Shown: positions 1 through 64,000 of the stretch, in pieces
Layout: the number at the start of each line of letters is the position of its first letter
Position numbering within the stretch: the stretch's first letter is position 1
NCBI GenBank assembly: GCA_037349105.1
Contig: JAYJMM010000036.1
Coordinates: forward strand, 1,276,001 to 1,340,000
DNA from: Limnomonas spitsbergensis
Lineage: Eukaryota > Chlorophyta > Chlorophyceae > Chlamydomonadales
Direction: 5' to 3'
DNA: 64,000 nt
Position numbers and translations under genes: made by a program
The notes under the pieces: model-generated
What the model saw: the letters and a program-made list of their open reading frames with translations, nothing else
Told to the model about the DNA's origin: nothing
The model's database searches: none

Positions 1-3000
1 TGGTGGCATTGCTGTCCTTCTTGCAAGCAGTGACACTGGCAGCATTGCTGTCCTTCTTGCAAACAGTGACACTGGTGGCATTGCTGTCCTTCTTGCAAAC
101 AGTGACACTGGCAGCATTGCTGTCCTTCTTGCAAACAGTGACACTGGTGGCATTGCTGTCCTTCTTGCAAGCAGTGACACTGGCGGCATTGCTGTCCTTC
201 TTGCAAGCAGTGACACTGGTGGCATTGCTGTCCTTCTTGCAAGCAGTGACACTGGTGGCATTGCTGTCCTTCTTGCAAACAGTGACACTGGCAGCATTGC
301 TGTCCTTCTTGCAAACAGTGACACTGGTGGCATTGCTGTCCTTCTTGCAAAAAGTGACACTGGCAGCATTGCTGTCCTTCTTGCAAACAGTGACACTGGT
401 GGCATTGCTGTCCTTCTTGCAAACAGTGACACTGGTGGCATTGCTGTCCTTCTTGCAAACAGTGACACTGGTGGCATTGCTGTCCTTCTTGCAAAAAGTG
501 ACACTGGTGGCATTGCTGTCCTTCTTGCAAACAGTGACACTGGTGGCATTGCTGTCCTTCTTGCAAGCAGTGACACTGGTGGCATTGCTGTCCTTCTTGC
601 AAACAGTGACACTGGTGGCATTGCTGTCCTTCTTGCAAACAGTGACACTGGTGGCATTGCTGTCCTTCTTGCAAGCAGTAACACTGGTGGCATTGCTGTC
701 CTTCTTGCAAGCAGTGACACTGGCAGCATTGCTGTCCTTCTTGCAAACAGTGACACTGGTGGCATTGCTGTCCTTCTTGCAAACAGTGACACTGGTGGCA
801 TTGCTGTCCTTCTTGCAAACAGTGACACTGGTGGCATTGCTGTCCTTCTTGCAAGCAGTGACGCTGGTGGCATTGCTGTCCTTCTTGCAAGCAGTGACAC
901 TGGTGGCATTGCTGTCCTTCTTGCAAGCAGTGACACTGGTGGCATTGCTGTCCTTCTTGCAAACAGTGACACTGGTGGCATTGCTGTCCTTCTTGCAAGC
1001 AGTGACACTGGCAGCATTGCTGTCCTTCTTGCAAACAGTGACACTGGTGGCATTGCTGTCCTTCTTGCAAACAGTGACACTGGTGGCATTGCTGTCCTTC
1101 TTGCAAACAGTGACACTGGTGGCATTGCTGTCCTTCTTGCAAACAGTGACACTGGTGGCATTGCTGTCCTTCTTGCAAGCAATGACACTGGTGGCATTGC
1201 TGTCCTTCTTGCAAACAGTGACACTGGTGGCATTGCTGTCCTTCTTGCAAGCAGTGACACTGGTGGCATTGCTGTCCTTCTTGCAAGCAGTGACACTGGT
1301 GGCATTGCTGTCCTTCTTGCAAACAGTGACACTGGTGGCATTGCTGTCCTTCTTGCAAACAGTGACACTGGTGGCATTGCTGTCCTTCTTGCAAGCAGTG
1401 ACACTGGTGGCATTGCTGTCCTTCTTGCAAGCAGTGACACTGGTGGCATTGCTGTCCTTCTTGCAAGCAGTGACACTGGTGGCATTGCTGTCCTTCTTGC
1501 AAACAGTGACACTGGTGGCATTGCTGTCCTTCTTGCAAGCAGTGACACTGGCAGCATTGCTGTCCTTCTTGCAAACAGTGACACTGGTGGCATTGCTGTC
1601 CTTCTTGCAAACAGTGACACTGGTGGCATTGCTGTCCTTCTTGCAAACAGTGACACTGGTGGCATTGCTGTCCTTCTTGCAAGCAGTGACACTGGTGGCA
1701 TTGCTGTCCTTCTTGCAAACAGTGACACTGGTGGCATTGCTGTCCTTCTTGCAAGCAGTGACACTGGTGGCATTGCTGTCCTTCTTGCAAGCAGTGACAC
1801 TGGCAGCATTGCTGTCCTTCTTGCAAACAGTGACACTGGTGGCATTGCTGTCCTTCTTGCAAGCAGTGACACTGGCAGCATTGCTGTCCTTCTTGCAAAA
1901 AGTGACACTGGTGGCATTGCTGTCCTTCTTGCAAACAGTGACACTGGTGGCATTGCTGTCCTTCTTGCAAGCAGTGACACTGGTGGCATTGCTGTCCTTC
2001 TTGCAAACAGTGACACTGGTGGCATTGCTGTCCTTCTTGCAAACAGTGACACTGGTGGCATTGCTGTCCTTCTTGCAAGCAGTGACACTGGTGGCATTGC
2101 TGTCCTTCTTGCAAGCAGTGACACTGGTGGCATTGCTGTCCTTCTTGCAAACAGTGACACTGGTGGCATTGCTGTCCTTCTTGCAAACAGTGACACTGGT
2201 GGCATTGCTGTCCTTCTTGCAAACAGTGACACTGGTGGCATTGCTGTCCTTCTTGCAAGCAGTGACACTGGTGGCATTGCTGTCCTTCTTGCAAACAGTG
2301 ACACTGGTGGCATTGCTGTCCTTCTTGCAAACAGTGACACTGGTGGCATTGCTGTCCTTCTTGCAAACAGTGACACTGGTGGCATTGCTGTCCTTCTTGC
2401 AAACAGTGACACTGGCAGCATTGCTGTCCTTCTTGCAAGCAGTGACACTGGTGGCATTGCTGTCCTTCTTGCAAACAGTGACACTGGTGGCATTGCTGTC
2501 CTTCTTGCAAGCAGTGACACTGGCGGCATTGCTGTCCTTCTTGCAAACAGTGACACTGGTGGCATTGCTGTCCTTCTTGCAAAAAGTGACACTGGCGGCA
2601 TTGCTGTCCTTCTTGCAAACAGTGACACTGGTGGCATTGCTGTCCTTCTTGCAAACAGTGACACTGGTGGCATTGCTGTCCTTCTTGCAAGCAGTGACAC
2701 TGGTGGCATTGCTGTCCTTCTTGCAAAAAGTGACACTGGTGGCATTGCTGTCCTTCTTGCAAACAGTGACACTGGTGGCATTGCTGTCCTTCTTGCAAGC
2801 AGTGACACTGGCAGCATTGCTGTCCTTCTTGCAAGCAGTGACACTGGCAGCATTGCTGTCCTTCTTGCAAGCAGTGACACTGGTGGCATTGCTGTCCTTC
2901 TTGCAAACAGTGACACTGGTGGCATTGCTGTCCTTCTTGCAAAAAGTGACACTGGCGGCATTGCTGTCCTTCTTGCAAAATGTGACACTGGCAGCATTGC

Positions 3001-6000
3001 TGTCCTTCTTGCAAAAAGTGACACTGGCAGCATTGCTGTCCTTCTTGCAAAATGTGACACTGGTGGCATTGCTGACCTTCTTGCAAACAGTGACATTGGC
3101 AGCATTGCTGTCCTTCTTGCAAGCAGTGACACTGGTGGCATTGCTGTCCTTCTTGCAAGCAGTGACACTGGTGGCATTGCTGTCCTTCTTGCAAGCAGTG
3201 ACACTGGTGGCATTGCTGTCCTTCTTGCAAGCAGTGACACTGGTGGCATTGCTGTCCTTCTTGCAAACAGTGACACTGGTGGCATTGCTGTCCTTCTTGC
3301 AAACAGTGACACTGGTGGCATTGCTGTCCTTCTTGCAAAATGTGACACTGGCAGCATTGCTGTCCTTCTTGCAAAAAGTGACACTGGTGGCATTGCTGTC
3401 CTTCTTGCAAACAGTGACACTGGTGGCATTGCTGTCTTTCTTGCAAAAAGTGACACTGGTGGCATTGCTGTCCTTCTTGCAAGCAGTGACACTGGTGGCA
3501 TTGCTGTCCTTCTTGCAAGCAGTGACACTGGTGGCATTGCTGTCCTTCTTGCAAGCAGTGACACTGGCAGCATTGCTGTCCTTCTTGCAAACAGTGACAC
3601 TGGTGGCATTGCTGTCCTTCTTGCAAACAGTGACACTGGCAGCATTGCTGTCCTTCTTGCAAACAGTGACACTGGTGGCATTGCTGTCCTTCTTGCAAGC
3701 AGTGACACTGGCGGCATTGCTGTCCTTCTTGCAAGCAGTGACACTGGTGGCATTGCTGTCCTTCTTGCAAGCAGTGACACTGGTGGCATTGCTGTCCTTC
3801 TTGCAAACAGTGACACTGGCAGCATTGCTGTCCTTCTTGCAAAAAGGGACACTGGTGGCATTGCTGTCCTTCTTGCAAACAGTGACACTGGCAGCATTGC
3901 TGTCCTTCTTGCAAACAGTGACACTGGTGGCATTGCTGTCCTTCTTGCAAACAGTGACACTGGTGGCATTGCTGTCCTTCTTGCAAACAGTGACACTGGT
4001 GGCATTGCTGTCCTTCTTGCAAGCAATGACACTGGTGGCATTGCTGTCCTTCTTGCAAACAGTGACACTGGTGGCATTGCTGTCCTTCTTGCAAGCAGTG
4101 ACACTGGTGGCATTGCTGTCCTTCTTGCAAACAGTGACACTGGTGGCATTGCTGTCCTTCTTGCAAACAGTGACACTGGTGGCATTGCTGTCCTTCTTGC
4201 AAGCAGTAACACTGGTGGCATTGCTGTCCTTCTTGCAAGCAGTGACACTGGCAGCATTGCTGTCCTTCTTGCAAACAGTGACACTGGTGGCATTGCTGTC
4301 CTTCTTGCAAACAGTGACACTGGTGGCATTGCTGTCCTTCTTGCAAACAGTGACACTGGTGGCATTGCTGTCCTTCTTGCAAGCAGTGACACTGGTGGCA
4401 TTGCTGTCCTTCTTGCAAGCAGTGACACTGGTGGCATTGCTGTCCTTCTTGCAAGCAGTGACACTGGTGGCATTGCTGTCCTTCTTGCAAACAGTGACAC
4501 TGGTGGCATTGCTGTCCTTCTTGCAAGCAGTGACACTGGCAGCATTGCTGTCCTTCTTGCAAACAGTGACACTGGTGGCATTGCTGTCCTTCTTGCAAAC
4601 AGTGACACTGGTGGCATTGCTGTCCTTCTTGCAAACAGTGACACTGGTGGCATTGCTGTCCTTCTTGCAAACAGTGACACTGGTGGCATTGCTGTCCTTC
4701 TTGCAAGCAATGACACTGGTGGCATTGCTGTCCTTCTTGCAAACAGTGACACTGGTGGCATTGCTGTCCTTCTTGCAAGCAGTGACACTGGTGGCATTGC
4801 TGTCCTTCTTGCAAGCAGTGACACTGGTGGCATTGCTGTCCTTCTTGCAAACAGTGACACTGGTGGCATTGCTGTCCTTCTTGCAAACAGTGACACTGGT
4901 GGCATTGCTGTCCTTCTTGCAAGCAGTGACACTGGTGGCATTGCTGTCCTTCTTGCAAGCAGTGACACTGGTGGCATTGCTGTCCTTCTTGCAAGCAGTG
5001 ACACTGGTGGCATTGCTGTCCTTCTTGCAAACAGTGACACTGGTGGCATTGCTGTCCTTCTTGCAAGCAGTGACACTGGCAGCATTGCTGTCCTTCTTGC
5101 AAACAGTGACACTGGTGGCATTGCTGTCCTTCTTGCAAACAGTGACACTGGTGGCATTGCTGTCCTTCTTGCAAACAGTGACACTGGTGGCATTGCTGTC
5201 CTTCTTGCAAGCAGTGACACTGGTGGCATTGCTGTCCTTCTTGCAAACAGTGACACTGGTGGCATTGCTGTCCTTCTTGCAAGCAGTGACACTGGTGGCA
5301 TTGCTGTCCTTCTTGCAAGCAGTGACACTGGCAGCATTGCTGTCCTTCTTGCAAACAGTGACACTGGTGGCATTGCTGTCCTTCTTGCAAGCAGTGACAC
5401 TGGCAGCATTGCTGTCCTTCTTGCAAAAAGTGACACTGGTGGCATTGCTGTCCTTCTTGCAAACAGTGACACTGGTGGCATTGCTGTCCTTCTTGCAAGC
5501 AGTGACACTGGTGGCATTGCTGTCCTTCTTGCAAACAGTGACACTGGTGGCATTGCTGTCCTTCTTGCAAACAGTGACACTGGTGGCATTGCTGTCCTTC
5601 TTGCAAGCAGTGACACTGGTGGCATTGCTGTCCTTCTTGCAAGCAGTGACACTGGTGGCATTGCTGTCCTTCTTGCAAACAGTGACACTGGTGGCATTGC
5701 TGTCCTTCTTGCAAACAGTGACACTGGTGGCATTGCTGTCCTTCTTGCAAACAGTGACACTGGTGGCATTGCTGTCCTTCTTGCAAGCAGTGACAATGGT
5801 GGCATTGCTGTCCTTCTTGCAAACAGTGACACTGGTGGCATTGCTGTCCTTCTTGCAAACAGTGACACTGGTGGCATTGCTGTCCTTCTTGCAAACAGTG
5901 ACACTGGTGGCATTGCTGTCCTTCTTGCAAACAGTGACACTGGCAGCATTGCTGTCCTTCTTGCAAGCAGTGACACTGGTGGCATTGCTGTCCTTCTTGC

Positions 6001-9000
6001 AAACAGTGACACTGGTGGCATTGCTGTCCTTCTTGCAAGCAGTGACACTGGCGGCATTGCTGTCCTTCTTGCAAACAGTGACACTGGTGGCATTGCTGTC
6101 CTTCTTGCAAAAAGTGACACTGGCGGCATTGCTGTCCTTCTTGCAAACAGTGACACTGGTGGCATTGCTGTCCTTCTTGCAAACAGTGACACTGGTGGCA
6201 TTGCTGTCCTTCTTGCAAACAGTGACACTGGTGGCATTGCTGTCCTTCTTGCAAACAGTGACACTGGTGGCATTGCTGTCCTTCTTGCAAACAGTGACAC
6301 TGGCAGCATTGCTGTCCTTCTTGCAAGCAGTGACACTGGTGGCATTGCTGTCCTTCTTGCAAACAGTGACACTGGTGGCATTGCTGTCCTTCTTGCAAGC
6401 AGTGACACTGGCGGCATTGCTGTCCTTCTTGCAAACAGTGACACTGGTGGCATTGCTGTCCTTCTTGCAAAAAGTGACACTGGCGGCATTGCTGTCCTTC
6501 TTGCAAACAGTGACACTGGTGGCATTGCTGTCCTTCTTGCAAACAGTGACACTGGTGGCATTGCTGTCCTTCTTGCAAGCAGTGACACTGGTGGCATTGC
6601 TGTCCTTCTTGCAAAAAGTGACACTGGTGGCATTGCTGTCCTTCTTGCAAACAGTGACACTGGTGGCATTGCTGTCCTTCTTGCAAGCAGTGACACTGGC
6701 AGCATTGCTGTCCTTCTTGCAAGCAGTGACACTGGCAGCATTGCTGTCCTTCTTGCAAGCAGTGACACTGGTGGCATTGCTGTCCTTCTTGCAAACAGTG
6801 ACACTGGTGGCATTGCTGTCCTTCTTGCAAAAAGTGACACTGGCGGCATTGCTGTCCTTCTTGCAAAATGTGACACTGGCAGCATTGCTGTCCTTCTTGC
6901 AAAAAGTGACACTGGCAGCATTGCTGTCCTTCTTGCAAAATGTGACACTGGTGGCATTGCTGACCTTCTTGCAAACAGTGACATTGGCAGCATTGCTGTC
7001 CTTCTTGCAAGCAGTGACACTGGTGGCATTGCTGTCCTTCTTGCAAGCAGTGACACTGGTGGCATTGCTGTCCTTCTTGCAAGCAGTGACACTGGTGGCA
7101 TTGCTGTCCTTCTTGCAAGCAGTGACACTGGTGGCATTGCTGTCCTTCTTGCAAACAGTGACACTGGTGGCATTGCTGTCCTTCTTGCAAACAGTGACAC
7201 TGGTGGCATTGCTGTCCTTCTTGCAAAATGTGACACTGGCAGCATTGCTGTCCTTCTTGCAAAAAGTGACACTGGTGGCATTGCTGTCCTTCTTGCAAAC
7301 AGTGACACTGGTGGCATTGCTGTCTTTCTTGCAAAAAGTGACACTGGTGGCATTGCTGTCCTTCTTGCAAGCAGTGACACTGGTGGCATTGCTGTCCTTC
7401 TTGCAAGCAGTGACACTGGTGGCATTGCTGTCCTTCTTGCAAGCAGTGACACTGGCAGCATTGCTGTCCTTCTTGCAAACAGTGACACTGGTGGCATTGC
7501 TGTCCTTCTTGCAAACAGTGACACTGGCAGCATTGCTGTCCTTCTTGCAAACAGTGACACTGGTGGCATTGCTGTCCTTCTTGCAAGCAGTGACACTGGC
7601 GGCATTGCTGTCCTTCTTGCAAGCAGTGACACTGGTGGCATTGCTGTCCTTCTTGCAAGCAGTGACACTGGTGGCATTGCTGTCCTTCTTGCAAACAGTG
7701 ACACTGGCAGCATTGCTGTCCTTCTTGCAAAAAGGGACACTGGTGGCATTGCTGTCCTTCTTGCAAACAGTGACACTGGCAGCATTGCTGTCCTTCTTGC
7801 AAACAGTGACACTGGTGGCATTGCTGTCCTTCTTGCAAACAGTGACACTGGTGGCATTGCTGTCCTTCTTGCAAACAGTGACACTGGTGGCATTGCTGTC
7901 CTTCTTGCAAGCAATGACACTGGTGGCATTGCTGTCCTTCTTGCAAACAGTGACACTGGTGGCATTGCTGTCCTTCTTGCAAGCAGTGACACTGGTGGCA
8001 TTGCTGTCCTTCTTGCAAACAGTGACACTGGTGGCATTGCTGTCCTTCTTGCAAACAGTGACACTGGTGGCATTGCTGTCCTTCTTGCAAGCAGTAACAC
8101 TGGTGGCATTGCTGTCCTTCTTGCAAGCAGTGACACTGGCAGCATTGCTGTCCTTCTTGCAAACAGTGACACTGGTGGCATTGCTGTCCTTCTTGCAAAC
8201 AGTGACACTGGTGGCATTGCTGTCCTTCTTGCAAACAGTGACACTGGTGGCATTGCTGTCCTTCTTGCAAGCAGTGACACTGGTGGCATTGCTGTCCTTC
8301 TTGCAAGCAGTGACACTGGTGGCATTGCTGTCCTTCTTGCAAGCAGTGACACTGGTGGCATTGCTGTCCTTCTTGCAAACAGTGACACTGGTGGCATTGC
8401 TGTCCTTCTTGCAAGCAGTGACACTGGCAGCATTGCTGTCCTTCTTGCAAACAGTGACACTGGTGGCATTGCTGTCCTTCTTGCAAACAGTGACACTGGT
8501 GGCATTGCTGTCCTTCTTGCAAACAGTGACACTGGTGGCATTGCTGTCCTTCTTGCAAACAGTGACACTGGTGGCATTGCTGTCCTTCTTGCAAGCAATG
8601 ACACTGGTGGCATTGCTGTCCTTCTTGCAAACAGTGACACTGGTGGCATTGCTGTCCTTCTTGCAAGCAGTGACACTGGTGGCATTGCTGTCCTTCTTGC
8701 AAGCAGTGACACTGGTGGCATTGCTGTCCTTCTTGCAAACAGTGACACTGGTGGCATTGCTGTCCTTCTTGCAAACAGTGACACTGGTGGCATTGCTGTC
8801 CTTCTTGCAAGCAGTGACACTGGTGGCATTGCTGTCCTTCTTGCAAGCAGTGACACTGGTGGCATTGCTGTCCTTCTTGCAAGCAGTGACACTGGTGGCA
8901 TTGCTGTCCTTCTTGCAAACAGTGACACTGGTGGCATTGCTGTCCTTCTTGCAAGCAGTGACACTGGCAGCATTGCTGTCCTTCTTGCAAACAGTGACAC

Positions 9001-12000
9001 TGGTGGCATTGCTGTCCTTCTTGCAAACAGTGACACTGGTGGCATTGCTGTCCTTCTTGCAAACAGTGACACTGGTGGCATTGCTGTCCTTCTTGCAAGC
9101 AGTGACACTGGTGGCATTGCTGTCCTTCTTGCAAACAGTGACACTGGTGGCATTGCTGTCCTTCTTGCAAGCAGTGACACTGGTGGCATTGCTGTCCTTC
9201 TTGCAAGCAGTGACACTGGCAGCATTGCTGTCCTTCTTGCAAACAGTGACACTGGTGGCATTGCTGTCCTTCTTGCAAGCAGTGACACTGGCAGCATTGC
9301 TGTCCTTCTTGCAAAAAGTGACACTGGTGGCATTGCTGTCCTTCTTGCAAACAGTGACACTGGTGGCATTGCTGTCCTTCTTGCAAGCAGTGACACTGGT
9401 GGCATTGCTGTCCTTCTTGCAAACAGTGACACTGGTGGCATTGCTGTCCTTCTTGCAAACAGTGACACTGGTGGCATTGCTGTCCTTCTTGCAAGCAGTG
9501 ACACTGGTGGCATTGCTGTCCTTCTTGCAAGCAGTGACACTGGTGGCATTGCTGTCCTTCTTGCAAACAGTGACACTGGTGGCATTGCTGTCCTTCTTGC
9601 AAACAGTGACACTGGTGGCATTGCTGTCCTTCTTGCAAACAGTGACACTGGTGGCATTGCTGTCCTTCTTGCAAGCAGTGACAATGGTGGCATTGCTGTC
9701 CTTCTTGCAAACAGTGACACTGGTGGCATTGCTGTCCTTCTTGCAAACAGTGACACTGGTGGCATTGCTGTCCTTCTTGCAAACAGTGACACTGGTGGCA
9801 TTGCTGTCCTTCTTGCAAACAGTGACACTGGCAGCATTGCTGTCCTTCTTGCAAGCAGTGACACTGGTGGCATTGCTGTCCTTCTTGCAAACAGTGACAC
9901 TGGTGGCATTGCTGTCCTTCTTGCAAGCAGTGACACTGGCGGCATTGCTGTCCTTCTTGCAAACAGTGACACTGGTGGCATTGCTGTCCTTCTTGCAAAA
10001 AGTGACACTGGCGGCATTGCTGTCCTTCTTGCAAACAGTGACACTGGTGGCATTGCTGTCCTTCTTGCAAACAGTGACACTGGTGGCATTGCTGTCCTTC
10101 TTGCAAGCAGTGACACTGGTGGCATTGCTGTCCTTCTTGCAAAAAGTGACACTGGTGGCATTGCTGTCCTTCTTGCAAACAGTGACACTGGTGGCATTGC
10201 TGTCCTTCTTGCAAGCAGTGACACTGGCAGCATTGCTGTCCTTCTTGCAAGCAGTGACACTGGCAGCATTGCTGTCCTTCTTGCAAGCAGTGACACTGGT
10301 GGCATTGCTGTCCTTCTTGCAAACAGTGACACTGGTGGCATTGCTGTCCTTCTTGCAAAAAGTGACACTGGCGGCATTGCTGTCCTTCTTGCAAAATGTG
10401 ACACTGGCAGCATTGCTGTCCTTCTTGCAAAAAGTGACACTGGCAGCATTGCTGTCCTTCTTGCAAAATGTGACACTGGTGGCATTGCTGTCCTTCTTGC
10501 AAAAAGTGACACTGGCAGCATTGCTGTCCTTCTTGCAAAACGTGACACTGGCAGCATTGCTGTCCTTCTTGCAAAAAGTGACACTGGTGGCATTGCTGTC
10601 CTTCTTGCAAAAAGTGACACTGGCAGCATTGCTGTCCTTCTTGCAAAACGTGACACTGGCAGCATTGCTGTCCTTCTTGCAAAAAGTGACACGGGTGGCA
10701 TTGCTGTCCTTCTTGCAAAAAGTGACACTGGCAGCATTGCTGTCCTTCTTGCAAGCAGTGACACTGGCAGCATTGCTGTCCTTCTTGCAAAATGTGACAC
10801 TGGCAGCATTGCTGTCCTTCTTGCAAAAAGTGACACTGGCAGCATTGCTGTCCTTCTTGCAAAATGTGACACTGGCAGCATTGCTGTCCTTCTTGCAAAA
10901 AGTGACAATGGTGGCATTGCTGTCCTTCTTGCAAAATGTGACACTGGCAGCATTGCTGTCCTTCTTGCAAAATGTGACACTGGCAGCATTGCTGTCCTTC
11001 TTGCAAACAGTGACACTGGCAGCATTGCTGTCCTTCTTGCAAACAGTGACACTGGCAGCATTGCTGTCCTTCTTGCAAAATGTGACACTGGCAGCATTGC
11101 TGTCCTTCTTGCAAAATGTGACACTGGCAGCATTGCTGTCCTTCTTGCAAGCAGTGACACTGGCGGCATTGCTGTCCTTCTTGCAAACAGTGACACTGGT
11201 GGCATTGCTGTCCTTCTTGCAAACAGTGACACTGGTGGCATTGCTGTCCTTCTTGCAAACAGTGACACTGGCAGCATTGCTGTCCTTCTTGCAAGCAGTG
11301 ACACTGGCAGCATTGCTGTCCTTCTTGCAAAAAGGGACACTGGTGGCATTGCTGTCCTTCTTGCAAACAGTGACACTGGCAGCATTGCTGTCCTTCTTGC
11401 AAACAGTGACACTGGTGGCATTGCTGTCCTTCTTGCAAAAAGTGACACTGGCAGCATTGCTGTCCTTCTTGCAAGCAGTGACACTGGTGGCATTGCTGTC
11501 CTTCTTGCAAACAGTGACACTGGCAGCATTGCTGTCCTTCTTGCAAACAGTGACACTGGTGGCATTGCTGTCCTTCTTGCAAAAAGTGACACTGGTGGCA
11601 TTGCTGTCCTTCTTGCAAGCAGTGACACTGGTGGCATTGCTGTCCTTCTTGCAAGCAGTGACACTGGTGGCATTGCTGTCCTTCTTGCAAGCAGTGACAC
11701 TGGTGGCATTGCTGTCCTTCTTGCAAGCAGTGACACTGGCGGCATTGCTGTCCTTCTTGCAAGCAGTGACACTGGTGGCATTGCTGTCCTTCTTGCAAAC
11801 AGTGACACTGGTGGCATTGCTGTCCTTCTTGCAAACAGTGACACTGGTGGCATTGCTGTCCTTCTTGCAAACAGTGACACTGGTGGCATTGCTGTCCTTC
11901 TTGCAAACAGTGACACTGGTGGCATTGCTGTCCTTCTTGCAAACAGTGACACTGGCAGCATTGCTGTCCTTCTTGCAAACAGTGACACTGGTGGCATTGC

Positions 12001-15000
12001 TGTCCTTCTTGCAAACAGTGACACTGGTGGCATTGCTGTCCTTCTTGCAAACAGTGACACTGGTGGCATTGCTGTCCTTCTTGCAAACAGTGACACTGGC
12101 AGCATTGCTGTCCTTCTTGCAAACAGTGACACTGGTGGCATTGCTGTCCTTCTTGCAAAAAGTGACACTGGTGGCATTGCTGTCCTTCTTGCAAAATGTG
12201 ACACTGGCAGCATTGCTGTCCTTCTTGCAAGCAGTGACACTGGTGGCATTGCTGTCCTTCTTGCAAAATGTGACACTGGCAGCATTGCTGTCCTTCTTGC
12301 AAGCAGTGACACTGGCAGCATTGCTGTCCTTCTTGCAAAATGTGACACTGGCAGCATTGCTGTCCTTCTTGCAAACAGTGACACTGGCAGCATTGCTGTC
12401 CTTCTTGCAAAAAGTGACACTGGCAGCATTGCTGTCCTTCTTGCAAGCAGTGACACTGGTGGCATTGCTGTCCTTCTTGCAAACAGTGACACTGGCAGCA
12501 TTGCTGTCCTTCTTGCAAACAGTGACACTGGTGGCATTGCTGTCCTTCTTGCAAAAAGTGACACTGGTGGCATTGCTGTCCTTCTTGCAAGCAGTGACAC
12601 TGGTGGCATTGCTGTCCTTCTTGCAAACAGTGACACTGGTGGCATTGCTGTCCTTCTTGCAAGCAGTGACACTGGTGGCATTGCTGTCTTTCTTGCAAAA
12701 AGTGACACTGGTGGCATTGCTGTCCTTCTTGCAAGCAGTGACACTGGTGGCATTGCTGTCCTTCTTGCAAGCAATGACACTGGTGGCATTGCTGTCCTTC
12801 TTGCAAGCAGTGACACTGGCAGCATTGCTGTCCTTCTTGCAAACAGTGACACTGGTGGCATTGCTGTCCTTCTTGCAAACAGTGACACTGGCAGCATTGC
12901 TGTCCTTCTTGCAAACAGTGACACTGGTGGCATTGCTGTCCTTCTTGCAAGCAGTGACACTGGCGGCATTGCTGTCCTTCTTGCAAGCAGTGACACTGGT
13001 GGCATTGCTGTCCTTCTTGCAAGCAGTGACACTGGTGGCATTGCTGTCCTTCTTGCAAACAGTGACACTGGCAGCATTGCTGTCCTTCTTGCAAACAGTG
13101 ACACTGGTGGCATTGCTGTCCTTCTTGCAAAAAGTGACACTGGCAGCATTGCTGTCCTTCTTGCAAACAGTGACACTGGTGGCATTGCTGTCCTTCTTGC
13201 AAACAGTGACACTGGTGGCATTGCTGTCCTTCTTGCAAACAGTGACACTGGTGGCATTGCTGTCCTTCTTGCAAAAAGTGACACTGGTGGCATTGCTGTC
13301 CTTCTTGCAAACAGTGACACTGGTGGCATTGCTGTCCTTCTTGCAAGCAGTGACACTGGTGGCATTGCTGTCCTTCTTGCAAACAGTGACACTGGTGGCA
13401 TTGCTGTCCTTCTTGCAAACAGTGACACTGGTGGCATTGCTGTCCTTCTTGCAAGCAGTAACACTGGTGGCATTGCTGTCCTTCTTGCAAGCAGTGACAC
13501 TGGCAGCATTGCTGTCCTTCTTGCAAACAGTGACACTGGTGGCATTGCTGTCCTTCTTGCAAACAGTGACACTGGTGGCATTGCTGTCCTTCTTGCAAAC
13601 AGTGACACTGGTGGCATTGCTGTCCTTCTTGCAAGCAGTGACGCTGGTGGCATTGCTGTCCTTCTTGCAAGCAGTGACACTGGTGGCATTGCTGTCCTTC
13701 TTGCAAGCAGTGACACTGGTGGCATTGCTGTCCTTCTTGCAAACAGTGACACTGGTGGCATTGCTGTCCTTCTTGCAAGCAGTGACACTGGCAGCATTGC
13801 TGTCCTTCTTGCAAACAGTGACACTGGTGGCATTGCTGTCCTTCTTGCAAACAGTGACACTGGTGGCATTGCTGTCCTTCTTGCAAACAGTGACACTGGT
13901 GGCATTGCTGTCCTTCTTGCAAACAGTGACACTGGTGGCATTGCTGTCCTTCTTGCAAGCAATGACACTGGTGGCATTGCTGTCCTTCTTGCAAACAGTG
14001 ACACTGGTGGCATTGCTGTCCTTCTTGCAAGCAGTGACACTGGTGGCATTGCTGTCCTTCTTGCAAGCAGTGACACTGGTGGCATTGCTGTCCTTCTTGC
14101 AAACAGTGACACTGGTGGCATTGCTGTCCTTCTTGCAAACAGTGACACTGGTGGCATTGCTGTCCTTCTTGCAAGCAGTGACACTGGTGGCATTGCTGTC
14201 CTTCTTGCAAGCAGTGACACTGGTGGCATTGCTGTCCTTCTTGCAAGCAGTGACACTGGTGGCATTGCTGTCCTTCTTGCAAACAGTGACACTGGTGGCA
14301 TTGCTGTCCTTCTTGCAAGCAGTGACACTGGCAGCATTGCTGTCCTTCTTGCAAACAGTGACACTGGTGGCATTGCTGTCCTTCTTGCAAACAGTGACAC
14401 TGGTGGCATTGCTGTCCTTCTTGCAAACAGTGACACTGGTGGCATTGCTGTCCTTCTTGCAAGCAGTGACACTGGTGGCATTGCTGTCCTTCTTGCAAAC
14501 AGTGACACTGGTGGCATTGCTGTCCTTCTTGCAAGCAGTGACACTGGTGGCATTGCTGTCCTTCTTGCAAGCAGTGACACTGGCAGCATTGCTGTCCTTC
14601 TTGCAAACAGTGACACTGGTGGCATTGCTGTCCTTCTTGCAAGCAGTGACACTGGCAGCATTGCTGTCCTTCTTGCAAAAAGTGACACTGGTGGCATTGC
14701 TGTCCTTCTTGCAAACAGTGACACTGGTGGCATTGCTGTCCTTCTTGCAAGCAGTGACACTGGTGGCATTGCTGTCCTTCTTGCAAACAGTGACACTGGT
14801 GGCATTGCTGTCCTTCTTGCAAACAGTGACACTGGTGGCATTGCTGTCCTTCTTGCAAGCAGTGACACTGGTGGCATTGCTGTCCTTCTTGCAAGCAGTG
14901 ACACTGGTGGCATTGCTGTCCTTCTTGCAAACAGTGACACTGGTGGCATTGCTGTCCTTCTTGCAAACAGTGACACTGGTGGCATTGCTGTCCTTCTTGC

Positions 15001-18000
15001 AAACAGTGACACTGGTGGCATTGCTGTCCTTCTTGCAAGCAGTGACACTGGTGGCATTGCTGTCCTTCTTGCAAACAGTGACACTGGTGGCATTGCTGTC
15101 CTTCTTGCAAACAGTGACACTGGTGGCATTGCTGTCCTTCTTGCAAACAGTGACACTGGTGGCATTGCTGTCCTTCTTGCAAACAGTGACACTGGCAGCA
15201 TTGCTGTCCTTCTTGCAAGCAGTGACATTGGTGGCATTGCTGTCCTTCTTGCAAACAGTGACACTGGTGGCATTGCTGTCCTTCTTGCAAGCAGTGACAC
15301 TGGCGGCATTGCTGTCCTTCTTGCAAACAGTGACACTGGTGGCATTGCTGTCCTTCTTGCAAAAAGTGACACTGGCGGCATTGCTGTCCTTCTTGCAAAC
15401 AGTGACACTGGTGGCATTGCTGTCCTTCTTGCAAACAGTGACACTGGTGGCATTGCTGTCCTTCTTGCAAGCAGTGACACTGGTGGCATTGCTGTCCTTC
15501 TTGCAAAAAGTGACACTGGTGGCATTGCTGTCCTTCTTGCAAACAGTGACACTGGTGGCATTGCTGTCCTTCTTGCAAGCAGTGACACTGGCAGCATTGC
15601 TGTCCTTCTTGCAAGCAGTGACACTGGCAGCATTGCTGTCCTTCTTGCAAGCAGTGACACTGGTGGCATTGCTGTCCTTCTTGCAAACAGTGACACTGGT
15701 GGCATTGCTGTCCTTCTTGCAAAAAGTGACACTGGCGGCATTGCTGTCCTTCTTGCAAAATGTGACACTGGCAGCATTGCTGTCCTTCTTGCAAAAAGTG
15801 ACACTGGCAGCATTGCTGTCCTTCTTGCAAAATGTGACACTGGTGGCATTGCTGACCTTCTTGCAAACAGTGACATTGGCAGCATTGCTGTCCTTCTTGC
15901 AAGCAGTGACACTGGTGGCATTGCTGTCCTTCTTGCAAGCAGTGACACTGGTGGCATTGCTGTCCTTCTTGCAAGCAGTGACACTGGTGGCATTGCTGTC
16001 CTTCTTGCAAGCAGTGACACTGGTGGCATTGCTGTCCTTCTTGCAAACAGTGACACTGGTGGCATTGCTGTCCTTCTTGCAAACAGTGACACTGGTGGCA
16101 TTGCTGTCCTTCTTGCAAAATGTGACACTGGCAGCATTGCTGTCCTTCTTGCAAAAAGTGACACTGGTGGCATTGCTGTCCTTCTTGCAAACAGTGACAC
16201 TGGTGGCATTGCTGTCTTTCTTGCAAAAAGTGACACTGGTGGCATTGCTGTCCTTCTTGCAAGCAGTGACACTGGTGGCATTGCTGTCCTTCTTGCAAGC
16301 AGTGACACTGGTGGCATTGCTGTCCTTCTTGCAAGCAGTGACACTGGCAGCATTGCTGTCCTTCTTGCAAACAGTGACACTGGTGGCATTGCTGTCCTTC
16401 TTGCAAACAGTGACACTGGCAGCATTGCTGTCCTTCTTGCAAACAGTGACACTGGTGGCATTGCTGTCCTTCTTGCAAGCAGTGACACTGGCGGCATTGC
16501 TGTCCTTCTTGCAAGCAGTGACACTGGTGGCATTGCTGTCCTTCTTGCAAGCAGTGACACTGGTGGCATTGCTGTCCTTCTTGCAAACAGTGACACTGGC
16601 AGCATTGCTGTCCTTCTTGCAAAAAGGGACACTGGTGGCATTGCTGTCCTTCTTGCAAACAGTGACACTGGCAGCATTGCTGTCCTTCTTGCAAACAGTG
16701 ACACTGGTGGCATTGCTGTCCTTCTTGCAAACAGTGACACTGGTGGCATTGCTGTCCTTCTTGCAAACAGTGACACTGGTGGCATTGCTGTCCTTCTTGC
16801 AAGCAATGACACTGGTGGCATTGCTGTCCTTCTTGCAAACAGTGACACTGGTGGCATTGCTGTCCTTCTTGCAAGCAGTGACACTGGTGGCATTGCTGTC
16901 CTTCTTGCAAACAGTGACACTGGTGGCATTGCTGTCCTTCTTGCAAACAGTGACACTGGTGGCATTGCTGTCCTTCTTGCAAGCAGTAACACTGGTGGCA
17001 TTGCTGTCCTTCTTGCAAGCAGTGACACTGGCAGCATTGCTGTCCTTCTTGCAAACAGTGACACTGGTGGCATTGCTGTCCTTCTTGCAAACAGTGACAC
17101 TGGTGGCATTGCTGTCCTTCTTGCAAACAGTGACACTGGTGGCATTGCTGTCCTTCTTGCAAGCAGTGACACTGGTGGCATTGCTGTCCTTCTTGCAAGC
17201 AGTGACACTGGTGGCATTGCTGTCCTTCTTGCAAGCAGTGACACTGGTGGCATTGCTGTCCTTCTTGCAAACAGTGACACTGGTGGCATTGCTGTCCTTC
17301 TTGCAAGCAGTGACACTGGCAGCATTGCTGTCCTTCTTGCAAACAGTGACACTGGTGGCATTGCTGTCCTTCTTGCAAACAGTGACACTGGTGGCATTGC
17401 TGTCCTTCTTGCAAACAGTGACACTGGTGGCATTGCTGTCCTTCTTGCAAACAGTGACACTGGTGGCATTGCTGTCCTTCTTGCAAGCAATGACACTGGT
17501 GGCATTGCTGTCCTTCTTGCAAACAGTGACACTGGTGGCATTGCTGTCCTTCTTGCAAGCAGTGACACTGGTGGCATTGCTGTCCTTCTTGCAAGCAGTG
17601 ACACTGGTGGCATTGCTGTCCTTCTTGCAAACAGTGACACTGGTGGCATTGCTGTCCTTCTTGCAAACAGTGACACTGGTGGCATTGCTGTCCTTCTTGC
17701 AAGCAGTGACACTGGTGGCATTGCTGTCCTTCTTGCAAGCAGTGACACTGGTGGCATTGCTGTCCTTCTTGCAAGCAGTGACACTGGTGGCATTGCTGTC
17801 CTTCTTGCAAACAGTGACACTGGTGGCATTGCTGTCCTTCTTGCAAGCAGTGACACTGGCAGCATTGCTGTCCTTCTTGCAAACAGTGACACTGGTGGCA
17901 TTGCTGTCCTTCTTGCAAACAGTGACACTGGTGGCATTGCTGTCCTTCTTGCAAACAGTGACACTGGTGGCATTGCTGTCCTTCTTGCAAGCAGTGACAC

Positions 18001-21000
18001 TGGTGGCATTGCTGTCCTTCTTGCAAACAGTGACACTGGTGGCATTGCTGTCCTTCTTGCAAAAAGTGACACTGGTGGCATTGCTGTCCTTCTTGCAAGC
18101 AGTGACACTGGCAGCATTGCTGTCCTTCTTGCAAACAGTGACACTGGTGGCATTGCTGTCCTTCTTGCAAGCAGTGACACTGGCAGCATTGCTGTCCTTC
18201 TTGCAAAAAGTGACACTGGTGGCATTGCTGTCCTTCTTGCAAACAGTGACACTGGTGGCATTGCTGTCCTTCTTGCAAGCAGTGACACTGGTGGCATTGC
18301 TGTCCTTCTTGCAAACAGTGACACTGGTGGCATTGCTGTCCTTCTTGCAAACAGTGACACTGGTGGCATTGCTGTCCTTCTTGCAAGCAGTGACACTGGT
18401 GGCATTGCTGTCCTTCTTGCAAGCAGTGACACTGGTGGCATTGCTGTCCTTCTTGCAAACAGTGACACTGGTGGCATTGCTGTCCTTCTTGCAAACAGTG
18501 ACACTGGTGGCATTGCTGTCCTTCTTGCAAACAGTGACACTGGTGGCATTGCTGTCCTTCTTGCAAGCAGTGACACTGGTGGCATTGCTGTCCTTCTTGC
18601 AAACAGTGACACTGGTGGCATTGCTGTCCTTCTTGCAAACAGTGACACTGGTGGCATTGCTGTCCTTCTTGCAAACAGTGACACTGGTGGCATTGCTGTC
18701 CTTCTTGCAAACAGTGACACTGGCAGCATTGCTGTCCTTCTTGCAAGCAGTGACACTGGTGGCATTGCTGTCCTTCTTGCAAACAGTGACACTGGTGGCA
18801 TTGCTGTCCTTCTTGCAAGCAGTGACACTGGCGGCATTGCTGTCCTTCTTGCAAACAGTGACACTGGTGGCATTGCTGTCCTTCTTGCAAAAAGTGACAC
18901 TGGCGGCATTGCTGTCCTTCTTGCAAACAGTGACACTGGTGGCATTGCTGTCCTTCTTGCAAACAGTGACACTGGTGGCATTGCTGTCCTTCTTGCAAGC
19001 AGTGACACTGGTGGCATTGCTGTCCTTCTTGCAAAAAGTGACACTGGTGGCATTGCTGTCCTTCTTGCAAACAGTGACACTGGTGGCATTGCTGTCCTTC
19101 TTGCAAGCAGTGACACTGGCAGCATTGCTGTCCTTCTTGCAAGCAGTGACACTGGCAGCATTGCTGTCCTTCTTGCAAGCAGTGACACTGGTGGCATTGC
19201 TGTCCTTCTTGCAAACAGTGACACTGGTGGCATTGCTGTCCTTCTTGCAAAAAGTGACACTGGCGGCATTGCTGTCCTTCTTGCAAAATGTGACACTGGC
19301 AGCATTGCTGTCCTTCTTGCAAAAAGTGACACTGGCAGCATTGCTGTCCTTCTTGCAAAATGTGACACTGGTGGCATTGCTGACCTTCTTGCAAACAGTG
19401 ACATTGGCAGCATTGCTGTCCTTCTTGCAAGCAGTGACACTGGTGGCATTGCTGTCCTTCTTGCAAGCAGTGACACTGGTGGCATTGCTGTCCTTCTTGC
19501 AAGCAGTGACACTGGTGGCATTGCTGTCCTTCTTGCAAGCAGTGACACTGGTGGCATTGCTGTCCTTCTTGCAAACAGTGACACTGGTGGCATTGCTGTC
19601 CTTCTTGCAAACAGTGACACTGGTGGCATTGCTGTCCTTCTTGCAAAATGTGACACTGGCAGCATTGCTGTCCTTCTTGCAAAAAGTGACACTGGTGGCA
19701 TTGCTGTCCTTCTTGCAAACAGTGACACTGGTGGCATTGCTGTCCTTCTTGCAAACAGTGACACTGGTGGCATTGCTGTCCTTCTTGCAAAAAGTGACAC
19801 TGGTGGCATTGCTGTCCTTCTTGCAAAATGTGACACTGGCAGCATTGCTGTCCTTCTTGCAAAATGTGACACTGGTGGCATTGCTGTCCTTCTTGCAAAA
19901 AGTGACACTGGTGGCATTGCTGTCCTTCTTGCAAAAAGTGACACTGGTGGCATTGCTGTCCTTCTTGCAAAAAGTGACACTGGCGGCATTGCTGTCCTTC
20001 TTGCAAAAAGTGACACTGGCAGCATTGCTGTCCTTCTTGCAAACAGTGACACTGGTGGCATTGCTGTCCTTCTTGCAAATAGTGACACTGGTGGCATTGC
20101 TGTCCTTCTTGCAAAATGTGACACTGGCAGCATTGCTGTCCTTCTTGCAAAAAGTGACAATGGTGGCATTGCTGTCCTTCTTGCAAACAGTGACACTGGT
20201 GGCATTGCTGTCCTTCTTGCAAACAGTGACACTGGTGGCATTGCTGTCCTTCTTGCAAAAAGTGACACTGGTGGCATTGCTGTCCTTCTTGCAAAATGTG
20301 ACACTGGCAGCATTGCTGTCCTTCTTGCAAAATGTGACACTGGTGGCATTGCTGTCCTTCTTGCAAAAAGTGACACTGGTGGCATTGCTGTCCTTCTTGC
20401 AAAAAGTGACACTGGTGGCATTGCTGTCCTTCTTGCAAAAAGTGACACTGGCGGCATTGCTGTCCTTCTTGCAAAAAGTGACACTGGCAGCATTGCTGTC
20501 CTTCTTGCAAAATGTGACACTGGTGGCATTGCTGTCCTTCTTGCAAAAAGTGACACTGGCAGCATTGCTGTCCTTCTTGCAAACAGTGACACTGGTGGCA
20601 TTGCTGTCCTTCTTGCAAACAGTGACACTGGCAGCATTGCTGTCCTTCTTGCAAAAAGTGACACTGGTGGCATTGCTGTCCTTCTTGCAAAAAGTGACAC
20701 TGGCAGCATTGCTGTCCTTCTTGCAAAAAGTGACACTGGCAGCATTGCTGTCCTTCTTGCAAACAGTGACACTGGTGGCATTGCTGTCCTTCTTGCAAAA
20801 AGTGACACTGGTGGCATTGCTGTCCTTCTTGCAAAAAGTGACACTGGCGGCATTGCTGTCCTTCTTGCAAGCAGTGACACTGGCAGCATTGCTGTCCTTC
20901 TCGCAAAAAAGTAACAATGGTGGCATTGCTGTCCTTCTTGCAAGCAGTGACACTGGCAGCATTGCTGTCCTTCTCGCAAAAAAGTGACACTGGTGGCATT

Positions 21001-22675
21001 GCTGTCCATCTTGCAAAAAGTGACACTGGCAGCATTGCTGTCCTTCTTGCAAAAAGTGACACTGGTGGCATTGCTGTCCTTCTCGCAAAATGTGACACTG
21101 GCAGCATTGCTGTCCTTCTTGCAAGCAGTGACACTGGCAGCATTGCTGTCCTTCTTGCAAAATGTGACAATGGCAGCATTGCTGTCCTTCTTGCAAAAAG
21201 TGACACTGGCAGCATTGCTGTCCTTCTTGCAAAATGTGACACTGGCAGCATTGCTGTCCTTCTTGCAAAAAGTGACAATGGTGGCATTGCTGTCCTTCTT
21301 GCAAAATGTGACACTGGCAGCATTGCTGTCCTTCTTGCAAAAAGTGACACTGGCAGCATTGCTGTCCTTCTTGCAAAAAGTGACACTGGCGGCATTGCTG
21401 TCCTTCTTGCAAAAAGTGACACTGGTGGCATTGCTGTCCTTCTTGCAAAAAGTGACACTGGCAGCATTGCTGTCCTTCTTGCAAGCAGTGACACTGGTGG
21501 CATTGCTGTCCTTCTTGCAAGCAGTGACACTGGCAGCATTGCTGTCCTTCTTGCAAGCAGTGACACTGGTGGCATTGCTGTCCTTCTTGCAAGCAGTGAC
21601 ACTGGCAGCATTGCTGTCCTTCTTGCAAAAAGTGACACTGGTGGCATTGCTGTCCTTCTTGCAAAAAGTGACACTGGCAGCATTGCTGTCCTTCTTGCAA
21701 ACAGTGACACTGGCAGCATTGCTGTCCTTCTTGCAAACAGTGACACTGGTGGCATTGCTGTCCTTCTTGCAAAAAGTGACACTGGTGGCATTGCTGTCCT
21801 TCTTGCAAAAAGTGACACTGGCAGCATTGCTGTCCTTCTTGCAAAAAGTGACACTGGTGGCATTGCTGTCCTTCTTGCAAAAAGTGACACTGGCAGCATT
21901 GCTGTCCTTCTTGCAAAAAGTGACAATGGTGGCATTGCTGTCCTTCTTGCAAAATGTGACACTGGCAGCATTGCTGTCCTTCTTGCAAAATGTGACACTG
22001 GCAGCATTGCTGTCCTTCTTGCAAGCAGTGACACTGGTGGCATTGCTGTCCTTCTTGCAAGCAGTGACACTGGCAGCATTGCTGTCCTTCTTGCAAAATG
22101 TGACACTGGCAGCATTGCTGTCCTTCTTGCAAACAGTGACACTGGCAGCATTGCTGTCCTTCTTGCAAAATGTGACACTGGCAGCATTGCTGTCCTTCTT
22201 GCAAAATGTGACACTGGCAGCATTGCTGTCCTTCTTGCAAAAAGTGACACTGGCAGCATTGCTGTCCTTCTTGCAAAAAGTGACACAAGTGGCATTGCTG
22301 TCCTTCTTGCAAAAAGTGACACTGGCAGCATTGCTGTCCTTCTTGCAAAATGTGACACTGGCAGCATTGCTGTCCTTCTTGCAAAATGTGACACTGGCGG
22401 CATTGCTGTCCTTCTTGCAAAAAGTGACACAAGTGGCATTGCTGTCCTTCTTGCAAAAAGTGACATTGGCAGCATTGCTGTCCTTCTTGCAAAATGTGAC
22501 ACTGGCAGCATTGCTGTCCTTCTTGCAAAATGTGACACTGGTGGCATTGCTGTCCTTCTTGCAAAAAGTAACACTGGTGGCATTGCTGTCCTTCTTGCAA
22601 GCAGTGACACTGGCAGCATTGCTGTCCTTCTTGCAAAAAGTGACATCGGCGGCATTGCTGTCCTTCTCGCAAAAC
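1..22675. repeat. 36-bp satellite array with higher-order repeats
   Basis: About 630 head-to-tail copies of a 36-bp unit, e.g. GGCATTGCTGTCCTTCTTGC followed by AAACAGTGACACTGGT. The left end lies outside the window. Variation is confined to a few sites: GGTGGC/GGCAGC/GGCGGC, and AACAG/AGCAG/AAAAG/AAATG after TTGCA. Marker variants recur at 3,528-, 3,888- and 12,780-bp spacings (98, 108 and 355 units), so large blocks have been duplicated. Units at 10.5-12.8 kb and 19.7-22.7 kb are richer in AAAAG and AAATG variants and show less block order. Two 37-bp units near 20,905 and 20,978 carry an extra A. Five of the six frames are free of stops in the basic unit, and the variable sites are mostly non-synonymous in either open forward frame, so I read this as satellite DNA and not a gene. 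Confidence 0.95.
5821..6576. repeat. Ten-unit (360-bp) tandem duplication inside the 36-bp array
   Basis: The variant pattern of 5,821-6,216 repeats at 6,181-6,576 with a 360-bp shift. This extra ten-unit block explains why the second higher-order copy is 3,888 bp long while the others measure 3,528 bp. It is a clear sign of recent unequal exchange or replication slippage, or of an assembly choice within the array. Confidence 0.75.
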
Positions 22676-23290
22676 TCTGTCCCAAGAGGTTGGTTTGCGG
22701 CTGCACCTTTTTTTGAAGGTTTCGATCCATTAGCCGAGGGCAGGATGTCAAGCCTGAACCCTGAACCCTAAACCCTGTCCATCTCTGCCACCCATTTTGG
22801 TAGCCCTCTCCTAGGAGGTTTTGGTCCTTAAGCCATGGGCTGGAATGTCAAGCTTAAACCCTAAACCTTAAACCCAAAACCCCTCGGCCCAAGCAGGTTG
22901 GTTTGTTGCAACGCCGCTCCGAGGAGATATCGGTCCCTCAGCCCAGGGCGGGGATGTCAAGCCTAAACCCTTCAACATTCACCCAAAACCCTTTTTCCCT
23001 AGCAGGCTGGTTTGTTGAAGCGCCGCTCCTAGAAGGTTTTGGTCCCTCAGCCAAGGGCGGGGATGTCAAGGCTAAACCCTAAACATGTAACCTCAAACCC
23101 CTCTACGTGCGTAGGTTGGTTTGTTGCAGCGCCGCTCCTTGGAGGTTTAGGTCCCTCAGCCCAGAGCGGGGATGTCAAGCCTTACCCTTAAGCCTTTAAC
23201 CTCAAACCCCTATACTTGCGCATGTTGGTTGGTTGCAGCGCCGCTCCTAGGAGGTTTTGGTCCCACAGCCCTGGGCGGGGATATCAAGGC
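22676..23290. repeat. Degenerate ~109-bp repeat with telomere-like motifs
   Basis: About six diverged copies. The recognisable GGTTGGTTTG-type anchors are at 22,688, 22,896, 23,005, 23,114 and about 23,224. Each copy has GCGCCGCTCC..GAGG..TTTTGGTCCCTCAGCC..GGGCGGGGATGTCAAG and then a C-rich stretch such as CCTGAACCCTAAACCC or CTTAAACCCTAAACCTTAAA. The CCCTAAACCC motif matches plant/algal-type telomere DNA on its C-rich strand. It is embedded within each unit rather than forming a pure telomere tract. It directly borders the 36-bp satellite. Small ORFs over it are not convincing. Confidence 0.8.
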
Positions 23291-24599
23291 TGCTGCTGCC
23301 ACTAGTGCGAAGTGCTGGGTTGTCGCGACCCCCATTGGACTTGTCATACGGGGCCTGGCCAAGGGCTACGTGCCCCCCACATCCTTCATCATTGCTGCTA
23401 TGGTGGCGACGGGGATTCTGATAGTCGGTTGGCGCTCAGCATGGGCGGTGGCCTCCGCCCCGAAGGTGGGTGCCATGGCAACTTATGATGAGCGGGACAG
23501 GGAGTGAAGGAGCATACCTGAGTGAATGACTGAAAGGTAGGAAACAGAAAGGCAACTGCTTACTGAATGCAGTTGAATTATGGGGGTTTCTGGTCCTTTT
23601 GAAGGGCGACTGCAAGTTCTTTTCGCCACCGCTGCAATTGTTTTTAGCGTAGATCGCTAGGCAGGGGCAGGGTAGGGGCGGCCAAACCAACCATTTTAAA
23701 CCAGTACTGGCAGTTGTTTTGACTTAAGAAACATGGTCAACGATTGCTCAGCATGTCCGTTTTACTCACTCGGGTGTACTGCGGAGATATATTCAGCTGG
23801 CCTGCCAGCCTGTCATCGTCTATCTCTTGCTTGCTGATCAGCGGCATAGCATATCGTTTGAATAGGTATGGCGAGTTGGCACGTTTGCAGTCTGTGATGC
23901 TGGCAGTCAAGCTAGCAGCCAGCTGGCTAGCTGGCAGTTTGGCTGGCTAGCTGGCAGTCTGGCCAGCTGGCTAGCTGGCACGTCAGCAATCTGTGAGGAC
24001 AAGGACCTCATTGGTGGCTGCTAATTACTGCTGAAACTGCTGCTGTTGTGACTGAGCATATGTCTTAATTTGGCTTCAGCGAGATTTGCAGCCACAAGCT
24101 CTTAACTTTTAGCTACAAGACCTACACCCTTGGCCATACTATGCACTCACTATAGTAAGAGCTTGGAGGCACGGAACTCATTTCCCCCCCAAGTGACATG
24201 TATCTCTTGTTATGACCCTGCCAAAGTTTCAAGCGCTCTGCGTGTTTGTTGTCATCCTTCCAGGCTACTACTTCCAGCAATGTTGTTGCTGCTCGACTAC
24301 CCCATCGCAAGAAGCCGTATGGCGGTCTTCTAAAGTGTGTACAGCTGCACCTTGCTAAGATAGAGATAGCATTCATACCAGTGGTGACTAGTGACAGTGG
24401 GATACATGATGGCAATGCGGTAATTTTGCATTAGTCGAAACATGTAGAAGATGTACCGGTATTTACGCATGGGCTTGAGTGTCTTCCATGGATTGATTGT
24501 TTCGGTCCCCTGGTTGCCATTCACTGATGGGCATGCACTTGGGCTATTGATTTATCTGAGCGGCGGATCAGCTAGCATCGCTTTAGTTAAGTATTACCT
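23291..24599. other. Non-coding stretch, no gene seen
   Basis: The short ORFs here lack convincing composition and splice context. The only structure seen is a run of CTAGCTGGCAG-like words at about 23,880-23,985, including self-complementary GCTAGC and CAGCTGG pieces, which looks like a small decayed tandem repeat. Confidence 0.5.
23880..23985. repeat. Short CTAGCTGGCAG tandem repeat
   Basis: CTAGCTGGCAG or a close variant recurs four to five times with 10-20-bp spacing. The words are rich in self-complementary GCTAGC and AGCTGGCTAGCT. No function is inferred. Confidence 0.6.
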
Positions 24600-24641
24600 T
24601 GGATGGGGCGCAAATTGTATTTACAATTTGCGCCCCATCCA
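24600..24641. repeat. Perfect 20-bp inverted repeat (hairpin)
   Basis: TGGATGGGGCGCAAATTGTA is followed by TT and then its exact reverse complement. The arms are 20 bp with a 2-bp loop, giving a very stable cruciform or RNA hairpin. No poly-T tract or adjacent gene suggests a terminator. It could be a foldback or MITE remnant. Confidence 0.85.
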
Positions 24642-24904
24642 TTGCCATCCGGGCCGGGCGGTTTCCGATCAACAGAAAATTTGCCCAACCCTAGTGTCCT
24701 ACCTACTGCTTACGCAATAGCCAGAGGGAGTGTGCTTGTGTGCGCATAAATTTGCGACTGTGGCTCGGCGCGATCAGCACGGCTGATACCAGAGGACGGC
24801 GCAACGGTTAGCGGCGAGAGGCACGTTGCTGCCAGCGGTGTTGGGCACGGGGGGATAGCGAGCAAGTGGAGGATGCGTTACAAGTGCCTGTACCGGTTTA
24901 CGGG

Positions 24905-24972
24905 CACATGTCCCATGCATCAATTGTGATACTCTGTTGGATTGTAAAAACTTCACAAACAGCTTCTTCACA
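24905..24972 (+). repeat. Short dispersed repeat, copy 1 (SINE-like core)
   Basis: Contains CATGTCCCATGCATCAAT, then GTGATACTCTGTTGGATTGT and AAAAACTTCACAAAC. A related core is present at 48,136-48,196 (+) and, inverted, at 43,637-43,700. Three copies in one window, one of them inside an intron, indicate a genome-wide dispersed element. Confidence 0.55.
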
Positions 24973-25003
24973 CACATTTGTGCTTCCAGTGCCCTATCTA
25001 GTG

Positions 25004-25491
25004 TTAGGGAGCATTTACGTGAGCGGTGGTGAGCAGGTCCTCCGGGCGCTGCCACTTTTGTGGACTAAGATGTGGGCATTGTTGAAGGTTAGTCTCTAGG
25101 GATTCTGAGGCGCCAGTGTCGTTTCCCTTTCCTGCCTTCCAGGGGTCTACAATGGGGTCTGGGAATTGACCGGTTTCGCCGGGCACTTTTCTTTCCCTCT
25201 CCGTTTTTTTACCGAGCCGGAGACATCTTATTTTTTTGTCCGGTTTTCCGAAAAGGTGTGAAAAGTGTGAATTTTTCTCCTGAGAGTCTGCCTGAGGGAA
25301 GATCGTCAGCGAGACGAGAGAGGCGGCTGTTTCGGCTGGGGCTGTTTCGGTGAGGTCGATCTCAACCTCCACTTCGCGAAGTTGCTCCTCGACTTCGAGA
25401 CGTGGCTCCTTCACTTTGTCTAACGACCACATGTCGAAACCTGACTGAAGGGTTTGCTACCGATCTGCCGCTTTCTAGAACCACTAGCCAT
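25004..25491 (-). pseudogene. Decayed minus-strand ORF, charged protein fragment
   Basis: On the minus strand an ATG at 25,491 begins MASGSRKRQIGSKPFSQ and stops after about 23 residues. A second frame offset by one then reads MWSLDKVKEPRLEVEEQL and continues for about 140 residues to 25,004, Glu/Lys-rich at first. The short basic start followed by an acidic stretch resembles the beginning of a transposon ORF, but I do not recognise the family. A single-base frame break between the two parts is an inference. The neighbouring 70-bp dispersed repeat supports a mobile-element origin. Confidence 0.25.
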
Positions 25492-25591
25492 AATGGCTTG
25501 CTGAGAATATGTTAAAGGGAATACACTGGAACAGCCGGGGAGAAAAATAGCCGGATACGAGTTTGTGGGCCTCCGGCCCCAAATCACCGTA

Positions 25592-25661
25592 GTGTCAAGA
25601 AAGTCGCACTTCAGAAAGTCGCACTTCGAAATGGGCATGCCAGGTGTGCTGCGCACAGTAC
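25592..25661 (-). repeat. 70-bp dispersed repeat, copy A
   Basis: GTGTCAAGAAAGTCGCACTT with an internal direct repeat of AGAAAGTCGCACTTC, ending GCGCACAGTAC. It matches the reverse complement of 42,990-43,059 with three mismatches in 70 bp. On the minus strand it would encode KCDFLKCDFLDTT. Confidence 0.8.
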
Positions 25662-26125
25662 AACGGCTTCAGAATTTCACAAAGAAATACGTATACTGGT
25701 GACCAGTAATTGATGTTGGTGAGCTATGAAATGGACGACGCCGCAAGCACGCTTTCTGGTAAGCCTCCCCACTGCATCCCTTGTTTATAATGTGGCGTGC
25801 GTACCCGTCTTACTGCGCACCCCTTTTTCCTTTCGTGCATCCAACCACCAGGATATCAAGAAGGGGAAGGGCGCGGCTAGCCCAGCTGTACAGGCCGCCC
25901 GTGCCTCGAGGCATCAGAGCCTCATCGAAAAAGCGGAACGGGCCGACAAGGGGCAGAGTTAGCCCCCAACTCCCATGGTGCTAACCATTGAGGTGAGTGA
26001 GGGGCGGGCTAGAGGGGCCCGCCCTCCCAGCCGGACCTTTTCGGGTCAGTCTAGGCACACTTGTGCAGTTACAAAAGTTAATACGTTAAGATTGCTCTAC
26101 GATTTGTTAAAGAGGCCATGCATTA
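25662..26125. other. Intergenic stretch without a clear gene
   Basis: Two short overlapping plus-strand ORFs (25,726-25,984) are present, but without recognisable features. Likely non-coding sequence ahead of the leader-type repeat. Confidence 0.4.
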
Positions 26126-26742
26126 TGTCACGGTATAATGCAGTAAACGTGACAGAACCGTATTTACCGCTGACGCGGCTGCGGAGCCCCCTTTTCTTGG
26201 ATGGGAGCCCAGCTTCCCACTTTCGGGAAGATCTGTGGCAGGATTTCCCGTACTTAGTAAATAGGGCTTGCCGGGACCTTGAATCCCGGTTTGCGTGCTT
26301 GACTCTTACTTCGTCCTTTTTAAGTGGACAGGCCTCTAATTGTAATCAGCACCGGCTATCATCCCAAGAGATACCCAGTGGATACCAATAACGCCAGTAC
26401 CACGGTGACGTCAAGCCTAGTTCAGCCTCAGAGCCGACATAGCAACCTAGATATCGTCAGCAAGAAGCCCAGCCCGACCTACGACTCCTTCCGCAGTCTA
26501 CGGCTACGGCTTACCCCGCTTCACGCGGTAACTAAGTTACTCCGCGACCCAACAGACTAGCTATCTGAAAGGCCAGCAGTTTAGCTTTACAAGAGATCAC
26601 TCCGTGTATGTCATCTAGAAGTCCCAGCCACAGCTTAACGCGTTGCGCATCATCGGCCAGTGTGTAGTCACTGAGTCCGCCCGTAGGCGTCTGCCACTCT
26701 GTGGGGAAGAAGTCCGCCACGGACCTGAAGCAAACATCACGA
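26126..26742 (+). mobile_element. Retroelement leader/LTR-like repeat, copy 1 (solo)
   Basis: Starts TGTCACGGTATAATGCAGTA. It shares many long blocks with 59,785-60,420 in the same orientation: GAAGCCCAGCTTCCCACTTT-type, TTCGGGAAGATCT, GGGCTTGCCGGGAC, GGACAGGCCTCTA, CAGTCTACGGCTACGG, CATCTAGAAGT, and GGGGAAGAAGTCCGCCACGG near the end. The other copy lies directly upstream of a Gag-like ORF, so this is probably a solo leader or LTR left by the same family. Similarity ends near 26,742. No terminal TG...CA pair or target-site duplication was established. Confidence 0.65.
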
Positions 26743-27497
26743 GTAAAAGTAGGGGCGGTACCCACGAGTAGGGGGCGCCCAGGCAGGCTGCTAGGGAAGA
26801 CCATCTTCTAGGGCTGTCTTGATACCAGTACGTTGTACAGTTTCCCCTTTACAGCCCTTATAACTCAGTAGTGAAGTACAAAGAGCCTTTGTGTACGGTG
26901 ATGTACCGTAGTTGTGAGTAGAGGGCGCCTCTCTAAGGCCATTGGACCAGCATTTACCATTATATCACGGTTACTGCTTTATGGTGCGACAATTACATGC
27001 ATATTTCTTGTGCTATGCAGGATTCTCCTTACCCCGGCCTCAAGCGGCACCGGAGGATCATGGCCGAGGGGGAGATGGAGATCAAGGTCCAGGATTCGAG
27101 AAGGGCTGCGTCAACAGCAGCCGTTGCTGCTGCCGCTGCCGCCGACAGGCACCAGACCCCGCCTCATGCGCAGCAACAACCGCTGCCGCAACACCCAGCC
27201 TTTGCGGCGGGCAGCGCTTCTGGCTATGCCGCCACTGTGCGTAAAGAGCATGCTCCTGGGCTAGCGTGCTCTCGTTGCACAAAAGCATGCTCGTGGGCGC
27301 CAACTGCCCACTGGACAGCCCTGGCACAAGCGAACTCACACGCCTGCTGTCATTGACCATGCCTGGAAATGTGCCATTGGCTACGCCATGCCTGATGAAC
27401 CGTGGGAGAGTCCACTGGTGGCCAAGCTCCCACCCTACGAGAGGCTGTGCGGTGCGGCCACATGCGACTCATGCCTTTACCCGGGCCGTGCGGCAAT
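26743..27497. other. Low-confidence coding-like stretch, possible Ala/Gln-rich exon
   Basis: After a TATGCAG acceptor-like site at about 27,020, the plus strand encodes a Gln/Ala/Pro-rich stretch (AASTAAVAAAAAADRHQ), ending at a stop near 27,356. Such composition is typical of disordered algal protein but also arises by chance in GC-rich repeats. No partner exons could be joined. The rest appears non-coding. Confidence 0.2.
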
Positions 27498-27740
27498 TCA
27501 TGCAGAGGATCTCGTGGCTGTTGTTGTTGTGCCTTTCATCTGCGCATGCCCTGTCGGAAAGAGGAGGACTGGCGGGTGCGGCGGTGCGTCAGTGGACAAG
27601 CCCAGCCTTCGCCATGTTATGCCTGCCTTGTGCATCTGTTGCACAAGCTCTTGTTGCTTCCCTATCAGCTTGGCCTTGGCCGCAAGAGAGCGGTCCTTTT
27701 CCGGCCTACGCAATGGGGAGGGGAGAAGGGTCAGGCCACG
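27498..27740 (-). pseudogene. Fragment of a multi-copy minus-strand ORF family
   Basis: The minus strand reads DRSLAAKAKLIGKQQELVQQ and on to a stop at 27,498. The 41.7-kb locus has the related DRSLAAKVKLMGKQE on the same strand, so the amino-acid sequence is conserved between two loci. In both places the module is preceded, in minus-strand order, by a G/C-rich minisatellite. Function unknown. The copy here lacks the N-terminal part seen at 42 kb. Confidence 0.4.
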
Positions 27741-28045
27741 TGACAGGTGGGGGGGGGAGCATGCCATGTCACAGGTGGGGTGGGGCAGGCCGGGTGACAA
27801 GTGTGGGGGAGTAGGCCAGGTGACAGGTGGGGGGGAGCAGGCCAGGTGACAGTTGAGGGGGAATAGGCCAGGTGACAGTTGTGGGGGAATAGGCCAGGTG
27901 ACAGGTGTGGGGGAGCAGGCAAGGTGACAGGTGTGGGGGAGTAGGCCAGGTATCAGGTGTGGGGGAGCAGGCCAGGTGACAGATTAGGGGGGGGGAGGCA
28001 GGCCAGGTGACAGGTGTGGGGGGGCAAGCCAGGTGACAGGTAGAG
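27728..28045. repeat. G-rich ~26-bp minisatellite
   Basis: About twelve imperfect copies of GTGACAGGTGTGGGGGAGCA plus GGCCAG. G-runs of four to ten are frequent on the plus strand, so G-quadruplexes are possible. The minus strand reads as Pro/His/Leu/Ser-rich peptides (e.g. PPHLSPGLLP). It is related to the minisatellite at 41,763-41,895. Confidence 0.85.
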
Positions 28046-28049
28046 GTGG

Positions 28050-28674
28050 AGCATGGCCGGTGGCATGTGAAACCCACCGTGATTGGTTCTGGAACATTAC
28101 GGCGAGCTTGGCAGCGTCCTTGGCCTGAGCCTCCCCAAGGTATGTCTCCAAGCTTACGGGTCTGCCAGGGTGGCTGCTCCACGCGTGCTTGTCAGCAGAG
28201 AAGTCACCCTCGGATCGCCCAATGGTTCTGGAGCAGATGAAGGGAGAGTAGGGCCCAATTCAAGTTTACCAGAATGCTTCAAGATATGCAGGATAGTCCT
28301 AGCTTCCTATGCAGATGCACAAGATTTTGTATCCCTTTGAAATATGACTTTTCTTGAACCACCGTCTGCAGGCCGGCCCTTTAAGCGTAAAGATGACAAC
28401 ACTGGTTCTCAATTGATCAGCCCCAAGCAAAGCCATACCAAGCAACATGTAATTCCTTGCCGTCAGCCTCACTTGATCGCATGCTTTGCTGTGTCGGAGG
28501 CCTGGCCGTAATCCCCTAGCAGTTGATGCATAGCAGTGAGGTACGACAACATCCTACACAATAAGAAAGAAGACGGTCAGGTGAATGGCTGCAGGGAACA
28601 CTGTGGACACACGGTTCACCAAAAATAGTACCCATTGTGCACTTGGACCAACCGCCAGATATTTCCCCCATCTC
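28050..28674. other. Non-coding stretch, no gene seen
   Basis: No ORF with convincing composition, and no recognisable repeat or RNA gene. Confidence 0.4.
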
Positions 28675-28830
28675 TCACTTGCAGCCATTGAGAGCCAGCG
28701 AGATAATGTTGCACGTTGACAAGCACTTGTCAGACATGACGTAGCCGGGCAAGAGCCTATTGGCCGCAATGCTGCACCCTGGCTCGTCAGGCATGGCCTC
28801 CTTGACCCGCGACAAATGTTGGACGATGAA
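28675..28830 (-). pseudogene. Minus-strand coding-like fragment at the edge of the second satellite
   Basis: On the minus strand, immediately after the satellite, the frame reads FIVQHLSRVKEAMPDEPG, continues with AANRLLPGYVMSDKCLSTCN and ISLALNGCK, and then stops. The composition is that of ordinary globular protein, unlike the repeat. On the opposite side of the array another minus-strand coding-like fragment occurs (41,480-41,565), so the satellite may separate pieces of one gene. No family assigned. Confidence 0.35.
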
Positions 28831-31800
28831 GTTGATTACCGTCAACAGTGGGTAGTAGTTGATTACCGTCAACAGTGGGTAGTAGTTTATTAACGTCAAC
28901 AGTGGGTAGTAGTTGATTACCGTCAACAGTGGGCAGTAGTTGATTACCGTCAACAGTGGGTAGTAGTTGATTACCGTCAACAGTGGGTAGTAGTTGATTA
29001 CCGTCAACAGTGGGTAGTAGTTGATTACCGTCAACAGTGGGCAGTAGTTGATTACCGTCAACAGTGGGTAGTAGTTGATTACCGTCAACAGTGGGTAGTA
29101 GTTGATTACTACCGTCAACAGTGGGCAGTAGTTGATTACCGTCAACAGTGGGTAGTAGTTGATTACCGTCAACAGTGGGTAGTAGTTGATTACCGTCAAC
29201 AGTGGGCAGTAGTTGATTACCGTCAACAGTGGGCAGTAGTTGATTACCGTCAACAGTGGGCAGTAGTTGATTACCGTCAACAGTGGGCAGTAGTTGATTA
29301 CCGTCAACAGTGGGTAGTAGTTGATTACCGTCAACAGCGGGTAGTACTTGATTACCGTCAACAGTGGGTAGTAGTTGATTACCGTCAACAGTGGGCAGTA
29401 GTTGATTACCGTCAACAGTGGGCAGTAGTTTATTACCGTCAACAGTGGGCAGTAGTTGATTACCGTCAACAGTGGGCAGTAGTTGATTACCGTCAACAGT
29501 GGGTAGTAGTTCATTACCGTCAACAGTGGGTAGTAGTTGATTACCGTCAACAGTGGGTAGAAGTTGATTACTACCGTCAACAGTGGGTAGTAGTTGATTA
29601 CCGTCAACAGTGGGCAGTAGTTGATTACCGTCAACAGTGGGTAGTAGTTGATTACCGTCAACAGTGGGCAGTAGTTGATTACCGTCAACAGTGGGTAGTA
29701 GTTGATTACCGTCAACAGTGGGTAGTAGTTGATTACCGTCAACAGTGGGTAGTAGTTGATTACCGTCAACAGTGGGTAGTAGTTGATTACCGTCATCAGT
29801 GGGTAGTAGTTGATTACCGTCAACAGTGGGTAGTAGTTGATTACCGTCAACAGTGGGCAGTAGTTGATTACCGTCAACAGTGGGCAGTAGTTGATTACCG
29901 TCAACAGTGGGCAGTAGTTGATTACCGTCAACAGTGGGTAGTAGTTGATTACCGTCAACAGTGGGTAGTAGTTGATTACCGTCAACAGTGGGTAGTAGTT
30001 GATTACCGTCAACAGTGGGCAGTAGTTGATTACCGTCAACAGTGGGCAGTAGTTGATTACCGTCAACAGTGGGCAGTAGTTGATTACCGTCAACAGTGGG
30101 TAGTAGTTGATTACCGTCAACAGTGGGTAGTAGTTGATTACCGTCAACAGTGGGTAGTAGTTGATTACCGTCAACAGTGGGCAGTAGTTGATTACCGTCA
30201 ACAGTGGGCAGTAGTTGATTACCGTCAACAGTGGGTAGTAGTTGATTACCGTCAACAGTGGGCAGTAGTTGATTACCGTCAACAGTGGGTAGTAGTTGAT
30301 TACCGTCAACAGTGGGTAGTAGTTGATTAACGTCAACAGTGGGCAGTAGTTGATTACCGTCAACAGTGGGCAGTAGTTGATTACCGTCAACAGTGGGCAG
30401 TAGTTGATTACCGTCAACAGTGGGTAGTAGTTGATTACCGTCAACAGTGGGTAATAGTTGATTACCGTCAACAGTGGGCAGTAGTTGATTACCGTCAACA
30501 GTGGGTAGTAGTTGATTACCGTCAACAGTGGGTAGTAGTTGATTACCGTCAACAGTGGGTAGTAGTTGATTACCGTCAACAGTGGGTAGTAGTTGATTAC
30601 CGTCAACAGTGGGTAGTAGTTGATTACCGTCAACAGTGGGTAGTAGTTGATTACTACCGTCAACAGTGGGCAGTAGTTGATTACCGTCAACAGTGGGTAG
30701 TAGTTGATTACCGTCAACAGTGGGCAGTAGTTGATTACCGTCAACAGTGGGCAGTATTTGATTACTACCGTCAACAGTGGGTAGTAGTTGATTACTACCG
30801 TCAACAGTGGGCAGTAGTTGATTACCGTCAACAGTGGGTAGTAGTTGATTACCGTCAACAGTGGATAGTAGTTGATTACCGTCAACAGTGGGTAGTAGTT
30901 GATTACCGTCAACAGTGGGTAGTAGTTGATTACCGTCAACAGTGGGTAGTAGTTGATTACTACCGTCAACAGTGGGCAGTAGTTGATTACCGTCAACAGT
31001 GGGTAGTAGTTGATTACCGTCAACAGTGGGCAGTAGTTGATTACCGTCAACAGTGGGCAGTATTTGATTACTACCGTCAACAGTGGGTAGTAGTTGATTA
31101 CTACCGTCAACAGTGGGCAGTAGTTGATTACCGTCAACAGTGGGTAGTAGTTGATTACCGTCAACAGTGGGCAGTAGTTTATTACCGTCAACAGTGGGTA
31201 GTAGTTGATTACCGTCAACAGTGGGCAGTAGTTGATTACCGTCAACAGTGGGTAGTAGTTGATTACTACCGTCAACAGTGGGTAGTAGTTGATTACCGTC
31301 AACAGTGGGTAGTAGTTGATTACTACCGTCAACAGTGGGTAGTAGTTGATTACCGTCAACAGTGGGCAGTAGTTGATTACCGTCAACAGTGGGTAGTAGT
31401 TGATTACTACCGTCAACAGTGGGCAGTAGTTGATTACCGTCAACAGTGGGTAGTAGTTGATTACCGTCAACAGTGGGTAGTAGTTGATTACCGTCAACAG
31501 TGGGTAGTAGTTGATTACCGTCAACAGTGGGTAGTAGTTGATTAACGTCAACAGTGGGTAGTAGTTGATTGCCGTCAACAGTGTGTAGTAGTTGATTAAC
31601 GTCAACAGTGGGTAGTAGTTGATTACCGTCAACAGTGTGCAGTAGTTGATTACCGTCAACAGTGGGCAGTAGTTGATTACCGTCAACAGTGGGTAGTAGT
31701 TGATTACCGTCAACAGTGTGCAGTAGTTGATTACCGTCAACAGTGGGCAGTAGTTGATTACCGTCAACAGTGGGCAGTAGTTGATTACCGTCAACAGTGG

Positions 31801-34800
31801 GCAGTAGTTGATTACCGTCAACAGTGGGTAGTAGTTGATTACTGTCAACAGTGGGTAGTAGTTGATTACCGTCAAGAGTGGGTAGTAGTTGATTACTACC
31901 GTCAACAGTGGGCAGTAGTTGATTATCGTCAACAGTGGGTAGTAGTTGATTACCGTCAACAGTGGGCAGTAGTTGATTACCGTCAACAGTGGGCAGTAGT
32001 TGATTACTACCGTCAACAGTGGGTAGTAGTTGATTACTACCGTCAACAGTGGGCAGTAGTTGATAACCGTCAACAGTGGGTAGTAGTTGATTACCGTCAA
32101 CAGTGGGCAGTAGTTGATTACCGTCAACAGTGGGTAGTAGTTGATTACCGTCAACAGTGGGCAGTAGTTGATTACCGTCAACAGTGGGTAGTAGTTGATT
32201 ACTACCGTCAACAGTGGGTAGTAGTTGATTACCGTCAACAGTGGGTAGTAGTTGATTACTACCGTCAACAGTGGGTAGTAGTTGATTACCGTCAACAGTG
32301 GGCAGTAGTTGATTACCGTCAACAGTGAGCAGTAGATGATTAATACCGTCAACAGTAAGTAGTAGTTGATTACCGTCAACAGTGGGTAGTAGTTGATTAC
32401 CGTCAACAGTGGGTAGTAGTTGATTACCGTCAACAGTGGGCAGTAGTTGATTACCGTCAACAGTGGGTAGTAGTTGATTACTGTCAACAGTGGGTAGTAG
32501 TTGATTACCGTCAACAGTGGGTAGTAGTTGATTGCTACCGTCAACAGTGGGCAGTAGTTGATTATCGTCAACAGTGGGTAGTAGTTGATTACCGTCAACA
32601 GTGGGCAGTAGTTGATTACCGTCAACAGTGGGCAGTAGTTGATTACTACCGTCAACAGTGGGTAGTAGTTGATTACTACCGTCAACAGTGGGCAGTAGTT
32701 GATAACCGTCAACAGTGGGTAGTAGTTGATTACCGTCAACAGTGGGCAGTAGTTGATTACTACCGTCAACAGTGGGTAGTAGTTGATTACCGTCAACAGT
32801 GGGTAGTAGTTGATTACTACCGTCAACAGTGGTTAGTAGTTGATTACCGTCAACAGTGGGCAGTAGTTGATTACCGTCAACAGTGAGCAGTAGAAGATTA
32901 ATACCGTCAACAGTAGTAGTAGTTGATTACCGTCAACAGTGGGTAGTAGTTGATTACCGTCAACAGTGGGTAGTAGTTGATTACCGTCAACAGTGGGCAG
33001 TAGTTGATTACCGTCAACAGTGGGTAGTAGTTGATTACTGTCAACAGTGGGTAGTAGTTGATTACCGTCAACAGTGGGTAGTAGTTGATTGCTACCGTCA
33101 ACAGTGGGCAGTAGTTGATTATCGTCAACAGTGGGTAGTAGTTGATTACCGTCAACAGTGGGCAGTAGTTGATTACCGTCAACAGTGGGCAGTAGTTGAT
33201 TACTACCGTCAACAGTGGGTAGTAGTTGATTACTACCGTCAACAGTGGGCAGTAGTTGATTAACCGTCAACAGTGGGTAGTAGTTGATTACCGTCAACAG
33301 TGGGCAGTAGTTGATTACCGTCAACAGTGGGTAGTAGTTGATTACCGTCAACAGTGGGCAGTAGTTGATTACCGTCAACAGTGGGTAGTAGTTGATTACT
33401 ACCGTCAACAGTGGGTAGTAGTTGATTACCGTCAACAGTGGGTAGTAGTTGATTACTACCGTCAACAGTGGGTAGTAGTTGATTACCGTCAACAGTGGGC
33501 AGTAGTTGATTACCGTCAACAGTGAGCAGTAGATGATTAATACCGTCAACAGTAAGTAGTAGTTGATTACCGTCAACAGTGGGTAGTAGTTGATTACCGT
33601 CAACAGTGGTAGTAGTTGATTACCGTCAACAGTGGGTAGTAGTTGATTACCGTCAACAGTGGGTAGTAGTTGATTACCGTCAACAGTGGGTAGTAGTTGA
33701 TTAACGTCAACAGTGGGTAGTAGTTGATTACCGTCAACAGTGTGTAGTAGTTGATTAACGTCAACAGTGGGTAGTAGTTGATTACCGTCAACAGTGTGCA
33801 GTAGTTGATTACCGTCAACAGTGGGCAGTAGTTGATTACCGTCAACAGTGGGCAGTAGTTGATTACCGTCAACAGTGGGCAGTAGTTGATTACCGTCAAC
33901 AGTGGGCAGTAGTTGATTACCGTCAACAGTGGGCAGTAGTTGATTACCGTCAACAGTGGGCAGTAGTTGATTACCGTCAACAGTGGGTAGTAGTTGATTA
34001 CCGTCAACAGTGGGCAGTAGTTGATTACCGTCAACAGTGGGCTAGTAGTTGATTACCGTCACAGTGGGCAGTAGTTGATTACCGTCAACAGTGGGTAGTA
34101 GTTGATTACCGTCAACAGTGGGCAGTAGTTGATTACCGTCAACAGTGGGCAGTAGTTGATTAACCGTCAACAGTGGGTAGTAGTTGATTACCGTCAACAG
34201 TGGGCAGTAGTTGATTACCGTCAACAGTGGGTAGTAGTTGATTACCGTCAACAGTGGGCAGTAGTTGATTACCGTCAACAGTGGGTAGTAGTTGATTACT
34301 ACCGTCAACAGTGGGTAGTAGTTGATTACCGTCAACAGTGGGTAGTAGTTGATTATACCGTCAACAGTGGGTAGTAGTTGATTACCGTCAACAGTGGCAG
34401 TAGTTGATTACCGTCAACAGTGGGCAGTAGTTGATTACCGTCAACAGTAGGGCAGTAGTTGATTACCGTCAACAGTGGGTAGTAGTTGATTACCGTCAAC
34501 AGTGGGTAGTAGTTGATTACCGTCAACAGTGGGCAGTAGTTGATTACCGTCAACAGTGGGTAGTAGTTGATTACCGTCAACAGTGGGTAGTAGTTGATTA
34601 ACCGTCAACAGTGGTAGTAGTTGATTACCGTCAACAGTGGGTAGTAGTTGATTACGTCAACAGTGGGTAGTAGTTGATTACCGTCAACAGTGGGCAGTAG
34701 TTGATTACCGTCAACAGTGGGCAGTAGTTGATTACCGTCAACAGTGGGTAGTAGTTGATTACCGTCAACAGTGGGTAGTAGTTGATTACCGTCAACAGTG

Positions 34801-37800
34801 GGTAGTAGTTGATTACCGTCAACAGTGGGTAGTAGTTGATTACCGTCAACAGTGGGTAGTAGTTGATTACCGTCAACAGTGGGCAGTAGTTGATTACCGT
34901 CAACAGTGGGTAGTAGTTGATTACCGTCAACAGTGGGTAGTAGTTGATTACCGTCAACAGTGGGTAGTAGTTGATTACCGTCAACAGTGGGTAGTAGTTG
35001 ATTACCGTCAACAGTGGGCAGTAGTTGATTACCGTCAACAGTGGGTAGTAGTTGATTACCGTCAACAGTGGGCTAGTAGTTGATTACCGTCAACAGTGGG
35101 TAGTAGTTGATTACCGTCAACAGTGGGCAGTAGTTGATTACCGTCAACAGTGGGTAGTAGTTGATTACCGTCAACAGTGGGTAGTAGTTGATTACCGTCA
35201 ACAGTGGGTAGTAGTTGATTACCGTCAACAGTGGGTAGTAGTTGATTACCGTCAACAGTGGGCAGTAGTTGATTACCGTCAACAGTGGGTAGTAGTTGAT
35301 TACCGTCAACAGTGGGCAGTAGTTGATTACCGTCAACAGTGGGCAGTAGTTGATTACCGTCAACAGTGGGTAGTAGTTGATTACCGTCAACAGTGGGTAG
35401 TAGTTGATTACCGTCAACAGTGGGTAGTAGTTGATTACCGTCAACAGTGGGTAGTAGTTGATTACCGTCAACAGTGGGTAGTAGTTGATTACCGTCAACA
35501 GTGGGTAGTAGTTGATTACCGTCAACAGTGGGTAGTAGTTGATTACCGTCAACAGTGGGCAGTAGTTGATTACCGTCAACAGTGGGTCAGTAGTTGATTA
35601 CCGTCAACAGTGGGCTAGTAGTTGATTACCGTCAACAGTGGGTAGTAGTTGATTACCGTCAACAGTGGGTAGTAGTTGATTACCGTCAACAGTGGGTAGT
35701 AGTTGATTACCGTCAACAGTGGGTAGTAGTTGATTACCGTCAACAGTGGGTAGTAGTTGATTACCGTCAACAGTGGGTAGTAGTTGATTACCGTCAACAG
35801 TGGGCAGTAGTTGATTACCGTCAACAGTGGGTAGTAGTTGATTACCGTCAACAGTGGGTAGTAGTTGATTACCGTCAACAGTGGGTAGTAGTTGATTACC
35901 GTCAACAGTGGGTAGTAGTTGATTACCGTCAACAGTGGGCAGTAGTTGATTACCGTCAACAGTGGGTAGTAGTTGATTACCGTCAACAGTGGGTAGTAGT
36001 TGATTACCGTCAACAGTGGGTAGTAGTTGATTACCGTCAACAGTGGGTAGTAGTTGATTACCGTCAACAGTGGGTAGTAGTTGATTACCGTCAACAGTGG
36101 GTAGTAGTTGATTACCGTCAACAGTGGGTAGTAGTTGATTACCGTCAACAGTGGGTAGTAGTTGATTACCGTCAACAGTGGGCAGTAGTTGATTACCGTC
36201 AACAGTGGGCTAGTAGTTGATTACCGTCAACAGTAGGGTAGTAGTTGATTACCGTCAACAGTGGGCTAGTAGTTGATTACCGTCAACAGTGGGCTAGTAG
36301 TTGATTACCGTCAACAGTGGGTAGTAGTTGATTACCGTCAACAGTGGGTAGTAGTTGATTACCGTCAACAGTGGGTAGTAGTTGATTACCGTCAACAGTG
36401 GGTAGTAGTTGATTACCGTCAACAGTGGGCAGTAGTTGATTACCGTCAACAGTGGGTAGTAGTTGATTACCGTCAACAGTGGTCAGTAGTTGATTACCGT
36501 CAACAGTGGGTAGTAGTTGATTACCGTCAACAGTGGGCAGTAGTTGATTACCGTCAACAGTGGGCAGTAGTTGATTACCGTCAACAGTGGGTAGTAGTTG
36601 ATTACCGTCAACAGTGGGTAGTAGTTGATTACCGTCAACAGTGGGTAGTAGTTGATTACTACCGTCAACAGTGGGTAGTAGTTGATTACCGTCAACAGTG
36701 GGTAGTAGTTGATTACCGTCAACAGTGGGTAGTAGTTGATTACCGTCAACAGTGGGCAGTAGTTGATTACCGTCAACAGTGGGTAGTAGTTGATTACCGT
36801 CAACAGTGGGTAGTAGTTGATTACCGTCAACAGTGGGTAGTAGTTGATTACCGTCAACAGTGGGTAGTAGTTGATTACCGTCAACAGTGGGTAGTAGTTG
36901 ATTACCGTCAACAGTGGGCAGTAGTTGATTACCGTCAACAGTGGGTAGTAGTTGATTACCGTCAACAGTGGGTAGTAGTTGATTACCGTCAACAGTGGGT
37001 AGTAGTTGATTACCGTCAACAGTGGGCAGTAGTTGATTACCGTCAACAGTGGGCAGTAGTTGATTACCGTCAACAGTGGTAGTAGTTGATTACCGTCAAC
37101 AGTGGGTAGTAGTTGATTACCGTCAACAGTGGGTAGTAGTTGATTACCGTCAACAGTGGGTAGTAGTTGATTACCGTCAACAGTGGTAGTAGTTGATTAC
37201 CGTCAACAGTGGGTAGTAGTTGATTACCGTCAACAGTGGGTAGTAGTTGATTACCGTCAACAGTGGGTAGTAGTTGATTACCGTCAACAGTGGGTAGTAG
37301 TTGATTACCGTCAACAGTGGGTAGTAGTTGATTACCGTCAACAGTGGGCAGTAGTTGATTACCGTCAACAGTGGTAGTAGTTGATTACCGTCAACAGTGG
37401 GCAGTAGTTGATTACCGTCAACAGTAGTTGATACCGTCAACAGTGGGCAGTAGTTGATTACCGTCAACAGTGGGCAGTAGTTGATTACCGTCAACAGTGG
37501 GTAGTAGTTGATTACCGTCAACAGTGGGTAGTAGTTGATTACCGTCAACAGTGGGTAGTAGTTGATTACCGTCAACAGTGGGTAGTAGTTGATTAACCGT
37601 CAACAGTGGGTAGTAGTTGATTACCGTCAACAGTGGGTCAGTAGTTGATTAATACCGTCAACAGTGGGTAGTAGTTGATTACCGTCAACAGTGGGCTAGT
37701 AGTTGATTACCGTCAACAGTGGGCAGTAGTTGATTACCGTCAAACAGTGGGCAGTAGTAGTGATACCGTCAACAGTGGGCTAGTAGTGATTACCGTCAAC

Positions 37801-40800
37801 AGTGGGTAGTAGTTGATTACCGTCAACAGTGGGTAGTAGTTGATTACCGTCAACAAGTGGGTAGTAGTTGATTACCGTCAACAGTGGGTAGTAGTTGATT
37901 ACCGTCAACAGTGGGTAGTAGTTGATTACCGTCAACAGTGGGCTAGTAGTTGATTACCGTCAACAGTGGGCTAGTAGTTGATTACCGTCAACAGTGGGTA
38001 GTAGTTGATTACCGTCAACAGTGGGTAGTAGTTGATTACCGTCAACAGTGGGTAGTAGTTGATTACCGTCAACAGTGGGCAGTAGTTGATTACCGTCAAC
38101 AGTGGGCAGTAGTTGATTACCGTCAACAGTGGGTAGTAGTTGATTACCGTCAACAGTGGGTAGTAGTTGATTACCGTCAACAGTGGGTAGTAGTTGATTA
38201 CCGTCAACAGTGGGTAGTAGTTGATTACCGTCAACAGTGGGTAGTAGTTGATTACTACCGTCAACAGTGGGTAGTAGTTGATTACCGTCAACAGTGGGCA
38301 GTAGTTGATTACCGTCAACAGTGGGCAGTAGTTGATTAATACCGTCAACAGTAAGTAGTAGTTGATTACCGTCAACAGTGGGTAGTAGTTGATTACCGTC
38401 AACAGTGGGTAGTAGTTGATTACCGTCAACAGTGGGTAGTAGTTGATTACCGTCAACAGTGGGTAGTAGTTGATTACCGTCAACAGTGGGTAGTAGTTGA
38501 TTACCGTCAACAGTGGTCTAGTAGTTGATACGTCAACAGTGGGTAGTAGTTGATTACCGTCAACAGTGGGCAGTAGTTGATTACCGTCAACAGTGGGCAG
38601 TAGTGATTACCGTCAACAGTGGGCAGTTAGTTGATTAACCGTCACAGTGGGTAATAGTTGTGGGCTAGTAGTTGATTACCGTCAACAGTGGCAGTAGTTG
38701 ATTACGTCAACAGTGGGCAGTAGTTGATTACCGTCAACAGTGGGTAGTAGTTGATTACCGTCAACAGTGGTGCAGTTAGTTGATTACGTCAACAGTGGGT
38801 AGTAGTTGATACCGTCAACAGGGGTAGTAGTTGATTACCGTCAACAGTGGGTAGTAGTTGATTACTACCGTCACAGTGGGTAGTAGTTGATTACCGTCAA
38901 CAGTGGGTCTAGTAGTTGGGTAGTAGTGATTACCGTCCACAGTGGCAGTAGTGATTACCGTCAACAGGGGTAGTAGTTGATTACTACCGTCAACAGTGGG
39001 TAGTAGTATATGCGTTGATCTCCACCGTCAAACAGTGGGCTAGTAGTGATTACGTCAACAGTGGGTAGTAGTTGATTACCGTCAACAGTGGGCAGTAGTT
39101 GATTACTACCGTCAACAGTGGGTAGTAGTTGATTACTACCGTCAACAGTGGGTAGTAGTTGATTACCGTCAACAGTGGGTAGTAGTTGATTACTACCGTC
39201 AACAGTGGGTAGTAGTTGATTACCGTCAACAGTGGGCAGTAGTTGATTACCGTCAACAGTGAGCAGTAGATGATTAATACCGTCAACAGTAAGTAGTAGT
39301 TGATTACCGTCAACAGTGGGTAGTAGTTGATTACCGTCAACAGTGGGTAGTAGTTGATTACCGTCAACAGTGGGTAGTAGTTGATTACCGTCAACAGTGG
39401 GTATTAGTTGATTACCGTCAACAGTGGGTAGTAGTTGATTAACGTCAACAGTGGGTAGTAGTTGATTACCGTCAACAGTGGGTAGTAGTTGATTAACGTC
39501 AACAGTGGGTAGTAGTTGATTACCGTCAACAGTGTGCAGTAGTTGATTACCGTCAACAGTGGGCAGTAGTTGATTACCGTCAACAGTGGGTAGTAGTTGA
39601 TTACCGTCAACAGTGGGTAGTAGTTGATTAACGTCAACAGTGGGTAGTAGTTGATTACCGTCAACAGTGGGTAGTAGTTGATTACCGTCAACAGTGGGTA
39701 GTAGTTGATTACCGTCAACAGTGGGTATTAGTTGATTACCGTCAACAGTGGGTAGTAGTTGATTAACGTCAACAGTGGGTAGTAGTTGATTACCGTCAAC
39801 AGTGGATAGTAGTTGATTAACGTCAACAGTGGGTAGTAGTTGATTACCGTCAACAGTGTGCAGTAGTTGATTACCGTCAACAGTGGGCAGTAGTTGATTA
39901 CCGTCAACAGTGGGTAGTAGTTGATTACCGTCAACAGTGGGTAGTAGTTGATTACCGTCAACAGTGGGCAGTAGTTGATTACCGTCAACAGTGGGTAGTA
40001 GTTGATTACCGTCAACAGTGGGTAGTAGTTGATTACCGTCAACAGTGGGTAGTAGTTGATTACCGTCAACAGTGGGTATTAGTTGATTACCGTCAACAGT
40101 GGGTAGTAGTTGATTAACGTCAACAGTGGGTAGTAGTTGATTACCGTCAACAGTGGATAGTAGTTGATTAACGTCAACAGTGGGTAGTAGTTGATTACCG
40201 TCAACAGTGTGCAGTAGTTGATTACCGTCAACAGTGGGCAGTAGTTGATTACCGTCAACAGTGGGTAGTAGTTGATTACCGTCAACAGTGGGTAGTAGTT
40301 GATTACCGTCAACAGTGGGCAGTAGTTGATTACCGTCAACAGTGGGTAGTAGTTGATTACCGTCAACAGTGGGGAGTAGTTGATTACCGTCAACAGTGGG
40401 CAGTAGTTGATTACCGTCAACAGTGGGCAGTAGTTGATTACCGACAACAGTGGGTAGTAGTTGATTACCGTCAACAGTGGGCAGTAGTTGATTACCGTCA
40501 ACAGTGGGCAGTAGTTGATTACCGTCAACAGTGGGTAGTAGTTGATTACTACCGTCAACAGTGGGTAGAAGTTGATTACCGTCAACAGTGGGTAGTAGTT
40601 GATTACTACCGTCAACAGTGGGTAGTAGTTGATTACTACCGTCAACAGTGGGCAGTAGTTGATTACCGTCAACAGTGGGCAGTAGTTGATTACCGTCAAC
40701 AGTGGGCAGTAGTTGATTACCGTCAACAGTGGGTAGTAGTTGATTACCGTCAACAGTGGGCAGTAGTTGATTACCGTCAACAGTGGGCAGTAGTTGATTA

Positions 40801-41459
40801 CCGTCAACAGTGGGTAGTAGTTGATTACCGTCAACAGTGGGTAGTAGTTGATTACTGTCAACAGTGGGTAGTAGTTGATTACTACCGTCAACAGTGGGCA
40901 GTAGTTGATTACCGTCAACAGTGGGTAGTAGTTGATTACCGTCAACAGTGGGCAGTAGTTGATTACCGTCAACAGTGGGCAGTAGTTGATTACTACCGTC
41001 AACAGTGGGTAGTAGTTGATTACTACCGTCAACAGTGGGCAGTAGTTGATTACCGTCAACAGTGGGTAGTAGTTGATTACCGTCAACAGTGGGCAGTAGT
41101 TGATTACCGTCAACAGTGGGTAGTAGTTGATTACCGTCAACAGTGGGCAGTAGTTGATTACCGTCAACAGTGGGTAGTAGTTGATTACTACCGTCAACAG
41201 TGGGTAGTAGTTGATTACCGTCAACAGTGGGTAGTAGTTGATTACTACCGTCAACAGTGGGTAGTAGTTGATTACCGTCAACAGTGGGCAGTAGTTGATT
41301 ACCGTCAACAGTGGGTAGTAGTTGATTACCGTCAACAGTGGGTAGTAGTTGATTACCGTCAACAGTGGGTAGTAGTTGATTACCGTCAACAGTGGGCAGT
41401 AGTTGATTACCGTCAACAGTGGGTAGTAGTTGATTACCGTCAACAGTGGGCAGTAGTTG
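28831..41459. repeat. 27/30-bp satellite array
   Basis: Roughly 455 tandem units of GATTACCGTCAACAGTGGGT plus AGTAGTT (27 bp), mixed with 30-bp units carrying an extra ACT (GATTACTACCGTCAAC). The main single-base variant is GGGTAG/GGGCAG. Longer-range order exists: the marker GGGTATTAG recurs at 39,401, 39,725 and 40,076 (324 and 351 bp apart), and the block with GAGCAGTAGATGATTAATAC recurs near 32,328, 33,524 and 39,260. Periods of 27 and 30 bp keep frames open on both strands, producing long ORFs such as NYYPLLTVI repeats on the minus strand. I do not call these genes. The stretch 33.6-39.1 kb has many 1-bp indels. Confidence 0.95.
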
Positions 41460-41479
41460 CGACCTGTCTGAAGCAGTTC

Positions 41480-41565
41480 AAATAGTCTTGTCATCGAGGC
41501 CGATGAAGCTTACCCTGTTCTGCATGATCTTGAGGTTCTTGATGCTCCCGATCTGAAGGATGAGT
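41480..41565 (-). pseudogene. Minus-strand coding-like fragment flanking the satellite
   Basis: The minus strand reads LQIGSIKNLKIMQNR then VSFIGLDDKTI and a stop. An alternative is that GTAAGC after CAGAACAGG is a splice donor. The fragment looks like part of a folded domain. The FIGLDDKT string faintly recalls uncharacterised transposon-like proteins, but this is recollection, not proof. It sits upstream, in minus-strand order, of the satellite and of the 28.7-kb fragment. Confidence 0.3.
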
Positions 41566-41569
41566 CAGT

Positions 41570-41697
41570 GAGTCACAGATAAGGTCAGCCGGTCAGGGTG
41601 TCAATGTCAGGCACGCATGCCAGGGTCACGGATCAGGTCAGCTGGTGAGGGTGACAGGGTCAGGTACGCAGGCCAGGGTCACGGATCAGGTCAGCTA
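41570..41697. repeat. ~55-bp tandem repeat, about 2.3 copies
   Basis: GGTCAGC(C/T)GGT..GGGTG..GTCAGGCACGCATGCCAGGGTCAC repeats with a period of about 54-56 bp, ending GGATCAGGTCAGCT. It lies between the satellite flank and the DRSLAAK module. Confidence 0.6.
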
Positions 41698-42489
41698 TTC
41701 TTGCTTCCCCATCAGCTTGACCTTGGCCGCAAGAGAGCGGTCCATTACCGGCCAACGCAAGGGACAGGTGAGGGGGGAGGGGGGCAGGCAAGGGGACAAG
41801 TGAGGGGGGGGCAGGCAAGGGGACAGGCCTGTCCCCCTAGGGGAGGGGGAGGGCAGGCAAGGGGACAGGTGAGGGGGGGGGGCAGGCAAGGGGACGGGTG
41901 TGCCTGCTGTGTCGGATGCCTCCACCGCAACCTTGCGCTTGCTGCAACTGACCATTGGATCCTTGTCGAATGAGTACAAGCGCTGCCGCTCCTCGTAGAG
42001 AGCCTGGCGGAGCACCTGAGCCGTGCCGCCGCTGGTGGAGACGTCGTTGCTGAGCTGCTGCTCAGGGGTGCGTGCCAGCAGCGCTATGCCATGAGCGCCA
42101 GCTGGGCTGCGTCCGCGGGAGGCAACGACTGCGTCCTTGCGCTGCGGACCACGGAGCTGGCCAATTTCTTTGTTGTCAGCCGCATGCACACATGGGCACT
42201 TGAAGACCACATGCAACAGGTCGGGACGGTCATGCGTCTGCATGAGCAGCCCTCGACCTGGGCAACCGTTGTCCATATGGCCGCAGGAGAAGGGCTTGTA
42301 CCACTTAGCTTTATCATGCACGCCAGGCCCCAATTGTTTGATCGAATTGTTGCGGACACTCTGCACCCGCCCTTTCTCAGGCGCAGGCCACCTTATTAGG
42401 CCACCTGCGGTTGCGCCCTCCTCTTGCCCCTCCTGCTCTCCCTCACTATTGGAACCCGCCTCGCTGCTGGCCCGGCTAAGCGATGCCAT
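41695..42489 (-). CDS. Unknown multi-copy protein, possible zinc-binding segment
   Basis: An open frame of 264 codons beginning MASLSRASSEAGSNSEGEQE. The acidic N-terminus is followed by a folded-looking segment, WYKPFSCGHMDNGCPGRG through VVFKCPCVHAADNKE, with Cys/His spacing (CxHx4C...CxCxH) that could bind zinc. A Lys/Arg-rich stretch (SCSKRKVAV) follows, then a Pro-rich region encoded by the G-rich minisatellite, and the end reads DRSLAAKVKLMGKQE. The last module is conserved at 27.6 kb. Coding-like sequence continues upstream on the same strand (42,740-42,951), so this may be one exon of a longer gene, probably a transposon-like family. The start codon is uncertain. Confidence 0.4.
   Translation of the reverse strand: MASLSRASSEAGSNSEGEQEGQEEGATAGGLIRWPAPEKGRVQSVRNNSIKQLGPGVHDKAKWYKPFSCGHMDNGCPGRGLLMQTHDRPDLLHVVFKCPCVHAADNKEIGQLRGPQRKDAVVASRGRSPAGAHGIALLARTPEQQLSNDVSTSGGTAQVLRQALYEERQRLYSFDKDPMVSCSKRKVAVEASDTAGTPVPLPAPPPHLSPCLPSPSPRGTGLSPCLPPPHLSPCLPPSPLTCPLRWPVMDRSLAAKVKLMGKQE
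41763..41895. repeat. G-rich ~30-bp minisatellite
   Basis: About four copies of GGGGACAGGTGAGGGGGGGC plus AGGCAA, related to the unit at 27,728-28,045. It encodes the PPHLSPCLP-type Pro-rich linker of the minus-strand ORF and has G-runs up to twelve long. Confidence 0.8.
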
Positions 42490-42739
42490 GCTGTTGCAGG
42501 GCGATGCAGACCGTGTGGGCCCAGTAGATGCCGCTGCTGAGGCTGCCCCGCCGCCGAAGAGGGGGCTGGTGCAAAGGAAGGCAGAGCGCTCCTAGGCCAG
42601 CCCCACATGAGGTGAAGCCAAGAGGTGATGGGGATAGACTTCTGGCCCGACTCATGCGCGAGCGATTGGGCCACCGGACCAGAAAGTGCTTCGGAAAGGA
42701 GGAGTGGGCTGTCATGGCTGCCGCTGAATCCGCAGCACC

Positions 42740-42951
42740 CCCCCCCCCACGAGCTGCTTGCCATCGCAGATGCGCAACGCGACGTATGTTGCGTCCAAAT
42801 TGACGGCAGGAGAGCTAAGGCCGTCCGGATAGCACTGCAGGCCCCCGTCTAAACGGATATCAAAGTCCGGGTTGGTGAGGGTGCGTGAGACTTCATCGCC
42901 AATTTGGAGGAACTTCCTCTTTAATATATATTCATATCTGATCCATCGCTT
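42740..42951 (-). CDS. Probable exon of the minus-strand unknown gene
   Basis: After a CCTTGCACAG acceptor, the minus strand reads KRWIRYEYILKRKFLQIGDE, then NPDFDIRLDGGLQCYPDG and ATYVALRICDGKQL, up to an 11-base G run (plus-strand C run at 42,738-42,748). The composition is ordinary soluble protein. The frame cannot be followed reliably past the homopolymer, where a length error or a splice is possible. Family not recognised. Confidence 0.4.
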
Positions 42952-42989
42952 CTGTGCAAGGTAAAAATGAATGAATGGTGAAGTACGAT

Positions 42990-43059
42990 GTACCGTGCGC
43001 AGCACACTTGGCATGCCCATTTTGAAGTGCGACTTTCTGAAGTGCGACTTTCTTGACAC
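42990..43059 (+). repeat. 70-bp dispersed repeat, copy B
   Basis: Reverse complement of 25,592-25,661 with three mismatches, including the internal direct repeat GAAGTGCGACTTTCT. Together the two copies form an inverted pair 17 kb apart that encloses the second satellite. Confidence 0.8.
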
Positions 43060-43470
43060 GACGCAAATCAACACAGCCGGAGAACATTCATACTTCCTCC
43101 TTTTTTTACGGCTTCGCCGGAACCCCCATCTCACTTTTCCCCGGCTTTTTTCTTTCTTTTGTCCAATTCTGTCCGGGAACCGACCGGTTTGTAGACCCCT
43201 GCTGCCTTCCCTTTTGGTCCTTTTCTTCTTGTTCTTAGCCCCCTTTTTAGTTTCTTCTCTTCTCCCTTCTAATCAGTAGGGCGCTCTTGCGGCCAAGCAG
43301 GGGTGGGATACGCTTTTTTGTGGACTTTTCTTTTCTCAGAGGCTTTGTTGAGGGCTAGTCTATCTCTAGTGGAAATCAGGTGTCGAACTTGGTCTTCTCT
43401 GCCCTCCCGGCCTCTCTATTTGTTCCTTTGCCCCCCTCTTCCTTCTGGTTTCCTCTTTTCTCCCTTCTGA

Positions 43471-43531
43471 ACAGTTGGGCGCCCACGCGGCCGAGCTTTG
43501 AGCGGACCCAGAGGTGTAATGTTATTGACCC
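43471..43531 (+). repeat. Dispersed repeat (ACAGTTGGGCGCCCACGCGG), copy 1
   Basis: ACAGTTGGGCGCCCACGCGG followed by CCGAGC..TTTGAGC, CCCAGA, GTGTAA and TTGAC. The same block recurs at 53,611-53,668 inside intron 15 of the large gene, and a weaker version lies at about 43,274. Confidence 0.75.
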
Positions 43532-43636
43532 ACCGGTTACACCGTTACTTCCGGTGCACGCATGTTTTGACTATGTCTTGATTACGGTATAATTGTCTTT
43601 TGCTGGGTTCAGGCTTGGGTTTAGGCTGTCCATGGC

Positions 43637-43700
43637 AAGGTGAAGTTTTTGTGAAGTTTTGTACAGTCCAACATAGCATCACTTGATGCATGGGACAACA
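43637..43700 (-). repeat. Short dispersed repeat, copy 2 (inverted)
   Basis: The reverse complement reads GTTGTCCCATGCATCAAGTG, then ATGCTATGTTGGACTGTACA and AAACTTCACAAAAAC. It matches the core at 24,905-24,972. Confidence 0.55.
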
Positions 43701-44454
43701 AGGTATTACTTTTCATAGGAGCTTTGAGCATACTACAGAGATGAAATTGAGCGCAGTGACTTCGCTGGGGCTGCTAGTAAGCTCCCATGAAAGTCAGCAT
43801 ACCATGGCGCCATGCCATGCATGGCCTGCCCCAGCCCCCAAACCCGCAAAATGACGATTATGCGCGTCAGATATCAGAATGCGCACCCACAGGAATTCCT
43901 CGGACCCCATGATCCATAAGAAGCAATCTGGAATTTACAATTCGGCAGGGGAGCAGCCTGAATTCAACCGGGAAATTTCGGCGGGAACTGTCGTGCCTTT
44001 CATGCAGGCGTACGTGTCAGCAGGTGAGAGAAGCTGTATGGAGAACCAGCCCACGTTAACTTGCGCATCCAGATGTCAATGTAAGATCATTACGCTGGAA
44101 AGTGTGTGCATTCATAAAAGTTATGTTTGCATGACACATGCTCAGTTGCCCACCCTTGGCGCGCGCGCAGGTGCCGGCAGGTGGTACCTCTGGTTGGTAC
44201 TTGACACGTACTCTAAGAATACGGCAACCAAACCGACGTCGCGGATAGGGTGATGCTGTCATGTTTGCGCGGCAATTCCCTTTTGTGCACGTTGCACTCG
44301 TTGTTGCTCATTGCACACGTTGCGCACTTTGTTGCACAGTTTGTCTATCCAAGGCTTCGACTGCACTATCAATGTTATGAGAGGCACGGTGTAACAATAT
44401 TCGTGGACAGAACCTTCGTTTCGGACCTGCAGCATTCTTGTCAAGCTTGTAATT

Positions 44455-45109
44455 ATGGCAGGCATACTCTCTACATTATATGTGAGACTGGTTGTGCGGT
44501 GCTGTGTTTTAGCTGCGGCTACTCAGGCGATGTCATTGTGCTGACGATTACTTTCTCCACAGGGCCTGGGGGGTATCTTCTCCCTACCGTTCACGGCTAT
44601 GCAGCTATCCATATCGGTAATGCGAGGCCGAGAACCCATTTCATCTGCGGTAAGGCAGTGCATCACACGAGACCTGGTTGATGTGACCAAGTCCGGCTTT
44701 TCTGAACTTCCTGCACATTGACGTGACAGGTTCAGAGGCTAGGCTTGAGTTTGGATGCTCGGCGTGAAGGGCCTCTGATTTGGTTTCATGCCGCTGGCAT
44801 CGGTAAGCGAGAGTCGTTAGTCCCAAAGCGTTTAAATTTGCATGACTTGTTGCAAATCTTCGCCTCTGACTAACTGCACACCGCGCAGTGGAATGCTCTG
44901 TAGCGCTTCCAGTCTTGTTCAGATCACTGCTGGTAAGAGCTGCGAAGAAGTCGATCGAAAGTTGGCTATACGAAACCCTGATCAAACCAACGACCTCTGT
45001 GCTCACCGAGTGGCTTCTTTCGCAGGAATACAACGACAAGGTCATGATTCTGCTCACTACCGAATCTGTGGAAGCTTACTTGCTTCTGAAAGAGACTCTC
45101 CCTGGCAGG
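44455..45109 (+). CDS. Exons 1-5: N-terminal half of the Kdo transferase-like domain
   Basis: Exon 1 encodes MAGILSTLY. Exon 2 gives a hydrophobic segment, GIFSLPFTAM, then MRGREP, the usual membrane-associated start of KdtA. Exon 3 has RLGLSL and PLIWFHAAGI. The GTG codon for V63 is split across intron 3, and exon 4 continues ECSVALPVLFRSLL. Exon 5 has VMILLTTESVEAYLLLKETL. The normal family signature is HAxSxGE, so the Gly before Glu is Val here. Introns are 80-93 bp. Intron 4 was inferred because removing it (GTAAGA...TTCTTTCGCAG) brings the two conserved blocks to their usual distance. Confidence 0.8.
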
Positions 45110-48100
45110 GTGAGCGGTTGTACCCTCAAGAGTATGCAGCCCGACTGCAAATTGCTTAGCAGCACTCGGTGATGAATCACTTCCCTCTACATAGCTCTTA
45201 TCTCTCTAATGGAAGTGCTGGATGCTTAGAGAATTCCCTGTGCCTCGCCTGTCCAGTTTAGCACCAGCATGTCCCCCATCATCTTGCAACAGGTCACAGT
45301 GCAGCTGACGCCCATGGACACCCCGGTGTGCATCACACTCTTCATGCGCAAGTGGCGGCCGCAAGTGGGGCTTATAATGGTGGGCATGTGCAACTTGGGT
45401 TGCTAGAGGCTAGTCATCCCATGCAAGACGATAAATGGAATGCAGACTTAAATCCAATCTGCTGCAATCTCGACTTAAAGGTAGATAACAGTAGGCAAGT
45501 GGCTAAATGCTCATAAATGCTTGTGAGATGATCATTTTCTACCTGAGTACCATGCTTGTGCCATCACCACCCTCCCTTCCCCTTGTCCGCCCTTTGCAGG
45601 ACTCCCCGCTGCATCCGAATCTAGTCTTGGTAGCTGCACAGTACGGCGTGCGCATGGCGCTGCTCAATGGCCGCCTCGCGGGCGATGATGTCCTGAGCTG
45701 GCACTCTTTGAAAGCGCGGCGTGCGCGACTGTCCAACGTTATCTCCAAGTTTGACTTGATAGTCCCTGCCAGTGATATGGTGCGCTGATTGGAGCATGGG
45801 GGCAGCAGGGCAATGAAGACTTGTTGCATGGGCAAGTTTCATGTTATCATGTAGATAACGTCAGGGAGGGACTGAAGAGTGCAGTGCTATGCGGAATGCT
45901 CATTAACAGGTGGCAATGAGAATTGTGAAGGACATGAGTGCAGCTGGGGGCACGAGCAACGCTATTTGTTGGCATGGCACAAGGCACTGTGCTGTTCCTC
46001 GCAAAAGGCTGGTAAAATTTGCCTCCCTCCCTCCCGGTCTCTGCCCCACAGGACTTTGGACACTTCTGCCTCTTTGGGGCAGGCATGAAACAGATGCCAG
46101 GCTGGTGCGGTGACCTGACACACAGCGCATCGCTGGGTGCTGGCACCTGGCACCTCTCTAAGCCGAAGCCCGAGGCGGTTAAGCAGCTTCGCACAGGTAA
46201 AAGAGTTGGGCATGCAGCTGCTGGCCCCAAGAGCTGCTTGGCCATCTTCTTGCATAGCTGTTGACTTAAGATCCCAGTTCCACACAGTTGGAGATGGGTG
46301 ATGAGCCACCTGAAGCAGGTCTGCTGGGATCTGCAATGCTGTGACTGCGGTTGTGTGCAGACTGTCTGCCCCCACTCTGCCAGCCGACCCCTGAGAATCA
46401 CATACAAACTTGGCACCGCTCGCATGCTCAGCTTTGACGCCCGCACCCCTCCTCCTAGAACCAACACTCTCGCATCATTACCCGACAAGACCCCGCTAAT
46501 CTGCGTTTCTCTCTCCTCCAATAGGCTTGGGTCGCAGGCCGACGTGGATAGCCGCGCACACGCAGCCAGGCGAGGAGAGCTTTGTGGGGCGCGTGCACCA
46601 CCGGCTGGCGACTCAAGTGCCCGGCCTGCGCACGATTATGGTGCCGGTGGATGGCGGGCGCTGCGCTGGCATCATGATGGCGCTGCGGGAGCAGCATGGG
46701 CTCAGCGTGGACATGTGGAGGGGACCTAATGGCACCTGTGAGTGACGCTGAGCTCTGCAGACGTACTTGCGCATTTATCTGAATGCCAGTGTTTTGCATT
46801 TTGTCTGCCTTGCAATATGGCTAATGAAAAGTAATAACGGTTCCTTCATGACGGTGCCGTAGTTAAGGTATAAGCTTTCTTGCGCTTAACTTGCTGCTTC
46901 ATTTTCGCCACAATGACCCGAGAGGATTCGTCGGTGTAGGCACAGCTCCTGCACAGGATTTGTCCGGTATCTGAACAAGAGGCTGGCCTTAGCTACCCTC
47001 TGGTGCAGCTGTGAAACTGTTTGACTAACTCTCCGCACTTGCTGTGAGACTGCTGTGAAACCCTGAACCCCAAACTCGAAATCCTTAACTCCTCACTTGC
47101 GTGAAACTCTTGGACTAACGCTCCTCACCGTCCCCTCGCTTGCTCTCCATCTGTCTGCGCAGACATTGCCGATGTCATCCTGGTGGACGACGCGTCCCAG
47201 CTGCCTCTTCTGTACACCGTGTGCGAGACGGTGCTTCTGGCGAACAGCAGCCTGCTGGACAGCGAGGCTGCCAATGCGGGGGAGATGCGCACGCTGCGCG
47301 GCTGCGACCTCCTCGCGGCCCCGGCGGTGTCCAGCTGTGCAGTGCTGGTCGGCGCGCACGGCGGCGCGGCCAGCGCGATGGCTGAAGACCTCAACGCGGC
47401 GGCGGTGGCTGCGGCCGAGGACGTTGCGGCGGCTGTCCGCAGCGCAGGTGCGAGGGTGCAAGAGGCGATGCTTGGGGTTGCTGGTGATTGATAATGATAC
47501 TTGGCGTTATGATGGAGGCGCCAGAGTTAGTATTGTATAGGGTACTGACGCACCAGTACCTGCACCGTTTGCCAGTCTCAGCATGCATAATGAAATTTTG
47601 TGATGAACCAGCAACAGACCTCCTCCCCGGGGCGAAGGGAAGTGATTGTGATGACCGGCATCGTTGACACTGTGAGTGCACCAGTGCTGCATACCGGTAT
47701 GATACCAGTGTGCATAATGTTTATCACAACCAGTGCGACTGCATATAGTTAATGCAGAGTTCATTTTTGTGTGACTGAACTACATTTCTGCTCAACTCCG
47801 GCTGGATGCCCCATGTGTGGCCAGTTCTGCTGCATTGGCCGCAAGCCGTAGGCCGGTCCAGGTTAAGTCCCAATTGGGCATTTGGCGAATGCGGGGCTGC
47901 CTGCGAAATGTAAATTTGTACCGGAAAAAATAAGCAGTGGTTACACCGGTACCTGTGCTTAATGAATAGTGAATCATTATCATGATTTTCAGGGCAGCGG
48001 CACATCCTACAGCACTGTGAGGTGTGTACCAGTGCAAGCATAGGGGTAATGATAAGCCAGAAGGATTAATACCAGTATCCTGGCGCCGGGGTTCATGAAA

Positions 48101-51100
48101 ATTTGAGGCGCAAGCCTGCAAACATGCCTCTCTTAACTAGCACATGACCCATGCATTAAATGTGATGCCCTGCTGGGCTGAAAAAAACACACAAATACGT
48201 CACAAAACATCATCAACAATTCGGTTCCCATGAAGCTCACCTGACTTCCAGGCGAGCTTTGCTCTGCCAGCGCCTCGCTTCTCCCCAATTCGCATGGTCG
48301 CATGCCATAGCGCCCATGCTCGTGCATTACACCCCACATGCAAGCCATGCACCATGCACGCGCACAATCGCCGACGCCTGCGCCATGCGTCCCGACAGGT
48401 AGCGCCCCGGACGACGACCGGCAGGAGACGCCTGTCTCCCTGCAGGAGGACTGCAGGAGGCAACAGCTGCAGCAGCGCACCATGTTCAGCACCGGCCGCT
48501 TTGCGGTCCAGCGGCCACGGCTCGGCTTGGATCTCATGGCCGAGCCTTCCACACATGCCGCCTCGGCCCCAGTGACGCCCAGCGGGGCTGGCAATGGCAG
48601 CGCCCCGCTCGCCGCGCCTTGGCTGTACAACGCACACCATCCGCTGCCCCAAGGCCACACGCCCCCAGTGGACACACGCAGCCGCCGCAGTGTCGCGCCC
48701 GCCGCTGGCGGCAACGGACACAGCAGCAGGCTTGCCCGCTCAAGCGCCCCCTCTGCAATCTGGCACTCACACTCGATTTCGGAGCAGTGGGGCGTCGACC
48801 TGCCTGGCTTTGCTGCCTCTTACTCGCCGGGGGGCGCCGGGCAGGAGGACAGGGCGGCTGCGGCGGTCGCCACCGCTGCTGAGCGTCACCTGGGACACGC
48901 GTTCCTGACGCGGCAGCAGTCTGGCCGACCGCTGGGAAGCCTTTGGACAGTGATTTCTGGCAGCGTCTCCCGGTGAGTCATTGAGAAGTGCTTGCGCCAA
49001 TGCTGCCAAACTACATAAGATACAATTTTGCATCGCAAAACTTCCGCTTATATTAAAACGAAGTTTAAGAAGACTTGCTGCCTGTCTGGATAAGGTCATG
49101 AATAGTATTTGCCGCACCATTTGTTGCATTCCAGGTACCAGTGCCTGTTGTTATGTCATTTTGTATACAATTTGTTGCATACCGTTGATACCGGTATGTC
49201 CAGTACAATTTGTTGCCAGATGTCAACTGTCTGTTGAATTATGTGTTACCGTATGTGTATCAGTACTGGTAGCTACAGTTGATATTCCAGTTTTTGCATG
49301 TCCTCAATTTGAACCACCTGTCGTGCGGTGCCTTATTTCCAGAGGGAGCTCCCCGTCAGTTGCCCCGGCTCCCCCCCTTCAAGTGGCTGACTTCTGGTCA
49401 CCCAGCCACCACGCCCGCCTGTCTCAGCTGCCGCCTTTAGACATGACCCGCTCGTCCACGCACCCCGGCGACGCTGCCACGTGCTCCCTCGATGACGCCG
49501 TGCAGACGCGCCGCGCCAGTGCCACGAGTAGCGCGGCCCGTCGTACGGTCAACTTCTCAGAGCACGCCAGCAACGAACAGCAGCAGGCGCCAGCCTCAGG
49601 ACGGGCGGCGGCTCTATGCCCCGCACCCGAGACCGCCCCGGTCGCAGCCGCAGCCTTTTTCGATGCACCGCCTGCTACAGGGCTGGAGTTGCAGGAGGCC
49701 AAGCAGGTTGTAGCCTGCACGGTTCCCGAATCGCCCAGCTCCAACGCCAGCGGCCGCAGCGACGAGTCCTTGAATCGCCTCCGGTCCATGATGTGCCTGC
49801 CGGAGTTGCCTAGCACTGAGGACGAGCTCTTCGCAGAAGTCGTCGCTGCTGCTGCTGCTGCAAGCGGTTCAACTACTTCATTCTCAAGCTGCCACGAGGT
49901 CCTCGCCTCGTCGCCTCAATCTCGACGCTTGGTGAGCCCGGGAGCAGGCCCTCTAGACCTCATCCCTACCTCCTCCTGCGTCCAAGACCCTCTGGAAACA
50001 AAAAGTGGTGCCTCTCACGATTTGTTTTGCATTGTATCGAGCTTGATTCTTCTGGGCCCAAAGTCGGGGCCCAAAGATGTGATGTACGGCTCATCAAATG
50101 GTCACAGCGTGGATGCGGCCTGGGCCCATGCCGCACTGTTTCCTTAGCCCTCACTTCCCTAGTCCCCTGCGGGGCGTACTTTTCTTTTGTGTGCTCGTGA
50201 GGGCAAAGCTTCGTGACAAAAGCGTGGTTGTGCTGGTGTCAATCTCCCCCCCAAATCGAGCTGGAAATCAAGAGCATGAGGCTGAACGGGTACTCGTGTC
50301 AATCAAGCTGTCTTCAAACTTAACCTTGCCCTGTCCCAACCCCTCTGCATCCGATTGCGCCTGTTTGTGTGCCCGAGTCCCTTCTCCCGCTAGTGCTGGA
50401 ATGCCTGAGCTGTACTGCTCGACGGCTCACCTCAAAACCTCCTCCACCTCCTCCTCGCTCCTGCAGGCCAACAGCGGAAGCATGCAAAGCGATGGGACAG
50501 GCAGCAGCTGCGCCGCATCGGACATAGTTCAGCCGCTCGAGGTCTCTCAGCGCGCAGCAGCCATGCGCAGGCAGAGCTCGGGCGCCCTTGCCACGGCCAG
50601 CGGCTTGTTCTGGGGCCCGCGTCGCCCGCCAGATGGCTGCTGCACCATGGCCGAGGCGGAGGGCCTTCCGGTGGCCAGAGCCATGCGCTTTCACCGGCAG
50701 TCATTTGGCAGGTGGCTCGACATTGATACCAGCCCGCCAGAGTCGCCCAGCTCGGTGCCCCGCGATCAGCAGCACATCATTCAGCATATCATACAGAGCA
50801 GGTGGGTGTGTGCTGGAGGGGGGGGGGGACGAGGCCATTGGAGGTGATCACGCTTCTAGCTGGCATGGGAGACAATCAACTTGTGGAGACAGTCAGCAGC
50901 CCCATGCGGCATGAGGGCAACAGTGAGCATGCAAGCGTGTGTGCTCCATAACATGGGACGCACCCATGCCACATGAGGGTAATAGTGAGCTTGCAAGCGC
51001 GTGTGCTTCATGTCATGGGATGCCCTCATGCAGCATCGTGGCAAAAGCAAGTTTGCATGATGTTTTTTCACCCAGCCGTCCACACACTCACTTTATCTGA

Positions 51101-54100
51101 GTCATGAAGTGAAGCATACTGTTGACTGCCAAGTGTGCAGCAACTAATTCATCGGAATGTGTGAAGCATGCAAATGGTCTATCCGCAGTCTCATACCGGT
51201 ACTCTCATTCTTATACTATGTTTGTGCTGCCCTTATGCTCCTTAAATGCTGCTTGTGATGCACATAACATTCTGCCTGTGCTTCACTTGTGCCTGAGCTG
51301 CACTTGTGCTTCTTACTGGTATACCGTATGCTGCTTGTGCTGCACGTTATATTCTGCTTGTGCTGTACATGTGCTTGTACTGCACTCGTTCTTCTTACAT
51401 GCTGCTAGTGCTGCACACATTATACTCTGCTTGTGATTCATCCATCTGCTCCACTGACAGGGCCTTCGACTGTGAATGCAACAGGTCCAACTCCCCGTCC
51501 TCGCAGAACGGCCCCTCACGTGGAGGAAGCGTTGGCGGGGCCACCTCCCTCGATCAGGTTGAGTCAGGCAGTGGCGACAGCCCCTCTCTGTCGCCTATGG
51601 CGCCGCCCGTTTCTCCGTCCTGTCACCGCCTGTCGACAGTCTCGTCCGATGCGGCCTTGGATGCAGCTGTGGTCATACTGAGACAGGACCAGAAGTTTGC
51701 TGATGCTGATGGTGGCAACGCCTGGTGCACCGCTGCGGCAGCAGTGGCGGGGGTCAAAAGCATCGATGAGTCGGAATCTGCCTCGGTTCTTGCCCCCGCT
51801 AAGTGTCACACTGCTTCGATCACAGCTTGTGTGAGTGCAGAAGATTCTCTTAACCTTGCCACGTCACAGCTTAACGCCACTAAGATGCCGCCGCTGTCCC
51901 CGTGCAAACCCGGTGCTGTCCCGTTTTTGTCTACGTGGAAGTCCGTGTCCGCGATTGAGCCCCCGAATGCCGACCTGCGCCCGTCGGCAAGTATGGGCGC
52001 AGCCGGCAGCGAAGCGAGCCTGCGATCCCTGACCCGGCCACCCGAGATCCAGGACCAGATTCAGGTGCTGCCGGAGCAGCAGCAGAGAGGGCTTCGGAGC
52101 TTCTTGTCGCTGCCCACGAAGATGCAGATCGACCGCAGGACAGGCCCGGCCACAAACCCCACTGTTGACAGGGGCGAGGCAGACAGTTCGACGGACCACC
52201 GTTGGATGCCGGTCGACTCAAGCGGAGACCTGGAATCCAGCGGGGACATCGACGGGGATGGCGCACCGGATGCGGCGGGCATCAACCTCGCGGCTACCGC
52301 CTCGGCGGTCTCGCTGGTGACAATGAAGGAAGCTGTCACGCCCCCAGCTGCAAGCCTGGCAGACACTGGCTGCGGCCCTGATGAGGATGCAGTGCCCAGC
52401 AAGCCGCAAGATGTGGAACGCTCTACCCTCAAGGGCTTTGGCTCTGTGGAGGGCCTCGCGTGTGCCCAGCCCCGCCCCGCTCCAGCGCCCCGCCCCGGGC
52501 CGGCGCGATTGGGCAGGGATTGCAGCCGGCGAGGCCTGCCGCCGGCATTGCCGGCGCATGCCACACCTCCTAGCTGGGCTTGCAACGTGGAGACAGCACC
52601 GAGCAGCTGGTCGGCCTCGGCCATCGGCACAAACTCTGAGCTCAACAGCTCGGAAGTGTCCCTGCGGTCCTCGAGCCCGGCGCTGATCTCCCCAACGGCA
52701 CCGTGGTGCGGGGACACTCCGCCTCCACCTTCTCCTCCCGGGCCCATCGCCGGAGCTGACGCCGGCTTCATCTTCCCAGTGACCAGACAGCTGCACCGCT
52801 CCACCTCAGCGGCCGCTTCGGCTGCCAACATGCTGACGACCACAATGAGCTGGACGAAGCCGGGGACTGCTGGAGCGCCTTTCTCTGGGAACGTGCTGCG
52901 CCACCATGCCACCATGCCTCAAGTGAGTTTTCTAGCAGCATCAGTTACTGGTATGTCTTTAAAATATGTCTGTAAATACCGGTACAGTCTTAAAACACCG
53001 TACTCGGTCTAGCTACATTGAAGGAGAGAAAATACATCCTGCACGTTGCTAGCGTTGGGGCTCATAACAGGGGTAGGACAGGGCTAAGATGACCGCATTC
53101 ACTGAAGATATGGAGGGCTTTGTCACTATGCGCGTGACTGACAAAAGAGGGGATGTTTATGTACATATTCATGTAAGTTAGAGACGCAGTCTAAGACTAG
53201 GATGTTTCCGCTGCACATTCCTGCTTGTCCTGCTGTCATTTTTTCATGCAGTCTCTCCGCCCATGACGTCATCTTCTTCATCCCCCCCCCCTCCCACTCA
53301 CACCATGTGTCATCTTCTGCTTTCTCTCCTTGAAACGATCCCAATAACCTATAGAGGACGTTTACTACATCTGGATCCTTTGGTCTAACTGGAAGGAACG
53401 CTACCCCCCCCACACACACACACAAACACCATATGTCGTTTTCTCCTTGCCCCCCCTCCCACCCACACATTTGGCCCTGTCCCTCCAGGCCATGCTGCTG
53501 TCGCTCCTGGACGAGGCAGAAGAGGCTCCTGACACCCCGCGATCATGCCAGCAGGTAGGCATTTCAAACGACAAAGCTGCTGTAGTCCTTCAGTTATTTT
53601 TTTTCCAACGGGACAGTTGGGCGCCCACGCGGCCGAGCCATTTTGAGCAGGGCCCAGACGTGTAACGTCATTGACGGGTGATTTCTGAATCCAGGGCTTC
53701 GTGTTTCTGCCTCATTGCAACATGGATTCCCTGGATACTGGGATTCCCTGGATACTGGGAACCAGGAGCATTTGCCTTCCCAGCATCAATCAATACTTTG
53801 CATGTAAGCACGATTCATAATTGGGAACGAGCCCTGGTGAAACGTGCCCCTGTGTTCGCGTACCAGAACACGCTCTGAGTGATGCAGCGGCAGGTAGTTT
53901 CTCTTAACCCTCTGAGGCGGCCCTGAGAGCTGAGAATGTGGCCTCTGCAGCGCCCGTACGACCCTTTCGCCGAGGAGGAGGAGGATCTGGGTATCCCCGA
54001 GACGCCGACCTCGCGCATGAGCTGTGCCTCGCCTTTTGCCACGGGTGCCGTCTACGACCGGCCGTCACCGTTCCGCCTGTCCAGGACTGGCAGCCACGTC

Positions 54101-57100
54101 AGCGGATACGACGCCGAGGAAGTAGCGCACAGCGCTGCATCGGTGGCAACAGCAGCAGCTTCCTTGTACCAATACCAGGCCGAACGGGCCGTGCAGAGAG
54201 GCCTGACCTCTCCCTCGCCGTCCACCTTTTCCCGGAGGACGTCTGCCTCGGGCCTCCGGCACGCCAGGTCGGACTCCAGGGGCTCCATGGAGCGTCGTGC
54301 TAGCGCGCACCCCTGTGTGAGTACCAAAGAGGACGCCGACGCAGACAGCAGCGGCAGCGGCGGAGCGGTGCCGGACACGCCGACGTCGATGATGAGCAAC
54401 AGCTCCCCGTTTGCCGGCTCGGTTCGCGACCGGCCCTGCCCGTTCCGTGTATCGAACAGCGGCGGCATTGTACCGTCTTCTGCCGTTGCTGCTTGCCAGG
54501 AAGCGGCCCCAGTACGCGCCAGCATTGCCAGCTCGCCCGGTAGCTTAGTGTCCTACCCAAGGCAGGGCCTGGACCCTGCTGGCTCCTACCTGATGCCAAC
54601 GTCCGGCCCAACGCTGCCGGACGCGACGGACCGCTTAGTCCGGCAAGAGAGCATGGAGCTGTGGTGCCGGAGGTCGGGCGCTGAAAGGGGCTCTGACCCA
54701 GATCGGTATGCTCAACCGCCATCACCCCGCGTCTCTAAGGTGCGGAGCGAGTCTGGGGAGAACCGAAAGGGGGGAGATGGTGGGAGCCGCAAGAGAGGCG
54801 GGTGTGAGGGTTGTGGAAACAGTGCAGCATTTGGTCTGTGCAGTTGTCAGGTACCGTAGTGGCTGGAGCAATGTGCGGTTTGCCTATATTTCGTTGTGTA
54901 GTACCGGTAGGAACTGAACCGGTAATTGGATATGTTTTCTGTTTGCACTGCCTCACATTTTTTTTGAAAGAGGCTGTTGGATAGGTGTTGTAGCAACATT
55001 GACCGCTCGCCGAGCACAGTGCCTGCGAATACAGTAGCTTGCTACTCTGCTTCCCCGTTTATTATTTCGTGTGGCCCAGTGGCTGTTTGTGGACTGCATG
55101 CTCATGCATAGTATGCTCTGCTGCGCAGGCCAGCCCCAAGGAGTGGGACCCGCTGCCCGCAAACGCCATGAGCCCCGCTGCGTCTCAAAGCGCAGCCCCC
55201 GCGACGATCACCGTCGCACCCGTCCACATGCACCTGCGCCCGCTGCTGCCCGCGCAGCACGCCAGCGCCAGCGGCGCTGCTGCCGGAGGCCTCTCCAACG
55301 CTTCGCCGGGCAGGCGCCTGGTCCGCCAAATGAGCAGCACGCCTGCGGCGGTGTCCTCAGTGGCCCAGGTGCAAATACAGGCTCCCATGTCCTCCCCGCG
55401 GCGAGCTCGTCGCAACAGATCCTACGGCGGCAATATCGTGGGAGCCTCCCGTTTTGCCCCTGGCAAGCAGTCGATGGACAGTCCGCGTCAGCAGGACATG
55501 CCACCAGGCAATGGCGACAGCAGCGGCACCGAGGCAGACGCAGCGGCGGCCCAGGCCCAGGCCAGCGCGCCTAGTCTGTTCCGCTCAATCTCAGCCCCAG
55601 GCAGCGCTCTGTTGCAGTACCTACAGGCAATGGCGGAGGCTGCTACCGAGGTAGATCCCTCGCACGACCAGGATGCCCCGGCGGCAGCACCAGTAGTACC
55701 AGCTCGCGCACTTCCCCGTCAACTAGACATCAGTGAGCTGCTTCCGTCGCCGCGCAGGCAGCGCGACCAGCCGCCTCTGACGCCGCGCAAGCAGCGGTCG
55801 GGCTCACCGGAGCGTCCGCTGCCCATCCCGGCGGCGCTCAAGCAGCCGCCAATGTCCCCTCACAAGTCGATGACGCTCTCGCGGTGCGCATCGATGGCCG
55901 GCTCGACGACGCCGGCGCCGCTGGACTGCACCACCGCCGCTTGGCATGAGCTGAGCCTCCTCAGGGCGGGGAGTTTCGGCCAAGGCAGGCACGTTGCCAG
56001 TGTCGGGGTGGGATCCATGCCACAGGGGCTATTGTGCATCGGCACCCCCGGTGGCGCGACCCCGCAGGGCACCGGGTCGAATGCTGATCAGCCTGACCGA
56101 GTGACCTCGCCGACTGCGTCCTCAGCGCTCCGCCGCTCGCCCTTCCCCTCCCAGAGCCCCTTCGCCGACTACGCGGCGGCGTGTTCTGCGGCGGCGGCCG
56201 TGATAGTGGCTTCGCCGCACACCGCTGGCTGTAGTCTCGGTGAGATTGCTGCCGAGATCGCAGTGGCGGCGGTGGCTGGCCTTGAGGCAGCGAACGCGGC
56301 CCACGGCGGCGAGCGCCCGCCAGTGTCTCCCCGCTCCTCAATGACGGACACTGCGGACTCGTGCCGCCCCTCACCGTACCGGAAGCTCCTCATGGACGTG
56401 GATGCCGAGGAGCCCCAAGCAATGCCAGCATCCGCCAAGGCGAACCGCATGACAGACGAAATGGGAACCCACAATTATCACGCCGAGGCGGGCCTACACG
56501 CCACACAACCTGGAACGCTGCCGCGCTACCTCGCCGCGCCCTTCTCGGTAATTATCGCCTCTTCACCGATGTCCGCCAGGGGTGGCGGGCCCGGGATGAG
56601 CGCCGCAAGCTCGCCTTACTGCAAGCTCAACTTTGACAACACGGAGGTCCCCGGCAGCAGCAGCGGCGCGTGCTGCCAGAAGCAGCTGTCGTGGGGCGAC
56701 AGCAACCCAGCCAGCCCCGTCAGCCGCAGCCCCAGCGGGCTGGAGGGCCTAGAGCATTTGACGCTCAAGACTCTGAGGCTGCCCCGCAGCCCAAGCTGCA
56801 TGTCGCCTGCGCCTACTGCGACTGCAGCAGCAGCAGCCCCCTCAGGTGGCAGCTGCATCACCGCCGCTGCCTTGCCTCATGGCGCCATCAGCGAGAGGTC
56901 CCCACTGAGCCTGCAGCAGAAAGTGCTGCTCCGCCAGGCACACCACCAGGTCGCGAGCGGGCCGCAGGAGTCGACGTTGTTGTCCTGTGCCCAGCAGGCC
57001 GTCTCGCATCCGCAGGGCAACAGCTCCCCGCGATCGTCGCTGTTCCAGGAGCTGCAGGGCATCAAGGAGCAGCTCATGGTGAGTGGAGGCCCTCTGGGGG

Positions 57101-59180
57101 GATGTACAATATCTGCTTACAAGTATAATGATGAATACCGTACCAGTAGTGCCTAAATGTATCCCTCAAAAAACAGCTCATGGAGAGTGAGGACAGGGGG
57201 GGGGAGGTACAGTATCTGCCATGCAAGGGAGATGTGAGAGAGCTGTTGGGCGGCAGTGACGGTTGGGCTGTTGGGCTGGGTCTGTTTGGTGTTTGGTGTC
57301 AGTGTCTGGGTGGGTGGTGTGGATGGTTGATGTGTGGATGACTGTGCCTATCTTAACGGCTTGTGTACTTGCCGCCTCACAGGGCGTTGAAGGTCTGCTC
57401 GTCAAGCAGAGGGAGGCTCTGGCAGAGCCACCGCCCGCAGTGGCTCCGGCCAGCCCGCTCAGCCCAGCCCCCGCTGATATCCGAGCTGCCGCCGGTGACG
57501 TCGGCAATGGGGAGGTAGCTTTGGAGCTGAGTGCCATGCGCCAACAGATGTCGGCAATGGCCGAGATGATGATGCAACAGAGCGCGCAGATGCACGAGCT
57601 CAAGACGATGGTCGCCAACCAGCAGCACATGCGGCAGCTGGGGGAATCCCACAAGGCTCTCGACAGCAGCTGCGGAAGCCGCGTCGGAGGCTCCTTGCAA
57701 CCGCAGCGTGCGGCCAGGGTCAACGACGCCGGAACCGCTGGACAGCAACAGTGTACGCTGCAGGAAGGCGATGGTGCCGCCGCAGCAACAGCAGCCGCAG
57801 GCAGCGACCTCTCGCCAAACCTTTGGGGTAGCCGCAGCAGCCGCTCTCTCTGCGGGGATGACGAGCATCTGCTGCTGATTCCTCCAGGGTCTTCCCCCGT
57901 GGTGGCCGCCGCCGCCACTGTTGCGCCGCTCGGCTCGCGGCCGCGCCGCCGACCTTGTGCCCGGCAGCACCGCGTCTCGTACGACACAGCCGACGACCAG
58001 CTGTACATCCCAGCGGGCAGTATGCTTGCTCCTGGCAGCGGCGGCCAGGTGGTTGCGGCTGGACCATCGAGCTCTGAGATCGAAGTGGACATGGCGGCCG
58101 CCACAAGCCCATGTGGCTACAATACAGCGCCCGGGGATGGCGACAGCATCGGCTTGCAAAATAGCTGCCTGCTGTCCTCCCTAACGCAGAGTGGCGACAG
58201 ATCGCCGCTGTCAGTCCAACCTGTGGCCTCTGCGGAGCGCGGCCAGTGCGGCATTGATTGTCATGACGCGCCTCTGGCGGTGGCGGCGAGGCACCCCACG
58301 CTGGCAAGCGCCTCCGGCCGCGGCGAGGCAGGAGCAGGTGGAGGGCAGCCTTCCAGGCTGGCGGCGGCCGCCGGCCCGCAGCCGCGCAACCCGCACCTGG
58401 ACAAGCTTCGGGACCAGGGCTCGGCTTCCAAGCTTGCAACAGCCGCCAGCAGCAACAGCTCGCCGGCCAAACGCCCGGACGCCGTCGCTGCTGAAAGTCC
58501 GTTTGTTTCGGACCTGTCGGGCAGCGTGTCTTCAAAGGGGATGCAGCTACAGACGGTGGCCAGCCATGTCAATCATCAGCAGCCTCATGCAGCCTCCTCG
58601 GATCTGAGCCCTGCCGGATCTAGTGGAGGCGAGACTGCACTCTGGGACTCCTCGCCTAGCTCAGCCAGGTTAGTGCTCACACACACCCTTGTGTCCCTCC
58701 ACGCGCCCTCCTGAGGCCATCATCATCATCATCATCATCATGCCTGAAAAGTGTGTGCACTTTTAGCTTGGATTGCACACCCTGTTTGTGACGTGCATGT
58801 GCCTACCCTGTCTACCCACTGCTATCCCTGGAACTGTCCTTTCACTCTCAACTCTCTGCCCACTGAAGCCACTAGCCCACTGTCGCACCTCCCCGCCCCC
58901 CCTGCACAGATTGTACCGCGGCGGCTACCTGATGCCAGCTAGCCAGCTGCCGCGCGGCGCCATTGGCCCTGCGGTCTGGCGCGTGGGCGATGAGACGGAG
59001 CTGGTGGCTGCATTGGCCACGTTGCTGCGGGACCCACTGGAGCGCCGCTCCCGCGGACACGCAGCGGCTCAGGCTGCAGCCAAGCTTGCCATGGGCCTCG
59101 TCAGCACGGTTTGGAATGTCCTGGATGATGCAGTGGTGACACCTGCGCTGCATGCGTATGTGGAAAGGCAGCTGAGCTAG
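44455..59180 (+). CDS. Giant Kdo transferase (KdtA/WaaA)-like protein, 19 exons
   Basis: Exons: 44455-44481, 44563-44649, 44730-44802, 44889-44932, 45026-45109, 45293-45379, 45600-45779, 46052-46196, 46525-46737, 47163-47447, 48399-48972, 49343-49931, 50467-50801, 51461-52922, 53489-53554, 53951-54739, 55129-57078, 57383-58668, 58910-59180. All introns are GT-AG with matching phases, and the sum is 8,547 nt (2,848 aa). The start was chosen because a nine-codon exon joins in phase 0 to the hydrophobic N-terminal segment typical of KdtA. Residues 1-408 and about 2760-2848 align with the family: PLIWFHAAGIVE (E64 at the catalytic-base position), LLTTES, TPMDTP, ALLNGRL, WIAAHTQPGEE, LLYTV. KdtA transfers Kdo from CMP-Kdo, and plants carry a homologue. 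Residues 409-2759 are a disordered insertion. Family assignment is by motif order only. Confidence 0.8.
45293..47447 (+). CDS. Exons 6-10: remainder of the conserved Kdo transferase-like region
   Basis: Exon 6: TPMDTPVCITLFMRKWRPQV ending GLIM. Exon 7: DSPLHPN in place of the family's ETELWPN, then MALLNGRLAG and KFDLIVPASD. Exon 8: WCGDLTHSA where VTGNLKFD is usual. Exon 9: RRPTWIAAHTQPGEESF and LRTIMVPVDGGRC, at the position of STHEGEE and LVPRHPER. Exon 10: VILVDDASQLPLLYTV, then GCDLLAAPAVSSCAVLVGAH where GGHNPLEPA..GKPVLFGPH is usual. The order and spacing fit the family well, but several substrate-binding residues are replaced. Intron length rises from 220 to 425 bp along this part. Confidence 0.8.
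48136..48196 (+). repeat. Short dispersed repeat, copy 3 (in intron 10)
   Basis: ACTAGCACATGACCCATGCA then TTAAATGTGATGCCCTGCTG and GGCTGAAAAAAACACACAAAT, related to copies at 24,905 (+) and 43,637 (-). It sits in the 951-bp intron between exons 10 and 11. Confidence 0.5.
48399..48972 (+). CDS. Exon 11: start of the disordered insertion
   Basis: Residues 410-599, joined in phase 1 to exon 10 after a 951-bp intron. Ser/Pro/Gln/Arg-rich with no domain recognised (e.g. RQETPVSLQEDCRRQQLQQR). Ends at CG|GTGAGT in phase 2. Confidence 0.75.
49343..49931 (+). CDS. Exon 12: disordered insertion
   Basis: Residues 601-796. Ser/Ala-rich, with SP dipeptides, an acidic stretch LPSTEDELFAEVV near the end, and a short poly-Ala run from a (GCT)n tract. 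The phase matches both neighbours. Confidence 0.75.
50467..50801 (+). CDS. Exon 13: disordered insertion with short conserved-looking motif
   Basis: Residues 797-907. Contains MRFHRQSFGRWLDIDTSPPE and SPSSVPRDQQHIIQHIIQ. The aromatic/acidic LDIDTSPPESP segment stands out from the low-complexity background. Confidence 0.75.
50901..51060. repeat. ~62-bp tandem repeat in intron 13
   Basis: About 2.6 copies of CCCATGCGGCATGAGGGCAA plus CAGTGAGCATGCAAGCGTGT and a GTGCTCCATAACATGGGACG-type segment. Starts at 50,901, 50,963 and about 51,025. Confidence 0.7.
51230..51445. repeat. Degenerate TGCTGCTTGTGCTGCAC repeat in intron 13
   Basis: Words such as TGCTGCTTGTGCTGCAC and CTGCTTGTG recur irregularly up to the exon 14 acceptor. 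The upstream reading frame here is a by-product and not part of exon 14. Confidence 0.5.
51461..52922 (+). CDS. Exon 14: long disordered insertion
   Basis: Residues 909-1395. Begins AFDCECNRSNSPSSQNGPS. Rich in Ser, Pro and Ala with many SP pairs, and no globular domain recognised. Ends at CAA|GTGAGT in phase 0. Confidence 0.75.
53489..53554 (+). CDS. Exon 15: 22-codon microexon
   Basis: Encodes AMLLSLLDEAEEAPDTPRSC plus QQ, bounded by CCCTCCAG and GTAGGC. It is exactly 66 nt and phase 0 on both sides, so it can be included or skipped without breaking the frame. It has a short amphipathic leucine-rich stretch. Confidence 0.65.
53611..53668 (+). repeat. Dispersed repeat (ACAGTTGGGCGCCCACGCGG), copy 2 in intron 15
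   Basis: ACAGTTGGGCGCCCACGCGG then CCGAGCCATTTTGAGCAGGG and a GTGTAACGTCATTGAC end. Matches 43,471-43,531 with a few small differences. Confidence 0.75.
53725..53761. repeat. 17-bp tandem duplication in intron 15
   Basis: ATTCCCTGGATACTGGG occurs twice in a row. Confidence 0.7.
53951..54739 (+). CDS. Exon 16: insertion exon with a duplicated TPTSxMS motif
   Basis: Residues 1418-1680. Two related segments about 125 residues apart: near residue 1432, IPETPTSRMSCASPF then VYDRPSPFRLS; near residue 1557, VPDTPTSMMSNSSPF then VRDRPCPFRVS. The shared pattern is [IV]P[ED]TPTSxMSxxSPF...VxDRPxPFR[LV]S. Phase 0 at both ends. Confidence 0.8.
55129..57078 (+). CDS. Exon 17: insertion exon with clustered Ser/Thr-Pro sites
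   Basis: Residues 1681-2330, the longest exon. Around residues 1881-1927 basic-flanked sites cluster: LPSPRRQR, LTPRKQRSGSPERP, MSPHKS. These match the general (S/T)-P-x-(K/R) pattern of proline-directed kinases. Two similar motifs occur: RPSPYRKLLMDVDAEEP (near 2093) and ASSPYCKLNFDNTEVP (near 2173). No enzyme domain recognised. Confidence 0.8.
57383..58668 (+). CDS. Exon 18: insertion exon with a Met/Gln-rich predicted coiled coil
   Basis: Residues 2331-2758. Near 2374-2418 the sequence ELSAMRQQMSAMAEMMMQQS and following residues to about MRQLGE form a likely amphipathic helix or coiled coil. The rest is Ser/Gly/Ala-rich. Ends AG|GTTAGT in phase 2. Confidence 0.75.
58718..58741. repeat. 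(CAT)n microsatellite in intron 18
   Basis: About eight uninterrupted CAT units within the intron between exons 18 and 19. Confidence 0.9.
58910..59180 (+). CDS. Exon 19: C-terminal end of the Kdo transferase-like domain
   Basis: Encodes LYRGGYLMPASQLPRGAIGP, then AVWRVGDETELVAALATLLR and the final helices (DPLERRSRGHAAAQAA ... VWNVLDD), ending ERQLS and a stop. The pattern of a short beta-strand, an acidic DxxEL helix cap, LL.DP..R, and a terminal helix matches the C-terminus of KdtA, so the fold resumes after the large insertion. Confidence 0.8.
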
Positions 59181-59784
59181 TGGGGGCCATGTCGAAAGGG
59201 AGCAGCGACAGATTGGGGCGCAGGAGGCGTTTATTTTTTGGAGAGGCACCAGCAACGGAGTCGGGGAGGGCCTGTCTGGAGGGTCAGGGGCACTGGCTGC
59301 CGGCTGGCTCTTAGCGTGACGTTGGGAACTTGGTCCGGAAGTGTGATGGATATGCTGCGTTTAGTGTGATGATGGAGCCTGGGTCCGGAAGACGTGGATG
59401 CACTGCGTTGCGCAGGGGAGGGTGGGATCAAGGATGGGGCAAGCATGACATTTAGTTTGGGCTCACGGGAAATTAAGTTGGGGCAGCAGATGAAAATAAA
59501 TTGTGTTTTTTAAAGGGTGGGTAGGGGTGGCCCCTTAAGCTCTGCAGCGTCAGATGTGGTGCTTTGGGTTTTTAGTTTTTAGTGTCAAAACTGCGCCAAA
59601 GGGTGTCAGCCGGTTTTCAACGCGATCCTTTGAGTGAACATTTGAGTGCGCGAATAAATGCGCGATTTGTGTGCACCATGGTGCGGCTTGGCATAGCCTC
59701 CAGCAATGAAGGTTGTAGCTGCAATGCCAGTGTCGTACTCTCCCTTGTTCTTCTGTAGCTATGCATCACGCATTTTGTCATTGC
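59181..59784. other. 3' untranslated/intergenic region of the large gene
   Basis: No ORF of note. AATAAA at 59,495-59,500, about 315 bp after the stop, is a possible polyadenylation signal. The TGTAA signal common in chlorophytes was not seen nearby. Confidence 0.4.
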
Positions 59785-60420
59785 TGTCACGGTATAATGC
59801 AGTATACGTGCCAAAACCGTAGGGACTGCTACTGCGGTCCCGGAGGCTTTGCAGCTTCCCTGCGGAGCCCCCCTTTTAGGGCTAGAAGCCCAGCTTCCCA
59901 CTTTCGGGAAGATCTGAGGCCAAGATTTCCCATACCTTAGTAATAAGGGCTTGCCGGGACATTGTATCCCGGCTTGCCCACTGTCCCTTACTTCGTTCCT
60001 TTTAAATGGACAGGCCTCTATTTGTAAACCGCACCGGCTAGATCTCGGAGACCTACCCAGTAAAGAGCAACAACGCCAGTACCACTCAACTAGGCAAGCC
60101 TAGGACAGCACTACAGCGTCTTAGCAGCCCTAAAACCCCAAGCGAGACTCCCAGCCCGACTCAGGCCTACGCCTGCAGTCTACGGCTACGGTCTCTCCTG
60201 CGCGCGGTAAGTGACTCAGCGACCCCCCAGATTAGCTATCTGGAAGGTCAGCTTTCTAGCCAAGCCTAGTGCTAAGACTCCGCGATTGTCATCTAGAAGT
60301 TCCAACCACATCTTAACGCGCTGCGCATTCGCGGCCAGTGTGTAGACACTGAGCCCGCCCGTAGGCGTCCGCCACACTGTGGGGAAGAAGTCCGCCACGG
60401 ACCCGAAGCTATCCTCACGT
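59785..60420 (+). mobile_element. Retroelement leader/LTR-like repeat, copy 2
   Basis: Begins TGTCACGGTATAATGCAGTA and matches 26,126-26,742 in the same orientation, with substitutions and small indels. Here it precedes a long Gag-like coding region by about 700 bp, as expected for the 5' LTR or leader of a retroelement. No primer-binding site was recognised just after it. Confidence 0.65.
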
Positions 60421-61127
60421 GTCCAATTAAAAGGAAGGAAGTGGGATAGGCCTGATCAGCCTGACTCATTGAATTCTGCTGAGGGTGCATGTGCTGTGAG
60501 GACTGGAAGTTTTTCTACATGACCAACGGGTCCGCCTTGGACAGCTAGAAACCACTGAGCTGAGAATTCGACAAAGAGATTCCAAGCTAATACCTGCTTA
60601 CGAAGGGTGTGGCAACCCAGAAGCAGACGTTGCTTGAAGATCAGGCTGTGGAGTTTTAAACCCAGCTGATAGTGCCTGTGCACCTGGACTGCATTTGTGG
60701 TGCAGTGCACCACCCACGTGTTAACAGAAGTGTGCAAGGATCTGGGATCCAAGTTTAAAAACAGGCAACCCAAGGCTGAGTGCAGGAAGCATTCGGAGCT
60801 GCAGAGCTTGAGCGGAAGCTGCGCGACGGATCGGCAGGAAGCAGACGAGCCCAGCGATCCAGAAGGTGGGAAATAGGCGAGGGAAATTCCGCCAGGCCCG
60901 CATTATAGAATTTAATACCCATTGCTTGACCGTCTGGCAAAGCCTAACCAGCATGCAGAAGGTAGAGGAGAGCGGGAGCAAGGTGTAAGCTGGCACCCGG
61001 TTGCTGTGAGCCCACACAGTCAAACAGGTGCAGCTGTTCAGCGTAATTAGCAATATGCAGGAGGATCGTAGATCCCAACCGCCACCAGCACCCAGATACT
61101 GCAAGACGCAGTGGTCGGGTGAGGGGG
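60421..61127 (+). other. Leader between the LTR-like repeat and the Gag-like ORF
   Basis: No convincing ORF on the plus strand. Minus-strand ORFs lack credible composition. Probably an untranslated leader of the retroelement. Confidence 0.4.
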
Positions 61128-62324
61128 ATGGAACCAGGGGAGGATCCCATGACACCCATAAATGCGGCTGTGGCCGAGGAAGCTATGCAAATTGCCCTTG
61201 GATTGTCCGGAGATGACTATGCAGTGGTGGGGGAGAACAAGACCCTGGCGGTCGACGGTTCTCCTGCCTTGGATGCGGGTATGGTGCATGTTGAAGTGAC
61301 ACGCAGGGGTATCGGACGAGGCGGCATTGCGCGCATTCCACCTGGGCTGAGCCAGGAGGAGGAGCAGTGGCCAGTGCCTGCCGATGGATCCCTGGACCCG
61401 ACCTCGGAGCCACCCACTGTGAGGTCTTGGACCGGTGGTGTTGGAGAGGGTGGCGGGCCAGCACGACCTCCAGATGATCTGCCTGAACAAGCAGGAGTGG
61501 AGGGAGTCGATGCTGAGCCGCACCCCCAGGCCCCTGTCAAGAGGGAAGCCAGGGAATCCCAGCCTGAGCCCGCAGTGATCAGGGGGGAAAGAGGAGCGGT
61601 CCAGCCAACAGCGGTCAAGATGGAGCTGACAAGATCCATCGTACATCAGATCCAAAGGGAGTCGGCAGAAACAGTGGTGAGCCTGCGGGATCTGCAAAGA
61701 CGCAGCGACCCACAGGCCGTGGCGACGCCAGCCGCTCCAGTAGGGCAGCCATGGGCTGAACTGGCCGCCAAGGAGGAGCCGCCAGATCCGCGCAGCGGGA
61801 TGCAAGCGCCAAGGGGAATGCCACCAAGGCCGGAGCTGCATAGGATGAAGCAGACAGGACCATCCCGTATCCCAGCAGGGGAAACAACCGAAGCGTCGAC
61901 ATACGGCACACCCCTGTCCAGGTTCCCTGCCAACGCAAGCGGGCAAAGGCAGAAGGCTGTGGCCGGACACGACAGCAAGGAAACGAGGGGCGATGGCCAA
62001 GCTGACAGCCTCTACGGGTACTTCAGCAACCCGGCGTGGACGCCTATCCCAGGGGAGCGGTGCCCAGAGGTGGGGAGCACTCGGGGAGCATTGTCCAGCC
62101 AGATCCGGCGGTGCAACCAGCGGGAGAGCTTCTACCGATCGGATGGGCGGGCATCCTGCAGTGGGCAGCACGGCTGTGGCAGCAGGTGTGCTCCAGGTGC
62201 TTCGCCCACCTCAGTGATCAGACCCGGGTCATCGAGGAGTTCCGAAGCCACCACCTGGCGGAATGGGCAACAAAGGCCATCATGGGCATCCCCCACACGG
62301 GGCAAGACAGGGCGACGCGGCTAG
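61128..62324 (+). CDS. Retroelement Gag-like ORF, N-terminal part
   Basis: The first good ATG gives MEPGEDPMTPINAAVAEEAM. The protein is polar and rich in Pro, Glu and Arg, without a recognised domain up to about SLYGYFSNPAWTPIPGE (near 62,055). Beyond that the frame turns into a Ser/Arg/Cys-rich, non-protein-like stretch and stops at 62,324, while the frame starting at 62,006 becomes clearly coding. I therefore take the true reading to switch frames between about 62,006 and 62,100. The LTR-like repeat upstream supports a mobile-element origin. Confidence 0.5.
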   Translation: MEPGEDPMTPINAAVAEEAMQIALGLSGDDYAVVGENKTLAVDGSPALDAGMVHVEVTRRGIGRGGIARIPPGLSQEEEQWPVPADGSLDPTSEPPTVRSWTGGVGEGGGPARPPDDLPEQAGVEGVDAEPHPQAPVKREARESQPEPAVIRGERGAVQPTAVKMELTRSIVHQIQRESAETVVSLRDLQRRSDPQAVATPAAPVGQPWAELAAKEEPPDPRSGMQAPRGMPPRPELHRMKQTGPSRIPAGETTEASTYGTPLSRFPANASGQRQKAVAGHDSKETRGDGQADSLYGYFSNPAWTPIPGERCPEVGSTRGALSSQIRRCNQRESFYRSDGRASCSGQHGCGSRCAPGASPTSVIRPGSSRSSEATTWRNGQQRPSWASPTRGKTGRRG

Positions 62325-64000
62325 CAGCCCTACGCAGGGTGTCCAAGGGAGCAACAGGGCCAGAGGCGGCCCTAGCGGTTAAGGCCTTCGCGAACGAATG
62401 GTGCAACGGCGCGGCAGGGGATCAGGAGGAACCCGAACCCGAACAAGAGGAAGAGCTCCAAGATTGGGAAGGATTCGAGGCGTCCAGGCTGCAGCCAGAC
62501 GATCGCAGGGAGGTGCGAAATTGGCAGGAGCAGACAGAAGGAGCGGCCACAGCCACCAGCCAAGCCAGATGGGAACGTTTGGAGGCCAGCAGTGAGCCCA
62601 GCCTCAGGAACCAGCGGCTGGATGTAGGGCGAAGGCCCAGGCCAAGCAGCCCCGCAGCCAGCGAGCAGCCAAGGACAACCAGCATGCAGCTAGCCAGGGC
62701 AGCAGAGCAGGGCTCAGCGCCTAGAAGGGCCAGCAGGCAAGAGTCCCAGGGTATGATGCGCATCGTGGACAACAAGGAACACAGCAGCCAAGAGGGCCAG
62801 GTGGACGACATTGCTGAATTCCTGCGGGGCCAAGCAGCCCAACAGGGGAACAGGACGGACAGGAGGAGCCATTGCCCCAGCCAAGAAATGAAGATCGTGC
62901 AGGAAATCGAGCCAGCAAGTACCACTGGGAGAGGCGGCCCGCAAAGACAGGAAAGCAGGGACGATGACCTGTCAGTTTCCGAGGCAAGGGAGTACACTGG
63001 AGGGTCGCAGCCAAGCAGGCCCAGCAGTCATCAGCCAGGAAGGCAGGCAGAGTCAGAGGAGAATAGAAACCAAGAGCCCGCGATGCAGCCTTCAGGGGGC
63101 GGCAGCCGCCCCAGAAGCATGGCAAGCGAGAGGCCATCTGGGGACGGGCAGCCCCAGCGAAGTGCAGACCGCAGAGACCAAAGGGGCCAGCGCAGGCGAA
63201 GCCCAGCCAGAGGCGGAGGTGGCGGATATGGCTCGGACCCCAGCCAGTTAGACTCGGAGGACACGGAGGGACGCAGCCCAGGCTCCATCAGGGAATCCAT
63301 GAGACAAAAAAGGGAAAGGATAGCCCTGGGGCAGGCGGAGACGCACATACAGCTGCAGAAACAGATGATCCTGCAGCTGGCCGGGGAAACCCGGTTCACC
63401 AAGATCCCCACCATCCAAGGCAACGTGCCAGTATTGGACATGTCCCAGCCAGGGGCGGTCGCAGCCAGACAGTACTGCCAGGCTTGCAGCTCATGGGGCT
63501 CGCACAACCGCCTGGCTTTATCTGACGAGGCACCAGCCCTGGCAGTGGTGGCAGGAGAGATCGCGGGGTCTTGCCAGTCTCCCTCCGCCATGGCTCTGTT
63601 GGCCCGCTCATTGGTGGCCATGTGGACCGCCAAGCCAGCCTGCGTGGCGCCACTGGTGGTAGCCATACGATCAGCGCCCCAAGGAGACAAAGCCTCCCGG
63701 GAGGTTGAGCGGATCCAGGAGGCGTGGACGCCTCCGGTGGTCGGGCCGCCAACTGTGCTCACCCTGTGGATCAGGGTGGTGCAGAAGGAGGTAGGCAAGC
63801 CAACTTCAGACAAGAGGGCAGCTGTCACCGGCCTCAAGATGGGAGTCAAAACCACCTTGGACCCGGGCGTCAAGCCGGAGGAAACTGTGGAGGCATTCGC
63901 CCACAGAGTCATGTCCACGGCGGAGCTGCTGCAGATCTCCAGGGACGCGGTTGACCACTTCGGCAGGAGGCATTCGGTGGCCCACATGTTCTATGAAGGG
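62006..64000 (+). CDS. Retroelement Gag-like ORF, continuation (open at window end)
   Basis: An uninterrupted frame from just after a TGA at 62,003-62,005 to the last base of the window. It reads GWAGILQWAARLWQQVCSRC, then AIMGIPHTGQDRATRLAALR, an acidic linker EEPEPEQEEELQDWEGFEAS, a long Gln/Arg/Ser-rich region, and a folded-looking C-terminal part with KTTLDPGVKPEETVEAFAHR and STAELLQISRDAVDHF. The last part resembles a capsid-type Gag helix bundle in character, but no zinc knuckle, protease or reverse transcriptase is reached within the window. Frame -1 relative to the upstream ORF. Truncated by the window end. Confidence 0.5.

What the first reader, a model, noticed from the sequence alone, without database searches (positions are those of the whole stretch)
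44455..59180. Kdo transferase-like fold split by a ~2,350-residue disordered insertion
Seen: nineteen exons with consistent phases give one 2,848-codon frame. The first ~408 residues and the last ~89 carry the KdtA/WaaA motif order, and exons 11-18 lie between them. Known: KdtA proteins are usually about 420-450 residues. Inference: the insertion enters a loop in the C-terminal nucleotide-sugar-binding half, just before the final beta-strand and helix (AVWRVGDETEL). The fold must close around an intrinsically disordered loop five times its own size. This could be a regulatory or scaffolding adaptation, and I know of no described example.
Basis: partly seen in the sequence, partly recalled or inferred. 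Interest (0 to 1): 0.9.

Follow-up and report, generated by a model that had tools for sequence, protein, structure and literature searches.

The report
Degenerate sugar-transferase fold with giant loop
A green alga carries two copies of a gene whose protein looks like a bacterial Kdo sugar transferase that has lost key active-site residues and is split near its end by a conserved, mostly floppy loop of about 2,350 residues, which suggests an old enzyme fold reused as a scaffold.

Summary
Nineteen GT-AG exons (44455-59180, +) give one 2,848-codon frame. Residues 5-396 match positions 5-375 of a bacterial KdtA profile and exon 19 resumes at 374 (0 of 5,000 shuffled tails score as high). Two genes are very unlikely: the same genome holds a diverged paralogue with the same 19 exons and frame, dN/dS 0.10 (KdtA part), 0.31 (insert), 0.09 (tail), and Chlamydomonas eustigma a predicted 3,226-residue orthologue with a collinear 2,832-residue insert.

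Two corrections. The insert is not featureless: 18 stretches are conserved with C. eustigma, 15 of them holding a Ser/Thr-Pro. The KdtA motifs are degenerate: the PRH arginine, the GGHNxLE glutamate and the second Glu of ELWP are gone in all five algal models compared, and the paralogue has Asp for the presumed catalytic Glu.

Best reading: a pseudo-glycosyltransferase, or a transferase of changed specificity, clamping a long phospho-motif-rich scaffold loop. Architecture is shown at sequence level; function is inferred. There is no transcript evidence.

The parts
44455..47447 (+). exons 1-10 (44455-44481, 44563-44649, 44730-44802, 44889-44932, 45026-45109, 45293-45379, 45600-45779, 46052-46196, 46525-46737, 47163-47447): KdtA-like N-terminal domain and most of the C-terminal domain, about residues 1-410
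   Evidence: model; PF04413 E=1.6e-25; bacterial KdtA profile positions 5-375; dN/dS 0.098 against the paralogue
48399..48972 (+). exon 11, start of the insert; SAPVTPSG stretch shared with C. eustigma
   Evidence: paralogue exon +21 nt
49343..49931 (+). exon 12 of the insert; DFWSP motif shared with C. eustigma and (as EFWSP) Chlamydomonas sp. UWO241
   Evidence: paralogue exon -6 nt
50467..50801 (+). exon 13 of the insert; RQS[FL]xxWL[DE] motif shared by three species; dN/dS 0.12
   Evidence: paralogue exon +45 nt
51461..52922 (+). exon 14 of the insert, the least constrained part (dN/dS 0.45)
   Evidence: the paralogue acceptor is ambiguous
53489..53554 (+). exon 15 of the insert: most of the HATMPQAMLLSLLDEAEEAPDTPRSCQ stretch (starts in exon 14)
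53951..54739 (+). exon 16 of the insert: two copies of the P[DE]TPTSxMSxxSPFAxxxVxDRPxPFR motif (residues 1433 and 1558), both present in C. eustigma; dN/dS 0.19
   Evidence: paralogue exon -39 nt
55129..57078 (+). exon 17 of the insert: conserved stretches RRNRSYGG...ASRFAP, LFRSISAP, TPRKQR..SPERPLPIPA, SPFADYAAACSAAAAVIVASP, RPSPYRKL, SPYCKLNF, GLEGLEHLTLKTLRLP
   Evidence: 645 codons compared with the paralogue, dN/dS 0.30; paralogue exon +45 nt
57383..58668 (+). exon 18 of the insert: SLFQELQGIKEQLMGVEGLLVKQR (spans 17/18), VALELSAMRQQMSAMAEMMMQQSAQMHELK (helical by eye, not predicted), HRVSYDT
   Evidence: paralogue exon -6 nt
58910..59180 (+). exon 19: completes the KdtA-like C-terminal domain (AVWRVGDETELVAALATLLRDPLERRSRG...), stop codon
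   Evidence: profile positions 374-419 when scored alone, 0 of 5,000 shuffles, 66-76% identity to Tetradesmus, Scenedesmus and C. eustigma tails, dN/dS 0.087
47448..48398 (+). intron 10 (951 nt), between the KdtA part and the insert; contains one TGTAA (possible poly(A) signal, recalled), about the number I would expect by chance
58669..58909 (+). intron 18, between the insert and the KdtA tail; no TGTAA

Best explanation
Shown at sequence level: one gene, present in two diverged copies in its genome, encodes a protein of about 2,850 residues. (That the alga is chlorophycean is inferred from its nearest relatives.) Its GT-B core is related to KdtA/WaaA (CAZy GT30, recalled label). The core is interrupted between the helix after the 'GPHxxxF' region and the last strand and helix of the C-terminal domain by a conserved insert of about 2,350 residues. 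Inferred: the core no longer binds CMP-Kdo as KdtA does, because many residues nearly invariant in bacteria are replaced, while other residues became invariant among the algae. It has become a pseudo-glycosyltransferase or a transferase of changed specificity. The two ends of the insert are held together by the fold, so the insert projects as a closed loop. That loop carries a fixed series of short, mostly Ser/Thr-Pro-bearing stretches and, by eye, at least two helices, and most likely acts as a phosphorylation-controlled scaffold. Where it acts is unknown; mitochondria is a guess from the plant KDTA.
For: Single gene and architecture. C. eustigma orthologue. Paralogue with the same exons and frame. 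Selection: dN/dS 0.098 / 0.314 / 0.087 with dS 0.68 / 0.80 / 0.95. Degeneration: of 37 columns with one residue in >=76 of 80 bacteria, the window protein keeps 17 of 36 covered, C. eustigma 13 of 27, UWO241 19 of 36, Haematococcus 21 of 36; the five database proteins that seeded the bacterial set keep 33, 37, 37, 34 and 36 of 37 (not an independent control). Specific losses; E64 to D in the paralogue. New constraint: of 256 columns covered by four algae 78 are invariant, and in 25 of these the algal residue is seen in <=8 of 80 bacteria, e.g. around MPGWC.D. Tree (40 of the 80 loci used): algal stem 2.17 changes per column, tips 0.19-0.60. Insert: 784 identities in 2,205 aligned columns with C. 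eustigma, score 1,199 against at most 0.5 in 20 shuffles. The 18 stretches defined with C. eustigma are 376 of 451 identical to the paralogue, the rest 1,068 of 1,898. 68 S/TP sites against 45.1 in shuffles, maximum of 1,000 shuffles 66; S/T kept at 52 of 68 S/TP against 239 of 379 other S/T, Fisher p=0.04. A Haematococcus homologue folds as GT-B (most 10-residue blocks from 31 to 340 at pLDDT 88 or more), best PDB match WaaA 2xci, E=5.5e-16; its extension 406-669 is mostly below 50.
Against: No transcript, protein size or location is known. The window copy keeps the presumed catalytic Glu (profile 64; role recalled), and profile columns 250 (E) and 279 (R) are kept in all algal copies. LpxC-like sequence in the same genome suggests that a lipid A-type pathway may persist, so Kdo transfer is not excluded. 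Plant KDTA sequences were not compared, so some 'degenerate' residues may be older than these algae. The bacterial set was fetched with patterns over two of the motifs, which biases columns 56-64 and 132-140. S/TP sites are not clearly enriched in C. eustigma (73 against 56.9, shuffle maximum 77) or UWO241 (21 against 17.1, maximum 31). The criterion for the 18 stretches (9 of 15 identical) had no shuffle control of its own; shuffles reached 12 of 20 against 19 of 20 in the real alignment, so the weakest stretches may be chance. The window insert was not folded; its disorder is judged by composition and by analogy, and the helices by eye.
Confidence: 0.55

Rival explanations
1. An active Kdo transferase, or one with a changed donor, whose giant loop only regulates or localises it. 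(Overlaps in part with the best reading.)
For: Glu at profile 64 kept in the window copy, UWO241 and Haematococcus; strong purifying selection on the core; LpxC-like matches in the genome; plant KDTA is described as a putative mitochondrial Kdo transferase (passages of PMC4404806 and PMC12168206).
Against: Loss of the PRH arginine, the GGHNxLE glutamate and the second Glu of ELWP in five algal models and the paralogue; the paralogue has Asp at profile 64.
Confidence: 0.3
2. Alternative splicing: a short KdtA-like form skips exons 11-18, and the long form is a second product. (Not exclusive of the others.)
For: An in-frame cryptic acceptor (exon would start after base 58938) joins exon 10 to exon 19 as a 488-residue protein (only AGs in about the first 90 bases of exon 19 and the regular exon 10 donor were tried).
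Against: The regular exon 10 to 19 join frameshifts to a stop at codon 416. The cryptic join removes R, G, Y and P that are invariant in four algal tails. The long frame is kept in the paralogue and in C. eustigma.
Confidence: 0.12
3. Two adjacent or nested genes, with the insert a separate gene.
For: Public models for Scenedesmus and Tetradesmus hold only low-complexity sequence plus the tail (P0003, P0004), and those for Haematococcus and UWO241 only the first half; TGTAA occurs once in intron 10 and twice each in introns 14 and 15, and the first one after the stop is at 60023.
Against: The two halves are complementary in the profile; C. eustigma is predicted as one protein across both junctions; exon phases are conserved in the paralogue; the insert reads in the same frame.
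Confidence: 0.04
4. Ordinary low-complexity expansion, common in chlorophycean proteins (recalled), without function. (Concerns the insert only.)
For: Ala/Ser/Pro-rich composition; exons 12 and 14 evolve fastest (dN/dS 0.42 and 0.45).
Against: Ordered conserved stretches; dN/dS 0.31 over the insert, 0.12 in exon 13 and 0.19 in exon 16.
Confidence: 0.2

Closest known systems
KdtA/WaaA, Kdo transferase (Pfam PF04413; PDB 2xci, 4bfc; CAZy GT30, recalled)
   Same: Order of N and C domains, GT-B fold (of a Haematococcus homologue), PF04413 match, profile covered from 5 to 375 and from 374 on once the insert is left out
   Different: Insert of about 2,350 residues; loss of residues nearly invariant in bacteria
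Plant KDTA (At5g03770)
   Same: Eukaryotic putative Kdo transferase; described as mitochondrial, without an RG-II defect in the null mutant (passages)
   Different: Sequence not fetched here; ordinary length (recalled)
C. eustigma CEUSTIGMA_g1079.t1 (P0011), a predicted protein
   Same: Same architecture, collinear insert, tail 68% identical over 106 residues
   Different: Insert 2,832 aa; the model lacks the first 112 residues

Membership tests
KdtA/WaaA Kdo transferase | PF04413 N-terminal domain above the gathering score | tested here: met
   90.2 bits against 23.9
KdtA/WaaA Kdo transferase | C-terminal domain completed towards the end of the family profile | tested here: met
   exon 19 matches profile 374-419 of 432 with controls; weak score, no Pfam/NCBIfam hit of its own
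KdtA/WaaA Kdo transferase | NCBIfam equivalog cut-offs | tested here: not met
   best 135.9 bits against a cut-off of 617 for the form without the insert; the other four models also fall short
KdtA/WaaA Kdo transferase | Catalytic Glu of the HAxSxGE motif (role recalled) | tested here: inconclusive
   Glu in the window copy (HAAGIVE), Asp in the paralogue
KdtA/WaaA Kdo transferase | ELWP acidic pair, PRH, GGHNxLE | tested here: not met
   window copy has DSPLHP, PVD, and neither the Asn nor the Glu of GGHNxLE; in bacteria each of the residues compared is present in 74-80 of 80
KdtA/WaaA Kdo transferase | Transfer of Kdo from CMP-Kdo | not testable with these tools
   no biochemistry

The most novel reading that the evidence does not exclude
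A whole algal family in which a bacterial-type LPS glycosyltransferase lost its catalysis and its fold became a clamp closing a giant, phospho-regulated scaffold loop five times its own size, kept in order since at least the split of this alga from C. eustigma and retained in two paralogues.
Probability: 0.35. Interest if true: 0.8.

Novelty: new variant of a known kind. Interest (0 to 1): 0.62.

Why it matters
If right, it shows that a GT-B fold can tolerate an insertion of over 2,000 residues in its nucleotide-sugar-binding half and be kept by selection, and it gives a concrete case of an enzyme of lipid A synthesis turned into something else in algae. Most public models of this family that I found are partial, so it may have been overlooked because gene prediction cuts it into pieces. 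The two copies in one genome make the function of each conserved stretch testable.

Tried and rejected
A pseudogene was rejected: the frame is open in both copies and dN/dS is below 1. Direct skipping of exons 11-18 gives a frameshift. Pfam scans of the insert in four pieces (exons 11-14, 15-16, 17, 18), of P0011 and of P0008 gave no domain other than PF04413 (in P0011 and P0008); only two weak matches, to Nup188_SH3-like and DUF7858, both below their cut-offs. The fold of the exon 19 tail alone had pLDDT 59 and says nothing. The PF04413 family search of the own genome missed even this gene, which is split into exons, so it is uninformative. The own-genome search with a bacterial KdtA scored two candidates only, so a third, canonical gene is not excluded. 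Two viral-contig scans found no relative. The N-terminal half was not found for Scenedesmus or Tetradesmus in any of three protein searches, so their whole architecture is not shown. Codon log-odds favour the predicted frame over the other two same-strand frames in 8 of 8 insert exons, but in exon 12 one antisense frame scores higher (0.14 against 0.09), and exons 16 and 17 have antisense frames close behind. Nothing on this algal family was seen in ten paper searches (titles and starts of abstracts only, plus passages). CMP-Kdo synthetase (PF02348), LpxB (PF02684) and LpxK (PF02606) could not be looked for in the genome: all such calls were unanswered.
Full report
Observation. The 19-exon model is in the sequence as described: exons between 44455 and 59180, all introns GT-AG, consistent phases, 2,848 codons. 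Exons 1-10 match PF04413 at E=1.6e-25. Residues 5-396 cover profile positions 5-375, and residues 2780-2817 of exon 19 cover 374-411, so the second half resumes where the first stops. The tail alone scores 11.3 bits; 0 of 5,000 shuffles reach it, the best of 226 insert windows scores 3.3 and the reversed tail -1.7. The C. eustigma tail scores 11.0, the Tetradesmus and Scenedesmus tails 7.8 and 7.1.

Is it one gene? A search of the same genome with a bacterial KdtA scored two places: this window and contig C119 (E about 0.008 each). C119 holds a paralogue of the whole gene. 18 of 18 donors and 17 of 18 acceptors map at offset 0; the exon 14 acceptor was chosen from 8 options that keep the frame open. 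Exons 1-10, 15 and 19 have equal lengths. The other insert exons differ by +21, -6, +45, +24 (exon 14, not independent), -39, +45 and -6 nt. With the first of the 8 options the paralogue reads 2,876 residues without a stop. By Nei-Gojobori, dS/dN/ratio are 0.68/0.067/0.098 for exons 1-10, 0.80/0.252/0.314 for the insert (2,258 codons, 1,445 identical residues) and 0.95/0.082/0.087 for the tail; single insert exons have dS 0.76-0.90, except exon 15 with 22 codons (0.29). Similar dS fits one duplication of the whole gene, and both copies look to be under purifying selection over insert and core.

Relatives. Three protein searches found, besides bacterial-type proteins: Haematococcus lacustris (two models, 46-47% identity over about 400 residues, then low-complexity sequence), Chlamydomonas sp. 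UWO241 (62%, then 846 residues of insert-like sequence, partial), C. eustigma (3,226 residues: core from residue 113 on, insert 2,832, tail), and tail-bearing models of 333 and 301 residues from Scenedesmus sp. and Tetradesmus obliquus. Only C. eustigma shows both halves in one model. The N-terminal half was not found for Scenedesmus and Tetradesmus. In a tree of 49 rows (4 algae, 5 database proteins, 40 of the 80 loci) the algae form one group (100/100) on a stem of 2.17, with tips of 0.19-0.60; the program warns that the joining with P0002 may be a long-branch effect.

The core is degenerate. Among 37 columns conserved in >=76 of 80 bacteria the window protein keeps 17 of 36 covered; the five database proteins that seeded the bacterial set keep 33-37 of 37. 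In order window, C. eustigma, UWO241, Haematococcus (both models alike): profile column 136 (second Glu of ELWP) is Pro in all; 275 (R of PRH) is V, A, A, S; 345 (E of GGHNxLE) is A, G, A, Q; 245 (S) is His in all; 134 (first Glu) is D, G, N, E; 64 (presumed catalytic Glu) is E in the three species whose models reach it. Of 22 columns listed for the paralogue, 20 agree with the window; 63 is Gly and 64 Asp. Columns 56-64 and 132-140 are biased by the fetching patterns. At the same time, of 78 columns invariant in the four algae 25 hold a residue found in <=8 of 80 bacteria, several of them around MPGWC.D. Loss of old invariants with gain of new ones suggests a changed function, not decay.

The insert. 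It is Ser/Ala/Pro-rich (S 14%, A 15%, P 10%) with few order-promoting residues (0.21 against 0.35 in the core). It aligns collinearly with the C. eustigma insert (784 identities in 2,205 columns; score 1,199, 20 shuffles at most 0.5). 18 stretches pass 9 of 15 identical residues; that criterion had no shuffle control, but the best 20-column window has 19 identities against 12 in shuffles. 15 of the 18 hold an S/TP in the window sequence (read). They are 376 of 451 identical to the paralogue, the rest of the insert 1,068 of 1,898. Exon 13 (0.12) and exon 16 (0.19) are the most constrained of the longer insert exons; exon 14 (0.45) and exon 12 (0.42) the least. [DE]FWSP and RQS[FL]xxWL[DE] occur in the same order in three species; in 2,000 shuffles of each of the three inserts the first occurred in 0, 2 and 0 and the second in none. 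P[DE]TPTSxMS occurs twice in both the window and C. eustigma. LFRSISAP resembles a 14-3-3 site (recalled). The window insert has 68 S/TP sites against 45.1 expected (maximum of 1,000 shuffles 66); C. eustigma 73 against 56.9 (maximum 77) and UWO241 21 against 17.1 (maximum 31) are not clearly enriched. S/T is kept in the paralogue at 52 of 68 S/TP and 239 of 379 other sites (p=0.04).

Structure. The Haematococcus model P0001, folded with 34 other sequences, has a well-predicted GT-B part; the C-terminal extension is mostly below pLDDT 50, apart from a glutamine-rich helix and a weaker one. The best PDB match is WaaA 2xci (E=5.5e-16, TM by target 0.51), and the C-terminal CMP-Kdo-binding domain 4bfc is also found. 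This model lacks the tail and most of an insert, and the window insert was not folded.

Mechanism. Shown: architecture, frame, conservation, loss of residues. Inferred: loss or change of catalysis; loop closed by the fold; scaffold controlled by phosphorylation. LpxC-like matches on two contigs (one of four over the cut-off) show that part of a lipid A-type pathway may persist, so a transferase of changed specificity remains open (confidence 0.3). Plant KDTA is described as mitochondrial and not needed for RG-II (passages), which is the only hint of a compartment.

Literature. Ten searches listed nothing that I recognised as being on this algal family; I saw titles and starts of abstracts, and subscription papers are mostly not held.

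Noticed in passing
1-22673: Tandem array of a 36-bp unit, about 630 copies at 95% match; long open frames run through part of it, as 36 is a multiple of three.
   Followed up: no
28830-41459: Second tandem array, 27-bp unit, about 463 copies at 93% match, with long open frames on both strands.
   Followed up: no
62006-64000: Open frame of 665 residues running off the window; no Pfam match at E<=1. The end looks gag-like to me (impression only).
   Followed up: partly
L083-L086 (G000 contigs C9 and C100): LpxC-like matches on two contigs, two stretches each, one of four over the cut-off. With the duplicated gene of this report this may point to an old large duplication.
   Followed up: no
L087, L088 (G000:C119): The paralogue's intron 7 is 1,581 nt against 272 nt here, a possible insertion.
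   Followed up: no
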